DNA of 64,000 nt from NCBI GenBank assembly GCA_030386295.1, contig JANQAO010000002.1:1-64000 (forward strand), in the 5' to 3' direction. Shown one piece after another: positions 1 to 64,000 of the stretch. The notes beneath the pieces were generated by a model that was given only the letters and a program-made list of their open reading frames with translations, did not search any database and had not been told where the DNA came from. The position numbers were made by a program, and so were the translations under genes. How positions within the stretch are numbered: position 1 is the stretch's first letter; the number at the start of each line of letters is the position of its first letter. This stretch comes from Candidatus Persebacteraceae bacterium Df01. Its GTDB lineage: Bacteria > Pseudomonadota > Gammaproteobacteria > Tethybacterales > Persebacteraceae.

Positions 1-2798
1 GACAGGTGGATTTAGCTGCCGGTAGCCTGCCTGCCGACAGTGAAACACCGATAGTAAAGCCGCCTGCCGGCTTTGGGCGAGATCAAATCATGAAACTGTC
101 TTTAAACGGCAACAACCTGACCGAATTGCGTCCGCTAGCACGCTCTTTAGAAACGCAATTATTGGCATTAGGAGTGTCGTCAGTAGAAGTAACTGGGCTG
201 CCAAAAGATGAAGTTAATATTTTGCTTGACCAACGACAGCTAGCGCAAATAGAGCTTTCGCTACGAGAAGTCGGGCAACAAATAGCACGTCAGAATGTGG
301 ATATTTCCGCAGGCAAATTACAGGGTTCGCAAAGTGGTCGCTTATTGCGTGCAGTGTCCCAGCAACGAGATATAAATGGGCTGGCTGATTTAAAAATTGT
401 GGACGGTGCCGGTAGCCGAGTCCGTTTGGGTGACATCGCTATCATTGAGCGCAGCCAAAATGATAGCGATGTCACATTGTTGTTTAACGGCAAGCCGGCT
501 GTTGAATTCAGTCTCGTGCAATTAGCCGGCAGCGATATCATTGCCTCAGCGGCAATTATCAATGCTTGGCTAGACGAAATTCGCCCCACTTTCCCCCCGG
601 GTATCGGTCTGACCGCACACGATAAAGCGTATGAGCCCATTCAATCGCGCACCGAGTTGTTAATCCTAAATGGTTTAACTGGACTTTTGTTAGTTATGGC
701 ATTATTGTTTATTTTTCTTAATGCACGGGTAGCGTTGTGGGTATCTGCGGGCATCCCTGCAACTTTTATGGTGGCACTGGCAACGCTGTACGGTTTGGGT
801 GGTTCCATCAACATGCTGAGCTTGTTTGCGTTTATCATGACAACCGGTATCGTTGTGGACGATGCCATCGTGGTAGGAGAAAATGCCCACTATCGATTGC
901 AGCAAGGTGACCCGCCGATGCAAGCGGCAGTGCGCGGGGCACGAGAGATGCTGGTGTCGGTTTGCGCTTCTACTGGCACTACCGTAGCAGCGTTTATTCC
1001 GCTGTTTGTTGTCGGTGGCGTTATCGGCGCAATAATGTTTGATATCCCGCTGGTGGTGGTGTGTGTGCTGTTGGCATCATTGTTTGAGTGTTTTATGGTG
1101 CTGCCCGGACATCTTACCGGTGCTTTTCGAAACATGCCGGCACGCGACAATCGTTTTCGAGCTGCAATTGACCGCGGCTTTGAATATTTTCAAGAAAATT
1201 TATTTCGCCGCTGGCTGGCATTCGCTTTGCGCTATCGTTTGTGTACGATAGTCCTAGCATTTATGATGTTGGCAATAAGCGTTGCCATGCTGCTCGGCGG
1301 CGTAGTCAAATATCGTTTCTTTGACGGTGGTGAGTTGGGTAACATAGACATAAGCGCGAATTTTTCCGCTGGCACACCGGTATCTGAAGTTAAACATTTT
1401 GCCTCGCATTTAGAAGCAATGTTAAAAGAAACGGAAGCCTCCTATCCTGATGAAAAAGAGTTGCTCAAAGCACGGTCGTTGTTTTTTGCCAAAGGCGGTG
1501 AACGACGCCCATCAGGAAGTGAAACATTTAGCATGAATGTAGAAATGTCAGAGCCCGACACACGGAAAGTACGCGCTGAAGAATTTTTACGCGCATGGCG
1601 GCAACGAGTGAAAATACCTGCAGGATTGGAAACATTTGACATGCAGGAGCGACGTGGCGGTCCCCCTGGAGAAGATTTTGAAGTACAGCTAACCGGTAAT
1701 AGTGCCGAAAAAATTAAAATGGCATCGCTAGAATTACAGACACAAATAGCACAACTGCAGGGGCTGTCGTTGCCACGTGATGATATGCCGTATGGTCAGC
1801 AACAGGAAATCTTTGAGCTCACGCCATTGGGCGAATCGCTGGGGCTATCAGTGGATGATGTAGCGACACAATTGCGCGATTCATTTGATGGTTATAAAGC
1901 ACAAACATTTTATGAGGGCGCAGATGAAGTGGAAGTACGCGTAGTAATGACGGGTGACGATAATCCACAACAGAAACTATCCGGATTTTTAATTCGCCTG
2001 CCTTCAGGAAAATTAGCGTCACTACTGGATGTGGCACAGTTGCGTTCACGGAGAGGCTTTGATCAATTACAACGAGAAGGTACCGATACAGTAGTAAATA
2101 TCAATGCAGAAGTAGATTTTGACGTGACCGACATATCCACATTGCAAAAACGGCTGAATGAAAACGAATTGCCACAACTTGCAGCTAAATACGGTGTGGG
2201 ATATTCGTTTGAAGGTAGTAGCTCGGATGAACGCGAAACTGTAGCCGATATGAAAGTGGGGCTAGTTATTGCGGTCGCACTAATTTATATTATTCTAGTC
2301 GCTGTATTTGCATCATGGACCTTACCGTTAGTTGTGTTGCTAACGTTGCCGATGTCTATCACCGGCGCCATTATCGGCCACTGGCTAATGGGTTACACTA
2401 TGTCCATATTGTCAGCGTTTGGTGTGCTAACGCTCAACGGTATCGTCATTAACGATTCCATTGTCTTGTTACGTGAATATCTATCCCGTCGCCGGGCGTC
2501 GCCCGACAGTGACACAGACGAATTGATTATGGGTGCCACCTGCCGCCGCTTCCGGGCAATGTTATTGACGTCTATAACGACCATTGCCGGACTGACACCT
2601 CTAATTTTTGAGCAATCCACACAAGCACAATTCTTAATACCAATGGCCATTTCTATCTGTTTTGGCCTAGGGTTTGCTACTGTGTTAATTTTAATTGTGG
2701 CACCTATATATTTGTCGTATCACGAATCAGCAGTGCGCATGTCGATGCGAGTGCGACATTGGCTATTTTCAACAGAAGGCAGGGAACAAACGCAATAA
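1..2798 (+). CDS. RND-family efflux transporter permease subunit (5' end outside window)
   Basis: This is an inner-membrane proton-driven efflux pump subunit of the RND superfamily, which normally works with a periplasmic adaptor and an outer-membrane channel. The reading frame is open to the left edge. A GTG at 6 is available, but family members are about 1,030 residues and this one gives about 930, so roughly 120 N-terminal residues lie outside. The TM4 Asp-Asp pair used for proton relay is visible as GIVVDDAIVVGEN near residue 283 (about 407-408 in AcrB), which fits that estimate. A second membrane block near the C-terminus contains GIVINDSIVLLREY, the TM10-11 region. The gene ends in TAA, and no adaptor or channel gene follows within the window. 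The substrate cannot be predicted. I am sure of the superfamily, not of the subfamily. Confidence 0.93.
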   Translation, partial: QVDLAAGSLPADSETPIVKPPAGFGRDQIMKLSLNGNNLTELRPLARSLETQLLALGVSSVEVTGLPKDEVNILLDQRQLAQIELSLREVGQQIARQNVDISAGKLQGSQSGRLLRAVSQQRDINGLADLKIVDGAGSRVRLGDIAIIERSQNDSDVTLLFNGKPAVEFSLVQLAGSDIIASAAIINAWLDEIRPTFPPGIGLTAHDKAYEPIQSRTELLILNGLTGLLLVMALLFIFLNARVALWVSAGIPATFMVALATLYGLGGSINMLSLFAFIMTTGIVVDDAIVVGENAHYRLQQGDPPMQAAVRGAREMLVSVCASTGTTVAAFIPLFVVGGVIGAIMFDIPLVVVCVLLASLFECFMVLPGHLTGAFRNMPARDNRFRAAIDRGFEYFQENLFRRWLAFALRYRLCTIVLAFMMLAISVAMLLGGVVKYRFFDGGELGNIDISANFSAGTPVSEVKHFASHLEAMLKETEASYPDEKELLKARSLFFAKGGERRPSGSETFSMNVEMSEPDTRKVRAEEFLRAWRQRVKIPAGLETFDMQERRGGPPGEDFEVQLTGNSAEKIKMASLELQTQIAQLQGLSLPRDDMPYGQQQEIFELTPLGESLGLSVDDVATQLRDSFDGYKAQTFYEGADEVEVRVVMTGDDNPQQKLSGFLIRLPSGKLASLLDVAQLRSRRGFDQLQREGTDTVVNINAEVDFDVTDISTLQKRLNENELPQLAAKYGVGYSFEGSSSDERETVADMKVGLVIAVALIYIILVAVFASWTLPLVVLLTLPMSITGAIIGHWLMGYTMSILSAFGVLTLNGIVINDSIVLLREYLSRRRASPDSDTDELIMGATCRRFRAMLLTSITTIAGLTPLIFEQSTQAQFLIPMAISICFGLGFATVLILIVAPIYLSYHESAVRMSMRVRHWLFSTEGREQTQ

Positions 2799-2895
2799 AG
2801 TTAACTCATCTCTTTTGATGACAACTCATTAACTTCATATCAAAAGCACGGATAATTCTCAAAGAAAAATAACGCCCCCATCTATCATCTTCTAT

Positions 2896-4581
2896 ATGTT
2901 TCCTACAAATCTTAACAAAAAAGAGTGTTTCAGCATAGTTGTCATTTCTCTACTCGCCGCTTATCTAATCCTTTTCAACCTTGACTACGCTCCTCTTTGG
3001 CATGATGAAGGCACTAACGCCATCATGGCACGAAATTTTCTCAATACCGGAACTTTCACCGGTTGGGATGGACGCAATTTATTTGTCGGACTAAATGGGG
3101 GCGGTGTCAATAGCAATCTCGTCATGGCTGCCTATCCGCCGTGGCCAGCTATCCCTAGCGCGTTGGGAATTGCTGTTTTTGGTCATAACGAAATAGGACT
3201 GCGTTTTTTTCACGCTTTGTTAGGCTTATTCTCATTGTTTTTCTTTTGGCGGTTACTCAAACTTGATTTTGCTAATGCTCCTCGCCTGCGAATCATCGCT
3301 TTTGCGCTTTTTGCACTATCAGCACAAGCTATTTTATTTATGCGCCAAGGACGTTATTACCCTGATGCTTTTTTCTTTTCGCTTGCTTCTTTTTATTACT
3401 ACCGCTTGTACATTTCCTCCGGTGGCCGATGGCAACATCTAGCGGCCGCTGCTGGATTGACAATATTAAATTTTCTCAATCATTTCGCCATCGGCGCCTC
3501 TGTCGCTTTAGCTTTTGGTTGCTGGCACCTGCTGTACTATCGACGCCAAACGACAAAACAACAATGGCTAGCATTTGCTGTTTTTGGCTCGGCAACAGCA
3601 ATTATTTGCATGCTTTATCTTTGGTTGATGGGAATTATTGGCGGCAATGAGCAGCTAGAATATGATGACGATATATATACGCTATCGTGGCTACCAAGAC
3701 ACTTTACTTTGTTATTTTATTATCTGCGGGATACCGTAAGATATGGTTGGTTACCACTTTGGATAACCTTGTGGCTAGCTTTTATGGTGCTTAATAAACC
3801 AAAGAAAACAAAAAAAAATCCAAAACCACGCAAAAAAAAATTATCAAATACCGACCAAATTGCTAATATTAATAACCAAATTCTACGCTGGGTAGTGCTG
3901 GCTTTCCTCAATATCATCACAGCGGCTGTAGTATCTGTACAGCCCTCAACCCACAGTCTAGCAGACTCACGTTATTTGATAGGAGCGTTGCCATTTCTAA
4001 TGTTGATATCAGCTGCTTGTGTAAATTGGCTTTGGAAGCAATCTCATGGTAAATTTTACGCACCTATCTTGCTGGCAGCGCTTTTGTTTTCTAATTTACC
4101 GGGCTACCCATTTCTTGCCAAAGGTGTTTTTATTCAAAAAAAAATCAAGTGGCCGCTGCCTAGTCTAGTTTGGGAAATCCATCAACCCTACCCCACAGCC
4201 ACTAAAGACGTAGCTGAATATCTAAAAAAATACGCTAACCAAGATGACGTGGTATACGTTCATCCGTGGCAAGAGCAGGTATTGCTGCATTTTTATTTAG
4301 GTGATAAATTAATTTTTTGTTGTTTGCTAGACGGCAAAGACAACTTACCAAAAAACACAATAAAAGCACTAGGAGTGCCCGTGTACAGAGAAGATATCAA
4401 GCCGACATGGTATGTTGCACATAACAAGACACCTCCCGAAGAATATGAAGAGGTTTATGCTTCAACAAGCTATTATTACCCGACGCAGCGACCAGAAATA
4501 GAATACCGTTCGTTTTCCCCTATTCCAATGGGAAATAACACGTCATTTAAAATTTACCGTCTAAAAGCAGGTGCCCAATAA
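2896..4581 (+). CDS. GT-C membrane glycosyltransferase, family 39-like (copy 1)
   Basis: A 561-residue polytopic membrane protein of the GT39/ArnT-like GT-C class, which uses polyprenyl-phosphate sugars to modify lipids or proteins on the periplasmic side. After the first membrane segment comes the loop motif LWHDEGTNAIMARN (about residues 34-47); the Asp-Glu in this loop is the expected GT-C catalytic/metal site. Many hydrophobic segments follow, then a Lys-rich cytoplasmic loop near 300-320 and a soluble C-terminal part containing FYLGDKLIFCCLLD. The gene is a paralog of the minus-strand gene at 4827-6530 and of the broken copy at 6690-7657. A 13-bp direct repeat inside it (3033-3045 and 3468-3480) appears to have guided the deletion seen in the broken copy. 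No sugar donor or acceptor can be assigned. Confidence 0.85.
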   Translation: MFPTNLNKKECFSIVVISLLAAYLILFNLDYAPLWHDEGTNAIMARNFLNTGTFTGWDGRNLFVGLNGGGVNSNLVMAAYPPWPAIPSALGIAVFGHNEIGLRFFHALLGLFSLFFFWRLLKLDFANAPRLRIIAFALFALSAQAILFMRQGRYYPDAFFFSLASFYYYRLYISSGGRWQHLAAAAGLTILNFLNHFAIGASVALAFGCWHLLYYRRQTTKQQWLAFAVFGSATAIICMLYLWLMGIIGGNEQLEYDDDIYTLSWLPRHFTLLFYYLRDTVRYGWLPLWITLWLAFMVLNKPKKTKKNPKPRKKKLSNTDQIANINNQILRWVVLAFLNIITAAVVSVQPSTHSLADSRYLIGALPFLMLISAACVNWLWKQSHGKFYAPILLAALLFSNLPGYPFLAKGVFIQKKIKWPLPSLVWEIHQPYPTATKDVAEYLKKYANQDDVVYVHPWQEQVLLHFYLGDKLIFCCLLDGKDNLPKNTIKALGVPVYREDIKPTWYVAHNKTPPEEYEEVYASTSYYYPTQRPEIEYRSFSPIPMGNNTSFKIYRLKAGAQ

Positions 4582-4614
4582 CTGTCGTATTCAAGTTTAT
4601 AATATAAAAAGTTC

Positions 4615-4704
4615 GGAGAGATGGCAGAGTGGTCGATCGCGGCAGACTTGAAATCTGTTAAAGGCGTAAGTCTTTCGGGGGTTCGAATCCCTCTCTCTCC
4701 GCCA
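4615..4704 (+). tRNA. tRNA-Ser (anticodon TGA)
   Basis: The 7-bp acceptor stem GGAGAGA/TCTCTCC is followed by a genomically encoded GCCA end. The anticodon stem GCAGA/TCTGT closes the loop CTTGAAA, so the anticodon is TGA (Ser, UCA codons). A long variable arm, typical of class II tRNAs, follows, and the T loop is GTTCGAATC. A TATAAT at 4598-4603 lies 11 bp before the mature 5' end and is a plausible -10 box. The gene lies between two glycosyltransferase paralogs; no integrase or attachment repeat is visible. Confidence 0.95.
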
Positions 4705-4826
4705 CTTCGGACACTACAATAGCCTCATACAGATACTTTTTGGCATTTAAATTAATACAGAGTCTAAGATGGTTCCAACAAAGCCTATAAAGTTATGATT
4801 AAACGCTGTCCGCTCGTCTTGTTAAG

Positions 4827-6530
4827 TTACGGTCGAATCCGCTGATATATGTATCCTCTGGGAGAATCATAAATTGGAGTAAAAGAGCGAAATTCCAATT
4901 CAGGACGTTGTGTTGGGTAAACCCCCGTACTAGATATATAGGCTAGTTCAATACCAGAAGATTTTTTAGGTGGACTATGATTTCCAGAAATAACTATCCA
5001 ATCCGGCATTACATTGTCCATATAAAGTGATTTGTTCATCTCCAAAATAACACTTTGTGGCAATTCGTCAGGCGAGTCTAACAAGCAACAAAAAATCAGT
5101 TTATCGCCTAAATAAAAATGTAACAACACTCTATCGGGTTCTGAACTAACAAAAATCAAATCATCTTGTTTGGCATGGGCGCGCAAGTATATTGAAATTT
5201 CCTCGACGGCGGTAGGATATGGATGATGAATTTCCTTTATCAAGCTTGGCAGTGTCCATTTGAGCCCTTGATCGGTCTGAGTAGAACGAAATAAAAACGG
5301 ATAACCTAGTGCATTAGATAATAGTAATACTGCCAGTAGAGACATGGCTAGCCATTTTTTACGGCGCCAAAACCATTCCACACAGAAACCAATGGACAAC
5401 GACAAAAAAGGCAATGCCGCTAGCAAATAACGGCTATCCGCTGCTGACGGCACGGCTACGGACTGAACTGAAATTATCGCAGCGGCAATAATATTAAGCA
5501 GAGCCAGTACTATCCAGCGCAATGCCCGTTTGTCGATACCCTCCGTAACTTGACGTAAACTAGAAGCCTCCTCATTTTCAAGCTTTCTTTTGCTCTCTCT
5601 ATTATTAAAAAAAAGCCGAAAAAAAACAAAAAATATCAACCACCATACTATCCAAAACGGCAACCAACCATAGGTAACCGTATCTCTCAGATAATAACCC
5701 ATTATTCTTAGGTGGCGCGGGAACCATGACGAAACATACTCACCCTCTTTCCCTAATTCGTTGCCGATAGCCCCAATAAAAAGAAGATAAAAACCACACA
5801 CTGCCGCCACTATCACACCAGCAACGAATAGCCCAAGCCATTGTTGTCTAGTGGTTTGGTTACGATAATAAAGCAAATGCCAAACACCAAATGACAGTGC
5901 AGTAGATGTGCCGATAGCAAAATGATTAAGAAAATTTAATATCGTTAATCCAACAACCAATATTAAATGTCGTGGCTTTCCAACTGTTGATATATACAAT
6001 CGGTAATAATAGAAAGAAGCTAATGAAAACAAAAAAGCATCGGCAAAATAACGTCCTTGACGCATAAATAAAATAACTTGTGCTGATAATGCAAAAAGTG
6101 CGAAGGCTAAAATTCGTAACCGAGGAGAAGCAAAAAAATCTAAATTCAATAATTTCCAGAAAAACAATAAAGACACTAATCCTAAAATTCCATGAAAAAA
6201 ACGTACACCAATTTCATTTTCACCAAAAATCACCATACCCAACGCACTGGGAATAACAGCCCATGGCGGCTCAGGCCACGGCGAATAAAGCACGTTAAGA
6301 TTTTCATTAACATTAGAATTACCAACACCTATCATATGCAAATTGCGTCCATCCCATGTAGAGAAAGTTCCGCTATTAATGAGATTTCGCGCCATAATCG
6401 CATTGACGCCCTCATCATGCCACAAGGTTACATAGTCAAGATTAAATAACGTCAAATAGACCGATAATAAAAATATGGCTGTTGCCCAAAGAATGTCTTT
6501 TTTACTTAGTGTTTTTAATAAATAACTCAC
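4827..6530 (-). CDS. GT-C membrane glycosyltransferase, family 39-like (copy 2)
   Basis: A 567-residue polytopic membrane protein closely related to the gene at 2896-4581. It has the same opening membrane segment, the loop LWHDEGVNAIMARN with the expected Asp-Glu site, a block reading LFMRQGRYFADAFLFSLASF, and a soluble C-terminal part with FYLGDKLIFCCLLD and YPTQRPELEFRSF. It is divergent enough from copy 1 to be an old paralog rather than a recent duplicate. It is transcribed towards tRNA-Ser and copy 1, so the two intact copies converge on the tRNA. It probably transfers a sugar from a lipid-linked donor in the periplasm. Donor and acceptor are unknown. Confidence 0.85.
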   Translation of the reverse strand: MSYLLKTLSKKDILWATAIFLLSVYLTLFNLDYVTLWHDEGVNAIMARNLINSGTFSTWDGRNLHMIGVGNSNVNENLNVLYSPWPEPPWAVIPSALGMVIFGENEIGVRFFHGILGLVSLLFFWKLLNLDFFASPRLRILAFALFALSAQVILFMRQGRYFADAFLFSLASFYYYRLYISTVGKPRHLILVVGLTILNFLNHFAIGTSTALSFGVWHLLYYRNQTTRQQWLGLFVAGVIVAAVCGFYLLFIGAIGNELGKEGEYVSSWFPRHLRIMGYYLRDTVTYGWLPFWIVWWLIFFVFFRLFFNNRESKRKLENEEASSLRQVTEGIDKRALRWIVLALLNIIAAAIISVQSVAVPSAADSRYLLAALPFLSLSIGFCVEWFWRRKKWLAMSLLAVLLLSNALGYPFLFRSTQTDQGLKWTLPSLIKEIHHPYPTAVEEISIYLRAHAKQDDLIFVSSEPDRVLLHFYLGDKLIFCCLLDSPDELPQSVILEMNKSLYMDNVMPDWIVISGNHSPPKKSSGIELAYISSTGVYPTQRPELEFRSFTPIYDSPRGYIYQRIRP

Positions 6531-6689
6531 AGCATATAATTCTATATTAAAAAATATTACGCTTGGAAAGCTTTTACGGACATATTTATTAGCTCACACC
6601 ATAATCAGTCTGTTATATGGTATTCTCACCCACACCTCACAACCGAAAATAAATTGATAGCACTCTATATTTAATACACGAAAGCCGCT

Positions 6690-7657
6690 GGGCGACGGCT
6701 ATTTTTCTGCTCGCCGCTTATCTAATCCTTTTCAACCTTGACTACGCTCCTCTTTCGCATGATAAAGGCACTAACGCCATCATGGCACGAAATTTTCTCA
6801 ATCATTTCGCCATCGGCGCCTCTGTCGCTTTAGCTTTTGGTTGCTGGCACCTGCTGTACTATCGACGCCAAACGACAAAACAACAATGGCTAGCATTTGC
6901 TGTTTTTGGCTCGGCAGCAACACCTTACCTAAATCCGAACAAGCAGTAAATATTGACAACACTACGCTGGACAATGCTGGCTTTTCTCAACATTATCATA
7001 GCGGCAATAATATCCGTTCAAACCGCCATTAACAACAAGATAGCCGGCAGCCGTTATTTGTTGGCAGCCCTGCCATTTTTATCTTTGACCGCCGGCTTTT
7101 GTGTAGATTGGTTTTGTCGCTGGCAGCGTGGAAAATAGATTGCTGCCATTATTGGCAATATTGCTGTTGTCCAATGCACTAGGCTACTCACTAATTCTCC
7201 ACTCCATATTTACTGACAAAGCTTTAAAGTGGACATTACCCAGTTTAGTAAAAGAAGTTCACCGTCCTTATCCCACTGCCGTCAAAGAAGTTTCATCATA
7301 TTTACGTCATCACGCCAAACAAAATGATACTATTTATGCTTACCCATAGCGAGATCAGGTATTACTTCACTTTTATTTGGGCGACAACCTTATTTTTTGT
7401 TGTCTGCTAGATGGTACAGACAACCTGCCAGAAAATATAGTAGAGTGCTGGGCGCACGGATTTACCAAGGTGACGTGCTACCAAAATGGATAGTACCTTT
7501 TAGAAAAAACGAACGCCCTGGGGAAAATTATGATCAAGTTCTTGTATCCGACACGTTTTATTATCCGATACAGCGTCCGGAGTTGGAATATCACGCTTTT
7601 ACTCCGATAATCAGCAATAGTAAACTCGCCAGAGTGTATCGGCGCATACAACCATAA
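6690..7657 (+). pseudogene. Broken chimeric third copy of the GT-C glycosyltransferase
   Basis: Translated pieces in different frames match the two intact paralogs from the first membrane segment to the C-terminal end, but there is no start codon, there are in-frame stops near 7136-7138 and 7347-7349, and there is a frame loss near 7440. Bases 6709-6801 match copy 1 (2954-3045) with three differences, and 6789-6915 match copy 1 (3468-3594) exactly. The 435 bp separating these blocks in copy 1 are missing, and the break falls on a 13-bp sequence present at both ends. After 6916 the sequence is a third, diverged family member. The catalytic-loop motif reads LSHDKG instead of LWHDEG, so the acidic pair is lost. 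The gene is clearly non-functional as one protein. Confidence 0.9.
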
Positions 7658-7680
7658 AATGCCGAATTTCTCTTTACTTG

Positions 7681-8475
7681 CTACTTACCGCGCCATATTG
7701 GCGCACGCTTTTCGGCAAAAGCACGAGAACCTTCCTTGTTGTCTTCGGAACCATAGAGCGTATCTACTGTGACAAATTGCCGACGACCGATTTTATTCAT
7801 GACTTCTTGAAAAGATTTATTTTCCGCCTCACGCACCACTTCTTTGATAGAGGCAAATACTAGCGGCGGACCGGCGGCAAGCAATTTTGCTGTTTCCCAC
7901 ACACGCTCATACAAAACATCACCGTTGGGAAGTAGCGCATTTACCAACCCCCAGCGATGGGCTTCCTCTGCGGACATCCAACGACCGGTTAGCAATAAAT
8001 CCATCGCTACGTGGTACGGAATACGCTTAGGTAGCTTACAGGAAGCGGCATCAGCCAATGTGCCAGCACAAATTTCTGGCAAGGCAAAAGATGAATCGGT
8101 AGTTGCGTAAATCAAATCAGCCGCAAGCGCCAGTTCAAAACCGCCACCCACAGCCATTCCTTCAACAGCAGCAATCACCGGCTTATTCATTCGCGGCAAT
8201 TCCTGTAAGCCAGCAAAACCGCCAACGCCATAATCACCGTCTACCGCATCACCACTGGCAGCTGCTTTTAAGTCCCAACCAGCACTAAAGAATTTTTCGC
8301 CCGTGGTGCGGATAATAGCCACTCGCAAACCATTGTCATCGCGAAACGCTTCAAATGTTTCTCCTAGCAACCGTGAAGTCGCCAAATCAATTGCATTAGC
8401 TTTGGGACGGTTTAAGGTAACTTCCAAAATTCCGTCTTCTTGACAAGTACTAACAACACTGGTCATCGTATTCAT
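7681..8475 (-). CDS. caiD: CaiD-like carnitinyl-CoA dehydratase (enoyl-CoA hydratase/isomerase family)
   Basis: A 264-residue crotonase-fold protein that reads along its whole length like E. coli CaiD, which hydrates crotonobetainyl-CoA to L-carnitinyl-CoA. Shared landmarks are LNRPKANAIDLATS, GEKFFSAGWDLKAAA, the oxyanion-hole region MAVGGGFELALAADLI, and the C-terminal AFAEKRAPIWRGK. It is the last gene of a minus-strand operon. Its ATG overlaps the stop of the upstream acyl-CoA synthetase as ATGA, and AAGGAG lies six bases before the start. Within this operon it would supply carnitinyl-CoA from an unsaturated betaine-CoA. The family assignment is firm; the exact substrate rests on similarity and on the neighbouring carnitine dehydrogenase and BKACE. 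Confidence 0.88.
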   Translation of the reverse strand: MNTMTSVVSTCQEDGILEVTLNRPKANAIDLATSRLLGETFEAFRDDNGLRVAIIRTTGEKFFSAGWDLKAAASGDAVDGDYGVGGFAGLQELPRMNKPVIAAVEGMAVGGGFELALAADLIYATTDSSFALPEICAGTLADAASCKLPKRIPYHVAMDLLLTGRWMSAEEAHRWGLVNALLPNGDVLYERVWETAKLLAAGPPLVFASIKEVVREAENKSFQEVMNKIGRRQFVTVDTLYGSEDNKEGSRAFAEKRAPIWRGK

Positions 8476-10493
8476 GGTGTACTCCTTTTGACAATATGCG
8501 CATCCACTGCTACAGCGCCGTGTCCAGTAGGTAACAGCAGCAGGGGATTAATTTCAATTTCTAATAGACAAGGATCTGCAGCCAGAATTTTACCTAGCTG
8601 TGCGGCAACGTGTACAGCGGCTACGATATCCGCCGCCGGACGACCACGCCATCCTTTCAATAGGACCGCCAACTGCAATTCACCGAATGCCCGTTTAATT
8701 TCACCAACGCTGATAGGTAAGATTCGCGTTTGTGTGTCAGCCAATGCTTCCGCGTACACGCCACCCGTACCCACTGTCAATATCCCCCCGTATATCGGAT
8801 CACGGCGAACATTGATGAGCAATTCTGCTACCGCTCCATCAATCATTTCTTCCACCAAAAAACTGTTCCCGTCAGGCATGGCAGTAGCAACAACCTGAGC
8901 TGCCTCAGCTTGTACACCCAGTCGCACACCGCCAACTTCAGTTTTATGCGCCAACCCCAAACGCTTAATGACCACAGATTTACATCGCAGGCGCTTCGCC
9001 ACTGTTGCCACCTGTTGCGGCGTTGTAGCACACAAACCGCGCGGCGTTGAAATTCCACCAGCCGCCAGCAATGTTTTAGCTTCAGCCTCATTTAACAATT
9101 TGCCACCACTCGTAGTTACTGGTGGTAACGGCCGCCAATTTTTAACACAGCGACTCGCTCCAATCACTGCTGCCACTTGCATGGCCGCCAATGCTTCATC
9201 CAGACCACACAATGGAGCAATACCGGCCTTCATCAACTGCTCCGCTCTGTCTTCTGGCATATTTTCAGGTAATGTAGACACAACGGCGCACTTACTGCCA
9301 CTCGCCGCTTCCATAAAAGCCGCCGTTGGCGTATCCCAATCAAGACAATCGCAGCGGTCACCGCGTGGATAATCTAAAAGAAGCATCGTGCAATCTTGGC
9401 TACCCTCAATCACGGTTTTATAAGTCTCTCGCAACGCTTTACGGTTATGCCAAATATAGGTGTGATAATCCAACGGATTAGCAATATGTACACGCTCTCC
9501 AAGCGTTTTTTTTAGTGCTCTTTTTTGTCGCACCGAAAATGGCGAAAAATATAATTTGCGAGTAGCGGCTAAATCTGCGACATGCGCCGCCTCGCCGCCA
9601 GAACAACTCATAGATACCAGCCGTCCTCCCGCCAGCGAACCGTGTACGTGCAACAATTTTAGTGTTTCCATAAATACGCCAATGGTATCTGTTTCGGCTA
9701 TACCGCAGCGGCGCAAAAAAGCTGATGACGTTTCTTTTTCTGAAGCCAGCGCTGCCGTGTGGGAAGCCGTCGCTCGCTGCGCAGCGTGGCATTTTCCAAC
9801 TTTGAGGGCGACCAGTGCTACTTTTTTCTGCACCGCCAATGCCGCCATAGCGGCAAAATCGGCAGCATTATCAATGCTCTCAAGATGTAAGCCAACAGCA
9901 CTAACCCGTTTGTCTTCCATCACGCTACGAGCAATATCAGTAACGTTGCACTGCGCCTGATTGCCGGCAGCGACAAGATAAGCAATGGGAAGCCCACGCC
10001 GTTGTGATGACAAATTAATTAAAATATTGGAGGACTGTCCAATAATCGCCACTCCGCGTGTCGTACGTCGTCCACCGTGTTGGTCTGGCCAAATAGGAAC
10101 ACCGTCCAAAAAATTAACCATGCCATAGCAGTTTGGTCCCAATAAAGGCATATCGGCAGCGGCAGCGACTAATTTGGATTGCAAAATGCCGCCACCAATC
10201 TCAGCAAAACCAGACGCAAAACAAATAACGCCGCCCGCCCCCATCGCCGACAATTCCGCCACTGCCGTCACCGCAGCATCTCGATTAATTCCTAAAAATA
10301 CTGCATCCGGTGGTTCCGGCAAATTAATCAACCGATGATAACAAGCCACCCCTGCCATTTTTTTTCGGCGCGGATGCACCGGAAAAATGGCACCCGAATA
10401 GCCCATTTTTTTGCATTGAATAACAACATTTTCCGCCCACACACCCCCCAAAACAGCAATGGAGCGCGGCTGCAACAAGCGAGACAGATGCAT
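8472..10493 (-). CDS. ADP-forming acyl-CoA synthetase, probably betaine/carnitine-CoA ligase
   Basis: A 673-residue single-chain NDP-forming acyl-CoA synthetase. The order is an N-terminal CoA-binding Rossmann domain (SIAVLGG near residue 11), a succinyl-CoA-synthetase-like ligase part with the likely phosphorylated His245 in ATASHTAALA, and a C-terminal ATP-grasp domain (EAEAKTLLAAGG ... HKTEVGGVRLG). The frame is open further upstream, but the ATG at 10493 begins one base after the stop of the acyl-CoA dehydrogenase gene and gives the family's normal N-terminus, so I chose it. E. coli uses an AMP-forming ligase (CaiC) for carnitine; here an ADP-forming enzyme fills the operon slot for CoA activation. 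The substrate (gamma-butyrobetaine, crotonobetaine or carnitine) is inferred from context. Confidence 0.85.
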   Translation of the reverse strand: MHLSRLLQPRSIAVLGGVWAENVVIQCKKMGYSGAIFPVHPRRKKMAGVACYHRLINLPEPPDAVFLGINRDAAVTAVAELSAMGAGGVICFASGFAEIGGGILQSKLVAAAADMPLLGPNCYGMVNFLDGVPIWPDQHGGRRTTRGVAIIGQSSNILINLSSQRRGLPIAYLVAAGNQAQCNVTDIARSVMEDKRVSAVGLHLESIDNAADFAAMAALAVQKKVALVALKVGKCHAAQRATASHTAALASEKETSSAFLRRCGIAETDTIGVFMETLKLLHVHGSLAGGRLVSMSCSGGEAAHVADLAATRKLYFSPFSVRQKRALKKTLGERVHIANPLDYHTYIWHNRKALRETYKTVIEGSQDCTMLLLDYPRGDRCDCLDWDTPTAAFMEAASGSKCAVVSTLPENMPEDRAEQLMKAGIAPLCGLDEALAAMQVAAVIGASRCVKNWRPLPPVTTSGGKLLNEAEAKTLLAAGGISTPRGLCATTPQQVATVAKRLRCKSVVIKRLGLAHKTEVGGVRLGVQAEAAQVVATAMPDGNSFLVEEMIDGAVAELLINVRRDPIYGGILTVGTGGVYAEALADTQTRILPISVGEIKRAFGELQLAVLLKGWRGRPAADIVAAVHVAAQLGKILAADPCLLEIEINPLLLLPTGHGAVAVDAHIVKRSTP

Positions 10494-10494
10494 A

Positions 10495-11652
10495 CTATTC
10501 CAAAGGTCGGAGTAATTCACGACTGATAATATGCCGCTGAATCTCGGAAGTACCGTCCCAAATACGCTCCACCCGAGCATCGCGCCACCATTTGGCCAAC
10601 GGCAGATCGTCCATCAATCCCATACCGCCATATATTTGCACTGCCTCATCGGTAACGCTAGCCAACATTTCGGAAGCTCGCAATTTTGCCGAGGCAATTT
10701 CGCGATTAGCCGGTTGTCCATTATCAAGCCTCCAGGCGGCAGCCAAAGTCAGCCAATCAGCGGCGTCTATATCAGTAATCATGTCAGCTAATTTAAAACT
10801 CACACCTTGAAACTTGCCGATAAGACGACCAAACTGTCGCCGCTCGGAAGCATAGCGCAGCGCCCAATCAAAAACGCGCCGAGCACGCCCTACACACATA
10901 GCTGCCACCGTTAGGCGCGTCGCATACAGCCACGTATTTGCCATTTCAAAGCCGCAGTGTGGCTCTCCCAGTACTCGAGTAGCAGGCAACAGGCAATCGT
11001 TAAAATGCAATACTCCGTTTTGGTAGCCGCGGTGTGACACTGATGAATACCCTGCTCGCACAGAAAAACCAGGCGTATCGCGATCCACCAAAAAACAGGT
11101 GATTTTTTTGCGCCCACCGGAAACGCTCGTTTCTTCGCCAGTTGCCACAAAGACGATAAAAAAATCAGCAATATCAGCGTGTGAGATAAAGTGCTTGCCA
11201 CCGTTAACAATCCAATCTCCGTCAACATATCGTGCATGGCAAGACATACCACGCACATCGCTACCGGCATTGGGTTCGGTCATCGCCAGCGCATCTATTT
11301 TGTCACCACGCACCGCTGGCAACAGGTACCGCTCCCGCTGCTCGCCCGTACACGCTAACAAGATGTTTGACGGCCGACCAAAATACACAGTCAACCCCAT
11401 GGCGCCTCGCCCCAACTCCCGCTCAAGCAGGGTGAAATCCAAATGCGATAAGCCACCGCCGCCAATTTCTACTGGCATGTTAGCAGCGTAAAAACCCAAC
11501 TCCTTACACTTATTTTTGACCGCTTCTCCCATCTCACGCGACACTGTTCCAGTTTTTTCTACCGTCTCTTCTAACGGATAAATTTCCTCTTCTACAAAGC
11601 GGCGAACCGTATTAACAATTAATTCTTGTTCCGAATTCAAGCTAAATTCCAT
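10495..11652 (-). CDS. Acyl-CoA dehydrogenase (CaiA-like role)
   Basis: A 385-residue FAD-dependent acyl-CoA dehydrogenase with the usual helical N-terminal, beta and C-terminal helical domains. Signature segments are AMTEPNAGSDVRG (flavin/substrate region, near 136-148), RRQFGRLIGKFQGV, and VQIYGGMGLMDDLP. At the usual catalytic-base position, where most members read YEGT or similar, this protein reads IWDGTSEIQRHI, so Asp replaces Glu. A good AGGAG lies eight bases before the ATG. It sits between the carnitine dehydrogenase and the acyl-CoA synthetase. The likely reaction is oxidation of gamma-butyrobetainyl-CoA to crotonobetainyl-CoA, or the reverse as CaiA does. The direction and electron acceptor cannot be read from sequence; no etfAB is present here. 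Confidence 0.87.
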   Translation of the reverse strand: MEFSLNSEQELIVNTVRRFVEEEIYPLEETVEKTGTVSREMGEAVKNKCKELGFYAANMPVEIGGGGLSHLDFTLLERELGRGAMGLTVYFGRPSNILLACTGEQRERYLLPAVRGDKIDALAMTEPNAGSDVRGMSCHARYVDGDWIVNGGKHFISHADIADFFIVFVATGEETSVSGGRKKITCFLVDRDTPGFSVRAGYSSVSHRGYQNGVLHFNDCLLPATRVLGEPHCGFEMANTWLYATRLTVAAMCVGRARRVFDWALRYASERRQFGRLIGKFQGVSFKLADMITDIDAADWLTLAAAWRLDNGQPANREIASAKLRASEMLASVTDEAVQIYGGMGLMDDLPLAKWWRDARVERIWDGTSEIQRHIISRELLRPLE

Positions 11653-11662
11653 TATCGTTCTC

Positions 11663-13108
11663 CTAAATTGATTTTATTGCGCGCCCTATATCCGGAGGGT
11701 TTGGTAGTGCTGCATGCGCTTGCGCCAACAAGTCAGCAGCAGCCCGTACGCTAGGCAGCGGCGGGCAAGCGCGCCGAGTTTGTAAATTAACATGAATTAA
11801 AAAATGTTCGCCTGTCGCCAATGTATTACCGTTTTCATCTTTTAACTGGTGAAAAAGATGTAATTTTTTATCTGCCGCACCAAGCACTTGTGTGTGCACC
11901 ACAATGCATTCGTCAATTACCGTTTCCTGCAAGTGACACAAATGCGTTTCCGCCGTGAAATAAGAATAACCGGAAGCAATGTAATCATCATCGGCACCAA
12001 TGTGGCGCATCAACGCTTCAGTAGCATCACTAAAACATTCCAGATAGCGGCTTTCGTTCATGTGACCATTCATGTCTGCCCAGTGTGCCGGCACACGCCG
12101 CGACAAGGTCAATAACGGCTCTGTGCTATTATCATCCAGCTTTTGCCGGCGCTGTTTTTCCCAAGCTGCCAGCGTTTTTCCTGCGCCCCATTGATTTGCT
12201 TTGAGCGCCTGCAAAATGGCAATAAGATTATCATCACGCCGGCGCTCCAAATCGCGAATGGAATATTCGCCTGATTGCGCATCCGACTGCGCGACTATTT
12301 TTTCAATCAGCACCTCATCAAGCGGAGGAACATCCATCAACTTAGTCCATGGCCAGCGAAGACTAGGTCCGAATTGCTGCAAAAAATGCCGCATCCCAGC
12401 CTCACCACCTGCGAGACGATATGTTTCAAACAGCCCCATTTGTGCCCAACGTAAACCAAACCCATAACGAATAGCATCGTCAATATCTTGTGTGGTGGCA
12501 ACATCATCATGCACTAACCACAAACCTTCACGCCACACCGCTTCCAATAACCGATCAGCGATAAATGCATCTATTTCTTTTTTGACCCGCAGCGGATACA
12601 TGCCCAAAGCAGAATAAAACGCCATTGCTCGATCAATTACTGCTGGCGCCGTTCGCGCACCGTTAACCACTTCTACCAGCGGCAATAAATATACTGGATT
12701 AAATGGATGCGCCACTAGTAACCGCTCCGGACGTTGCATATCAGCCTGCAAATCACTAGGGCGTAAACCGGATGTAGAAGATGCGATAACGGCAGTTTCC
12801 GGTGCAGTGTCTTCAATTTCAGCGTATATTTTTCTTTTTGTTTTGATGTTTTCGGGTGCGGATTCAATAATCCATTTCGCATCGGCAACCGCTTCGGCGA
12901 CGGAAGTAGCAACAGAAAACGTCGCTGGTACTATTGCAATACCAAGTTTGGCATAAGCTCGCTCGGCGTTTTGTAATACGTCGTGCATATGTTGCGACGC
13001 CTTCGGTGCTGGATCATACAAACACACTGACACCCCGTTTAGAAGCAACCGCGCTGCCCAGCCACCGCCAATAACACCACCGCCAATCAGTGCAACTCGT
13101 TCCATCAT
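11663..13108 (-). CDS. L-carnitine dehydrogenase fused to a betainyl-CoA thioesterase
   Basis: A 481-residue two-domain protein. Residues 1-320 form a 3-hydroxyacyl-CoA dehydrogenase-type NAD enzyme, with GGGVIGGGWAARLL near 8-21, ASSTSGLRPSDLQ and HPFNPVYLLPLVEVV, the pattern of L-carnitine dehydrogenases that oxidise L-carnitine to 3-dehydrocarnitine. From about residue 335 a hotdog thioesterase domain follows (VPAHWADMNGHMNESRYLECF ...). This fusion is known from rhizobial carnitine catabolism, where the thioesterase releases glycine betaine from betainyl-CoA. The start ATG overlaps the stop of the upstream BKACE gene as ATGA, implying translational coupling of consecutive pathway enzymes. 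Confidence 0.9.
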   Translation of the reverse strand: MMERVALIGGGVIGGGWAARLLLNGVSVCLYDPAPKASQHMHDVLQNAERAYAKLGIAIVPATFSVATSVAEAVADAKWIIESAPENIKTKRKIYAEIEDTAPETAVIASSTSGLRPSDLQADMQRPERLLVAHPFNPVYLLPLVEVVNGARTAPAVIDRAMAFYSALGMYPLRVKKEIDAFIADRLLEAVWREGLWLVHDDVATTQDIDDAIRYGFGLRWAQMGLFETYRLAGGEAGMRHFLQQFGPSLRWPWTKLMDVPPLDEVLIEKIVAQSDAQSGEYSIRDLERRRDDNLIAILQALKANQWGAGKTLAAWEKQRRQKLDDNSTEPLLTLSRRVPAHWADMNGHMNESRYLECFSDATEALMRHIGADDDYIASGYSYFTAETHLCHLQETVIDECIVVHTQVLGAADKKLHLFHQLKDENGNTLATGEHFLIHVNLQTRRACPPLPSVRAAADLLAQAHAALPNPPDIGRAIKSI

Positions 13109-14001
13109 TGCGGTTCCTGCTTGTTGAGAATCAACCGCTCGCGCACTTCGGCAGGGTCGAGAATACGCGCTCCCATCGCAGTGAGAATCGTCACTGCACG
13201 TTCAACTAGTTGAGCATTAGAAGCTTTGACTCCTTTAGACAAATACAAATTATCTTCCAGCCCTACCCGCACATGACCACCAGCCAGCGCCATCGCCGCC
13301 ACATAAGGCAACTCCATGCGACCAATGGAAAAGCCTGAATATACCCAGCCAGAAGGAATATTATTTACCATTGCCATAAGCGTATTGAGATCGTCCGGCG
13401 CCCCCCAAGGAATGCCCATGCACAGTTGCAATAACGGTGGCGCTTCTATCAAACCTTCTGCTACCAATTGTTTAGCAAAAGACAAATGACCGGTATCAAA
13501 AGCCTCCATTTCTGGCTTTATGCCCAACTCCCGCATCCGTGCAGCCATCGTGCGCAACATGTCTGGCGTATTCGTCATCACATAATCACCGTCACCAAAA
13601 TTCATGGTGCCACAGTCCAGCGTGGCAATTTCGGGACGGCAGAGATCTAAATGTGCACAACGCTCTACTGCACCGACCATATCAGTAGCCGCTTGTGGTG
13701 GCAGCGGTAAATTCACCCCACCCAAAAGCAAATCTGCACCGTGACCAGCTGTTAGATTGAGTACCACATCAACATTAGCAGCGCGGATATGTTCGGTAAC
13801 TTGACGGTACAAGCCCACATCACGCGCTGCTTTTCCGGTTTGTGGGTCGCGCACATGACAATGTGCAATCGCCGCGCCGGCACGGGCAGCGTCAATAGCG
13901 GCAGCGGCAATTTGCTCTGGCGTAATAGGCACATATTCTGATCTCCCCACCGTTTCGCTGGCACCAGTAACTGCACAGGTAATAAAAACTTCGTTGTTCA
14001 T
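13105..14001 (-). CDS. Beta-keto acid cleavage enzyme (BKACE, DUF849), probably 3-dehydrocarnitine cleavage
   Basis: A 298-residue TIM-barrel, metal-dependent enzyme of the BKACE family (founder Kce, 3-keto-5-aminohexanoate cleavage enzyme). The zinc-ligand motif is visible as His47 and His49 in AIAHCHVRDP. Other family segments are VVLNLTAGHG, KPEMEAFDTGHLSFA and VRVGLEDNLYLSKG, whose Glu is the expected third ligand. These enzymes condense a beta-keto acid with acetyl-CoA and split it into acetoacetate and a new acyl-CoA. Coupled to a carnitine dehydrogenase, the substrate is most likely 3-dehydrocarnitine and the product betainyl-CoA. It is the first gene of the operon. No strong ribosome-binding site precedes the ATG. 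The 280 bp between it and lpdA must hold the divergent promoters; I saw no clear boxes. Confidence 0.9.
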   Translation of the reverse strand: MNNEVFITCAVTGASETVGRSEYVPITPEQIAAAAIDAARAGAAIAHCHVRDPQTGKAARDVGLYRQVTEHIRAANVDVVLNLTAGHGADLLLGGVNLPLPPQAATDMVGAVERCAHLDLCRPEIATLDCGTMNFGDGDYVMTNTPDMLRTMAARMRELGIKPEMEAFDTGHLSFAKQLVAEGLIEAPPLLQLCMGIPWGAPDDLNTLMAMVNNIPSGWVYSGFSIGRMELPYVAAMALAGGHVRVGLEDNLYLSKGVKASNAQLVERAVTILTAMGARILDPAEVRERLILNKQEPQ

Positions 14002-14281
14002 AATGGCGGCCCCATTTTTCTAATAAAGTGGAGGATACTTTTCTTTATTCCTTGTGTCAAGAGAAACGACAGTAAAGTTTAATAGTGCGAATACTCTATT
14101 CTTTTCTGCTCACAAAATAACCCTCATTATCAATAAAACATAATTAATTAATGCCCGTCATACTCGTTGCTGCCGTTTTTTTTCGCTCTTTTCGTACAAA
14201 TAATATTAAGCGCAATTAGAATAAGGTTTTGCGGTTGCTGGCAGACACCTGTAAACCGTAGTTGAGTAAAAGGAGAATATC

Positions 14282-15703
14282 ATGAGCAATATTTACGACG
14301 TTTTGGTTATCGGCAGTGGTCCCGGCGGCTATGTAGCGGCTATTCGTGCGGCACAGCTGGGTCTTAACACCGCCTGCGTGGACAAATGGAAAAATTCTAA
14401 AGACAAAACCGTGTACGGTGGCACCTGCCTCAACGTTGGTTGCATACCATCCAAAGCATTACTCGAATCTTCCTATAATTACGAACGTGCTACACATCAT
14501 TTTGCTGCTCACGGAGTGCTTGTAGATAACGTTACCGTGGATTTGGCAGTCATGCAAAAGCGCAAAGAAAAAATTGTCAACACACTGGTTAGCGGCATTG
14601 ATGGACTGTTTAAGAAAAATAAAATCACCGCGCTAAAGGGTTCCGCCACCATTGCCTCCATCGGCGATATTTGTGAAGTCACCATAACCGAAAACGGCAC
14701 CACTGAAACTGTACAAGCAAAAAATTTAATCATCGCCACCGGCTCAGTACCGCGCAGTATTCCCCCTGCACCGATTGATAATAAAAATATCGTAGACAAT
14801 GAAGGCGCGCTGGCTTTTGATAGCTTACCTAAAAAACTCGGAGTTATCGGTGCTGGTGTCATTGGCTTAGAGCTAGGCAGTGTTTGGAATCGGCTAGGCA
14901 GTGACGTGCGCGTTTTGGAAGCACTACCCGACTTCCTCGCTGCGGCAGATACCGACATTGCCAAAGAAGCGGGTAAATTATTTAAAAAACAAGGACTGGC
15001 AATTGAAACTGGTGCCACCGTCACTCAGGCTAAAAACACTGGCAAGCAAGTTGCCGTAAAGTGGGAAAAGAATGGCGAAACTCATAGCGAAACCTTCGAC
15101 AAACTCATTGTCGCCGTAGGGCGCGCGCCATACACCGACGGCCTCAACGCCGACGGTGCTGGACTAGCAATGGAACGCGGCTTTATCACAGTAGATGAGC
15201 AATGCCGCACTCGCTTTGCCAACGTATTTGCAATTGGCGATGTGGTGCGCGGGCCGATGTTGGCACACAAAGCCGAAGATGAAGGGTCAATGGTCGCTGA
15301 ACTCATCGCCGGTCAAAAACCAGAAATTGAATACGATTGTATTCCTTGGGTAATTTACACACATCCCGAAATTGCTTGGGTGGGAAAAACCGAACAGGAA
15401 CTCAATGCCGCCGGCATTGACTACCGCAAAGGTGCATTCCCTTTTCTCGCTAATGGTCGCGCCCGCGGGCTGGGAGAGACCGATGGGATGGTCAAAATGC
15501 TCGCCGCTGCTGATGACGACCGCATTTTAGGCGTACACATTCTCGGTGCTGGCGCATCCGATCTCATCGCCGAAGGCGTACTAGCAATGGAAATGGGTGC
15601 AGCCAGTGAAGACATTGCTCGGACCTGTCACGCTCATCCCACACTTGCTGAGGCGTTTCGCGAAGCTGCCTTAGCAGTGGACAAGCGAGCGATTCATATA
15701 TAA
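14282..15703 (+). CDS. lpdA: Dihydrolipoyl dehydrogenase
   Basis: A 473-residue FAD/NAD disulfide oxidoreductase that reoxidises dihydrolipoyl groups of 2-oxoacid dehydrogenase complexes or the glycine cleavage system. Visible are the FAD-binding GSGPGG (11-16), the redox-active pair Cys49/Cys54 in GGTCLNVGCIPSK, an NAD-binding GAGVIGLELG near 200, an AIGDVVRG segment near 320, and the C-terminal His452-Glu457 dyad in HAHPTLAE. AAAGGAGA precedes the ATG at a good distance. It stands alone, divergent from the carnitine operon, with no E1 or E2 gene nearby, so which complex it serves is not shown here. Confidence 0.97.
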   Translation: MSNIYDVLVIGSGPGGYVAAIRAAQLGLNTACVDKWKNSKDKTVYGGTCLNVGCIPSKALLESSYNYERATHHFAAHGVLVDNVTVDLAVMQKRKEKIVNTLVSGIDGLFKKNKITALKGSATIASIGDICEVTITENGTTETVQAKNLIIATGSVPRSIPPAPIDNKNIVDNEGALAFDSLPKKLGVIGAGVIGLELGSVWNRLGSDVRVLEALPDFLAAADTDIAKEAGKLFKKQGLAIETGATVTQAKNTGKQVAVKWEKNGETHSETFDKLIVAVGRAPYTDGLNADGAGLAMERGFITVDEQCRTRFANVFAIGDVVRGPMLAHKAEDEGSMVAELIAGQKPEIEYDCIPWVIYTHPEIAWVGKTEQELNAAGIDYRKGAFPFLANGRARGLGETDGMVKMLAAADDDRILGVHILGAGASDLIAEGVLAMEMGAASEDIARTCHAHPTLAEAFREAALAVDKRAIHI

Positions 15704-15805
15704 AAAAAGCCTGCCGGGAAATTGCGTGTGCCTGCCCTTCATTAAACCGCCATTACGAACTCATAAAACATTGATAAAACGCAACTATCATTGCGCGCCT
15801 TCTAA

Positions 15806-16525
15806 TTATTTTTTAGAAATATTCAATACCTTGTCAGTGAATACGCCGTCAACTCCCATATCGAATAAAGCCTCTGCACGAGCAGCATCATTAACTGTAT
15901 AAGCGTATACACCCAGCCCAGCTTCTTTGACAGCGGTAACATCTTGCGGCGTCAAAAAATCTGTATCACAATGAAAATGAGAAGGTTGTATCCGCGCGGC
16001 CAGCGTTCGCCAATCGTCCGGCAATTTTTCACAAGTAAATGCACGAGGAATGTGTGGTGCCTGTAACAAAGCTTCGTTAACGGCAACTTGCGAAAAACTG
16101 GAAAAAAGCACACAAACAGATGACGGTGCCTGCGACAAAGCAGCAACCGCAGCAGTAGCCGACTGCACTCCCATTCCCAGTTCAGATTTGATTTCAATTA
16201 CTACCCCCAAATTTAATTCCGCAGCCATTTGTAAAGCCGACAACAAAGTCGGCACGGTTTGCTGTGCCAATTCACCACCAAAACCAGCACCAACGGCGAT
16301 TGTTGACAGCACGGCAGAATCCGTTTGTGAGACCAACACATCCGCTTTGCCACAGCGCAACAAGCTTTCATCATGTGATAGTACCGCCACACCGTCTCTT
16401 GCCGGACGGACGTCCACCTCCACCCACGAAAACCCTTTTTCCACCGCGGCACGCAACCCTAATAGCGTGTTTTCCGGCGCACGAGAAGCGATTCCCCGAT
16501 GACCAATACATAATGACAGCTTCAT
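15806..16525 (-). CDS. Glycerophosphodiester phosphodiesterase
   Basis: A 239-residue GDPD-family TIM barrel that hydrolyses glycerophosphodiesters to glycerol-3-phosphate and an alcohol such as choline. The catalytic and metal-binding motifs are present: GHRGIASRAPENT (residues 8-20), WVEVDVRPARDGVAVLSHDE (34-53), and VIEIKSE near 110. There is no signal peptide, so it looks cytosolic (UgpQ-like). It could supply choline-type head groups, which would fit the carnitine/betaine genes nearby, but that link is only suggestive. It converges with lpdA. Confidence 0.92.
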   Translation of the reverse strand: MKLSLCIGHRGIASRAPENTLLGLRAAVEKGFSWVEVDVRPARDGVAVLSHDESLLRCGKADVLVSQTDSAVLSTIAVGAGFGGELAQQTVPTLLSALQMAAELNLGVVIEIKSELGMGVQSATAAVAALSQAPSSVCVLFSSFSQVAVNEALLQAPHIPRAFTCEKLPDDWRTLAARIQPSHFHCDTDFLTPQDVTAVKEAGLGVYAYTVNDAARAEALFDMGVDGVFTDKVLNISKK

Positions 16526-16842
16526 ATCAATAATTTATAACGATTTTAGTCACAACGCACCACACTCATCGTTGGCTATTTCTAATCAGCAACATCGGTC
16601 AATTTTTGGTCTGACGAATAAACTGTGCTAATCCATAGCATACGAAGAGAAAAAGAGATTATGCAACATTATTCATAAAAAATCAGGAAGCGATTAGATG
16701 AAAAACAGAGTAAGATTTGTTCTGTCATTTTCGATTAACCCATGACGGCATCACAAAGTATAATATAAAAAAACTTGCCGCAGCTCAACCAATAAGTGCC
16801 CTACTTTGCTTCCAAATGGACACAAAACTGGTATACAACTCG
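16526..16842. other. Intergenic region between GDPD and the rpmB promoter
   Basis: No open frame here resembles a known protein. The stretch is AT-rich and holds a TATAAT-like box near 16757 without a good -35 partner. The convincing rpmB promoter lies at the downstream end and is listed separately. Confidence 0.5.
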
Positions 16843-16871
16843 TTGCCACTACCAGCAAAACGGCGTATAAT
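16843..16871 (+). promoter_or_regulatory. Sigma70 promoter of rpmB-rpmG
   Basis: TTGCCA (16843-16848), a spacer of exactly 17 bp, and TATAAT (16866-16871). Transcription would begin near 16878, some 20 bases before the rpmB ATG, leaving room for the GGAG at 16885-16888. Confidence 0.75.
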
Positions 16872-16896
16872 TCCCCCTTTCAAGCGGAGAAAATCC

Positions 16897-17133
16897 ATGT
16901 CACGAGTTTGCCAGGTTACAGGGCGCGGCGTATTGAGCGGCAACAATGTCTCTCATGCCAACAACAAAAATAAGCGGGTGTTTTTGCCCAATCTACACAA
17001 AAAGCGCTTTTGGGTACCATCCGAAAAGCGGCACGTTACGTTGCGCGTATCAGCCAAAGGTATCCGCACTATTGACAAACGCGGTATAGAAACCGTTATC
17101 AGTGATTTGCGCGCCCAAGGCGTACACCTCTAA
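16897..17133 (+). CDS. rpmB: 50S ribosomal protein L28
   Basis: A 78-residue basic ribosomal protein with the L28 pattern [20 protein letters not shown] at the N-terminus and [13 protein letters not shown] in the C-terminal half. The frame is open further upstream, but the ATG at 16897 has a GCGGAGAA ribosome-binding site and gives the exact family length. It heads the standard rpmB-rpmG pair and follows a strong sigma70 promoter. No Zn-ribbon cysteine set is present; the single Cys5 is isolated. Confidence 0.98.
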
Positions 17134-17151
17134 ACAACAAGGAGCATTTTC

Positions 17152-17319
17152 ATGGCCAAAGGCATCAGAGAAAAAATTCGCTTAGTATCATCCGAAGACA
17201 CCGGTCATTTTTATACCACCACCAAAAATAAACGTCTGCATCCCGAAAAAGTGGAAGTCCGCAAGTACGACCCTAAGGCACGTAAGCATACGATTTATAA
17301 AGAAGCAAAAATCAAGTAA
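17152..17319 (+). CDS. rpmG: 50S ribosomal protein L33
   Basis: A 55-residue protein starting [20 protein letters not shown] and ending [10 protein letters not shown], the exact family length. It starts 18 bp after the rpmB stop with AAGGAG eight bases before the ATG. It is the zinc-free (cysteine-less) form of L33. A stem-loop follows shortly after the stop codon. Confidence 0.98.
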
Positions 17320-17341
17320 TACCCACACGGCAAAACTCAAT

Positions 17342-17372
17342 TAGCCGCACCGATTGTATTTTTATGCGGCTA
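17342..17372 (+). terminator. Probable terminator after rpmG
   Basis: An 8-bp perfect stem, TAGCCGCA (17342-17349) with TGCGGCTA (17365-17372), closes a 15-nt loop 22 bases after the rpmG stop. The following sequence is AT-rich, but the first long T run comes only about eight bases later (TATTTTTAAT), so Rho-independent action is likely but not certain. Confidence 0.55.
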
Positions 17373-18026
17373 TAAATCATTATTTTTAATCTAACCATCC
17401 TCTACTAATAAATTAATTTTCTATGAGCTTTAGGCTACTTTTAGCCTTAGTGAGGTTTTCGCATCGATCTCGCGCTCACCAATAGCTTGAAGTGCATTGC
17501 TGAGATTGTTTTGGATCATCACTCAACCAAATGGCAATTGGTTTCTCGGTGTGAGTGTCAGAAAATATTGCTATAGACCAATCGTCTTTTGCAGTGCTTC
17601 ATTATCACTTTTTTTATCACTCCTTTCATATAAAGCACCAGCTTGCTGCCTCAAAAATTATCGGTGTTTAGAGGTGGTGTTAGACTCTGCAAGGCGTGCA
17701 ACTTCGGAAAAAGCTCTGCTGCTTGGGTGAATCTCCACGCAGTCAGGGCAACGTTGCCTCTTGCCGCCGAATTTCTGCCTTACGCAAAGATATGTCATTA
17801 ACGTATTGTTCCGTCCTTGAAAGAGCCAAACCTTCAACTCATTTCATAAATACAATTAATATCTATGTTGTATATGCCACAGTCAAATCAGAAGTGACTT
17901 TTCTTTGCCTATTAAAAAAATAGCAACACTACCTTAACGACAATAACAAAAGCACATCTCTACAATACATCCAGTATTGCAGAATATACGATATTTATTA
18001 AATAAGATTCTTCTTATATTGGAGAA
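17373..18026. other. 654-bp region without a recognisable gene
   Basis: No intact gene is recognisable. Short open stretches exist on both strands; on the minus strand around 17755-17845 one reads EGLALSRTEQYVNDISL before a stop, with later frames showing a few protein-like words. This may be a decayed gene, but I cannot name it. No tRNA, repeat or insertion-sequence end was seen. Confidence 0.4.
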
Positions 18027-18119
18027 TGGCGGAGAGGGCGGGGTTCGAACCCGCGTGCCGGGTTACCCCGACCATCTGATTTCGAGTCAGCGCCGTTATG
18101 ACCACTTCGGTACCTCTCC
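18027..18119 (-). tRNA. tRNA-Ser (anticodon CGA)
   Basis: On the minus strand the 7-bp acceptor stem GGAGAGG/CCTCTCC is followed by an encoded GCCA. The anticodon stem CTGA/TCAG closes the loop CTCGAAA, so the anticodon is CGA (Ser, UCG). The long variable arm GGTCGGGGTAACCCGGC and T loop GTTCGAACC mark a class II tRNA. It lies just downstream of trmD, where rplS is found in many genomes. Confidence 0.95.
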
Positions 18120-18156
18120 ATAGACAATCTATATTAAAACATGCCTGCATCAGATG

Positions 18157-18852
18157 TTATTTTGGTTGTGTATCTTTGTGTTTTTTTGACAAATCTGGAC
18201 GGCATTGCTGAGTCAATTTTTCTGATGCCGCTCGTTGCCACTTGTGCACTTCTGCATGGTTGCCAGATAACAGCGGAGCAGGAACAGTTAAACCCTCAAA
18301 CGTTGCCGGACGAGTGTAGCACGGCGCATCCAGCAAGCCATCAGCAAAACTTTCATCCACTATCGAGTCGGCATTGCCAAGCACACCCGGACAGTGACGC
18401 AACACAGCATCCATTACCGTCATCGCCGCCGTTTCGCCGCCAGAAAGCACATAGTCGCCGACAGAAATGCAACGATCAGCAAGCGTTTCAATAACCCGTT
18501 CGTCCACACCACGATAGCGTCCACATAATAATATAAAGCCTTGCTGTGTTGCCATACGCCGGGCAACCGCATCATTAAACACGTCACCGCGCGGTGCTAG
18601 ATAAATCATTTCACCAGAATTTTGCGCCTGCGCCGCACGCACAGCAGCACTAACTGGAGGTGCCATCAACACCATCCCGCTTCCGCCACCAAAAGGTCGG
18701 TCATCTACCGTGCGGTGACGGTCAGTGGCATAATCGCGCGGATTCCACAATACCGCTTCTGCAACACCGTTTTTAAAGGCTCGCCCACCAACTCCTACTT
18801 TTAAAAACGGTTCAAACAATTCTGGCAAAATGGTGACAATATCAAAGCGCAT
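18157..18852 (-). CDS. trmD: tRNA (guanine-N1)-methyltransferase TrmD
   Basis: A 231-residue SPOUT methyltransferase that makes m1G37 in tRNAs and prevents +1 frameshifting. The N-terminus MRFDIVTILPELFEPF and the knot region IYLAPRGDVFNDAVAR, GFILLCGRYRGVDERVI and ISVGDYVLSGGETAA are classical. The frame extends six codons further upstream, but the ATG at 18852 overlaps the rimM stop by one base (TAATG) and matches the family start. It is the third gene of rpsP-rimM-trmD. The usual next gene rplS is absent; a tRNA-Ser follows instead. Confidence 0.97.
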   Translation of the reverse strand: MRFDIVTILPELFEPFLKVGVGGRAFKNGVAEAVLWNPRDYATDRHRTVDDRPFGGGSGMVLMAPPVSAAVRAAQAQNSGEMIYLAPRGDVFNDAVARRMATQQGFILLCGRYRGVDERVIETLADRCISVGDYVLSGGETAAMTVMDAVLRHCPGVLGNADSIVDESFADGLLDAPCYTRPATFEGLTVPAPLLSGNHAEVHKWQRAASEKLTQQCRPDLSKKHKDTQPK

Positions 18853-19382
18853 TACCAATTCCGCTTCCAATCCAACAAAATGTTACCACCCTCAATATCT
18901 ACTTTTTGCACGTAAACGTCAACAAAGGGTACCAAAATTTCTTCACCATCGCCATGCTCAATGCGCAGGACATCATTGGCGCCAGTTTCCATCAGACCAG
19001 ACACAGTACCCAGTTTGTCGCCTTTGTCGTCTAGTGCGGTCAGACCGACAAGATCGCACCAGTAATATTCGTTATCAACCGGCACCGGTAAGTCAGCACG
19101 GTGTACGGCAATATCGGCGTTACACCACAGCGATGCTTGTTCACGATCATCTACACCGCTGATTTTTATCATTAACCCTTTTCCGTGTGCGCGAACGCTT
19201 TCTACAGATAACAACTGCCACTCGCCGCCAGCCCGCCGCCACCAGACAGAGCACTCACTAAGAATTTTAATACTTTGGCTGCGAGTACCGCGAGCGTGCA
19301 ACCAACCGTGCACGCCGTGCGGCGTGCCGAAGCGTCCAATTACAATTTTTTGTGCGGTATCAGGCGTTGCTTTGGGTGGCAC
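18852..19382 (-). CDS. rimM: Ribosome maturation factor RimM
   Basis: This protein helps mature the 30S head around S19. The family's N-terminal beta-barrel is seen as IVIGRFGTPHGVHGWLHARG, and the C-terminal PRC-barrel as YWCDLVGLTALDDKGDKLG followed by EILVPFVDVYV. No ATG lies at the expected place; the GTG at 19382 gives a 176-residue protein of normal size and overlaps the end of rpsP by 23 bases. The ribosome-binding site is poor, which would fit coupling to rpsP translation. The exact start is uncertain by some codons. Confidence 0.9.
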   Translation of the reverse strand: MPPKATPDTAQKIVIGRFGTPHGVHGWLHARGTRSQSIKILSECSVWWRRAGGEWQLLSVESVRAHGKGLMIKISGVDDREQASLWCNADIAVHRADLPVPVDNEYYWCDLVGLTALDDKGDKLGTVSGLMETGANDVLRIEHGDGEEILVPFVDVYVQKVDIEGGNILLDWKRNW

Positions 19383-19620
19383 GTTTGGCCTGCCGCACCA
19401 ACCTTGAAACGGTCGGAGACGGCTTGGCGCCGGCTTTGGTCCAATGCTCAAAGCGCTCCATACTAATATTAATGGGTTGCGCGTTGCCAGAAGCTTGCGG
19501 ATTAGAAAAACCAAGGCGCTCAACAAAACGCCCATCGCGTGGGGAAGTTTTTTCAGCCACTACGATATGATAAAAAGGACGCTTTTTCGCGCCGCCGCGC
19601 GCTAGTCGGATTGTCAGCAT
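19360..19620 (-). CDS. rpsP: 30S ribosomal protein S16
   Basis: An 86-residue ribosomal protein with the S16 pattern MLTIRLARGGAKKRPFYHIV and GRFVERLGFSNPQ. Upstream in-frame codons exist, but the ATG at 19620 gives the family N-terminus, with CGGAG about a dozen bases before it. It is the first gene of the rpsP-rimM-trmD operon. Its last codons overlap the likely GTG start of rimM. Confidence 0.97.
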   Translation of the reverse strand: MLTIRLARGGAKKRPFYHIVVAEKTSPRDGRFVERLGFSNPQASGNAQPINISMERFEHWTKAGAKPSPTVSRLVRQAKRATQSNA

Positions 19621-19889
19621 GGGTGTATTTTGCTCCGTGTTTGCCGTATTGTTAGCATATGTTTGGAATAAATTAAGTCGCTTATTTGCGGAAAAATTAG
19701 GGTTATTATACACCAGAGAGAGATACGCCATTCAGTCTACCCCCACAAAAAACGCCACTAATCGCTCAAACACAAAATGCTGTAATTGCGATATTTAACC
19801 CGATTTAGCCAGCTTGAACACCCTTTAAATTATCTGCCTATCCGTTGTTATCATCAAAACATAAATCATTTATATTTGAGGAGACAAGT

Positions 19890-20408
19890 GTGGGTGCACA
19901 CAAATCTTTTTACCAACCCATCATCCGGTTAATTACATCAACCGCTATTTTTGCAGCAGGTGCTGCGGGTGCAGCTGATTTTCCGAAAAAGGCAGTAAAT
20001 TACATTATTCCCTTTGGTCCAGGCGGAGAGTCCGACATTACTGCACGCCATCAACAACCGTTTTTTAAGGAGTTATTCGGCGAGGATTTAGTGATTTCTT
20101 ATAAACCTGGTGGCGGCACTGTTAGATGGTCATAGCTTAACAACATGACGAACGACGGTCACACCATTATGGGTATTAACTTACCGCACATCATTATCAA
20201 ACCCCAACAAAAAGACGTTGGAGTTAAAACCGAAGACATCACCGACGTCTACATGTTTCATTACACGCTATATGCTATTGTGTCAAAAACGATTCGCCTT
20301 TTCAAACTCTGAAGGATTTAACGGATTATGCCAAGGTCAACCCCAGCAAATTGATTTTTTTCTGGTTCCGGCAAAGGCACCGCCAACCACTTGCTACGAC
20401 TTGGTATC
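19890..20408 (+). pseudogene. Decayed TctC-type solute-binding protein of a tripartite tricarboxylate transporter
   Basis: A GAGGAGA site and a GTG start at 19890 lead into a signal peptide (LITSTAIFAAGAAGAADF) and the family opening FPKKAVNYIIPFGPGGESD. A stop at 20133-20135 ends the frame after SYKPGGGTVRWS. The sequence continues as readable TctC pieces: HTIMGINLPHIIIKP, then after a frame change SPFQTLKDLTDYAKVNPSKLIF, and SGSGKGTANHLLRLG after another. The coding trace ends near 20408, so the C-terminal half is missing, and the sequence runs directly into tctA remnants through an inverted repeat. It cannot make a working binding protein. Confidence 0.85.
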
Positions 20409-20428
20409 CGGTGCCTTTGCCGGAACCA
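20363..20428. repeat. 20-bp perfect inverted repeat at the tctC/tctA junction
   Basis: The arm TGGTTCCGGCAAAGGCACCG (20363-20382) is exactly complementary to 20409-20428, with a 26-base spacer. The left arm is tctC coding sequence (the Gly-Ser-Gly-Lys-Gly stretch). The right arm sits where tctA sequence begins. This looks like an inverted duplication formed at a deletion junction rather than a transposon end or a normal terminator. Confidence 0.9.
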
Positions 20429-21640
20429 AATCCACACCCGCCAATGTGCTGCTGACATTGAGCTGCGTAATTGCTGGCACTTTTGTTGGCGCATTACCCA
20501 GATTAACGGCAACGATGGCAGTAGCCGTTTTAGGGCTATCGCTGGCGTCGGCACTGTCAACAAAAGATTTTCTCAAAGGGTTAATCGGCGCCTGCTTGAG
20601 TATGTTGTTAGCCGTTATTGGTGTAGCTGAAATTTCTGCCGGCGTGCGGTTGGTTTTTGGCAGCAACACACTCTTCGGCGGCATAGCAATTGTATCGGCA
20701 CTTATCAGTTTATATTGCATCCCGGCACTTATGGACTTGGCATCTACACCGGCACGACACTTGCAACCCCCTCCCCCTCGAACGCGGCTACCGATTAACC
20801 GAAACTTGGCGCCTTCTTACAGCACGCGGCCGATGGGATTTGTTACGCTCATCGGTTATCGGTACAGTTGCCGAGATTTTACCCGGTGCTGGCGGTTCCA
20901 TTGCGAGTTTAGTATCGTAATTCGAAGCGCGACGCAACGCTTGCTAGGCTTTGAGGAATTTTAATGAAATAATTTGGTAGTGAAAAAATTTATAAAAATT
21001 GGCCTTGGGACTGTTATCATCATCATTCTTGCTATTGCAGCTGTGGGGATGTATAAGTTTAATTATTTAGCCAGTCAGCCTGGATATGATGTCGATGGCA
21101 ACAAAATCCAACTCTCAGCAGAATACACAGTTTGTGATGAAAATTTAAACCGCTACCCAAATGAGCAAGCGGCTCTAGATGCTGGGTTTGATCATTCTCA
21201 GTTTGGAGCAATCTACTGTCCGGAATAAAAAATGCATCCAAGCTGGGATGTTGATTGATTGTCGTGCCTACCGTTTTGTTGCCAATATTCCCAAGACATT
21301 GCTCGTGCCACTTATCGGTTTCCCCACGCTTATCGGCTCATTTGCCATTCGCAACGCTTTATCGGACACCCTTATTATGGTCATCCTAGGCGCCTGCGGC
21401 TGGGGAATGATGCGGCTAGGATTTTCTCCCTCGCCCACGTATTGAAATTAATATTGAGCAGTATTGCCGAACAAGGTTTTGTACAGGCGTAGACAATCGG
21501 CTCGACAACCGACAATCTCAGCGGTGTATTTTTTAATCATCCGCTGGCGCAAACCATCATTTTGCTGGTGCTCGCTATTTTTTCCTATCCGCTGTGGCAT
21601 CACCGCCTGTGGCAGCAAAACAAACAAAAAATAAAAAAGC
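20429..21640 (+). pseudogene. Decayed TctA-type membrane subunit, with deletions and an inserted segment
   Basis: TctA words occur in order but in several frames: NVLLTLSCVIAGTFVGALP (N-terminal), then directly a middle block (VAVLGLSLASALSTKDFLKG), with well over 100 codons apparently missing between them. Next comes RSSVIGTVAEILPGAGGSIA, which stops at 20918-20920. About 20925-21260 does not look like TctA and contains a separate small ORF. TctA resumes with VANIPKTLLVPLIGFPTLIG, then SSIAEQGFVQA followed by a TAG and TIGSTTDNLSGVFFNHPLAQT. The gene has several frame changes and stops and cannot function. Confidence 0.85.
20974..21228 (+). CDS. Small predicted membrane-anchored protein of unknown function inside the tctA remnant
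   Basis: An 84-residue frame with one strong N-terminal membrane segment (IGLGTVIIIILAIAAVGMY, about residues 9-27) after a Lys-rich start, then about 55 soluble residues with two cysteines (TVCDEN and AIYCPE). It starts with TTG at 20974 or GTG at 20980. A GAGG at 20953-20956 is too far upstream to be convincing, and an ATG at 20964 is followed at once by a stop. It replaces roughly 80 codons of tctA, so the segment came from elsewhere or was left by a rearrangement. I recognise no family. It is uncertain whether it is expressed. Confidence 0.4.
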   Translation: MVVKKFIKIGLGTVIIIILAIAAVGMYKFNYLASQPGYDVDGNKIQLSAEYTVCDENLNRYPNEQAALDAGFDHSQFGAIYCPE

Positions 21641-22078
21641 CTGTAGTTCAGTCAGCTAACACTTGGATTACCGATGTCGCTGCTGCCGCCGGCGCACTAG
21701 CTATTGCTGCACTCATGTGCTGGGATGCAACACACTACAACAATCGCGACTCTTATGTATTTCCGGTTACTGTCGCCATTGCCATGACGGTATTTTCCGT
21801 TTTGCTTGCTCGGCAAGCGATAGCGAATCGCTCAACACCCAATACGTCAAAAAATATTACAACTACTGCCGATGATGAAGCCAAGCACCGCATTGCCGTC
21901 GTACTTATGTCGGTTATCGGATTCTTACCCGCTGCTATCGCTACTGCAACAGCAACATTTATCCGCCCATCTATCAAAAACTATTGCTTGGCAGGCAGCA
22001 GTACTATTTACTGCCATTATCGCTTTTTATTTATTATTCACACATGCTTTTAATGTCTCACTACCTGAAGGGATATAG
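21641..22078 (+). pseudogene. Decayed TctB-type small membrane subunit
   Basis: After the tctA remnant the same frame continues with WITDVAAAAGALAIAALMCWD and DSYVFPVTVAIAMTVFSVLL, a TctB-like four-helix protein. The frame breaks near 21960: the C-terminal helices read on in another frame as KTIAWQAAVLFTAIIAFYLLF and end at TAG 22076-22078. One frameshift is enough to explain the break. The order tctC-tctA-tctB suggests one former operon whose loss began in the binding protein. Confidence 0.7.
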
Positions 22079-22194
22079 CGTACACCATTAACTACATAAT
22101 TGAGTACGCGCATTGGGTTTGCTATGCTCCTGTTGTTGCCGCTGGGAAATGATAGAATGCCATCAACTTAACAAAATACTACAGCGCCGCCAAT

Positions 22195-23241
22195 ATGTTT
22201 GAAAAAATCAGCCACTGGCTGCACAACACTTTTGACAATACCGACATTAACAAGTTGCTGGTAGTGTTTGCAACGGCTTTTGTTTTCTTATGGTTTTTTT
22301 CCCGTGAAATCGCGCCTTTTCTTGGCAGTATACTGATTGCTTATCTGCTAGACGGATTAGTACAACGCTTGGAGCGGCGAGGTCTTGCGCATACTCTAGC
22401 GGTATCATTAATAGTGCTGGTTACCGTGCTGCTTGTCTGCCTGTGCTTTTATCTGTTACCAATATTTTTATTGCAATTGCGGGGAGCTGCCAATGACATG
22501 CCTAACGCTGCCATCGTTTTGACGGAATTGACGGAAACCATCAACTCCTTTTTGCCCGCCGACATGGCGTTAGATACCACAGAAATTAACAACAACATTA
22601 GCAGTCTTATCCGTGCCTCCGGCAAATTTTTATTGGACAATACGCTGGGTTTCGCTGTCAATTTATTTTCATTGTTTTTATATTTGGTATTGCTACCGCT
22701 GCTGGTATTTTTCTTGCTCAAAGACAAAAATATATTACTGGTTTCAGTAAAAAAATATTTCCCATCCTCTCCAATTTTTGGCGAACTGTGGGAAAGTGTG
22801 GACGAACAATTTGGCTCCTATGTACGCGGCAAATTAATAGAAGCACTAACTATTGGCACGCTGTCATTAGCGGCTTTTCAGTTGTTTAGTTTAAGCTATG
22901 CTTTTTCTCTGGCGATTATCGTCGGGCTATCAGTGTTTGTGCCTTTTGTTGGCGCAATCGCCGTGACTATCCCAGTAGTAGCACTCGCTTATTTACAGTT
23001 TGGAACTAGTTCCGATTTTTTCTGGATTATCGGACTATATGGCATTATTCAAACTTTTGACGGGCAAGTACTGGTACCCTTGTTGTTTTCAGAAGTAGTA
23101 AAATTACATCCAGTCGCCATTTTTGCTTCCATTATTTTTTTTGGCAATCTATGGGGAGTGTGGGGCGTGTTTTTTGCTATCCCACTGGCTTCGCTCATCA
23201 AATCGGTACTCCTCGTGATTGACGCCCGTCGAGTTGTATAG
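22195..23241 (+). CDS. AI-2E/PerM-family permease
   Basis: A 348-residue inner-membrane protein of the PerM/YdiK/TqsA family, with about eight hydrophobic segments and the typical middle soluble stretch. Visible family segments are EIAPFLGSILIAYLLDGLVQRLERRG near the N-terminus, FFLLKDKNILL, and a C-terminal block GIIQTFDGQVLVPLLFSEVVKLHPVAI. Members have been linked to autoinducer-2 or ion export, but many have no known substrate, and nothing here decides. The pyrD start lies within its last codons. Confidence 0.9.
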   Translation: MFEKISHWLHNTFDNTDINKLLVVFATAFVFLWFFSREIAPFLGSILIAYLLDGLVQRLERRGLAHTLAVSLIVLVTVLLVCLCFYLLPIFLLQLRGAANDMPNAAIVLTELTETINSFLPADMALDTTEINNNISSLIRASGKFLLDNTLGFAVNLFSLFLYLVLLPLLVFFLLKDKNILLVSVKKYFPSSPIFGELWESVDEQFGSYVRGKLIEALTIGTLSLAAFQLFSLSYAFSLAIIVGLSVFVPFVGAIAVTIPVVALAYLQFGTSSDFFWIIGLYGIIQTFDGQVLVPLLFSEVVKLHPVAIFASIIFFGNLWGVWGVFFAIPLASLIKSVLLVIDARRVV

Positions 23242-24262
23242 CGCTTTTCGCCCCTTATTGTTTGCCTTACCGCCGGAAACGGCGCACCGGTTGGCGATTC
23301 ATTCTTTGCGTACGCGTGCCGCATTGCGACCGTTATCTTCCCCGTTGACAGTGCTACCACGACAGGTGATGGGGTTGGATTTTCCCAATCCCGTGGGACT
23401 AGCCGCTGGTTTTGACAAAGATGCCGCCGACACCGATGCCCTGGCAACACTGGGATTTGGCTTTCTTGAAGTAGGAGCCATCACACCCAAACCGCAGCTG
23501 GGCAATCCATCTCCACGATTGTTTCGACTACCGCAGGCGAGAGCATTGATTAATCGTATGGGATTTAATAATTGCGGTGCTGAAGCGGCAGCGCAACATT
23601 TATCGCACCGCCGAAACCGCTGTATCATTGGCATTAACATTGGCAAAAATGCCACCACACCGCTGGAAAACGCGCTTGATGATTATCTTTATTGCCTACG
23701 CTCTTTATATGTACAGGGAGATTTTTTTACGATTAATGTATCGTCCCCCAACACACTCGGACTCCAACAACTACAACAGAAAGATTCGTTAACTCGCCTT
23801 CTGAGCGCACTAGTCACGGAGCGAGATGCGCTGACAAAGCAACACGGCAAACGGTCGCCATTGGCAGTAAAACTATCTTCGGACTTGGATGAAACTGCAT
23901 TGCAAGATGCCGCACTTGCCGTACGGGAATCTGGCGTAGACGGTGTGATTGCCACTAATACAACCAGCGAGCGCCCCGCAGCAATAAAACATTTAGCTGG
24001 TGCCAACGAAACTGGCGGGCTGTCAGGGCAACCACTGGCCGCGCGAGCAACGGCAATGATAACCTCCTTGCGTACACTGTTGCCGAAAAAAACAGCAATT
24101 ATCGGTGTGGGTGGTATTTTTAGCGGTGATGATGCACGCGAAAAATTATCTGCCGGCGCCGATTTAATACAAATATATACCGGATTAATTTATGAAGGTC
24201 CTTGCCTACCCTGCCGCATTTTGGCGGAATTAAAAACACATCCACCAGCGCCCACCACATAA
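23219..24262 (+). CDS. pyrD: Dihydroorotate dehydrogenase (quinone), class 2
   Basis: A 347-residue FMN enzyme that oxidises dihydroorotate to orotate in pyrimidine synthesis and passes electrons to quinone at the inner membrane. Class 2 is shown by the N-terminal helical extension (AFRPLLFALPPETAHRLAIHSLR) and by the catalytic serine segment INVSSPNTLGLQQL. The FMN segments GLAAGFDKDA and GVGGIFSGDDARE are present. There is no ATG near the start: TTG at 23219 overlaps perM by 23 bases, and another TTG at 23234 would give MYSAFRPLLF, closer to the family's usual beginning. Confidence 0.95.
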   Translation: MTPVELYSAFRPLLFALPPETAHRLAIHSLRTRAALRPLSSPLTVLPRQVMGLDFPNPVGLAAGFDKDAADTDALATLGFGFLEVGAITPKPQLGNPSPRLFRLPQARALINRMGFNNCGAEAAAQHLSHRRNRCIIGINIGKNATTPLENALDDYLYCLRSLYVQGDFFTINVSSPNTLGLQQLQQKDSLTRLLSALVTERDALTKQHGKRSPLAVKLSSDLDETALQDAALAVRESGVDGVIATNTTSERPAAIKHLAGANETGGLSGQPLAARATAMITSLRTLLPKKTAIIGVGGIFSGDDAREKLSAGADLIQIYTGLIYEGPCLPCRILAELKTHPPAPTT

Positions 24263-24401
24263 CAAACACTACGGCACAACTTATTTAATAAATTGGATTG
24301 AACCTCGGCAAAATTAAAAACGCTGCTAGAAGTCACATTGCCGACAGGTGGACTGGGAATGTAATGTTTTTTCTTGACTTTTAGGCGTCACGCCGGCGGC
24401 G

Positions 24402-24407
24402 TATAAT
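24402..24407 (+). promoter_or_regulatory. -10 box of leuS, placed for leaderless transcription
   Basis: A perfect TATAAT ends six bases before the leuS ATG (24414), so transcription from it would start at or within a base of the start codon. A TTGACT lies at 24374-24379 but is 22 bp away, longer than the normal spacer. Confidence 0.45.
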
Positions 24408-24413
24408 TTAACA

Positions 24414-27029
24414 ATGGTTTCGGTCGCTAATAATTATCCTTTTGCTGATGTAGAAGCCCGTGTACAAAAGCGTTGGGAAAACTCAAACGCCTTTGCTACC
24501 GACGAAAAAACGGACGCGCCCAAATTTTATTGTTTGTGCATGTTTCCTTATCCGTCAGGACGGCTACACATGGGACACGTGCGTAATTACACCATCGGCG
24601 ATATGATTGCCCGTTACCGGCGTATGTGCGGTTATAACGTGATGCAGCCTTGGGGCTGGGATGCTTTTGGTATGCCAGCAGAAAATGCCGCCATTAATAA
24701 TTCCATTGCTCCCGCCATCTGGACAAAACGTAATATTGATGAAATGCGGATACAAATTAAGCGCTTTGGATTAGCCGTTGACTGGCAACGCGAATTTGCC
24801 ACTTGCGATCCAGAGTACTATCGCTGGGAACAGCAATTATTTGTACGCTTATTCAAACAAGGCTTGGTGTACAAGAAAAAATCAACCGTCAATTGGGATC
24901 CGGTAGACAATACCGTACTGGCCAATGAGCAAGTAGTAGACGGTTGCGGCTGGCGTTCCGGAGTACCGGTAGAACGCCGTGAAATACCAATGTATTTTAT
25001 GAAAATTACCGATTATGCCGATGAGCTATTAGAAGAAATTAATCAGTTGGAAGGCTGGCCCGAGTCGGTTAAAAGCATGCAAAAAAACTGGCTGGGACGT
25101 TCTGAAGGCGCACATATTAACTTGAAATTAACAGACGGTCAGGTGTTGCAAATATTTACCACCCGACCAGATACTATTTTTGGCGCCACATTTTGTGCAG
25201 TAGCACCAGAACATCCGTTAGCGCAGGCGGTAGCCGAAAGCAACCCCAAAATTGCCGACTTTATCTCCCGCTGTAAACGCTTGGCAGTAAGCGAAGAAGC
25301 CATTAACAAAGCTGACAAAGAAGGATTGGACACCGGTTTACGAGTGCGACACCCTTTTGTTGAGCGTGAGCTGCCTGTATATGTTGCTAATTTTATTCTT
25401 ATGCAGTACGGTACCGGCGCCATTTATGGCTGTCCCGCGCACGACCAACGCGATTTAGATTTTGCACGATCAAAAAATTTGCCAGTAATTCCGGTTGTTC
25501 TACCACCCAAAATTGACGAAAAAGATTTTTGTATTGGTAACGAAGCCTGCACTACTGACGGCACAATGATTAATTCTGATTTTTTAAATGGGATGGACAG
25601 TGTGCAAGCAAAAAATCAGGTGATTGACCGATTAGCTGCTAACGGCGAGGCACGGCGCGATGTGCAATACCGCTTGCGCGACTGGGGAGTTTCACGGCAA
25701 CGGTACTGGGGCTGCCCGATCCCGATAGTGTATTGTGACTCTTGTGGCGATGTTCCAGTACCGGAAAAAGATTTGCCGGTACTGCTACCACATAATGTAA
25801 CCATTGACGGGCAGGGTTCGCCATTAGCAAAAATGGAGTCGTTTACCCACTGTGCTTGTCCGGCTTGCGGCAAGGCAGCTCGGCGTGAAACCGATACGCT
25901 GGACACTTTTGTAGAATCATCATGGTATTTTGCCCGATTTGCTAGCCACGATTGCGATGATGCTATGATAGACGAGCGCGCCGCGCATTGGATGCCTGTA
26001 GACCAATATATAGGCGGCATTGAACATGCCTGTTTGCATTTGCTGTATGCGCGCTTTTTTCACAAACTTATGCGCGACGCTGGTATGTATCCGACGGCAA
26101 CTCGCTACAACGAACCGTTTAATAATTTACTGTGTCAAGGTATGGTTCTCAACAGTGCTTACTATCACAACAACGGCACTCAGCGACAGTGGGTGGCGCC
26201 GTCCGACGTATCATTAAAAACAGATTCCAAAGGAAAAGTTTTAGCAGCTTATGATATCAACGGTAATACATTACACAATGCCGGCAAAATCAAAATGTCC
26301 AAATCGTTTAATAATGGTGTAGACCCAGAACAAATGGTGAGTACCTATGGTGCCGATACAGCACGGCTGTTTGTGCTCTTCAATGCACCACCAGAACAAT
26401 CGCTAGAGTGGTCAGACGACGGATTACGCGGCTGTGCTCGCTTTTTGGGGCGTTTATGGAACGCAGTACATGAATTACCCACTGGTAGTAACGAGCAGGC
26501 TAAAGATGAAGATACCGTTATTGCTTCAACACAGCGACGGCTACACCAACTGCTCGCTAAAGCCAACTACGACATAAATCGCTTGCATTTGAATAATATT
26601 CCGTCCGCTGCCATGTCAATGACGAATGAACTGCAAAATGCCAAAGCAGTCATTAACGACGGTACGGGGGCTTCTCTTGCTGGCGTCAAATTTTTACGAG
26701 AAGGGTATCTTCTAGTGTTACGATTACTGGCGCCGGCAGTACCACATATCACGCAAGCGTTGTGGGAATATTTAGGTAAGGATGGACTGATTGCCAATGC
26801 CGAGTGGCCACAAGCCGATCAAACTCTGCTTGCCTACGCCACACAAACATTAGTAGTACAAGTCAATGGCAAACGACGTGGCCAGATTGAAGTGCCTGCT
26901 GACGCAGGAGAAGAAGATATTACCGCTGCAGCACGCGATGTGCCAGCAGTAACTACTGACATTGCCGGCAAAGGCGCGGCACGAAAAACAATTATCGTGC
27001 CCGGACGCATTGTTAATTTTGTTATTTAG
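24414..27029 (+). CDS. leuS: Leucyl-tRNA synthetase
   Basis: An 871-residue class I aminoacyl-tRNA synthetase. The HIGH box appears as PYPSGRLHMGHVRNY (near residue 44) and the KMSKS box as KIKMSKSFNNGVDP (near 626). The CP1 editing domain lies between, with FTTRPDTIFGATF and the zinc-like segment YCDSCGDVPVPE/CACPACGKAA. The C-terminal anticodon-binding and tRNA-interacting parts are complete. No ribosome-binding site precedes the ATG and no alternative start lies before the HIGH box. It heads leuS-lptE-holA-proA. Confidence 0.98.
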   Translation: MVSVANNYPFADVEARVQKRWENSNAFATDEKTDAPKFYCLCMFPYPSGRLHMGHVRNYTIGDMIARYRRMCGYNVMQPWGWDAFGMPAENAAINNSIAPAIWTKRNIDEMRIQIKRFGLAVDWQREFATCDPEYYRWEQQLFVRLFKQGLVYKKKSTVNWDPVDNTVLANEQVVDGCGWRSGVPVERREIPMYFMKITDYADELLEEINQLEGWPESVKSMQKNWLGRSEGAHINLKLTDGQVLQIFTTRPDTIFGATFCAVAPEHPLAQAVAESNPKIADFISRCKRLAVSEEAINKADKEGLDTGLRVRHPFVERELPVYVANFILMQYGTGAIYGCPAHDQRDLDFARSKNLPVIPVVLPPKIDEKDFCIGNEACTTDGTMINSDFLNGMDSVQAKNQVIDRLAANGEARRDVQYRLRDWGVSRQRYWGCPIPIVYCDSCGDVPVPEKDLPVLLPHNVTIDGQGSPLAKMESFTHCACPACGKAARRETDTLDTFVESSWYFARFASHDCDDAMIDERAAHWMPVDQYIGGIEHACLHLLYARFFHKLMRDAGMYPTATRYNEPFNNLLCQGMVLNSAYYHNNGTQRQWVAPSDVSLKTDSKGKVLAAYDINGNTLHNAGKIKMSKSFNNGVDPEQMVSTYGADTARLFVLFNAPPEQSLEWSDDGLRGCARFLGRLWNAVHELPTGSNEQAKDEDTVIASTQRRLHQLLAKANYDINRLHLNNIPSAAMSMTNELQNAKAVINDGTGASLAGVKFLREGYLLVLRLLAPAVPHITQALWEYLGKDGLIANAEWPQADQTLLAYATQTLVVQVNGKRRGQIEVPADAGEEDITAAARDVPAVTTDIAGKGAARKTIIVPGRIVNFVI

Positions 27030-27429
27030 GCGCCTAAGCTTGGCAGCGGCATTATTATTGTGCGCTTGCGGCGCGCCATTAGCAATGGCGCCGGTAACAT
27101 TACAAAGTGAACAACAAGTGTTACGTATTGCCGCGGAGGATAAACTTGACATTACCGAAGGAGCTCCAGTATTACACCTGCATGAAAGCATTTCTCACAC
27201 TATCGAATCAACAGGCAGTGATGGTGCCGTCAGCGCATACAAAGTGCGTTATCAATTGAATTATCAACTGGCAACCAATCCGTCACGGAATCTTGTACTA
27301 GAAGAAGTCGTGCTACATGATGAATCAAAATATTTGGCTGGACGCATTGCCCGCACTGATGCCGCCAATCGATTGCGTCAACAAGCGCTGAGTCAAATAC
27401 GTTATATTCTCGTCAACCAAAAGCTGTGA
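27019..27429 (+). CDS. lptE: LPS-assembly lipoprotein LptE
   Basis: An outer-membrane lipoprotein that plugs LptD and helps insert lipopolysaccharide. The sequence is poorly conserved, as usual for this family, but a signal peptide with lipobox (SLAAALLLCACG) is clear and the position between leuS and holA is diagnostic. No ATG is suitable: TTG at 27019 (overlapping the leuS end by 11 bases) gives MLFRRLSLAAALLLCAC, a good type II signal peptide; TTG at 27010 is the alternative. The mature part is about 120 residues and ends in GTGA, overlapping holA. Confidence 0.85.
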   Translation: MLFRRLSLAAALLLCACGAPLAMAPVTLQSEQQVLRIAAEDKLDITEGAPVLHLHESISHTIESTGSDGAVSAYKVRYQLNYQLATNPSRNLVLEEVVLHDESKYLAGRIARTDAANRLRQQALSQIRYILVNQKL

Positions 27430-28403
27430 AAAGCGCTGACATTATCCGTGGGATAAAAACTGCACCGACAGTGAGCGTAGTGTACGGCGATGAACCACAA
27501 CTCATTGAAGAATTTCGTTCCGCCGTTAAAAATGTGACTCAAGCTGCTAACGTAGAGCGCGCGGATTGGGAAACATTATCAGATTCTCCCATTATGGAAG
27601 AACGCGGTAGCAGTTTATTTGGTAACGGCTCCTGTTTGTACGACATCGTTGGTCACGGCGCACCAAGTGTTAAAGCGGCGACGGCGGTACTCAAGTTGGC
27701 GCGTCGTATGAAGCCGCCAGATATACTCATCATTGCGGCACATCATTTGGAGCGAAAACACTACAAAGCGGCATGGTTACGTGATGTATCTGCACTCGGA
27801 TGCAGCGTGTGCGCCAAACGACTGAATGCCAGCGAAACGGCAATGTGGTGCCGCCATTGGGCAGAAGGATACGAGCTCAATATAGAAGAGGAAACATTGC
27901 AATGGTTGGCTTCCCACACCGAAGGTAATTTAGCCGCTGCCAAACAATGCCTACTCAAAATGCAGTTAGCCGGAGACAAACCGGATGCAGCGCAGATGGC
28001 TGATGCACTATCTGATGGAGCACGTCATAACGTATTTAACTTGATAGATGCAGCGTTGGCTGGGCACGGGCGGCGGGCATTATCTATTTTGAGTTTTTTG
28101 CTAGAGACACAGGAACCACCGCCACTGATTTTGTGGGCGACAGCCAATGCCTTACAAAGTATATTAACTGTCAAAAAAGGCGGCACGCCAGCGTGGGGAC
28201 TACCAGCACAAGACATCCGTGATATTGCGCGGCGTACCAGCGAAAACGAAGTGACCTGGCTATTACGTTGTGCTGCCACCGCCGATCGCACGATTAAGGG
28301 AGTCGGAGATGGGGAAATAAAAATTCAGTTAATGAATTTAATTGTCGGACTGGCGGCATTGAGGCGCGGCATTAAAATAGGCGTTCCCAACGTGTTGTTA
28401 TGA
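27426..28403 (+). CDS. holA: DNA polymerase III subunit delta
   Basis: A 325-residue clamp-loader subunit that opens the beta sliding clamp. The N-terminal part (VYGDEPQLIEEFRSAV) and the middle helical part (LQWLASHTEGNLAAAKQCLLKM) follow the HolA pattern, and the C-terminal collar domain is complete. The GTG start at 27426 overlaps the lptE stop by four bases. There is no Walker A motif, as expected for delta. It is followed by proA with another 4-base overlap, an order common in betaproteobacteria. Confidence 0.93.
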   Translation: MKSADIIRGIKTAPTVSVVYGDEPQLIEEFRSAVKNVTQAANVERADWETLSDSPIMEERGSSLFGNGSCLYDIVGHGAPSVKAATAVLKLARRMKPPDILIIAAHHLERKHYKAAWLRDVSALGCSVCAKRLNASETAMWCRHWAEGYELNIEEETLQWLASHTEGNLAAAKQCLLKMQLAGDKPDAAQMADALSDGARHNVFNLIDAALAGHGRRALSILSFLLETQEPPPLILWATANALQSILTVKKGGTPAWGLPAQDIRDIARRTSENEVTWLLRCAATADRTIKGVGDGEIKIQLMNLIVGLAALRRGIKIGVPNVLL

Positions 28404-29644
28404 ATACCGCTGCCGCCATTGCTACCGCCTCCAAAGCAGCCGCCCCACATATCGCCAAAGCTAAGACAGCCGCCAAAAATACTGCTTTACTAGCGCTGGC
28501 TGCCGAACTGCGGGCGCAAGCAAACGCCATTGTCGCAGCTAATGGCAAAGATATGGCGGCTGCCGCTAAATTGCCTACCGCACTCAAAGATCGCCTACTA
28601 TTAGATGAAAATCGCATTCAAGCCATGCTCACGGGTATTGAAACGATCACTGCTCTACCCGACCCTATCGGTGAAATTAATAATATGCGCATGATGCCGT
28701 CGGGCATTCGCGTTGGGCAAATACGAGTACCATTAGGTGTAATTTTTGCCATTTATGAGTCGCGTCCCAATGTGACCGCCGACATTGCCGCACTGGCAAT
28801 TAAATCCGGTAACGCTGTAATTTTACGCGGCGGCAAAGAAGCTAACCATAGCAATATTGCAATTGGCACTTGTGTGCAGGCAGCATTAAAGCATGCTGGT
28901 CTACCGCCAGATACGGTGCACGTAGTGAGTGATACCGCGAGATCATTGGTGGACAAGTTACTGGTCAGTGACGGCATTGATCTAGTTATCCCGCGCGGCG
29001 GACGCGGTTTGATTGAAACAGTTACACAAAAAGCACGGATGCCGGTACTCAAACACCTGGAGGGAAATTGTCATGTGTATGTAGATTCGCAAGCAAACAT
29101 GACTCAGGCATGCGACATTGTCATCAATGCCAAAACGCGCCGCTATGGTGTGTGCGCCGCTGCCGAAAGTCTTCTCGTACACAAATCAGCAGCAGCAACG
29201 TTTTTACCGGAGATTAGTACCGAATTGCTAGAACGCGGTGTTGAATTACGCGGTTGTGATACAACTCAGAAAATCATTGGCTCAGACAAGTGTCAAACAG
29301 CAAGTGAGGATGATTGGCGAACGGAATACCTCGCACCCATCATCAGCATTAAAGTCGTTCCCTCACTGGCAGCAGCCATTACCCACATTAATCAATTCGG
29401 CTCCGGTCACACCGATACAATCGTGACTGATAGCGTGGGTGCGTGGCAGCAATTTATGCGCGAAGTGGACTCCAGCTCAGTGATGCTTAATGCGTCAACC
29501 GCCTTTGCCGATGGCGGCGAATACGGATTGGGCGCCGAAGTCGGAATTTCCACCGACAAATTCCACGCTCGCGGCCCAGTGGGTTTGCGCGGTCTAACTT
29601 GTGAAAAATATATTATCATCGGTGATGGCAGTGTCCGCGCCTAG
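28400..29644 (+). CDS. proA: Gamma-glutamyl phosphate reductase
   Basis: A 414-residue NADPH-dependent enzyme of the aldehyde dehydrogenase superfamily, catalysing the second step of proline synthesis. Typical segments are IRVGQIRVPLGVIFAIYESRPNVT, NAVILRGGKEANHSN, the catalytic cysteine in RYGVCAAAESLLVHK (near residue 253) and EYGLGAEVGISTDKFHARGPVGL. The ATG at 28400 overlaps the holA stop by four bases. proB is not in this window. The Ala-rich N-terminus (TAAAIATASKAAAPHIAKA) is longer in Ala than usual but the length is normal. Confidence 0.97.
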   Translation: MNTAAAIATASKAAAPHIAKAKTAAKNTALLALAAELRAQANAIVAANGKDMAAAAKLPTALKDRLLLDENRIQAMLTGIETITALPDPIGEINNMRMMPSGIRVGQIRVPLGVIFAIYESRPNVTADIAALAIKSGNAVILRGGKEANHSNIAIGTCVQAALKHAGLPPDTVHVVSDTARSLVDKLLVSDGIDLVIPRGGRGLIETVTQKARMPVLKHLEGNCHVYVDSQANMTQACDIVINAKTRRYGVCAAAESLLVHKSAAATFLPEISTELLERGVELRGCDTTQKIIGSDKCQTASEDDWRTEYLAPIISIKVVPSLAAAITHINQFGSGHTDTIVTDSVGAWQQFMREVDSSSVMLNASTAFADGGEYGLGAEVGISTDKFHARGPVGLRGLTCEKYIIIGDGSVRA

Positions 29645-29650
29645 CCTACC

Positions 29651-31015
29651 GTGAATATTTTAATACTCGGCTGTGGGCGAGTGGGCAGAGAGACCGCCAG
29701 GGCCTTAGTGCGAAATAATTGCAATGTGACAGTGGTTGATCGCAATCAAGAACGCTTACTAGATTTGCAAGCTTCTCACGATTTACGTACCGTCAACGGA
29801 AATGCCGCCGATCCCGCAGTATTACGCCGCGCTGATGGTGAAAACGCCGATATTGTTATCGCCGTAACCTCTATTGACGAAGTTAATTTGGTGGCTTGCC
29901 GACTGTGCTCATTACTATTTAACACTCCAAAAAAAATCGCCCGCGTGCGTAGTAGTGCCCTCAACAATGATGATATTGCAAGCAAAGATGGTTTTGACAT
30001 TAGCCGCATTTTTTGTCCTGAACAAATCGTCGCCGACACAATTTGCAACACTATCAAACATCCTGGCTGTTTATCAGTGCATAAATTTTCCGACGGTCAG
30101 GCGGTATTAGCGGTAATTCGAGTATCTTCCGACGGCGACATGGCTGGCGAGACAATTAGCTCCATTCGGGCGCAAATGCCAGAAGCCGATTTTCGCGCGG
30201 TGTCCGTGTACCGCGACAACGGCATGCTCATACCCAACGGCAGCACTCGTCTATTTGTTGGCGATGAAGTGTCGGTGATGGTCGCCGAAGACGATTTAGA
30301 CTCGCTGCTACCGATGTTAGCTGGAGATGGCGGTAATAGCCGCGTAATTATTGCTGGTGGCGGCGATATTGGCGCTCGTGTGGCTTCCGAAGTTGAGAAA
30401 AGCAGCAACGTTAAAGTAATTGAATTGTCACAAGAGCGCTGTCAGCACTTATCTGAACAGCTATCCAACTCATTAGTACTCAACGGCAGTGCCTCTGACG
30501 AAAGTCTGTTGCGGCAAGAAAATATTGAAGATACCGATATTTATTGCGCGCTTACTAATGACGATGAGGAAAATATTCTTTCCTCTATGCTGGCCAAGCG
30601 GTTAGGCGCTAACAAAGCAATGGCACTGGTCAATCGTCCGGCATACGTAGACATTCTTGTCCGCTTGCTGGATACGGTAGTGTCGCCTTCAGAATTATCC
30701 ATCGGCGCGATTATTGCCCACATTCGTCTAGGCGATGTAGGCGTAGTACATTCCTTACATCATGGTGCTGCCGAAGCACTGGAGTTGGTCATTCATGGTG
30801 ACAAAACAACTTCACCCGTTGTTGGACGAGAAATTTCGGATATTGACTGGCCGGAAAAAGTTATAGCTGGAGCAATTATTCGTGGTGAACGCATCATTGT
30901 TGCTCACGATCACACCGTGCTGCAATCCGAAGACCGCATTATCGTTTTTGCCGCTGGTGACAAGGCGGTGCGGCAAGTGCAAAAATTGTTGCAAGTGCGC
31001 GTGAGTTTTTTCTAA
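29651..31015 (+). CDS. trkA: Trk potassium uptake regulatory subunit TrkA
   Basis: A 454-residue cytosolic regulator of the TrkH potassium channel with two tandem RCK units. The nucleotide-binding loops are ILGCGRVGRETA (residues 4-15) and IIAGGGDIGARVASEVE (near 233). Each Rossmann fold is followed by a TrkA-C domain; the second ends with EDRIIVFAAGDKAVRQVQKLL. The start is GTG, seven bases after proA. trkH follows seven bases after its stop, so the two form one unit. Confidence 0.96.
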   Translation: MNILILGCGRVGRETARALVRNNCNVTVVDRNQERLLDLQASHDLRTVNGNAADPAVLRRADGENADIVIAVTSIDEVNLVACRLCSLLFNTPKKIARVRSSALNNDDIASKDGFDISRIFCPEQIVADTICNTIKHPGCLSVHKFSDGQAVLAVIRVSSDGDMAGETISSIRAQMPEADFRAVSVYRDNGMLIPNGSTRLFVGDEVSVMVAEDDLDSLLPMLAGDGGNSRVIIAGGGDIGARVASEVEKSSNVKVIELSQERCQHLSEQLSNSLVLNGSASDESLLRQENIEDTDIYCALTNDDEENILSSMLAKRLGANKAMALVNRPAYVDILVRLLDTVVSPSELSIGAIIAHIRLGDVGVVHSLHHGAAEALELVIHGDKTTSPVVGREISDIDWPEKVIAGAIIRGERIIVAHDHTVLQSEDRIIVFAAGDKAVRQVQKLLQVRVSFF

Positions 31016-31021
31016 GTCGTC

Positions 31022-32476
31022 ATGCGTCGCTTTCTTGCTTTGGCTGGGCGGCTGGGGCGGCTGTTTGCTTTTTTCGGCCTGCTGATGAGTCTTCCGGCGC
31101 TGGTATCATGGGCGTACGACGATGGGTTGGAATTAATATATTTAACGCGTGCAGCGGCCGTGTTTGTCGGAGGCTTAGGACTAGCGGCACTAGGGGCGCG
31201 TCACCGCCGTCGCATGACTCTGCGCGACGGTTTTTTGCTAGTAGCATTAGTCTGGATACTATTACCTGCATTGGCTACACTACCGCTGCTAGCAGCATTA
31301 CCGTCACTGTCATTTGTTAATGCCTATTTTGAAAGCGCCTCAGGACTAACCGCCACCGGTGCTACAGTGCTGACAGGGTTAGATGATTTGCCTCCATCAC
31401 TCAATTTTTGGCGCGCACAAATGATATGGCTTGGTGGCATGGGGTTGATTGTTTTGGTAGTAGCGGTACTACCGTTTCTCGGTGCCGGCAGTAGCGTGAT
31501 GATGCAAAATGAATTACCCGGACCAATTAAAAATGAACGATTACGCCCGCAAATTACTCAAACTGCCAAATTATTATGGTTGATTTATGCCGGTTTTACT
31601 GTTCTTTGTGCGCTGGCTTATTGGCTAGCCGGCATGTCGCGGTTAGATGCCGTCATACACGCTTTTACCACGCTAGGGCTGGGCGGCTTTTCATCACACG
31701 ATGCCAGCTACGGTTATTTTAATTCTCCTCTGATTGAAGGCATTGCAGTAATGTTTATGGTATTTGCCGGAATTAACTTTGCCCTACATTATTCAGCACT
31801 AAGCGCAAAAAGTACGCGACCTTACTGGTTTAATTTGGAATGTCGGGCTTATCTTCTAGTAGTGACAGTAGCGGTAACTGTAGTGATAATTTTCTTGCGC
31901 CTAAACGGTACTTATGATAATTGGGGAGACGCCCTGCGTTATGGTTTGTTTAATACCGTTTCCATCATCACCACCACCGGCTATTCCAACACCGACTACA
32001 ATGCTTGGCCGCTGTTTGCGCCGCTACTGATATTAATTTTAGCCAATGTTACCTCATGCAGTGGCTCCACCGGCGGCGGCATCAAAATGATACGAACATT
32101 GGTATTGCTGTATCAAACTGAGCCAGAAAGTCGGCGACAACTACACCCACAAGCGTATTCCCAAAACAAGGCTTTTGCTACCGCACCGTCACAGCAAATC
32201 ACCTCGGTACTGTTTTTTATTTTGGCGTACATTGGCACGGCGGCAGGCTTGATGTTAATTTTAGCTGCTACTGGAATGGATTTTGTAAGCGCCTTTTCGG
32301 CAGCGCTGGCAACAATCAGCAACACCGGCCCGGGACTGGGAGAAGTGGGACCGGCATCCAGCTACGCGGGATTAACACCGCTACAAACCGGACTGTGCGC
32401 TTTTTCCATGCTTATCGGACGACTTGAGTTACTATCTTTTATCGTACTATTGCGCCGCAGTTTTTGGGTTTATTAG
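31022..32476 (+). CDS. trkH: Trk potassium channel subunit TrkH
   Basis: A 484-residue integral membrane protein built from four M1-P-M2 repeats that conducts potassium. Selectivity-filter-like loops are seen as ASGLTATGATVLTGLDDLPPS, FTTLGLGGFSSHDASYG, SIITTTGYSNTDYNAWP and SNTGPGLGEVGPASSY. The segment TSCSGSTGGGIKMIR before the last repeat is also typical. It lies directly after trkA and is followed by convergent tRNA genes. Confidence 0.96.
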   Translation: MRRFLALAGRLGRLFAFFGLLMSLPALVSWAYDDGLELIYLTRAAAVFVGGLGLAALGARHRRRMTLRDGFLLVALVWILLPALATLPLLAALPSLSFVNAYFESASGLTATGATVLTGLDDLPPSLNFWRAQMIWLGGMGLIVLVVAVLPFLGAGSSVMMQNELPGPIKNERLRPQITQTAKLLWLIYAGFTVLCALAYWLAGMSRLDAVIHAFTTLGLGGFSSHDASYGYFNSPLIEGIAVMFMVFAGINFALHYSALSAKSTRPYWFNLECRAYLLVVTVAVTVVIIFLRLNGTYDNWGDALRYGLFNTVSIITTTGYSNTDYNAWPLFAPLLILILANVTSCSGSTGGGIKMIRTLVLLYQTEPESRRQLHPQAYSQNKAFATAPSQQITSVLFFILAYIGTAAGLMLILAATGMDFVSAFSAALATISNTGPGLGEVGPASSYAGLTPLQTGLCAFSMLIGRLELLSFIVLLRRSFWVY

Positions 32477-32512
32477 GCACATCAAAATAATTTACCTATC
32501 CGACAAATGCGG

Positions 32513-32586
<74 letters not shown>

Positions 32587-32600
32587 GTGTTTTGTGACTT

Positions 32601-32687
32601 TGGTGCCGAGGGAGGGACTCGAACCCTCACGCTGTTACCAGCACCGGATTTTGAGTCCGGCGCGTCTACCAATTTCGCCACCTCGGC
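32601..32687 (-). tRNA. tRNA-Leu (anticodon CAA)
   Basis: Acceptor stem GCCGAGG/CCTCGGC with encoded ACCA. Anticodon stem CCGGA/TCCGG with loop CTCAAAA gives anticodon CAA (Leu, UUG). A long variable arm and T loop GTTCGAGTC fit a class II tRNA. It is transcribed upstream of tRNA-Val with 14 bp between them, probably as one transcript. Confidence 0.95.
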
Positions 32688-32863
32688 TCGGACACGATTA
32701 TATCCGAATACGATGGCAGCTCCTGCACTGCCCAAGCAAAACTTTACCTCCTTGACCAACTAATTATTCAACTCACAATACTAGTTATTCAAATTAATGA
32801 AGTTCCCACAGCACTAAAATAATTGCGCATATAATGACATGATATCAAACGTAAAATGAGACA

Positions 32864-33817
32864 ATGAATATAAAATTTAGTACGTTGCGGTGTTTAGTCG
32901 CTGTTTGTGACAATAAGTTGAATGTGACAGAAGCGGCACGTGAACTTAATACAATGCAACCGCTCGTCAGCAAAAAATTGATAGAGCTGGAAGAAGAGAT
33001 GGAAAACCCACTTTTTGTCCGCAACGGCAAACGTTTTGTAAGTACTACTAAATTGTGTGACGCCTTACTCGTTGAAGCGCGCGAAATTTTACTCAAGTGT
33101 GACAACATCAAAGCACTAAGTGACAGTCATCACAACGACACAATACGTGGCGACATGCGCATCGGCACCACACACACACAAGCGCGTTATATTTTACCGG
33201 CCGTGCTGCGGCAGTTTCGCCAAGAATACGCCGATTCACGCATTGAAATTTTGCAAGGAACGCCAATTAACCTCGTCCACATGCTGGAAAACAACCAAGT
33301 GGACATGGTAATTTGCACCGAAGCAATGGAGGAAAATTCTGCACTGTTTTCGGTAACCGCCTATGCTTGGAATCGTTCAGTGGTCATGCTCAAAACACAT
33401 CCACTAGTACAAGAACAAAAAATGACTCTGAAGTGCCTGACTGCTTGGCCAATAGTAACTTATGTACACGGCTTTACTGGACGCCGCGTTTTTGATGCCA
33501 CTTTTCACAAGGCAGGGCTTATTCCCAACGTGGTTGTGTCGGCGGTAGATTCGGATATCATCAAAACTTATGTGCGTGAGGGCATTGGCGTCGGCATCGT
33601 TGCCAACGTTTGTTACCACGAAAAAACAGACCACGACTTGACGTGCTTCCCAGTTTCCCATATATTTCCCGACATGCAGGTACGCATTGCTTATCATCGC
33701 GAAAAAATAATCACCCATGCCATGCAACGCTTTATGGTGATTTTTCAAGAACAGGCGACATTTCTTGCACCTCAGTTGGGTGCGTACAAGCCTTTATGCA
33801 CGGCAAATATTGAGTAG
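32864..33817 (+). CDS. LysR-type regulator of the CysB/Cbl group
   Basis: A 317-residue transcription regulator. The N-terminal winged helix (FSTLRCLVAVCDNKLNVTEA and QPLVSKKLIELEEEMENPLF) is followed by an inducer-binding domain with clear CysB features: IGTTHTQARYILPAVLRQF, the sulfate/acetylserine pocket segment YVHGFTGRRVFDATF, and SDIIKTYVREGIGVGIVA. CysB controls sulfate assimilation and cysteine synthesis with N-acetylserine as inducer. No sulfur genes are adjacent, so the target set is open. A TATAAT at 32832-32837 lies just upstream of the ATG. The next gene is tig. Confidence 0.9.
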   Translation: MNIKFSTLRCLVAVCDNKLNVTEAARELNTMQPLVSKKLIELEEEMENPLFVRNGKRFVSTTKLCDALLVEAREILLKCDNIKALSDSHHNDTIRGDMRIGTTHTQARYILPAVLRQFRQEYADSRIEILQGTPINLVHMLENNQVDMVICTEAMEENSALFSVTAYAWNRSVVMLKTHPLVQEQKMTLKCLTAWPIVTYVHGFTGRRVFDATFHKAGLIPNVVVSAVDSDIIKTYVREGIGVGIVANVCYHEKTDHDLTCFPVSHIFPDMQVRIAYHREKIITHAMQRFMVIFQEQATFLAPQLGAYKPLCTANIE

Positions 33818-33889
33818 CAGTGTACAATAAATACTAACGCTCTCCAGATTGGTCGGAGCCTATAAAAACACTCTTGGAAATAACTGACA

Positions 33890-35266
33890 ATGAATGACAC
33901 CGTCGCTACCAATGATGCCACCAATACCGACAATTCCACCGCTGTGGAAAATCCTTTGGAGCGTCACATTACCTATTCTTTTGGCGCAGCAGAAGTAGAC
34001 GCGGAAGTAGAAAAAAAATTATCACAAATGCGCAAAAAAGCGCGCATTAATGGCTTTCGTCCCGGACATGTCCCATTGAGTCACATGCGCGATCGCTGGG
34101 GAGCACAATGTCGCGAAGAAATTTTGACGGATAAGGCCGGCAGTCGCTTTCAAGAAGAAGCCGCAAAATGGGAGGAGCGTGTTGCGTCACGTCCAGCGGT
34201 AACACCAGCTACCGTTGCTGTCGCCGACAAATACAATGTGGACTGTCATTACGAAGCGTTTCCAACAATTGAAGCGCCAACACTGGATGGACGTGAGTTG
34301 CGCCAAGGAGTGCTAGAAATCGGAGAGCCCGAAATAAATCAGATGATTGAACGGCTTCGCCGCGATGCTGGACACTATCACGTCGTTGAACGAGCAGCAC
34401 AAAAAAACGATCAATTACAAGTTAACCTCCAAGTTTGGCACGATGATGAATTAGTCGGAGAAAACGCTAAACGCCAATGGATTTTAGGCTCACCCATGCT
34501 GCACGGCGAAATAACCACTACCCTTTCCGGCATCGTCAAAGGTGAAACGCGCGATATTCGTATCAAACACGATGACAATCATCCCAATGAAAAAATGCGC
34601 GGCATAGAAGAACGCTTGACAGTAACCGTTGAAGAAATCAGCGAATTACATATGCCAGAACAGAACGAAGAATTTTTCTCACGTTTTGGAGTGACCGAAG
34701 GCGGCGAAGAAGCGTTTCGCCAGCTGGTAGATACACGTTTACATTCGGAAGTAAAACAGCGGCTAAATGATTACGGTCGCGAACAAACAATGAATTTGCT
34801 TATTCAAGCAACTCCCAAATTTGCGTTACCACAATCGCTAGTTAGGGCGGAAATGTCGAACATGTATCAGCAATTACAACAAAACGTCAAAAAACAAAAT
34901 TTACCCATACCTCCTGATGCACTCCAAAATATTTATATGCAAGCGACACGACGAGTAACACTTGGGCTAATTATGGCTGAATGGCAACGGCGTGAAAACC
35001 AGCAAGTCACCGAAGAAGAAGTTAATGCTATTTTGGAAGAAATGGCTGATACTTACGAAGACTCACAAACGTTTAAGACCCATGCGCAGCAAAATGCTCG
35101 CTTTATGGAAGGGTTGCGACTGTCAGCGCTAGAAAAAAAGGCCGTGCAGTGGATTCAAGATCGTGTAACCGTTGTAGAAGAACCACTCACTTTGGGACAG
35201 TTACTTGGCGATGTTGAAGAAGAATCTCCCGATGATGAAAAAGTATCGTCCACTGCTGAAGCATGA
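33890..35266 (+). CDS. tig: Trigger factor
   Basis: A 458-residue ribosome-bound chaperone. The N-terminal ribosome-binding domain carries the signature [22 protein letters not shown] (near 48-70; usual core GFRxGKxP), a degenerate FKBP-type domain follows, and the C-terminal chaperone arms run from about 265 to 440. It begins with a Thr/Asn/Ala-rich tail of about 24 residues and ends with an acidic tail, so it is somewhat longer than the usual ~430. Its stop overlaps the clpP start (ATGA). The order tig-clpP-clpX-lon is the common one. Confidence 0.96.
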
Positions 35267-35919
35267 GTATGAATAGAATCACGGATGAATTAACGCCGCC
35301 GTCAGGACTGTCTTATGTACCGATGGTAGTAGAACAATCCGGACGCGGTGAACGTGCTTACGATATTTATTCACGTCTACTCAAAGACCGCATTGTTTTT
35401 TTGGTGGGCCCAATTGATGATTACATGGCCAATATTATTATTGCCCAATTACTGTTTTTGGAGGCCGAAAATTCCGAAAGAGAAATTCATTTATACATTA
35501 ATTCCGGCGGCGGTTTGGTAACAGCAGGGCTAGGTATTTTTGACACCTTGCGATATATTAAAAGCCCCGTATCCACCACCTGTGTGGGACAGGCGTGCAG
35601 CATGGCAGCAGTACTACTCGCCAGTGGACAAAAAGGTATGCGTCGTATGCTGCCTAATTCACGAGCTATGATTCACCAGCCACTAGGCGGCTTTTCGGGA
35701 CAAGCAACCGACATCGCCATTCATTCACGTGAAATTTTATCGCTCAAAGAACGGCTTAATTGCATTTTGGCCGACTTAACCGGAAAAAGTAAAAAGCGCA
35801 TTACCGCCGATACCGAGCGCGATTTTTTCTTTGCCGCTGACGAAGCTGTCACCTACGGGTTAGCGGACGAAGTGGTAACTCCCATCAGTAAAGGAAACAC
35901 TCGTGAGCGAAAAAAATAA
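35263..35919 (+). CDS. clpP: ATP-dependent Clp protease proteolytic subunit
   Basis: A 218-residue serine peptidase that forms the barrel core of ClpXP. The catalytic Ser113 lies in [14 protein letters not shown], His138 in [16 protein letters not shown], and the Asp in the DTERD stretch (183-187). The N-terminal region before [15 protein letters not shown] contains the expected processed propeptide. The ATG overlaps the tig stop by four bases, and the clpX GTG start lies 17 bases before its own stop, so all three are tightly coupled. Confidence 0.97.
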
Positions 35920-37153
35920 AACCTCCGAAACTGTCGCTTGTTCTTTTTGCGGGAACACCCGCAACGAAGTAGGTGTCATGGTTGCTGGCAATGATGGCGT
36001 TTATATCTGCTCTGGATGCATTGACCACTGCCGAACGGCGTTGGATGAACATCAACAACCATCGACAGATAAAAAGAAACTGCCTACGCCCAGCTCCATA
36101 AAAGCTTCTTTGGATGAGCACGTTATTGGTCAAGAATTGCCTAAAAAATCGTTGTCCGTGGCAGTATACAATCACTACAAACGGCTATTTGGCAGGCGCG
36201 TTGATCGGCAAGTAGAAATTGCCAAAACTAATATTTTATTGATTGGCGAAACCGGCAGCGGTAAAACACTGCTGGCGCAAACCCTGGCTGCTGTGTTGGA
36301 CGTCCCTATCGTCATTGCTGACGCCACGACATTAACCGAAGCAGGCTATGTTGGCGAAGATGTAGAAAGCATAATCCAAAAATTGTTGCAACGTAGTGAT
36401 TATGATTTAGAGCGAGCTAAGCAAGGTATTGTCTATTTGGATGAGATAGACAAAATTGCCCGCAAATCAGAAAATGCTTCTATCACTCGCGATGTCTCCG
36501 GTGAAGGCGTGCAGCAAGCATTACTCAAGCTGATTGAAGGCACCGTAGCTTCTGTGCCACCGCAAGGTGGCCGCAAACATCCGCAACAAGAATGCATTAA
36601 TGTAGATACCACACACATTTTATTCATCTGCGGCGGTGCTTTTGAGGGGTTGGAAGATATAGTGCGCCAACGCACTCAACGCGGCGGCATCGGTTTTGGC
36701 GTAGAGCCTCCCGACAAGGAAAGTAAAGAAAATTTACTTTCACAAATCAATGGTGACGACCTCACACGCTACGGTTTAATCCCCGAGTTAGTGGGACGAC
36801 TACCCGTGGTGTCATTGTTGCATTCGCTGAGCGAAGATGATTTGACACGCGTATTTACTGAGCCGCGCAACGCGCTGACTAGGCAGTATGAAGAAATTTT
36901 TGCTATGGAAGGAGTCGAACTAAATTTTTCTGCCGATGGCGTTGCAGCAATCGCTGCCGAAGCCAAAGCACGCCGTAATGGTGCCCGAAGCTTGCGGGGC
37001 GTGGTAGAAGAAGTATTACTGGACACTATGTACACTCTGCCCGACTGCAAAAATGTACGCCGAGTAACGGTAAATGCAGAGGCGGTGCGGACGCGAGACC
37101 CACAGATAACACGTCGTAGCCGCAAAAAAGGTTCGCTGGCTAGCGCCGCCTAA
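35903..37153 (+). CDS. clpX: Clp protease ATP-binding subunit ClpX
   Basis: A 416-residue AAA+ unfoldase. The N-terminal zinc-binding domain has Cys13, Cys16, Cys36 and Cys39 in the 4-Cys pattern. Walker A reads GETGSGKT (most ClpX read GPTGSGKT, so Pro is replaced by Glu), Walker B is [11 protein letters not shown], and the sensor/arginine-finger region [19 protein letters not shown] is present. The GTG start at 35903 lies inside the last codons of clpP. It delivers tagged substrates to ClpP. Confidence 0.97.
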
Positions 37154-37227
37154 GCGATTGTCGGACGGTTTGTATGTTCTGTTACGAGAACAACGGGCAT
37201 CTTTTATGAACGCGAAAATTAATAACG

Positions 37228-37256
37228 GTTGAATTTTGGCAAAACCTCCTTATATA
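37228..37256 (+). promoter_or_regulatory. Possible sigma32-type (heat-shock) promoter of lon
   Basis: GTTGAAT (37228-37234) resembles the -35 CTTGAAA, and CCTTATATA (37248-37256) resembles the -10 CCCCATATA, with a 13-bp spacer. Transcription would start near 37263, which favours the lon ATG at 37302 over the upstream TTG at 37236. Confidence 0.35.
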
Positions 37257-37301
37257 CGTAATATACCTATACTCCGTAGAGAACTAAAGAAAGAAACAGT
37301 T

Positions 37302-39728
37302 ATGAATGATTTGGAATACAAAAATGCCATGCCAGTGGTTCCATTGCGCGATGTTGTTGTTTTTCCGCGCGTAGTCATGTCATTGTATGTGGGAAGGCAA
37401 ATGTCGCTGGACGCGCTCAATAAGGCAATGGAAGAAGGCGGCCAAGTATTTTTGGCAACGCAAAAAGTGCCAGAAACAGATGAACCTAAAGGCGATGATC
37501 TGCATGACGTAGGGTGTGTTGCCAATGTTCTGCAAATGTTGCGCCTGCCTGACAGCACAGTGAAAGTGCTCGTAGAAGGCATTTCACGTGCCCGTGCCGT
37601 TTATATAAAACAGGAAGACAGCGACGCGCTGCTTTCCGAAATCACATTGCTGCCCACGACTAACGCCCCCGAAGAATCGGAAGCTGTTGCCGTACGTCGA
37701 GCTCTGATTGGTCAAATCACCTCATATGCTAAGGTTAATTCACGGCTGGGTGATGATCTGCTTGCAAAAATCAAAGAAATTGATGATTTAGGACGGCTGA
37801 CCGACCACATCATCAGCGCTTTTCCTATCAGCTTGGAAAAACGCCAATTGCTCTTGGAAATAACCGATTTATCGGAACGCATTGACAAACTGCTAGCACA
37901 TGTAGCGCGCGAAATTGAAGAACAAAAAATTGAACGCAAAATCCGTGGTCGCGTGAAAAATCAAATGGAAAAAAATCATCGCGAATATTATTTACAGGAA
38001 CAAGCTCGCGCTATTCAACGCGAATTGAGTGACGACCAAAATGCGGAAATGGACAGCCTTAAAAAACGCGTAGGAAACGCCGGTATGAGCAAGCAGGCAC
38101 TTGAAAAATGCGAACAGGAACTCAAAAAATTAAAATCCATGCCGCCAATGTCAGCGGAAGCTACCGTCACTCGGACTTATTTGGAAACAGTACTGGCTTT
38201 GCCGTGGAACAAACGTTCTCCAGTTGGCAATACACCGATTAAAGCACGCAAAATTCTGGACGACGACCACTATGGGCTGGATAAGATCAAAGAGCGTATT
38301 GTTGAATACTTAGCGGTACAAAAGCGAATGCCCAACGGCAAGGCGCCGATTTTATGTTTTGTCGGCCCTCCGGGAGTCGGTAAAACATCGCTGGGACGCA
38401 GTATTGCTTCGGCAACGGGACGTGTTTTTGGACGAATTTCATTGGGAGGTGTGCGCGATGAAGCCGAAATTCGTGGTCACCGTAAAACCTACGTTGGCTC
38501 AATGCCCGGCAAGGTGATTAATGCCATGACCCGCGCTGGTGTTAAAAACCCGATAATTTTGCTTGATGAAATTGACAAAATGGGCTACGACTTTCGCGGG
38601 GATCCCTCTTCAGCATTGCTGGAAGTGTTGGATCCAGAACAAAACACCTCTTTTGTTGACCACTACGTAGAAGTAGATTTTGACCTTTCCGAAGTTATGT
38701 TCATCACTACCGCCAATAATATGGATATTCCACCCGCATTGCTGGACCGGCTGGAAATTATCCGTTTATCGGGATACACCGAAGATGAACGCGTTAACAT
38801 CGCACAACGGCACTTAATTCCACGTCAGTTTAAAGAAACCGGCATTGAAGAAGGCGAAGCAGTATTCAGCCGCGCCAGTGTAATAGACATCATCCGCTAT
38901 TACACGCGCGAAGCAGGGGTACGTGCATTGGAACGCACTATTTCCAAAATTTGCCGCAAAATTGTGCTTCAGTCAGAGCGCGAAAAAGAGAAAAAGCGAG
39001 CCGTGCGTCAAAAACGCGTGATTCCGGCAACATTAGAAAAATATTTAGGCGTCCGCCAACATCGTTACGGCTTAACTGCCACAGACAACAAAGTAGGACA
39101 AGTAACTGGTCTGGTGTGGACCTCAGTAGGCGGTGATTTACTTTCCATTGAGTCATGTCACTTTACCGGACGGGGAAAAATAATTCGTACTGGCAAGCTT
39201 GGGCAGGTATTGCAAGAATCAGTGGACACTGCATTTTCTGCGGTACGCTCCCGTTGCGAACATTATCAAATTAAGCCAGCAACGTGGCGCGATAATGATT
39301 TTCACATTCATTTACCCGAAGGCGCGATTCCCAAAGACGGTCCCTCCGCCGGCATCGGCATCGCTACGGCAATATTGTCCACCGTAACCAACGTACCGGT
39401 ACGCGCCGACACTGCGATGACGGGTGAAATTACTTTACGTGGCGAAGTGCTTCCCATTGGGGGCCTCAAAGAAAAATTGCTAGCGGCAGGACGCAGCGGC
39501 ATTAAGCGCGTAATACTACCCAAAGAAAACGAAAAAGATTTATCCGAACTGGCTCCAGAGATAAAAAACAAATTTGAAATATGCTTGGTGACATGGGTTG
39601 ACGAAGTATTTGAGTTGGCGCTGACAGAAAAACCCGCACTCAAAAAGAAAACTCCGGTCAAAAAACGCCGCACTCTAGTGCCGCCTATCGGAAAGTCATC
39701 AGATTTACCAAAAGTAATAACGCATTAA
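37302..39728 (+). CDS. lon: ATP-dependent protease Lon
   Basis: An 808-residue AAA+ serine protease. The N-terminal substrate domain starts [23 protein letters not shown], Walker A is GPPGVGKTS (near 355), Walker B is [11 protein letters not shown], and the Ser-Lys catalytic dyad is in [15 protein letters not shown] and [21 protein letters not shown]. The frame is open back to a TTG at 37236, but the ATG at 37302 gives the usual N-terminus and follows the candidate heat-shock promoter. The C-terminal tail is Lys-rich ([14 protein letters not shown]), an addition beyond the conserved domain. Confidence 0.97.
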
Positions 39729-39790
39729 TAAAAAAATAATCTGATATTTAACATTCGATTATTTTCATCCTTTTTATCTATTTATAGGTC

Positions 39791-39805
39791 GGCAAAAATT
39801 TTGCC
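39791..39805. repeat. Palindrome overlapping the rpoH -35 box
   Basis: GGCAAAAATTTTGCC is a perfect 7-bp inverted repeat around one central base. Its right half covers TTGCC of the -35 box. It could be a second operator or simply a lon-rpoH intergenic hairpin. Confidence 0.5.
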
Positions 39806-39829
39806 AATTCATTTCGCATCGCTTATAAT
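39801..39829 (+). promoter_or_regulatory. Sigma70 promoter of rpoH
   Basis: TTGCCA (39801-39806), a 17-bp spacer and a perfect TATAAT (39824-39829). The start site would fall near 39836, inside the CIRCE operator, 34 bases before the rpoH start codon. Confidence 0.75.
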
Positions 39830-39855
39830 TAGCACTCAACAGTTGAAAGTGCTAA
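39829..39855. promoter_or_regulatory. CIRCE operator (HrcA-binding) upstream of rpoH
   Basis: TTAGCACTC (39829-39837), nine bases, then AAGTGCTAA (39847-39855). The consensus is TTAGCACTC-N9-GAGTGCTAA, so 17 of 18 arm bases match. It begins on the last base of the -10 box and covers the start site, an ideal place for repression by HrcA. Confidence 0.88.
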
Positions 39856-39869
39856 TAAGGAGAATTTTT

Positions 39870-40715
39870 TTGAACATCGTTATCAATCCGTCTTTACCAT
39901 CCGTTGTCGGCAATCTAGACGCCTATATTCGCAGTGTAAACAGTATTCCCATGCTCAGCGAACAGGAAGAACACCGTTTGGCAATTGCCTACCGAGAGCA
40001 TAATGATATTCAAGCAGCCCGTCAGCTGGCACTGGCACACTTGAGGCTAGTAATCGCAACAGCACACAGCTACGCCGGTTACGGGCTGGAGCAAAGCGAC
40101 TTAATTCAAGAGGGCAACATTGGTCTGCTTAAAGCGGTAAAAAAATACGACCCTTTACGCGGAGCACGGCTGTCTACTTTTGCGCTGTACTGGATTCGTG
40201 CCGAAATTCACAATTTTATTTTACGCAACTGGCGTATTGTAAAAATTGCCACAACTAAAGCCCATCGCAAGTTATTTTTTAATATGCGAAATTTGTTTAA
40301 AAAGAATAAAGATGGCTACTTGCAGGATGCTGCTGAAACAGCTCGCGAACTCGGTGTGACCGCCAAAGACATTTCCGAAATGCGTTCAAGACTGCACAAC
40401 ACCAATGTAGTTAGCATGAATGCTGATGAAAATTCTTCTGGAACCGAATTCACACTGGAAGCGCAAGCAGACAAAGCCGACCCAGAACGCCTACTGATAG
40501 AACAAAAAGACGGTGAAACCAATAAAGAAAATGTAACACTAGCATTAGCTGCTCTGGACGACAGAAGCCGCACAATCGTTGAGTCTCGCCATTTACGAGA
40601 AAAAGCAACTACATTACATACATTGGCCGCACAATTCAACATTTCCGCTGAACGAGTGCGTCAGTTAGAAGCTCAAGCGCTACAAAAAATGCGCCATTTT
40701 TTCCAGACTACCTAA
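39870..40715 (+). CDS. rpoH: Heat-shock sigma factor RpoH (sigma32)
   Basis: A 281-residue sigma70-family factor. Region 2 reads SDLIQEGNIGLLKAVKKYDPLRGARLSTFALYWIRAEI, the RpoH box is recognisable as HRKLFFNMRNLFKK, and region 4 is SAERVRQLEAQALQKMRHFF. The frame is open further upstream, but the TTG at 39870 follows AAGGAGA at the right distance and gives the family's normal length. It directs transcription of chaperone and protease genes, which may include the lon gene just upstream. The CIRCE element in its promoter indicates that HrcA controls it as well. Confidence 0.93.
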   Translation: MNIVINPSLPSVVGNLDAYIRSVNSIPMLSEQEEHRLAIAYREHNDIQAARQLALAHLRLVIATAHSYAGYGLEQSDLIQEGNIGLLKAVKKYDPLRGARLSTFALYWIRAEIHNFILRNWRIVKIATTKAHRKLFFNMRNLFKKNKDGYLQDAAETARELGVTAKDISEMRSRLHNTNVVSMNADENSSGTEFTLEAQADKADPERLLIEQKDGETNKENVTLALAALDDRSRTIVESRHLREKATTLHTLAAQFNISAERVRQLEAQALQKMRHFFQTT

Positions 40716-40726
40716 CTGGTGCACTG

Positions 40727-41413
40727 ATGAGTGACGCACATTTGGTATTGGTGCGCCACGGACAAAGCGTTTGGAATAAACAAAACCGCTTTACTGGCTG
40801 GTACGATGCACCACTGACCGCCTGCGGCGTCAAGGAGGCACAAGCGGTTGCCGATGCACTAATCGCCCATAATATGACTTTTGACTGCGTTTTTACTTCA
40901 TACTTACAACGTGCTATTCGTACTTTGTGGACAATTCAAGAAAACATGCAACTTATGTGGCTGCCGCTCACAACTGACTGGCGGTTGAATGAGCGGCATT
41001 ATGGTAATTTGCAAGGATTAAACAAAATCGAAACGATTGCCAAACACGGCGAATCGCAAGTTTATTCTTGGCGACGCAGTTACCATACCTGTCCGCCGCC
41101 AACAGAAACCGCTCCCGCCAATGACAACGACCATCGTTATGCCCATGTGCCCGTACCGCAAACTGAAAGTTTGGCAGACACTTTATTGCGCGTAACTGAA
41201 TGTTATAAAGAAAAAATTCTTCCTCAACTGCAAGCGCGACGAAAAGTTCTGATAGTGGCACATGGCAATTCTTTGCGAGCGCTAGTCAAGTACATTGAAA
41301 ATATTCCAGAAGAAGACATCATTCATTTAGAAATTCCCACCGGTGGAGCACTAGTATATCGTGTTAATGATAAAGGTGAACCACAAGGAACCGCGACCAA
41401 ACTCCTTAAATAA
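40727..41413 (+). CDS. gpmA: 2,3-bisphosphoglycerate-dependent phosphoglycerate mutase
   Basis: A 228-residue glycolytic enzyme of the histidine phosphatase superfamily that interconverts 3- and 2-phosphoglycerate. The catalytic RHG motif is in LVLVRHGQSVWNKQNRFTGW (His near residue 10), the substrate segment is DWRLNERHYGNLQGLNK, and the second catalytic His is in VLIVAHGNSLRALVKYIE. It follows rpoH by 11 bases and may be cotranscribed. It converges with nth. Confidence 0.95.
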   Translation: MSDAHLVLVRHGQSVWNKQNRFTGWYDAPLTACGVKEAQAVADALIAHNMTFDCVFTSYLQRAIRTLWTIQENMQLMWLPLTTDWRLNERHYGNLQGLNKIETIAKHGESQVYSWRRSYHTCPPPTETAPANDNDHRYAHVPVPQTESLADTLLRVTECYKEKILPQLQARRKVLIVAHGNSLRALVKYIENIPEEDIIHLEIPTGGALVYRVNDKGEPQGTATKLLK

Positions 41414-41425
41414 ACCGCTTGAACA

Positions 41426-42076
41426 CTACAGCGTTTTACTCGGAAAAACGCACCACCGCCGCACCGTACATTCAGTGCACATTGGTTTTCTAGCTTTGCA
41501 GACATAGCGACCATGCAAAATAAGCCAGTGATGCGCATTCTGCTTATACGACTTAGGAACCACTACATTAAGCTTGTCTTCCACCGCCCGAACATTTTTA
41601 CCTGGAGCTAGCCCGGTTCGGTTTGCCACGCGAAAAATATGCGTATCCACAGCGATAGTAGCCTCACCAAACGCCGTGTTAAGCATGACGTTCGCTGTTT
41701 TTCGCCCTACCCCAGGAAGTGCTTCTAATTCTTCTCTAGTGCGAGGAACTGTACCATCGTACTTCACTTGTAAAATCTCTGACAATGCCATAACATACCG
41801 TGCCTTGGAGCGAAACAAGCCAATCTTGGAAATATACGAAATTAATTTTTCTTCACCCAGTACTAGCATATCCGCAGGAACATTAACCGATGCAAACAAC
41901 CTCTCAGTAGCGGCGTTCACACTTTTATCTGTCGCCTGCGCCGACAATACCACAGCCACCAGCAGTTGATAATGATTGTCATAATTCAACTCAGTAGTAG
42001 GCGTTACTATGTTCCGTTTGAGCTCTTCAAAAAATCGCCGACGGGAAGCAGAACTCATCACACCACTATCCAACAT
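41426..42076 (-). CDS. nth: Endonuclease III (DNA glycosylase/AP lyase)
   Basis: A 216-residue base-excision repair enzyme for oxidised pyrimidines. The helix-hairpin-helix with the catalytic Lys is LEALPGVGRKTANVML, the catalytic Asp is in AVDTHIFRVANR, and the C-terminal 4Fe-4S cluster ligands follow the C-x6-C-x2-C-x5-C spacing in CKARKPMCTECTVRRWC. The ATG at 42076 or the one at 42058 may be the start. It lies 30 bp after the last prepilin gene on the same strand, so it may share that transcript, though its role is unrelated. Confidence 0.96.
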   Translation of the reverse strand: MLDSGVMSSASRRRFFEELKRNIVTPTTELNYDNHYQLLVAVVLSAQATDKSVNAATERLFASVNVPADMLVLGEEKLISYISKIGLFRSKARYVMALSEILQVKYDGTVPRTREELEALPGVGRKTANVMLNTAFGEATIAVDTHIFRVANRTGLAPGKNVRAVEDKLNVVVPKSYKQNAHHWLILHGRYVCKARKPMCTECTVRRWCVFPSKTL

Positions 42077-42106
42077 TACTATTCTTGTTCAATTTTTCTA
42101 CTGTAA

Positions 42107-43216
42107 TTAATCTGGCAGAAACTCTAATTTTGTAATGGGCAATACGCCCGCACTCAACAGTTCACCAATAATTTCATTCGGAGACATCCATGACACAATA
42201 TCATCGGAACCGTCAATTTTTCCGGATGAGGATGGCGCTTGCACAAAAATATTTTCTGCTAATGTGGATACGGTTATTTTTTCACAGCCACGCACACCAA
42301 TAGTAGCCGTGTTAATAAAAGGATGTCCATCACGATAATATGCGTTGGCAAACTCGGCAAGATTATCCGCTACCATTGGTACCGAACGGCACTTGCCATT
42401 AACGCCTACCGCCCCATAACCATTTCTCCCGTGCGAAAATATCACAAAAGCTGCACCGTTAACTACGCCCGTTGGGCTACCGTTTTTATCTGTCGTATCA
42501 TATTTAGGAATAATACGTGCTTCTAGCTTCAATTTTTCCGTTCCTGTGTGCACTAAACCAACAAGCAAATTATTCAAATCCTGCTGCGGGCAGTCAGTAT
42601 TCATGCTTACAGAATTACAAATTAATGCGCCGGTTTCATGCCACGTGCCTCTATGAGAATATAAATAATCAGTGTCAGACAAAGACAACGACAATCTCGG
42701 ATCAAACATATCCGCGCGGAACGTCTCATCAAAACCAAGCATACCGCTGGAAAAAGCAATATCTACCCGATAGCCAATACGATTACCCCACGGATCTGTT
42801 TGCCGGCACATTCCTAGCGTTCTCCACGGCAACAAACCTTTTGACTCTTCGCAAACCATGCTGGTTGTCAGCATAGCAGCACTTACTGTTGTTAAAGAAA
42901 AATTTTTCGTGCGGTCTTCATTACCATCATTGTCAATATCCGGACACGGCAAATAAGGTCGTCCAGCCGGAATATCATACGATACACCGTCATAATATGT
43001 TAGCGTTCGCTTTTGAGTGCGATTGACGATAGCATAAGAAACAATAGCATTTCGCGCTAAGTTCAATGTCTCATTAACTTCTTGGCGCTCCCTCAATTCA
43101 AACCGAAACTGAAATGGCTGTAAAACCGCGTCTAACAAAATACCCAAAACAACAAGAGCCAAGGCAATTTCTACAAGAAGATAACCGCGTTCCGCGTCTA
43201 ACTTAACGTTAGTAAT
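42107..43216 (-). CDS. Prepilin-like protein D of the giant-pilin operon (probable ATT start)
   Basis: A protein of about 369 residues with a class III prepilin leader ERG|YLLVEIALALVVLGIL (Glu at +5), cut by a prepilin peptidase. Downstream it has AGRPYLPCPDIDNDGNEDR, GLLPWRTLG, DPWGNRIGYRV, FVIFSHGRNGYGAVG and SDDIVSWMSPNEIIGEL, shared with its three neighbours. The first ATG/GTG/TTG in frame (TTG 43162) lies inside the membrane helix and would remove the leader. The only plausible start upstream is ATT at 43216, overlapping the stop of the upstream gene by eight bases, in keeping with the coupled operon. Otherwise the gene is translated without a leader or is decaying. The function beyond filament subunit is unknown. 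Confidence 0.75.
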   Translation of the reverse strand: MTNVKLDAERGYLLVEIALALVVLGILLDAVLQPFQFRFELRERQEVNETLNLARNAIVSYAIVNRTQKRTLTYYDGVSYDIPAGRPYLPCPDIDNDGNEDRTKNFSLTTVSAAMLTTSMVCEESKGLLPWRTLGMCRQTDPWGNRIGYRVDIAFSSGMLGFDETFRADMFDPRLSLSLSDTDYLYSHRGTWHETGALICNSVSMNTDCPQQDLNNLLVGLVHTGTEKLKLEARIIPKYDTTDKNGSPTGVVNGAAFVIFSHGRNGYGAVGVNGKCRSVPMVADNLAEFANAYYRDGHPFINTATIGVRGCEKITVSTLAENIFVQAPSSSGKIDGSDDIVSWMSPNEIIGELLSAGVLPITKLEFLPD

Positions 43217-44543
43217 CTTTCAAGACCGGAACATCTTTAGCCGGTAATATTAATCCATCCGTTAGCACACGTACAAGTTCATCACGCGTCATCCAAGTAA
43301 CAATATCATCAAAAAGATCACTGCTGTTGCTGTTGCCAATAAATAACTCTTCTGAACGGGGGGCGACAACAAAATAGCCATTTTCAAAATTATTATTGGT
43401 TGCATCTTGTAGTTGCGGGCAAAAATTGCCATTAAAATTAGGCGCTTCTATTTGCGGAAAATTAACCGCTTCATGACGTAACCCATCGGCAACAGAATAA
43501 GGTTGCACTGACAAAGTATTGTGTATCGGTTCGTTACAAATAAGCACGGAAAAAGATACGGAGGCTGCGCTTTGATTGGCAGCATAATTGACCGCGCCAT
43601 GTCCATTTTTACCGTGAGAAACAATCACAAACGGCAAACCATCTGAAATATCGCCGTCAACGTACTCTCTATTCGGTGCAGAATAAGCCATCTCTTGTAT
43701 CTCGCCAGCCTCCAAAATTAACGTTCTGCTAGTAGACTTTTGACACAATTCCACCGCTCTCCCATCACAGACCACAATTGGTCGCCGAGTGTTTGTGTAT
43801 GATAGTTGCAACGGTGTATTCACAGTAGTAGTTACTGTACTCTCGGGTGAAATATTTGTTATCACCCGATAATTTGACTTCGTAACGAAAGTTGTAATAG
43901 TCACTCTGCGAGCATATAAAAAATCTCCATTTGCCTCCGTGGCCAATACAGTTGAACGCAAATCAAACACATCTGCCCTAGTATTTCCGTTAAACCCTAC
44001 AATAGCGTTAGAAAAAGCATCATCAACTTGGTATGTATAGTGATTACCCCAATGATCAACAGGACCTCCACCTAATGTTTTCCACGGCAATATCCCGCGT
44101 GATGCAAGACAACTACCCGCAAGGAGTAAATTATTAGTTCCCTGTGTTGCCAGATTACTGTCAACGACAAGTGTTGTTGTTACGGCAAAAATATCAGCAT
44201 CGGTACCAATAGCAAACGTCATTTCGTTACGGTCTTCATAACCATCACCATCAACGTCAGGGCACGGCAAATAAGGGCGTCCAGCAGGCATTTCAAAAAT
44301 TCGCCCACCGCCTCCTGATATGCTTGCTGTTCGCTCTCTCGTCTGGTGGCGCGCGGCATAACCAACAACCGCATCCCGTAATTGCGCCATACGTTGCTCT
44401 TCACTTTTGTATGAATCATCTATCAGTAGTGCTTGCATAGGCACAATAACGGCCCCCAGCAAAATACCAACCACTACAATAACAATCATCATTTCTACTA
44501 GCGACAAACCTCGTTGGCGAACCATATCAAAAGAAAACATCAT
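43209..44543 (-). CDS. Prepilin-like protein C of the giant-pilin operon
   Basis: A 444-residue protein with a class III leader ending VRQRG|LSLVEMMIVIVVVGILLG (Glu at +5). The shared head domain follows: AGRPYLPCPDVDGDGYEDR (an EF-hand-like D-x-D-x-D-G-x-x-D loop at 96-104), GILPWKTLG, DHWGNHYTYQV, FVIVSHGKNGHGAV and FDDIVTWMTRDELVRVL. It is longer than its siblings because of a Thr-rich insertion around residues 205-250. The ATG overlaps the stop of the upstream prepilin gene as ATGA. It is probably a minor pilin or pseudopilin; the assembly system is not in the window. Confidence 0.85.
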   Translation of the reverse strand: MMFSFDMVRQRGLSLVEMMIVIVVVGILLGAVIVPMQALLIDDSYKSEEQRMAQLRDAVVGYAARHQTRERTASISGGGGRIFEMPAGRPYLPCPDVDGDGYEDRNEMTFAIGTDADIFAVTTTLVVDSNLATQGTNNLLLAGSCLASRGILPWKTLGGGPVDHWGNHYTYQVDDAFSNAIVGFNGNTRADVFDLRSTVLATEANGDFLYARRVTITTFVTKSNYRVITNISPESTVTTTVNTPLQLSYTNTRRPIVVCDGRAVELCQKSTSRTLILEAGEIQEMAYSAPNREYVDGDISDGLPFVIVSHGKNGHGAVNYAANQSAASVSFSVLICNEPIHNTLSVQPYSVADGLRHEAVNFPQIEAPNFNGNFCPQLQDATNNNFENGYFVVAPRSEELFIGNSNSSDLFDDIVTWMTRDELVRVLTDGLILPAKDVPVLKDY

Positions 44544-45736
44544 GGACTATCCTCCGTGCCAAAAGGCGGCAACGATGCCGCTGGTAAACTTCCTCGAGCA
44601 GTCATTCCGGCAATAATTTCTTCGGTAGATAGCCACACTACAATATCGTCAAAATCATTGCCTATGGTATTTCTAGTTAAATTTCTACTCACAAAACCGT
44701 TTATATGGCTGTTCGCAACCGACGGAACAATGCCATTGCAACTTCCTGATGAAATAGGCCACTGAGCGTTTTGCCTCTCATTATCGTTTTGCGGTGCTTC
44801 ATTACAAATAAAACTCAAGGTTGTGTTTCTCACCGCACCGTAACCGTTTTTGCCATGCGACATAACTACCACCGGCAACCCATTGATTGCTAGTTGCTCC
44901 GTATCAAATACGTGATAAACACCATCTTCTAAGCCCGCAGCCAACGGTACATTCAAGGAAACTAAAACCGCTCCATTATTTGTATAATGCATTTCGCCGG
45001 CAATAACATTTGTCAGTGGCATGGCAGTATCTCCCGGGCAAGGCGAGTTAGAACATATAATTGATGGCGTACGTATTTGCTCAAAAATAACCGCCCCTAA
45101 AGTAGAAAGATGCGGAGTTGTATCCAGCTTAGGCTGAACGGGAATTAACTTGCTGTTTAGAACCGTCACTGATAGCGGGCGTGTCAACAAAGAACTATCG
45201 TCGTGCGCAGTTTCGTCAAAACCGATAAGTGCGTTAGAAAATTTGTGGCTGACTCGATAAGTGTAGCGATTTCCCCAAGGATCAACCGGAGGTGTTCCTA
45301 AAGTTTTCCATGGAACAACACCCTTAATACTCACACAATCGCCACCTAATTCCGTTTCATAGTTATCATTACTCGCATCTACAGTAAGTAAAAAAGACGA
45401 CGGTAAATCTACACGGTCTTCATTGCCATCATTATCAACATCCGGACAAGGCAAGTAAGGTCGCCCAGCAGGCAAATGCCATCGCACGTCAGTGGTAGAC
45501 GCTCCAACATTAATCAAATCTCGTGCCACCGTTGCATGAGAAGCGGCATAATCCATAATTGCTTCTTGGATAGACTTTATGGATTGCTTTGTTTCAGCTT
45601 GGAACGTATCCTGTTGGACATTGTAATACTTAGTAATAAGTGCAGACGAAATCATTAACATTGTCGTCAAAACAATGAAAATTTCAACCAGTGTGTATCC
45701 GCGTTGCTCTAATTTTTTTTCCATTATCTTATTCAC
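44540..45736 (-). CDS. Prepilin-like protein B of the giant-pilin operon
   Basis: A 398-residue protein with leader LEQRG|YTLVEIFIVLTTMLMISSA (Glu at +5). It carries AGRPYLPCPDVDNDGNEDR (LPCPD at 95-99), GVVPWKTLG, DPWGNRYTYRV, VVVMSHGKNGYGAV and FDDIVVWLSTEEIIAGM. The GTG at 45736 overlaps the upstream stop as GTGA; an ATG four codons later (45724) is an alternative. Paired cysteines in the head (PCPD and GGDCVS) may form a disulfide. Like its siblings it would be an inner-membrane-anchored filament subunit. Confidence 0.85.
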   Translation of the reverse strand: MNKIMEKKLEQRGYTLVEIFIVLTTMLMISSALITKYYNVQQDTFQAETKQSIKSIQEAIMDYAASHATVARDLINVGASTTDVRWHLPAGRPYLPCPDVDNDGNEDRVDLPSSFLLTVDASNDNYETELGGDCVSIKGVVPWKTLGTPPVDPWGNRYTYRVSHKFSNALIGFDETAHDDSSLLTRPLSVTVLNSKLIPVQPKLDTTPHLSTLGAVIFEQIRTPSIICSNSPCPGDTAMPLTNVIAGEMHYTNNGAVLVSLNVPLAAGLEDGVYHVFDTEQLAINGLPVVVMSHGKNGYGAVRNTTLSFICNEAPQNDNERQNAQWPISSGSCNGIVPSVANSHINGFVSRNLTRNTIGNDFDDIVVWLSTEEIIAGMTARGSLPAASLPPFGTEDSP

Positions 45737-46806
45737 TCAGGCAAAAAATCCAACGGAGTAACAGGAAAAACACCATGACGCAAAAGGCTACCCATCAACT
45801 GGTCGGACGACATCCAAGCGACAATATCATCAAAATTTCTTTTTTCGCCTCCCCTATTGCCGTGAACACTATCCACAAAACGAGAAAGTATCCCTCCTGC
45901 CACATCATTATTTGGGCACGGTGAATTTGTCCTACTCACCATAGAATGAGTTGGATTAAGATAGGCGTTCTCTTGCTCTTCCACAGCACCTAACAATACA
46001 TCTCGGCAATTTCCGTTTCGCCCAATAGCACCATAACCGTTGCGACCGTGTGACACAATAACAAAAGGCATCCCTTCAACCACGCCATTTGGCTCCACTG
46101 TGTTATCAAAAACACGAGCTCCAATCGTGACCATAGTGGTATGTCCAGGAAGTACGACACCAGCCCACAAGTTATATATAAATCCGCATTCCTCTCTACT
46201 GGTATCAAGGCTAATGTCTGTCACCTTACAAATAATTGCTCCTGCATCGTCCTGACTGTCACGAAGCTGATATCGCCCTTCTCCGGAAGAATAATCAAGT
46301 GGTCTTCGCACATCAAAAACATCAGCCTGCGTTTTGCTGTCAAAGCCTATTAATGAACTGGAAAATGCCTCATCTACTAGATAAGTAAGTCGATTTCCCC
46401 AAGTATCAGTATCGGGAAGCCCCAGTGTCTTCCATGGCAGAGCTCCTTTCTGTTCTTGGCAAACACCACGGGTAAGCAAATCAGCGCCAAACAAAGCACT
46501 ATTGGGTACATCAACTCGGTCTTCCGCACCGTCATTATCAATGTCCGGACATGGTAAATAAGGACGCCCAGCTGCCAAAACGTAATTAAAACCACCGTGG
46601 TCTTCCAATTCCCGAACTACCGTACGGTGGCGAACTGAATAAGAGACAACTGCATCTTGAGCTGCGTTCATTAGCGATTCGGTTTTTTGGTTGTTTTTAT
46701 CTTCATAGTATCTTTGCAACGGTACTAAGCCTCCTCCTAACAAAAGCGCCAGCACCACCAAAGCGATAGACATTTCAACAATATTGTAACCACGCTGATT
46801 GATCAC
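45733..46806 (-). CDS. Prepilin-like protein A of the giant-pilin operon
   Basis: A 357-residue protein with a very short leader MINQRG|YNIVEMSIALVVLALLLG (Glu at +5). The head domain has AGRPYLPCPDIDNDGAEDR (LPCPD 84-88, acidic loop 88-96), GALPWKTLG, DTWGNRLTYLV, FVIVSHGRNGYGAIG and FDDIVAWMSSDQLMGSL. The GTG start overlaps the stop of the 7.8-kb gene as GTGA, so it is translated right after the giant protein. Its C-terminus (FPVTPLDFLPE) closely resembles that of protein D (LPITKLEFLPD), making A and D the nearest pair. Confidence 0.85.
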   Translation of the reverse strand: MINQRGYNIVEMSIALVVLALLLGGGLVPLQRYYEDKNNQKTESLMNAAQDAVVSYSVRHRTVVRELEDHGGFNYVLAAGRPYLPCPDIDNDGAEDRVDVPNSALFGADLLTRGVCQEQKGALPWKTLGLPDTDTWGNRLTYLVDEAFSSSLIGFDSKTQADVFDVRRPLDYSSGEGRYQLRDSQDDAGAIICKVTDISLDTSREECGFIYNLWAGVVLPGHTTMVTIGARVFDNTVEPNGVVEGMPFVIVSHGRNGYGAIGRNGNCRDVLLGAVEEQENAYLNPTHSMVSRTNSPCPNNDVAGGILSRFVDSVHGNRGGEKRNFDDIVAWMSSDQLMGSLLRHGVFPVTPLDFLPE

Positions 46807-49800
46807 AATTGAAACTCCAGCTTGCCTCCGACCAAATAAGTGCGGTCATTGCTAACAACTCGCGATCCCACAATATCATTAACATAACGGCGACGTCCAC
46901 GATAAATATAAAAACGGTCACCATCCACATTTTCACGTTCATCCAGCCATGCACATGGATGTCCTAAGCCAAAAGCAATACCAGTTGCGGTTTCATAGTT
47001 GTTTTCGGACACACCTTCACGAGTCTGGCTAATTTGGACATCGTTAATCGCATCCATACCATCTACCAAATCAATATCTCCTGCTGCACAGTTTATTGCG
47101 TCTAATGGTGTAAGACTAAAAAATGCTGCAGCCTGCACATTAGCATAACGCACATACTTTGTTGTGGTATTAGTGGTTTCACTACCTACATGCAATCGGC
47201 TACCAGCGGGAATAATAAGAGCAGGCCGTACCACGGTTATTCCAATACCAGTAATGTCCAAAAGTTCTGCACTAGTACGGTATTGAGCGAGCACGCTCGT
47301 TACGTTAAGCTGCTCAAAGAACGCTCCTCCGAAATAAGTTCCCATTACCGGATTAACAATCGTATCTTTCGGTAAGGATGTTAACTTGCCAAATTGATCT
47401 TCCAACGAAGCACCCTCATGCAACCGTAGCCAAGCATTAGTATAAGCCGATGCAGTAGAATATGGATCTTCAGCTGGTGCTGTTTCAGAACGGCTAAACG
47501 GTAACACATAGCGTTCTCCAACGTTGAGCGTACGGTAACCATCGTTTTGTGGTGTCACAACAAGCGTAGAGTTGCTTAGCGTAACAGACAATCCTACACC
47601 ATGCAAAGCGACATATGGATGGATAGATTCCCAAGATGTTGCATCCAAATTGAGTACCGTCGCCTGTGAATTGACAGGAAATTGAAACATGCCAAGCCCT
47701 GTGTTTGGATAGGGCGCCCACTGAGAATGCTGCCGTAAGGGCAGAGAGTTCATTGGTGAGATATCAATTTTGTGCGCGATACGCAATGCCTCAAACTCAT
47801 TGCCGTCAGTATCCAGCGCCACACCTACCGGCTCAAAAGGATCCGTAACATTCGCTCTGGACACGCCCATGCGTAAGAAATGGCTACCAGCCGTACTCCA
47901 GCGATAAGACAGCGGATTACCCAATTCTAAATCAAAGTTACTGTCTACAGATGGCTTAATAAAACCAGTGGGAAAAGGATCCGCACCTGACAGTCCAGTA
48001 GCAACACCATAATTATTTCCAGCATCAAATACATCACGCACACCACTGTAATATTCTCTAGCTAATCGCTCACCGTCAGCGTCAAGCAATATACCACGAG
48101 CAAATGTTCCATCATAACGAGACACAGCATTAACCGTTGCCGTAACCTCAACAACTGTCGCTTTTATACTTACGTCAACATAAATAGTTGGTGTAACAAA
48201 GCGCAAGTCAGCGATTCTTTCTTCAGGGAAATTGACTACTTCTACCACACAGTTCCCTACCGTCAGCGTTGCCGGAGCATAGTTAAAATCCCAGTCACGT
48301 ATGTAAGTGTCATCACGATAAACGCGAATCGGAGATGGTGCTGAAGCGGGACTGACGTCAATTCCTGCTAATGCACCACCCGGAATGTGCAATTGTGTAC
48401 TTACCGGTATCTCTGCCGCTGGAATAATAAGATTACGGAGTGGAAAAATTATGCTACCCGCATAAATGGTAATCACACTACCATTTACGTCCACCACTTC
48501 TCCTTGAGGTTCTGGATAGACAAAATATACATCTTCTGCAGCTGCTCCAGAAAGCGACAGATTCACTGCATCAAAAGCGATAATACCTCCCACCACTGGT
48601 ATCCAATCGGGAGAATTATACATTTCTGGGCAATCACCCGTTCCGCTACAGTCACCTGTTTGTGATGTATATATGTCACGCAACTCATCATATCCAAAAA
48701 TATCCGTCATTAATTTTGACCGCTGAGCATAAAGATCAGCGACAGCTTGCCTGCTTGCAGCACCGAAAGGAGGAACAATAGCGCCAACGCCTTCAATATT
48801 AAAATCATTACCCCACGACAACGTTTGTACCAAACCCGGCACATTGTCTGTGTTGTAGCGCCTATCCATAAAAAACAATAAATCTGAGTCATAGGAGGTC
48901 GTCACATTAGTATTTACATTGATCATTGATGAAAGCGTGGAAGGTACATTAAGATAATCAGATGCGACTGTCAAAGAAACCGGTGTAGATACCGCATGAG
49001 ATCGTGTAGTTAAAATAAATATACCACCCGCGCCAGCTCCATCCACTGCTGGTGTCGCTAGGCGCAAGGTAAGTGTAGCGGTTAGTCTATTCTCATAAGC
49101 GTCCAGCCTAGCACGAAAATCTTGCAAGTTCCAAGAAGTTTGTATCGGCACGTCGTCAGCGATAATTGGCACTGGTGGCAAGTTAAACGCAACCATCTGT
49201 TGAGTAGCTGCAGTGCTGGAAGCACATCCAGCTAAACTAGAATCAAACCCATCAATAAAAGAATTTTCTTGCGCATTCGTATCAACAACACGACGTGACA
49301 CTACCCACATATCTTCGCTATCTGTCTTAGCACCATAAGCCGGATCGCTGAAGCCGGCAAAAGGATGATTTCTATCATTCCAGCGAATACCACCTTGATA
49401 TGGTGTGGAAGTTGATGGTGCAGTTGTAAGTGTAACCTGGGGCCTCCACATAGCAATAGTTGCTTCTATTTCACCGGTATCCAAATTACGCACTCGGATA
49501 GAGACAGATATAGCATTTGTCACATTTGATGTCACAGGCAAGCCTAAATCGGCAAATAATTGGGTAACAAAACCCTCTTGGTAAATATTTGGCGTTCCTG
49601 TTCTAAAATCAATGTTGACATTAATAATATTTGGTGCGGCAGCATTACCTAAAATTTGCTGGAGGCCACCGAAAGCACTTTCTCCATCCATCCCTTCAGC
49701 GCGTTCCAAACCACTTCCCCAAAAGTTAAGTGCCGTTACGGTTGGATGAATGCGTAATTCAATATTAGGTTCCGGATATGTCCGTCCATCAGGTGAGGTA

Positions 49801-52800
49801 TAGATATTCATAATATTAGTGTTGCGCGAAAATGCCATATTGACGCCACCAGCAGGCACATAACCTTGCCATAAATATCCCATATTCATAATAAGATTCG
49901 TATTGATAGGATCGACTTCTATTACAGGAGTTTCACTGGAAAAAGGCTGACTAGACGGCGCTGTTAATGTAAGCGTATTACCCACATTAGAGTAAAACTG
50001 GGTGCCACCCAAAAAATCGATATTTTGCACATCAGCTCCTAATCCTGCTGCTACAGCATAATTAGCAGCAGATTTGTTTGCTAGCACAAAGTTATTCAGT
50101 GAGACCGCCACCAAATCACTTCTGCCCACACCGACATATCCCTGCGTTGACGAATCAACGCCAAACACTTTTTCCCCACCACGCGCACCGACCAATTGCG
50201 CGCCCAATCCTAAAGTCATATTAGTATTAATCGAAATTGATACACCATAAGCATCATCATAACGATCTCCTACATAACCACCCGGATGCACTGTCAACGC
50301 ACCATCAATATCTACATAAGACAATTGATTTGTATCCGCCGACAATCTGGATACCGCATCTGCAAAATAAGCACGTATAACTGTGTTACGAGTGCCTGCG
50401 ACGGCGCTTACTACTAATTCACTGTCACTATGTCTACCAAAATTTATTGGAGTAGCTAATCCATTTTGATACCCCATCACACTACCGTCAACGCTAATAA
50501 TAATGGCGTTAAGCGAATAGGCAGCACCCGCTCCATCGATAAGACTTGTTTCGTCAACTGTTATGAACACTCCCGGCGAATCCACAGTTAATAAAACCGC
50601 TCCCGGTGCAACAATGTCTTCTTCTAGAATAATAGATTCTCCTTCAGGGACATCAAACACCAATCCTTCATTATCGCCTTGAGCACAATCAACACCGGCT
50701 GAAGAATATTTTCGACATTCTGCCGCCACCGCATAAACCATCGGAAAATCACGCACCAGTTCAGAACTAGCTACAGGAAGCATTCCAGCGACAAAACTAC
50801 GCTCCGCTCGTACCGCCATTTCTCCAAACAAATCTAACCTTGCAAAAGCGGGAACCTCTGCCAATAAGCTTTCGCCGTCATCTTTGACCAAATTACCAGA
50901 ACCAGACATAAACACCATCGGAGACAAATCACCCAACATCTGCTCTCTATTGACAAAAGCAAAAGAGCCGTTATTGCCTCCCAATCGCAATAAAGCCGGT
51001 CCAACAGCATTATTACCGCCCACTACTGCGGTTTTTCCACTAGGAATAACGGCTACTGCATTCGCCGGCAACACCGCCGAATCACGATCATGGTATTCTG
51101 CGCCAGTAGCAGGATTACGATTCAAATCATCTGAAAGAAAATCTATCTTGCTCCCTGGTGGTATTACAATAAACGTTCCACTCGGCAAATCTACCAGCGT
51201 ACTGGGTAAATTAAGGTTATCTGCTGGATTAGCCACAATAAAGTTTGATATAACGATATTACCAACTGCAGCAGCCGCAAAATTAGAATACGACACATAA
51301 TGCACAGACACACTAACAGGAGCTTGCGACAAAATATTATTGGACGAGACGGGAAGGGATGGAGCAATCCGTAAAGTTGCCTCTTCCGCCAAATAAATGT
51401 GCATGGGGCTTCCTGAAACCACTTTTGCGTCTTCAGATACTCGCTGCACTCGCTGCACTCCGTATGGGCCATGAACAACATTGTTTAATAAATCAACAAT
51501 ACTACCGGCGTGTATAGTCATGTAAGCACCGCTTGTCATTTGGACATACATATCGGCATCTGGGAACAAGGCAAAATGTCGCTGAAAAGCACCATGGATT
51601 GTCGTTGCCGCTTCTCCCACCGTATTATTTCGATTTAAATCCAAAACGAAAGGACTACTAAGTACAGGAACGGCAATTTCACCGCTAGCGACTGACAGAT
51701 TATAAATACCGGAAATACCATGATCATAAACAATTGTTTCTTCTGGCAAAATAAACTCTTGAGCGGGGGCCACACCCAAAGTAATTCTCGTAACGTCAGG
51801 CAACATAAAATGAGTGTCTTCACTCAAATCAACCGTAACAGAATAGCTTGGCAATATTTGTATTGAGGAAAGCCCCGCTAGCAAATTAACTCCTAAAGTG
51901 ATATTGGTTTGCAAACTATCGAAGGAAGCAGCGGTAGCTCCAGCAGCACTACTACCACCGTAGACAATCCCCTCCGCGGCGCGGGCAAGAAAGCCAGCTC
52001 GAGTCCGAGTTTGTGATAACAATACCATATTTTCTTCCAATTCGATTCGAGATGGATCTAAAAACTTACCGCTAAAGGGTTGTAAAAGCGCATTTGCAGG
52101 ATAAGAAATATTGTCTCCAGTACTAGCGACATGAGCAAGCACATTTCCGCGCAGCTCTATGTCAAACAATGCTTGTTTGTCACTAAATGCCGCACCTCGT
52201 GCAAGCACGGGGCGCACACCGACAAAACGAACAAAACCGCCATTATGTAAAGTTATTAGAGCGTCAGGAACAGCACTTGACACGGATTCGCCGCTGGGTA
52301 ACACGGCATTTGCCGGAATATCAACACGCATGACAGCACCTATAGGCATTAAGGCTACAGCGTCATCTGGAAAAACAAAATCTAGTCCAATATCAATAAC
52401 GGCATTTACTGGATAAATAATTTTTGAGGCACTTGGCAGAAAGAACTCTGTTTCGCTTCTAATAGCAAGCGGTGTGGGAATAGCGAACGGTGCCGCTGGC
52501 ATATTAGCCTCAACCGGCAACCCTGGAGGAGGGAAAGGTTGCAGCACTAAGTCTTGAGATGGGTATAAAGTCATATCCATCGCCAATTGTGATACCCCAC
52601 CCTCAGCAAGCGTTAAAGTAAGAATCGTATCTAAATACTCTACATTAGGTTCGTTGTTTATCGGCAAAAAGCCATCATTACCAGCTGCCACCGGCGTCCC
52701 CGCTGGAACTGCGCTTGTGATAAAAAAGTTACTCCGCACATCAACGGATACCAACACACCACCCGAACGTGGGCGCAATATCACAGGCTTTTCTGAAACG

Positions 52801-54599
52801 TCTGCAATATTCCAATTTCCTGTATTAGCATCATATTGACCATTAAAAGAAAAATCTTCAGGCAATTCTAATTCCACTTCCAACGCATCTACCGCCACTT
52901 GAGTTCCTGCTGGCAACAACACATTGACTCCTTGTGGCGGCGTCATCGTTACCGTTTGATTGTTAAACGCGACAACGCTAACCAGAACACTGTCTACAAC
53001 ATACCCCCAGGCAGGTTCAGCCAAAGCCGCAAATAAAATTCCGCCGCTAGGTGTCACACTATTAACAGGTAAAGAAAAATCTTGCACATTGGAATAGTCG
53101 GCTTGCGGAATTACATTACCTACTCCCGGCACACCTTGTGCTAGGTCAGCTACACCAAAAAGCGAACCCAAATGAGGATAATGCCCAGCAGCCTCTAGCG
53201 CATCCCGCTGCGCTGGTAACAGCGGCGTGTAACTAAGAGCAGTATCCATATCGGCCAATACCACATTAAAAGGAGGAGCTATTAACGGTGGCGACACATC
53301 AATCGATAAACTAATATTACTAGGCAACAAATACACGGGCGGCAAATTTTGCGCCAGCATTTCTATAGTTACACCTTGGCCTTCACGAATATCAGCCACT
53401 TGTAAGCCAGCATCAACCGTAACTGTCGTTTCTGTTGCCGACGCTACAATAGTGTTGGTAAGCACAATCCCGCGCCTTGGCACGCCAGCTGCTCGAAACC
53501 GAGATTCGGCTGTCACTTCATCAAAAACAGAAGGCTCCGGTAAATAACCATGACGGTTTAAGTATCCCTCCAGCATATCTTGAACACCCAAAAAGCCATT
53601 TTCACCACCTGTTCGACTGTAGATACCTCGCGTATTACTTTCATCTGTAAGCAGCGCAAATCCCTCACCGCCAGGCGATACCATATCTTCAACAGTTATA
53701 TAAGATATTTTGTCATCACTGGCATCAGAGGAGACACTAACACTTACTACACCATCAACTGTTAATCTTAAATACGTACTCTCTTCTAAATAAGCCTCGT
53801 GCTGATTTGACAAGCTAATAGAGAGAGGCACTGCACCCACACCACTGTAAAGACTTACTTCAGAATTGCGAGAAGCGCTTCCCACACCCCCAACTGCTCC
53901 TGGAGCGATTAATACTGCGGCAACTCGATCAGAAACAACTTCGCCATCTTCCTCCACGGAAAGCCAGCCGGTTGTCATCCGCAATAATGCATGCGGATTA
54001 ATCGCGTGGTCAGCATTGGCCACATTACCTGCCAGTGCATACCACAAGCGATCATTGAAACTACCACGAAAATCACGATTGCCCACGCCACGCACGTACT
54101 CGTACACCGAACTGTCCTCACGCACACTGTCACGCCACGGTAACCTTCCAAGACGCGCTCCAGAACTCAACGGAAAACCGGTTGCCGCCAAAGGATCAGC
54201 TACAGCACTTCCAGGCACTATTTCTTGCGCACAACCGTTTGGATAAATGTCAGCCAACCCGTCAAGGTTATTATCAGAAAGCAAATCCGGACACGGCAAC
54301 ACAAAATCACGAAATGGGACTCGCTCACCATCACCACGGTAAAAATTGTAGTGACCAGAATTAGCAACGACGTCAATGCGCGACAGCGGCACAAGCGCGT
54401 AATTAATAAGTGCCTGCCGAGCCTCTTTTAAAGAAGTTACCCCTTCACGACGGTTTTCCTGCTTGGCATCGACCGATTTTTGCAAGATTTCCGAGATGCC
54501 CCACATGGACACCCCAAGAATAGCAAAAATAAGGAATAAAACGTGCAAAAACCCGCGCGTCCGACGCACTGAATAAAAATGTCTTCTGCTCACGTCCAT
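46803..54599 (-). CDS. Giant prepilin-fused surface protein (2,598 residues)
   Basis: First and largest gene of the operon. Residues 1-16 are a basic leader ending RRTRG, followed by a membrane helix FLHVLFLIFAILGVSMW without Glu at +5, as in GspK-type tip pseudopilins. Residues 60-300 match the head of the four following prepilins: LPCPD at 101-105, an acidic SDNNLDGLAD loop at 108-117, GRLPWRD near 151, RVAAVLIAPG, and DDKISYITVEDMV. The remaining ~2,300 residues are Val/Ser/Asn/Pro-rich, predicted beta-rich, with few cysteines and many degenerate copies of a hydrophobic-x-P-x-G/N-T/S-x-V pattern (for example LLPAGTQVAVD, FILPEETIVYD, VIPSGKTAVVG, IIPAGSRLHVG). No enzyme motif was seen. I infer an adhesin-like passenger carried at a filament tip. 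The ATG at 54599 is the only good start. Confidence 0.8.
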   Translation of the reverse strand: MDVSRRHFYSVRRTRGFLHVLFLIFAILGVSMWGISEILQKSVDAKQENRREGVTSLKEARQALINYALVPLSRIDVVANSGHYNFYRGDGERVPFRDFVLPCPDLLSDNNLDGLADIYPNGCAQEIVPGSAVADPLAATGFPLSSGARLGRLPWRDSVREDSSVYEYVRGVGNRDFRGSFNDRLWYALAGNVANADHAINPHALLRMTTGWLSVEEDGEVVSDRVAAVLIAPGAVGGVGSASRNSEVSLYSGVGAVPLSISLSNQHEAYLEESTYLRLTVDGVVSVSVSSDASDDKISYITVEDMVSPGGEGFALLTDESNTRGIYSRTGGENGFLGVQDMLEGYLNRHGYLPEPSVFDEVTAESRFRAAGVPRRGIVLTNTIVASATETTVTVDAGLQVADIREGQGVTIEMLAQNLPPVYLLPSNISLSIDVSPPLIAPPFNVVLADMDTALSYTPLLPAQRDALEAAGHYPHLGSLFGVADLAQGVPGVGNVIPQADYSNVQDFSLPVNSVTPSGGILFAALAEPAWGYVVDSVLVSVVAFNNQTVTMTPPQGVNVLLPAGTQVAVDALEVELELPEDFSFNGQYDANTGNWNIADVSEKPVILRPRSGGVLVSVDVRSNFFITSAVPAGTPVAAGNDGFLPINNEPNVEYLDTILTLTLAEGGVSQLAMDMTLYPSQDLVLQPFPPPGLPVEANMPAAPFAIPTPLAIRSETEFFLPSASKIIYPVNAVIDIGLDFVFPDDAVALMPIGAVMRVDIPANAVLPSGESVSSAVPDALITLHNGGFVRFVGVRPVLARGAAFSDKQALFDIELRGNVLAHVASTGDNISYPANALLQPFSGKFLDPSRIELEENMVLLSQTRTRAGFLARAAEGIVYGGSSAAGATAASFDSLQTNITLGVNLLAGLSSIQILPSYSVTVDLSEDTHFMLPDVTRITLGVAPAQEFILPEETIVYDHGISGIYNLSVASGEIAVPVLSSPFVLDLNRNNTVGEAATTIHGAFQRHFALFPDADMYVQMTSGAYMTIHAGSIVDLLNNVVHGPYGVQRVQRVSEDAKVVSGSPMHIYLAEEATLRIAPSLPVSSNNILSQAPVSVSVHYVSYSNFAAAAVGNIVISNFIVANPADNLNLPSTLVDLPSGTFIVIPPGSKIDFLSDDLNRNPATGAEYHDRDSAVLPANAVAVIPSGKTAVVGGNNAVGPALLRLGGNNGSFAFVNREQMLGDLSPMVFMSGSGNLVKDDGESLLAEVPAFARLDLFGEMAVRAERSFVAGMLPVASSELVRDFPMVYAVAAECRKYSSAGVDCAQGDNEGLVFDVPEGESIILEEDIVAPGAVLLTVDSPGVFITVDETSLIDGAGAAYSLNAIIISVDGSVMGYQNGLATPINFGRHSDSELVVSAVAGTRNTVIRAYFADAVSRLSADTNQLSYVDIDGALTVHPGGYVGDRYDDAYGVSISINTNMTLGLGAQLVGARGGEKVFGVDSSTQGYVGVGRSDLVAVSLNNFVLANKSAANYAVAAGLGADVQNIDFLGGTQFYSNVGNTLTLTAPSSQPFSSETPVIEVDPINTNLIMNMGYLWQGYVPAGGVNMAFSRNTNIMNIYTSPDGRTYPEPNIELRIHPTVTALNFWGSGLERAEGMDGESAFGGLQQILGNAAAPNIINVNIDFRTGTPNIYQEGFVTQLFADLGLPVTSNVTNAISVSIRVRNLDTGEIEATIAMWRPQVTLTTAPSTSTPYQGGIRWNDRNHPFAGFSDPAYGAKTDSEDMWVVSRRVVDTNAQENSFIDGFDSSLAGCASSTAATQQMVAFNLPPVPIIADDVPIQTSWNLQDFRARLDAYENRLTATLTLRLATPAVDGAGAGGIFILTTRSHAVSTPVSLTVASDYLNVPSTLSSMINVNTNVTTSYDSDLLFFMDRRYNTDNVPGLVQTLSWGNDFNIEGVGAIVPPFGAASRQAVADLYAQRSKLMTDIFGYDELRDIYTSQTGDCSGTGDCPEMYNSPDWIPVVGGIIAFDAVNLSLSGAAAEDVYFVYPEPQGEVVDVNGSVITIYAGSIIFPLRNLIIPAAEIPVSTQLHIPGGALAGIDVSPASAPSPIRVYRDDTYIRDWDFNYAPATLTVGNCVVEVVNFPEERIADLRFVTPTIYVDVSIKATVVEVTATVNAVSRYDGTFARGILLDADGERLAREYYSGVRDVFDAGNNYGVATGLSGADPFPTGFIKPSVDSNFDLELGNPLSYRWSTAGSHFLRMGVSRANVTDPFEPVGVALDTDGNEFEALRIAHKIDISPMNSLPLRQHSQWAPYPNTGLGMFQFPVNSQATVLNLDATSWESIHPYVALHGVGLSVTLSNSTLVVTPQNDGYRTLNVGERYVLPFSRSETAPAEDPYSTASAYTNAWLRLHEGASLEDQFGKLTSLPKDTIVNPVMGTYFGGAFFEQLNVTSVLAQYRTSAELLDITGIGITVVRPALIIPAGSRLHVGSETTNTTTKYVRYANVQAAAFFSLTPLDAINCAAGDIDLVDGMDAINDVQISQTREGVSENNYETATGIAFGLGHPCAWLDERENVDGDRFYIYRGRRRYVNDIVGSRVVSNDRTYLVGGKLEFQL

Positions 54600-54832
54600 A
54601 CTCGCATAAAGTATTGTAACATTTGAACAAAACTTACCGTAAAAGATTTCATCATTAATTGTATTTTTTCAAAACAGGTGTTCACAAAACACTTAAAACA
54701 TGCTTACTACACTATATATAATAAAAAACAGTGCCACTTTTGAAAAAATGAATTTTTAATGCGTTTTTTACGCCGTATTAGCAAATTACTTTAAATTATC
54801 AAAACAGTTCCCAGTTCCGAAAAATCCGCTTA
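54600..54832. other. Intergenic region before the giant-pilin operon
   Basis: AT-rich, with no gene. It must hold the promoter of the 13-kb minus-strand operon; TACAAT-like and TATATAT-like -10 candidates exist on the minus strand, but none has a convincing -35 at the right distance. Confidence 0.4.
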
Positions 54833-55189
54833 TCAAACTAAAACAAAGACCTGCTCATTTTCCACCTCCACTGGATATGTTTTGGCACGCAATTTGGATG
54901 CTTCTATCAGACAAGCACCCGTGGTAATGTCAAACTCCCAACCGTGCCAAGCACAACGCAACACTTTATTTTCCATTCCGTATTCATAGCGATAATCGTC
55001 CACCGGCAAATTAGTACCACACACCGGTCCTTCACATAAATTACCACCTGTGTGCGGGCAAACGTTAAGTAACGCATAATAGCTACCGTCCACGTTAAAC
55101 ACTCCGATGCTGCGGCTTCCCACATCCAGCAACCGACGTTCACCCGGCAGCAATGCTATCGTTTCACAAACAAAATGTTTCTTAGCCAT
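54833..55189 (-). CDS. Rieske [2Fe-2S] ferredoxin-like protein
   Basis: A 118-residue single-domain Rieske protein. The cluster ligands are Cys44-x-His46 in VCPHTGGNLC and Cys79-x2-His82 in LRCAWHGWEFD. There is no signal or membrane segment, so it is a soluble electron carrier or the small component of an oxygenase. It starts eight bases after the amidohydrolase gene and is surely cotranscribed with it. No oxygenase large subunit is nearby. The pairing suggests catabolism of a cyclic or aromatic compound, which is inference. Confidence 0.92.
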   Translation of the reverse strand: MAKKHFVCETIALLPGERRLLDVGSRSIGVFNVDGSYYALLNVCPHTGGNLCEGPVCGTNLPVDDYRYEYGMENKVLRCAWHGWEFDITTGACLIEASKLRAKTYPVEVENEQVFVLV

Positions 55190-55197
55190 GATACAAC

Positions 55198-56286
55198 CTA
55201 ATTCGCCGTCGCCGACACTGAGCGTGGCACGGTAATTCGCGTGTAGGTATCTAACGCATTGCCGCCAAACACAGCCTCATCCCAACCAGCGGGCAATCGA
55301 ATAGATGAAATATGGTCTTGGTCCCAATGCGGATAGTCGGATGCAAACATCAATGTTTGTTTTCCATTCATACCCTCCAAACATGCCCACAAATGTTCCA
55401 ACTTGTCTGGTTGCTCTAATGGCTGTGTAGTAAAACGAATATGCTCAAAAAAATATTCGGACGGTGGGCGTTTTAGCCACGGAGTTTCTTTGCGCAAAGC
55501 ACGCCACTCGGTATCTAATCGCCACAATAAAGGCGCCACCCATGATACGCCACATTCAATTACTATAAATTTAAGCGTCGGATACTTCTCAAATACTCCG
55601 TTCATAATCATGCTCACTACATGCGTCTGTGCAGACTGCGGTAATAAAGTGTGTGCTTCCGAAAAATACCGTGGTGCGCCATTAGCAAATGGCATGGCGT
55701 TAATACCGCCATTGCCGCCTAAGTGTATGGCAAAAGGCAATCCCATTTCTACACAAGCCTCGTAGATGGGATGATAATGTGGGTCACCATAAGGCATTGT
55801 GGAAGCATGCGACGCCAGCACCTGAACTAAACGTGAATGCGCACCCAATCGACGAATTTCCTGAGCAGCTATTGTCGCATCCTGCGGTGCGATGATAATA
55901 GATCCGTAAAAACGCTCATCGCGCGGCAACCATTGCTCCAGCAACCAATCATTATAAGCTGACGCCAACGCTTGCGCGAAGTGAGGATTACCCAATGTAG
56001 AGACTTCCAACGGCTCATCTCCAGTAAGTATAGCAATATCAATACCATTCAAGTCCAAATGCCGCTCGCACATAAGAGCATAGTTTTCGTCTTCGTTTTG
56101 TGGATTAATATCCGCACGTTTAAATCCTTCTGGATGAAACCATGCCCGATGACCATGCGGAAAGGAACCCGCCGGTCCAGTACGCTCGCCGCGCACAAAA
56201 CAATCTTTCCACCAGCCTTTAAGGTAAGGCAACAATACGTCAGCGGAACACCAATAATTATGGCAATCACTGTCAACGATAAACAT
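55198..56286 (-). CDS. Amidohydrolase-2 family metal-dependent hydrolase/decarboxylase
   Basis: A 362-residue TIM-barrel protein of the amidohydrolase-related group that includes ACMSD and gamma-resorcylate decarboxylase. It begins IVDSDCHNYW, where family members usually have a D-x-H-x-H metal motif; here only one His of that pair is evident. Other family segments are LPFAIHLGGNGGI, KFIVIECGVSWVAPLLWRLD, and LMFASDYPHWDQD with the catalytic Asp. The substrate is unknown. A Rieske gene follows closely on the same strand. About 270 bp without a gene separate it from rarA. Confidence 0.88.
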   Translation of the reverse strand: MFIVDSDCHNYWCSADVLLPYLKGWWKDCFVRGERTGPAGSFPHGHRAWFHPEGFKRADINPQNEDENYALMCERHLDLNGIDIAILTGDEPLEVSTLGNPHFAQALASAYNDWLLEQWLPRDERFYGSIIIAPQDATIAAQEIRRLGAHSRLVQVLASHASTMPYGDPHYHPIYEACVEMGLPFAIHLGGNGGINAMPFANGAPRYFSEAHTLLPQSAQTHVVSMIMNGVFEKYPTLKFIVIECGVSWVAPLLWRLDTEWRALRKETPWLKRPPSEYFFEHIRFTTQPLEQPDKLEHLWACLEGMNGKQTLMFASDYPHWDQDHISSIRLPAGWDEAVFGGNALDTYTRITVPRSVSATAN

Positions 56287-56558
56287 GATTTGGCTCTCCT
56301 TTTTAATTTCAGAAAAAAAATTATTACCCTGTAATTGTACTCATTAATATAGTATCTGCGCTCCATAAAAAGCACATTAAATACAACATCTTTTTTACAA
56401 TATATTGACGCCCCGCAATGGCAAAAAAACGGTTGTACTTAACTCCGACGAACACGATTTCTGCAGTTTTTTATGCCTTTTCGGCAGGTATTCAACCGAT
56501 ATGTAGCAGTCTCTTATTTGTAGACGTTGAACCTTCAACCTGACCAATCAGCACTGTC

Positions 56559-57824
56559 CTATTTACCTTTCTTATCTCGCCGCCGCAATTCCTCCAAGCG
56601 GGCATGAATCTTAATTTCCAGTCCTCGATCAACAGGATGGTACAGTCGCAATGGGCGCATATTTTCAGGAAAATAATGCTCACCAGCGGCATAGGCATCA
56701 TCTTCGTTATGTGCATGACGATAGCCACTGCCATGCCCCATAGATTTCATCAGCGCCGTTGGCGCATTACGTAAGTGCAAAGGCACTGACCTTGAACCAT
56801 CGGTGCGAACATGCTCCAACATTTTGCCAAAAGCGCGGTAAACCGCGTCGCTTTTTGACACACAAGCCAGATACACCACCGCCTGCGCTAATGCCAGTTC
56901 ACCCTCGGGAGAACCCAATCGGCGATAAACATCATCGGCAGCCAATGTCAAAGACAAAGCACGAGGATCAGCCAAACCAATATCTTCGGAAGCTATGCGA
57001 ATCAGGCGTCGTGCGATATAGCGCGGATCAGCGCCGCCATCCAACATACGACACAACCAGTATAGTGCTGCATCTGGATCGGAACCACGCACCGACTTAT
57101 GAAGCGCCGAAATTTGGTCGTAAAAATGGTCCCCGCCCTTGTCAAACTGCCTCCTTGCAGTACCCGCTGCCGCCGCTATCGTTGCCGCCGTCACCGTTTC
57201 GCCTGAAATAGTTACTGCAGCTTGCTCCAATACATTAAGCAAGCGACGAGCATCGCCATCAGCAAGTGCTACCAAGCTTGCCGTCGCTTCGTCATCCAAA
57301 TCACAATTCAACTGCGCTGCCGCTCGCTGAGCAATGATGTGCAAGGCCTCCTCGTTTAATGGCTTGAACGCATGTACTACCAACCGCGACAACAAAGCAC
57401 GGTTGAGTTCAAAAGAGGGATTTTCCGTTGTCGCGCCAATGAGCACAAACAATCCCGATTCTACGTGAGGCAAAAAAGCATCCTGCTGGGTTTTATTAAA
57501 GTGATGCACCTCGTCCACAAACAGCACACGCTGGCGCGTGTCCGCCGATTCTGCTAGCGCCTGAGCATCACTAATGACTGCGCGCACTTCACGCAACCCT
57601 GTAGTAACGGCAGAAAGAGCAAACCAATGAGCATTCGATTTTCGTGCCAAAATGCGCGCCAATGTAGTTTTCCCACATCCCGGCGGTCCCCACAACACCA
57701 TAGAATACAGAAGCGCTTTTCCTTCCAACACCGTCGCCAAAGGTGTGCCTGCCGTCAGTAAATGAGATTGCCCGCACCAATCCGCCATTGCTTGCGGACG
57801 CAAGCGCTCGGCCAAAGGCGGCAT
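56559..57824 (-). CDS. rarA: Replication-associated recombination protein RarA (MgsA)
   Basis: A 421-residue AAA+ ATPase related to clamp-loader subunits, acting at stalled forks. It starts MPPLAERLRPQAMADWCGQSHLL, with Walker A GPPGCGKTT, Walker B VLFVDEVHHFNK, and sensor segment LIGATTENPSFELNRALLSR; the C-terminal tetramer domain contains LPLHLRNAPTALMKS-like sequence and HYFPENM. The frame runs further upstream; a GTG at 57845 overlapping lolA is an alternative to the ATG at 57824. It follows lolA, an order common in proteobacteria. Confidence 0.94.
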   Translation of the reverse strand: MPPLAERLRPQAMADWCGQSHLLTAGTPLATVLEGKALLYSMVLWGPPGCGKTTLARILARKSNAHWFALSAVTTGLREVRAVISDAQALAESADTRQRVLFVDEVHHFNKTQQDAFLPHVESGLFVLIGATTENPSFELNRALLSRLVVHAFKPLNEEALHIIAQRAAAQLNCDLDDEATASLVALADGDARRLLNVLEQAAVTISGETVTAATIAAAAGTARRQFDKGGDHFYDQISALHKSVRGSDPDAALYWLCRMLDGGADPRYIARRLIRIASEDIGLADPRALSLTLAADDVYRRLGSPEGELALAQAVVYLACVSKSDAVYRAFGKMLEHVRTDGSRSVPLHLRNAPTALMKSMGHGSGYRHAHNEDDAYAAGEHYFPENMRPLRLYHPVDRGLEIKIHARLEELRRRDKKGK

Positions 57825-57834
57825 CGCTGTCAAG

Positions 57835-58461
57835 TTATTGACCACGCACCACATCCACCCCTGGCGGCGGCGTGAAAGTAAAAACAGCACTTTCCTGCGT
57901 CAGCGACAACACGTCAAGCCGAGCTATGCCACCAAAAGAATCGGTAATTTCCACTTGTCGCAGTTGTCCATCGTTGGCACTAAATGCCAACCGCCACCGC
58001 CGTACAGTCTGACTGTCATCTTTAGCCTCAGCGATAGCCCAGCGCCAATCGCCACCCAGCCCAGCAGTAAGCACATAATCAGTCTGTAGTGCTTCCCAAT
58101 CGCCTCCTGAAAGCACACCGAACAACACTGAATCACCGATTAGCGTCGCTGCCGGCTGCGTGGTGGCCTGTTGTAAATCCGGCTCATATATCCACGCCGT
58201 CTCGCCATCGGAAACCAAAAGTAGCTCTTCTGGTTTGTCATATTCCATGCGAAATTTTGCTGGTCGCTCATACCATAACCGCCCGCCACTTTCGGTGAGC
58301 ACATTACCCTTTTCATCCAGCGCCGTCTGGTGAAAATCCAAACGTGCGGATGGTGTTTCTCGCAAAAAATCTCGCAATAAAACTAATCCGTCTGCTGCCT
58401 GTACCACCTGAGAAATTAGAACGGCAACTAATAACACTCCCAAGCGCGTTAACTGTCGCAT
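57835..58461 (-). CDS. lolA: Outer-membrane lipoprotein carrier protein LolA
   Basis: A 208-residue periplasmic chaperone that carries lipoproteins from LolCDE to LolB. It has a cleavable signal peptide (LGVLLVAVLISQVVQAADG), then the family segments SARLDFHQTALDEKGNVLTESGGRLWYERPAKFRMEY (residues 39-75) and SDGETAWIYEPDLQQAT. Its start lies 13 bases inside the end of the upstream Fur-family gene. It serves the same export route as LptE and BamE encoded in this window. Confidence 0.94.
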   Translation of the reverse strand: MRQLTRLGVLLVAVLISQVVQAADGLVLLRDFLRETPSARLDFHQTALDEKGNVLTESGGRLWYERPAKFRMEYDKPEELLLVSDGETAWIYEPDLQQATTQPAATLIGDSVLFGVLSGGDWEALQTDYVLTAGLGGDWRWAIAEAKDDSQTVRRWRLAFSANDGQLRQVEITDSFGGIARLDVLSLTQESAVFTFTPPPGVDVVRGQ

Positions 58462-58874
58462 TCTTTGCGCTTACAGTCTGCTACCATTAGCAAAGCACTG
58501 TCGTTTTTGACACCTCTATTTTTCATCAGTGTAGCGTTGTAGCGTACCATTTCAGGAGAGTGAATTTCTTCTACCTTGCCACAACGCGAACAAATCAGTT
58601 GTGGATGTGTGGAATGCGATGCCAGTACGTAAAGCGATGAATTATCGGTGGGAACGCGCTTAACTACACCCGCTTCGCACAACGCCGTTAAAGCACGATA
58701 GATGGTTGCGGCACCAGGGCGAGCAATTCCAGACAAACTGGCAATAATGTCTTGTGCTGACAAGCAAGCGCCGCCATCTAACGCCTCCAGCACGGAAACA
58801 CGTCCGGCAGTCGGCTTAAGGTGAATACTTTGCAAAATACTAAGGCTGTCCATGTTAGAATGATTTTCAATCAT
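58449..58874 (-). CDS. Fur-family metal-responsive regulator
   Basis: A 141-residue Fur-family repressor. The winged helix is seen in TAGRVSVLEALDGGACLSAQDI and PGAATIYRALTALCEAGVV, and the dimer domain has HSTHPQLICSRCGKVEEI with a C-x2-C pair and a second C-x4-C near the C-terminus (CKRKEC), a structural zinc site. The His-rich segment HSTHPQ fits either Fur or Zur. Location next to bamE-dapB favours Fur in betaproteobacteria, but the lolA/rarA linkage and the short length leave this open. It starts at 58874 or at the ATG at 58853. It is divergent from bamE with little space between. Confidence 0.88.
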   Translation of the reverse strand: MIENHSNMDSLSILQSIHLKPTAGRVSVLEALDGGACLSAQDIIASLSGIARPGAATIYRALTALCEAGVVKRVPTDNSSLYVLASHSTHPQLICSRCGKVEEIHSPEMVRYNATLMKNRGVKNDSALLMVADCKRKECDS

Positions 58875-58896
58875 TTTATTGCATTTTCCACTAATA

Positions 58897-59268
58897 ATGT
58901 TATTTATTCAAAAAAAACGATGCGCGATTGTCGTTGTTATTGCTGTTTTTCTGTCCTCTTGTTCGTACAAGAGTGAAATTCGCCAAGGTAGCGATACTCT
59001 ACCAGACAAAATTTCGCAACTCAGTCTTGGTATGACACAAAGCGAAATTATCGCTATTCTGGGAAAAAGCAGAGTACCTTCCGTATTTGAAAGCGATTCG
59101 TGGATTTATTACTATCAACGGCGTATTGCTGGTTTTTTACCCAAAACAGAGTCGCTGGGCGTGGAATTAGAATTTAAAAATGGCAAACTAGATGCCATTA
59201 ATCACTTAGTCACAAAAAATCCAATTGAACTTACTGAACCGATTGATTCTGAGTCTGCCGAACAATGA
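58897..59268 (+). CDS. bamE: Outer-membrane assembly lipoprotein BamE
   Basis: A small outer-membrane lipoprotein of the BAM complex. It has a signal peptide with lipobox FLSSC, then the family pattern: KISQLSLGMTQSEIIAILGKS and SDSWIYYYQRR, followed by LEFKNGKLDAI. The frame is open back to a TTG at 58879, but the ATG at 58897 places the basic start MLFIQKKR before the hydrophobic stretch. It is divergent from the Fur-family gene and overlaps dapB by four bases (ATGA). The C-terminus is acidic and poorly conserved. Confidence 0.93.
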   Translation: MLFIQKKRCAIVVVIAVFLSSCSYKSEIRQGSDTLPDKISQLSLGMTQSEIIAILGKSRVPSVFESDSWIYYYQRRIAGFLPKTESLGVELEFKNGKLDAINHLVTKNPIELTEPIDSESAEQ

Positions 59269-60095
59269 CCATGATACGCATCGGCGTAGCTGGCAGCGGA
59301 GGGCGCATGGGACAAGAAATTATCGCCGCCGTATGCGCTGACCCAAGAACGACGTTGGTAGCGACGTACGAATCCCCACAACACCCAAGACTAGGAGAAA
59401 CCGCAGCGGATGGAATATTTATCACCACCGCCGACAACATGAAAGAACATCACTTGGATGCGTTAATTGATTTCACCGTGCCAGCGGCCTCATTACAATT
59501 GACCACACTTTGCGAACAACATGGTGTCGCATCAGTCATTGGCACCACCGGTTTCACAGAAGCAGAAAAATTACGCCTACACGAGTTATCAAGCTCTATC
59601 GCCATAGTGCTGGCACCCAATATGAGCGTGGGGGTAAATGCCTTGTTTGAATTGGCTGAACATGCCGCTAAATTATTGCAAGCCGGTGCTTTAGGCGGTG
59701 GCTATGACATGGAAGTATTTGAGACACACCACCGGAACAAAAAGGACGCGCCATCGGGAACCGCTCTGTACATGGGCGAATTACTAGCACGTACCACTGG
59801 TGTGGATTTTTCCACTGCTGCAGTTCACGACCGGCATGGTCGAGAATACAGTCGCAAGGAACACGAAATTGGTTTTTCGGTAGTACGCGGCGGCGACATT
59901 GTGGGCGAACATCGTGCTATTTTTGCAGGCAACGGTGAACAATTAGAAATTGTGCATCGCTCCACTAGCCGCACCAACTATGCCATCGGTGCGTTACGAG
60001 CCGCATTGTTTGCCGCCAACGCGACACCGGGAATGTACAACATGTCAGCAGTGTTAGACGTAAACAAATCACCATCCATCACCGCCTCACTTTGA
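59265..60095 (+). CDS. dapB: 4-hydroxy-tetrahydrodipicolinate reductase
   Basis: A 276-residue NAD(P)H reductase of lysine and diaminopimelate synthesis. The nucleotide loop is IGVAGSGGRMGQEI (near residue 5), with VIGTTGFTEAEKLRL, APNMSVGVNALFEL, and the catalytic segment ETHHRNKKDAPSGTAL holding the conserved His pair and Lys. EHEIGFSVVRGGDIVGEH follows. The ATG overlaps the bamE stop by four bases; a second ATG two codons on (59271) is equally usable. It converges with the ABC binding-protein gene. Confidence 0.97.
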   Translation: MTMIRIGVAGSGGRMGQEIIAAVCADPRTTLVATYESPQHPRLGETAADGIFITTADNMKEHHLDALIDFTVPAASLQLTTLCEQHGVASVIGTTGFTEAEKLRLHELSSSIAIVLAPNMSVGVNALFELAEHAAKLLQAGALGGGYDMEVFETHHRNKKDAPSGTALYMGELLARTTGVDFSTAAVHDRHGREYSRKEHEIGFSVVRGGDIVGEHRAIFAGNGEQLEIVHRSTSRTNYAIGALRAALFAANATPGMYNMSAVLDVNKSPSITASL

Positions 60096-60113
60096 AGCAT
60101 AAAATAGAGACAA

Positions 60114-61301
60114 TCAGTGTGTGTTGATAGTCTCAAATTTACCGCTTTTAACTTCTACTTCCTTATAAGTACCAAAAACTTCGCCAACGTCATTAAATTC
60201 CACTTCTGTGGCGCCGACATAATCCACATCACCACCTCCAGCTAAAACTTCCAATCCTTTAGCAATTTCACCGGGGCGAATTTTGACACCAGGAGCGTTA
60301 GCTACGTTCATCATGTTGCTTTGAATAGATGCACGCTCAGCATTGCCCGCCGCCTGCATAGCCAGTACCAGCAAAGCACCCGCATCGTAAGAAGAAGCAC
60401 GAAAAGGTCCGTCACCGTCAAAACCCGCCTGTGTAGCGTATTGCAAAAACTTTTCTGCATTGGGTCCATCACCGCCGGGCAACGTACCAAACGAACCTTC
60501 CAATGGCTTGCCAATAGCGTCAATAATAGACTGACCAATCATACCGTCAGCAAAAATAAATTTATCAAAACCACCTGTGTCTAGCGCTGCCGATACGATA
60601 CCTTTGCCGCCTTGGTCCAGATAACCAAAAACTACCAATGCTTCACCACCGGCAGCGGACAAAGCACCAACCTCCGCCGCATAATCGGCTTTGCCGTCCT
60701 CGTGCGCGGCAACAGCAGAAATATTGCCACCCAACGCTTTGTAAGCGCTGCTGAAAGATTCCGACAACCCCTTACCATAATCACTGTTAGTATAAGTAAT
60801 GGCAACATTTTTGATACCTCGTCCCATCACCACTTTGGCCAACACTTCGCCCTGCCGCGCGTCAGAAGGCGCCGTGCGAAAAAAATAACCATTGTCGTCA
60901 ATACTAGATAATGCCGGTGACGTAGCCGACGGCGACACCATAACCACACCATTAGGAATAGCAACGTTGTTAGCCGCTGCCGTGGTAACGCCAGAGCAAT
61001 CGGCACCATAAACAGCTACTACGTTGTCAGCAGAAACCAACCGTTCCATCGCTGCCGTCGCTGCCGCCGCATCCACACAAGTAGAATCGGCGCGCACCGG
61101 CGTAATGGTGGCACCATCTAAAAGCTTACCCGATTGGGAAGCTTCTTTGAATGCCAATTCTGCCGCATCCGCCATAGCCGGGGTAAGCGTTTCAATAGGT
61201 CCTGTAAAACCCAAAATAACGCCCACTTTGATGTCTTCTGCGCTTGTCGCTGACCCAGAAAGAGAAAGCGCCAAGGATATTAATAAAAGATGCTGTTTCA
61301 T
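60114..61301 (-). CDS. LivK-type periplasmic substrate-binding protein of an ABC transporter
   Basis: A protein of about 395 residues of the branched-chain amino acid/amide-binding (Peripla_BP_6) family. The signal peptide MKQHLLLISLALSLSGSATSA leads into IKVGVILGFTGPIETLTPAMADAAELAFKEA, with VVAVYGADCSGVTTAAANN and YTNSDYGKGLSESFSSAYKALGG. The frame is open upstream, but the ATG at 61301 gives a proper signal peptide. No permease or ATPase genes are adjacent, so it may be an orphan or a shared binding protein. The ligand is unknown: an amino acid, amide or small carboxylate. Confidence 0.9.
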   Translation of the reverse strand: MKQHLLLISLALSLSGSATSAEDIKVGVILGFTGPIETLTPAMADAAELAFKEASQSGKLLDGATITPVRADSTCVDAAAATAAMERLVSADNVVAVYGADCSGVTTAAANNVAIPNGVVMVSPSATSPALSSIDDNGYFFRTAPSDARQGEVLAKVVMGRGIKNVAITYTNSDYGKGLSESFSSAYKALGGNISAVAAHEDGKADYAAEVGALSAAGGEALVVFGYLDQGGKGIVSAALDTGGFDKFIFADGMIGQSIIDAIGKPLEGSFGTLPGGDGPNAEKFLQYATQAGFDGDGPFRASSYDAGALLVLAMQAAGNAERASIQSNMMNVANAPGVKIRPGEIAKGLEVLAGGGDVDYVGATEVEFNDVGEVFGTYKEVEVKSGKFETINTH

Positions 61302-61343
61302 GATGAAGCTCCAAAAATAAAAAAATTCTAGCATAGTTGGGTG

Positions 61344-64000
61344 CTATTGCGCATCCTCCTGCTGCCTGAAGGTCACACCGGATTCTTCATACAACGGATC
61401 ATTCCACGAACCGATAATCGTGTAATTGTACGCTCCTATCTCAGACAGCGGCTTTTCAAACACCTTACCCAACAACCACCCCGCAGCTAATGATAGCGGT
61501 TGCACCGTGGCAATTCCGGCGCCAATTGACACCAACGAACTGGCTTTCAACAGTTGTGCACCCGGGCGTACGCGCCCACGTAAATTTAGCGTTTTGTCAA
61601 CCAAACCAATACCACCCACCATATCAATACTGATATCTTCATTTTCCATGGACAGCCCCGTAACATTCGCCTGCCCGTCTTCCAAAACAATTTCTCCATC
61701 CATTATGTCCAGCGCCACACCATCTTTGCCCAATTCCACAAATCCCAAAGACAACAACGATTGTGGCGACAGCACGGCAAGCAAGCTAATAACACTAGTT
61801 TCTGATTTTAAATAACGTAAGTCGCGGCCCCGCAAGCGCAAACGACCACGCAGATTAGCAAGCGAAAAGTTAAGTGGCGAACCCGGCCAATTGAAAATTC
61901 CCTGTAAATCCACCGCACCTTCACTGATAATGTCAACAAAAGAAAAAATACTGAGCAAATGCACAGCATCATCAGTATTGAGCGTCAGCGCCATTTGTGT
62001 TTTGTTATGATCATATTGACCGGTGATTTCTAACGTGGCCGGCCCATTGACGATATTAAGCGTATTAAGATGCCACGAACCGTCATCCACAGGTGTACCA
62101 TCAATCCGCAAATGACCAAGGAAAATATTATTCACCATTAATTCTTGCACAACGATGGAAACCGTCATATCACGCAAATCTACATTAAAAGTATTTTCCC
62201 CATCTGACGACAATGACAAGCGCGACATATCAGCACGAAAATAATTATCGGAATAAATCACGTCTCCTGCCAAATTGTCGGCAATGATTTCCACGTGCCT
62301 GTGGTCATTTTCGGCAAAAGGCGAATAGATAATTATGGAATTTTGCCTTATGCCGACCAGTTCGGTGTCGTGCAACGTAATAGAAACTGCCAACGAAGTA
62401 CTCTGCCCACCACTCAATTTCAGCCATTCTTCTACATCCACTTCAGCGATTGCTCCGCGTACATTAATGCCCCCATTCGGCGGTGACAACTGTGGAGTAT
62501 TAATAGCAATATCAATTCCGTCAACAAAAGCCATCTGCACCGTATTGTTACGTAATTGTAAGCGGGCCTGTGTGGTATTACTAGCAAAAGTTACTTCCAG
62601 CGTGGCAACCTCTTGCGCTCGCTTTTTTAACGGCGCCGGCAAATCAATAGAGGCCCCTTCCAAAAAAGAGGTAAACACCGTTACTTGTGCATTCTGGTGC
62701 AAGATAAACGGTACACTGCCATTAACCGGAATTTCTTCAACACCAACGATAGACAAAGCAGCGTGCGCATCGATAACGGAATAAATCGTAACTGTATCAT
62801 TGTAAAAATCCAGCGTCATAATATGCCCTAGTAGTGTGCCAAATAAGTAACCTTTGGCACCGCTCGCATCAATATGGACAGTGCCTATTGCTTGTTCCAT
62901 TGGCGGCAAATCTGCCTTGTGCAGCCTCCCTTTCCGCACCACCAATTTGGCAACAGCAGTGGCATTTTCTGGTACAGCAAGAGGTACAACAACTGCCAGC
63001 GACAACTGCCCTTCGCCATCAATTGACAAATCTTGCAAGGCTTCACGCACTGGCTCACGCACGGGTGGGAAATCATTTGCTGCATCGATATAGCGCGCCA
63101 ATCGTTCAGGTATCGCCAATACGTCTAGATACAACGTGGCTTTTTGGGCAACCATATTGGGCAGACGAGCCTCAACCACGTCCATTTCCAATCCGGCAAT
63201 TCTTCCCTTCCCGTTGATGACAATATCATCATTATTCATAACTAACATGAAATTTAATTCTTGCGCTACCGGCCAATCGTCATCCGGCAATAGTCGACCA
63301 CCATCAATCGCCGCTGACAAAAGAAATTCTCCACCACTATCAGCAAAAGGAAACCGCGCCGGGTTACCGCGTATTGAAAAGCGCGCATGGCGAACCGTAC
63401 CGCCACTAACAGCCCAACTTAACCAATCTTTGACTTCGATAGCAGGCACATAGTGTTGGGCGGCAGTAACGGGCAATCCAGCAATATCTCCATTCACTCG
63501 CATGCTACCCACATAGTCGCCCTGTCCTGATAAATTTAATGTAGCACGAAGCGTCGTATCATGGTTGTTAGTAGCATCTAGCTCACCGTTTTCCCAATGC
63601 CAAACACTACTGGCGGCGTGATAATGCAAAACGCCTTGGGTGCTGGCAGAGAATACTGGAATCGCAGGCAGCGCCGCAACAGCAAGCGTGTTGGCAAAAA
63701 TGTTCAACGTAACGAGCATCGTCTCTTGCGGCCATTGGGTAGACGCACGCCAGCGCACCTGTTCGCTAGCAACCAATGTATGCTGCAGTTGCTTAATATC
63801 TCCAATTACAGTCAACTGCACGCTACCGTTATTTAATATTGCATCTAGCGTAATGTTCGCAGCTGACCACTGCACTGGCCAATCAGCAAGCGCCGACCAA
63901 TCGTCAACGCTGGCATGTACACTACCGCGAACACGGCTCAGACTTTGTAAATGAACACTCAATTGCACATGACGAGAACTATTTTCTTCGGCATTGATCT
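61344..64000 (-). CDS. YhdP/AsmA-like envelope protein (5' end outside window)
   Basis: About 885 residues of a large AsmA-superfamily protein, open to the right edge (the frame continues past the GTG at 63968), so the N-terminus with its membrane anchor is missing. Typical YhdP features are long beta-rich repeats of the DUF3971 type and a C-terminal block FNWPGSPLNFSLANLRGRLRLRGRDLRY, then DIMDGEIVLEDGQANVTGLSMENEDISIDMVGGIGLVDKTLNLRGRVRP, and WLLGKVFEKPLSEIGAYNYTIIGSWNDP. Such proteins form bridge-like lipid conduits between inner and outer membranes. Ends with a Gln-rich tail (FRQQEDAQ). Confidence 0.88.
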   Translation of the reverse strand, partial: INAEENSSRHVQLSVHLQSLSRVRGSVHASVDDWSALADWPVQWSAANITLDAILNNGSVQLTVIGDIKQLQHTLVASEQVRWRASTQWPQETMLVTLNIFANTLAVAALPAIPVFSASTQGVLHYHAASSVWHWENGELDATNNHDTTLRATLNLSGQGDYVGSMRVNGDIAGLPVTAAQHYVPAIEVKDWLSWAVSGGTVRHARFSIRGNPARFPFADSGGEFLLSAAIDGGRLLPDDDWPVAQELNFMLVMNNDDIVINGKGRIAGLEMDVVEARLPNMVAQKATLYLDVLAIPERLARYIDAANDFPPVREPVREALQDLSIDGEGQLSLAVVVPLAVPENATAVAKLVVRKGRLHKADLPPMEQAIGTVHIDASGAKGYLFGTLLGHIMTLDFYNDTVTIYSVIDAHAALSIVGVEEIPVNGSVPFILHQNAQVTVFTSFLEGASIDLPAPLKKRAQEVATLEVTFASNTTQARLQLRNNTVQMAFVDGIDIAINTPQLSPPNGGINVRGAIAEVDVEEWLKLSGGQSTSLAVSITLHDTELVGIRQNSIIIYSPFAENDHRHVEIIADNLAGDVIYSDNYFRADMSRLSLSSDGENTFNVDLRDMTVSIVVQELMVNNIFLGHLRIDGTPVDDGSWHLNTLNIVNGPATLEITGQYDHNKTQMALTLNTDDAVHLLSIFSFVDIISEGAVDLQGIFNWPGSPLNFSLANLRGRLRLRGRDLRYLKSETSVISLLAVLSPQSLLSLGFVELGKDGVALDIMDGEIVLEDGQANVTGLSMENEDISIDMVGGIGLVDKTLNLRGRVRPGAQLLKASSLVSIGAGIATVQPLSLAAGWLLGKVFEKPLSEIGAYNYTIIGSWNDPLYEESGVTFRQQEDAQ

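Follow-up and report, generated by a model that had tools for sequence, protein, structure and literature searches.

What is a prepilin of 2,598 residues for, and what are the four smaller prepilins encoded directly behind it? The question arises from the first 64,000 nucleotides of contig JANQAO010000002.1 (assembly GCA_030386295.1) of Candidatus Persebacteraceae bacterium Df01, the stretch that we analysed and refer to as the window. The genome to which it belongs comprises 1.53 Mb in 5 contigs and is 98% complete. An earlier note, made from the letters of the window alone, had proposed an operon in which a pilin domain mounts a giant passenger, and had recognised no named system in it. Our analysis suggests that the giant is probably the tip subunit of a type IV pilus resembling the mannose-sensitive haemagglutinin (MSHA) pilus, and that its enlargement took place within a pilin pair that many free-living bacteria also carry.

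Five prepilin genes in one cluster

The five same-strand genes of the earlier note are borne out as open reading frames on the minus strand, between 42107 and 54599. The 5′ gene of the cluster encodes the giant (2,598 amino acids, P0001; 46803–54599), which has relatives in other genomes of the order. Four small prepilins with the motif LPCPD follow: prepilin 1 (357 amino acids; 45733–46806), prepilin 2 (398 amino acids; 44540–45736), prepilin 3 (444 amino acids; 43209–44543) and prepilin 4 (369 amino acids if an ATT is its start; 42107–43216). Prepilins 1 and 2 have GTG starts. As claimed, neighbouring genes overlap by 4 nt at the first three junctions; the 8-nt overlap at the fourth requires the fifth gene to begin at the ATT (43216). 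This apparent start lies in the overlap at 43209–43216; the first standard start codon, a TTG at 43162, would delete the prepilin site. The next gene on the same strand (41426–42076) is endonuclease III-like (nth), as named from its own sequence, and the order of small pilin then nth is common to the window and to contig 82 of a related genome (G002). Promoter and terminator patterns occurred at frequencies not usefully above those in shuffled sequences. Elsewhere in the window, two similar large membrane proteins that share the motif LWHDEGxNAIMARN are encoded on opposite strands (2833–4578, plus; 4830–6593, minus).

A prepilin-type N terminus had been ascribed to all five proteins, and each indeed has a class III signal: a short basic leader that ends in Gly at position −1, followed by a long hydrophobic stretch. 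According to sequence and alignment, the leader of the giant comprises residues 1–16 (54552–54599, minus strand), its final Gly standing before FLHVL. Position +5 is Glu in the four small pilins and Leu in the giant. Among the five, only small pilins 3 and 1 exceed the cut-off of the Pfam N_methyl or NCBIfam GFxxxE models (pilin 3 that of N_methyl), and two small pilins match GspG/GspH models over their N-terminal part, below the cut-off. The head signature that was said to be common to all five is complete, apart from small changes, in the four small pilins, whose alignment gives GRPYLPCPDxDxDGxEDR, PWxTLG, DxWGN, SHGxNGxGA and DDIVxW; the giant retains only LPCPD and LPWR letter for letter.

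A 66-nt block of DNA in one small-pilin gene recurs in the other three with 76–83% identity to this reference copy, as expected after tandem duplication. In a tree, the order's small pilins group together as a single clade (support 100/99), apart from their free-living counterparts, which points to the probable amplification of one ancestral small pilin in the Tethybacterales.

Head, passenger and C terminus of the giant

The pilin head of the giant (residues 1–310; 53670–54599, minus strand) contains a long N-terminal helix and the motifs LPCPD, GRLPWR, RLWYAL, AAVLIAPG and DDKISYITVEDM. Alignments place it in a sister family, here termed K-like, with RLWYA, AAVxxAPG and DDxxYIT(xxEL) at corresponding places and no Glu5. 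Its homology to the K-like heads of free-living Betaproteobacteria is clear (hhalign probability 100, E = 3.4e-40), whereas that between heads of the giant type and of the small-pilin type is more distant (probability 97.8, E = 1.3e-12). At their C terminus, short K-like proteins repeat the head motifs in diverged form (hhalign probability 97.8, E = 1.3e-12). An AlphaFold model of residues 1–1100, built on 12 aligned sequences, has a helix at residues 6–69 and strands in the head, with a mean pLDDT over the whole model of 41.6. No solved structure matched the K-like head, and a Foldseek search with this poor model returned no pilin and no PDB match at E ≤ 0.001; phage proteins at E = 0.6–1.6 were not significant and were not used. 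The giant matched no NCBIfam pilin model, and nothing in Pfam matched it at E up to 1. Membership of the MshQ, GspK or PilX families is therefore unsupported by these searches. Matches of P0001 to an anion transporter (E = 0.04) were dismissed as chance.

Between head and C terminus lies a passenger of about 2,000 residues (approximately residues 381–2385; 47445–53459, minus strand), which was characterized by composition, models and searches for repeats and relatives. It is beta-rich, poor in lysine (0.8%) and cysteine (0.3%) and acidic, with 207 Asp and Glu against 94 Lys and Arg in residues 391–2380. Turns of the LPxG type are enriched relative to shuffled sequences, and no clear internal repeat or period was detected. 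A model of residues 1420–2598 rested on 4 aligned sequences and reached a mean pLDDT of 28.3. The models, Foldseek and the PHROG search identified no fold or ligand for the passenger, which matched no PHROG family and no plasmid record; nor did the C-terminal half of the giant have relatives outside the order among 369 genomes of the class. Given this composition, the likeliest job of the passenger would be binding.

The last ~210 residues (residues 2386–2598; 46806–47444, minus strand), with the motif ENxDxDR...NDxxxLxGGxL, are conserved within the order, whose two families have homologous passengers as well as homologous C termini. Matches of this C terminus to those of short K-like proteins of free-living bacteria are weak but rightly placed (hhalign probability 18.8, E = 0.0013; E = 0.001 for the locus L077), as is that to K2, a second K-like pilin discussed below (E = 0.025). 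Because these matches fall in the right place, and because a conserved C terminus follows some 2,000 extra residues, the passenger is likely to be an insertion between head and C terminus rather than a terminal fusion. The earlier claim of about 2,300 extra beta-rich residues fused to a pilin thus stands as to a large extra part, which is better divided into a probable insertion of about 2,000 residues and the conserved C terminus.

A pilin pair with free-living relatives

Candidatus Tethybacterales, named AqS2 in GTDB (PMC12625764), are mostly sponge symbionts (PMC8546597). We sampled five genomes of the order (G000, the window genome, to G004) and used the small pilins as the query for a scan of the collection. 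Giant frames are present in four of the five: 2,598 residues in G000, at least 1,154 in G002 and at least 2,558 in G004 (both run to a contig end) and 3,335 in G003. Small LPCPD pilins follow the giant directly in G000, G003 and G004, that is, wherever the contig continues. G001 gave no K-like match. A lack of recurrence in related genomes had been named as something that would refute the earlier proposal; the order has homologous giants in three genomes besides that of the window. An assembly error or a chance long reading frame, for which no evidence was found, is refuted as an explanation and has a negligible probability, because independent genomes carry giants (2,558 to 3,335 residues) that are homologous and keep the same gene order. 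The second K-like pilin of the window genome, K2 (865 amino acids), stands alone beside a leuC-like gene at ~474.7–477.3 kb of contig 1 (L017:9675–12269), and a relative on contig 81 of G002 has the same leuC-like setting. K2 may serve as a tip in place of the giant, on the same small pilins.

The pair is not restricted to symbionts. In free-living Betaproteobacteria and relatives in the class (Sulfurimicrobium, Azospira, Rhodocyclaceae and others; L041, L034, L029, L042, L047 and L081–L086), a K-like gene and then a small LPCPD pilin gene close an MSHA-like operon, 3′ of its genes for the secretin, N, E, G, I and J. A K-like match was found in 76 of the 369 genomes of the class. These pairs resemble that of the Tethybacterales in their homologous heads, and that of the window in gene order, in close or overlapping junctions and in Glu5 being absent from the first protein and present in the second. 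They differ in that the pair is joined to the machine operon, whereas it is separate in the Tethybacterales; in the number of small pilins, mostly one as against as many as four; and in the size of the K-like frame, 255–1,135 amino acids as opposed to 2,598–3,335. The median outside the order is 583 amino acids (52 matches of at least 100 bits), with such open frames being overestimates in GC-rich genomes. Four free-living K-like proteins of intermediate size (L081, L082, L083 and L084; 1,040–1,135 amino acids) have extra sequence between head and C terminus.

Judged by homology and gene order, the system is not foreign, as the uncharacterized pair is already present in free-living Betaproteobacteria, and in the Tethybacterales it has left the MSHA-like operon. 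The impression that no known arrangement could be recognized does not survive this comparison, since the pair closes MSHA-like operons in many of these bacteria. Of the giant and its operon, which had been presented as the new part, the pair itself is shared; what is new, on the sequences compared, is that a single symbiont order has enlarged one subunit and multiplied the other. Within the class sample, enlargement is confined to this order.

The pilus machine and the place of the giant

The absence of type IV pilus or type II secretion system (T2SS) genes from the source genome had been named as another possible refutation, and such genes are present. On contig 1 of the window genome (41–50 kb), an MSHA-like operon with the order L-N-E-G-I-J-K is orthologous to the free-living one; the secretin, E (MshEN and T2SSE domains) and G (T2SSF) were identified by Pfam, and the remaining members by their place in the operon and their sequence similarity. 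A PilT-like ATPase and one prepilin peptidase are encoded elsewhere in the genome, as is a possible major pilin (contig 2, 185.3 kb). The five-pilin cluster and the machine are on different contigs and thus not adjacent. In G000 (L016:2–12370, contig 1) and G002 (L118), the J-K end of the operon runs directly into cytochrome bc1 genes.

We consider it probable that the giant is the tip, or initiating, subunit of this MSHA-like pilus, together with the four Glu5 minor pilins, and that it displays an extracellular binding passenger. Ng et al. (2016) argued that minor pilins without Glu5 are able to initiate a filament yet unable to be added to it afterwards. In their proposal, when one of four or five minor pilins stands out by a hydrophobic residue 5, and often by a substantially larger size, it may be the first subunit (PMC5207764). 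One Leu5 giant beside four Glu5 pilins fits that proposal. We infer the tip position, the assembly order, the adhesive function and secretin passage as follows. The five-gene operon would encode the minor-pilin (initiation or tip) complex, and the prepilin peptidase would cleave all five leaders. Without Glu5 the giant should not dock onto a growing filament; it would be the first subunit, with the four small pilins stacked below, after which MshE and MshG would extend the filament with a major pilin. The giant would then exit first through the MshL secretin and show at the tip its passenger, mounted in a type of pilin that has about 400–1,100 residues in free-living relatives. There the passenger would probably bind a surface, for instance host cells, matrix or other bacteria, and PilT could retract the giant-tipped pilus. 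The filament-tip adhesin envisaged in the earlier note therefore agrees with the large Glu5-less minor pilin and its four Glu5 companions, with the MSHA-like machine and PilT, and with the recurrence of the cluster, tip position and adhesion being the inferred parts. The gene position counts against it, as the giant is encoded 5′ in its cluster and the corresponding gene of T2SS-type clusters is 3′ (PMC5207764). The location of the machine on another contig, the family and fold searches that returned no pilin for the giant (the latter with a poor model), and the genomes G003, G004 and G001, described below, weigh against it as well. The passenger of about 2,000 residues would also have to pass the secretin, for which we are aware of no precedent in a pilin this large.

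Pseudopili of T2SSs likewise have one large tip subunit without Glu5 (PMC5207764), so the same head could belong to a tip pseudopilin of a T2SS-like machine that pushes out its attached passenger as a giant exoprotein, either released or held at the surface. The sub-threshold GspG/GspH matches of two small pilins would suit this arrangement. However, the MshEN-domain E ATPase and the PilT-like ATPase of the same genome fit a retractile pilus, and no releasing protease or cleavage site was identified for the passenger. We regard secretion by a pseudopilus, the other possibility raised in the earlier note, as unlikely and as less likely than the tip reading. The draft genomes bear on a further alternative, in which the giant is a surface protein independent of any machine, its pilin part a leftover membrane anchor and the pilus reduced to a vestige in some members of the order. 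Searches of G003 gave neither MshE nor a secretin, and those of G004 no MshE, while the giant frames of both are open. On contig 15 of G004 (L116:1–1749), an MshL-like secretin gene has an in-frame stop, which may reflect decay or a sequence error. Both genomes are, however, drafts of 85–87% completeness in 240–270 contigs, and that secretin gene lies at a contig end. The machine is intact in G000; in G002, where N is cut off by the end of a contig, it is intact from that partial gene on, and the small pilins remain conserved; a machine-independent giant is accordingly improbable, to a slightly greater degree than secretion. G001 has a secretin and MshE, yet no K-like match.

Several known proteins share features with the giant. 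One is ComZ of Thermus thermophilus, which, with its neighbour PilA2, likewise pairs a large pilin carrying a beta-rich domain with a partner pilin encoded next to it; ComZ is a GspK-like pilin with an inserted beta-solenoid and a proposed location at the pilus tip (PMC6561018). Its insert comprises ~380 residues, has a solved structure and binds DNA (PMC6561018). ComZ offers a precedent, in favour of the tip reading, for a beta-rich domain housed in a K-type pilin. Minor pilins of the GspK/PilX type are, like the giant, the only one of five without Glu5 and much larger than the rest (PMC5207764), but the giant matches neither the T2SSK nor the PilX family and is encoded at the 5′ end of its cluster. 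Modular pilins such as PilB of Streptococcus sanguinis also join an extra module to a pilin module; the most extreme case named in a survey of them has 860 residues and a motif that occurs 12 times, as against giants of 2,598–3,335 residues without a known module (PMC8179133). The open literature searched contained no report of giant minor pilins; on the pili of Tethybacterales it yielded only a listing of T4aP among metagenome-assembled genomes that include a member of the order. The symbiosis literature consulted on Tethybacterales does not address contact with sponge tissue. Another large protein, MshQ, is encoded with the minor pilins of Vibrio MSHA pili; the giant differs from it in lacking any Pfam match. 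Tip subunits are thought to decide what type IV pili bind; those that are pilins usually fall well short of 1,000 residues.

We put forward a broader reading tentatively, as possible but short of probable: the giants would be among the largest known pilins, tip subunits of ~270–350 kDa that pass the secretin ahead of the filament and form an order-wide device for contact with the sponge host, with K2 (865 residues) as an alternative tip on the same small pilins. Related genomes present the same subunit at about 430, 1,100, 2,600 and 3,300 residues, and, if the giant passes the secretin, it would set a new upper limit for the cargo of such a machine. The locus also points to an uncharacterized pilin pair that is common in Betaproteobacteria, and supplies a specific candidate for the structure by which the uncultured Tethybacterales might make contact with sponge tissue.
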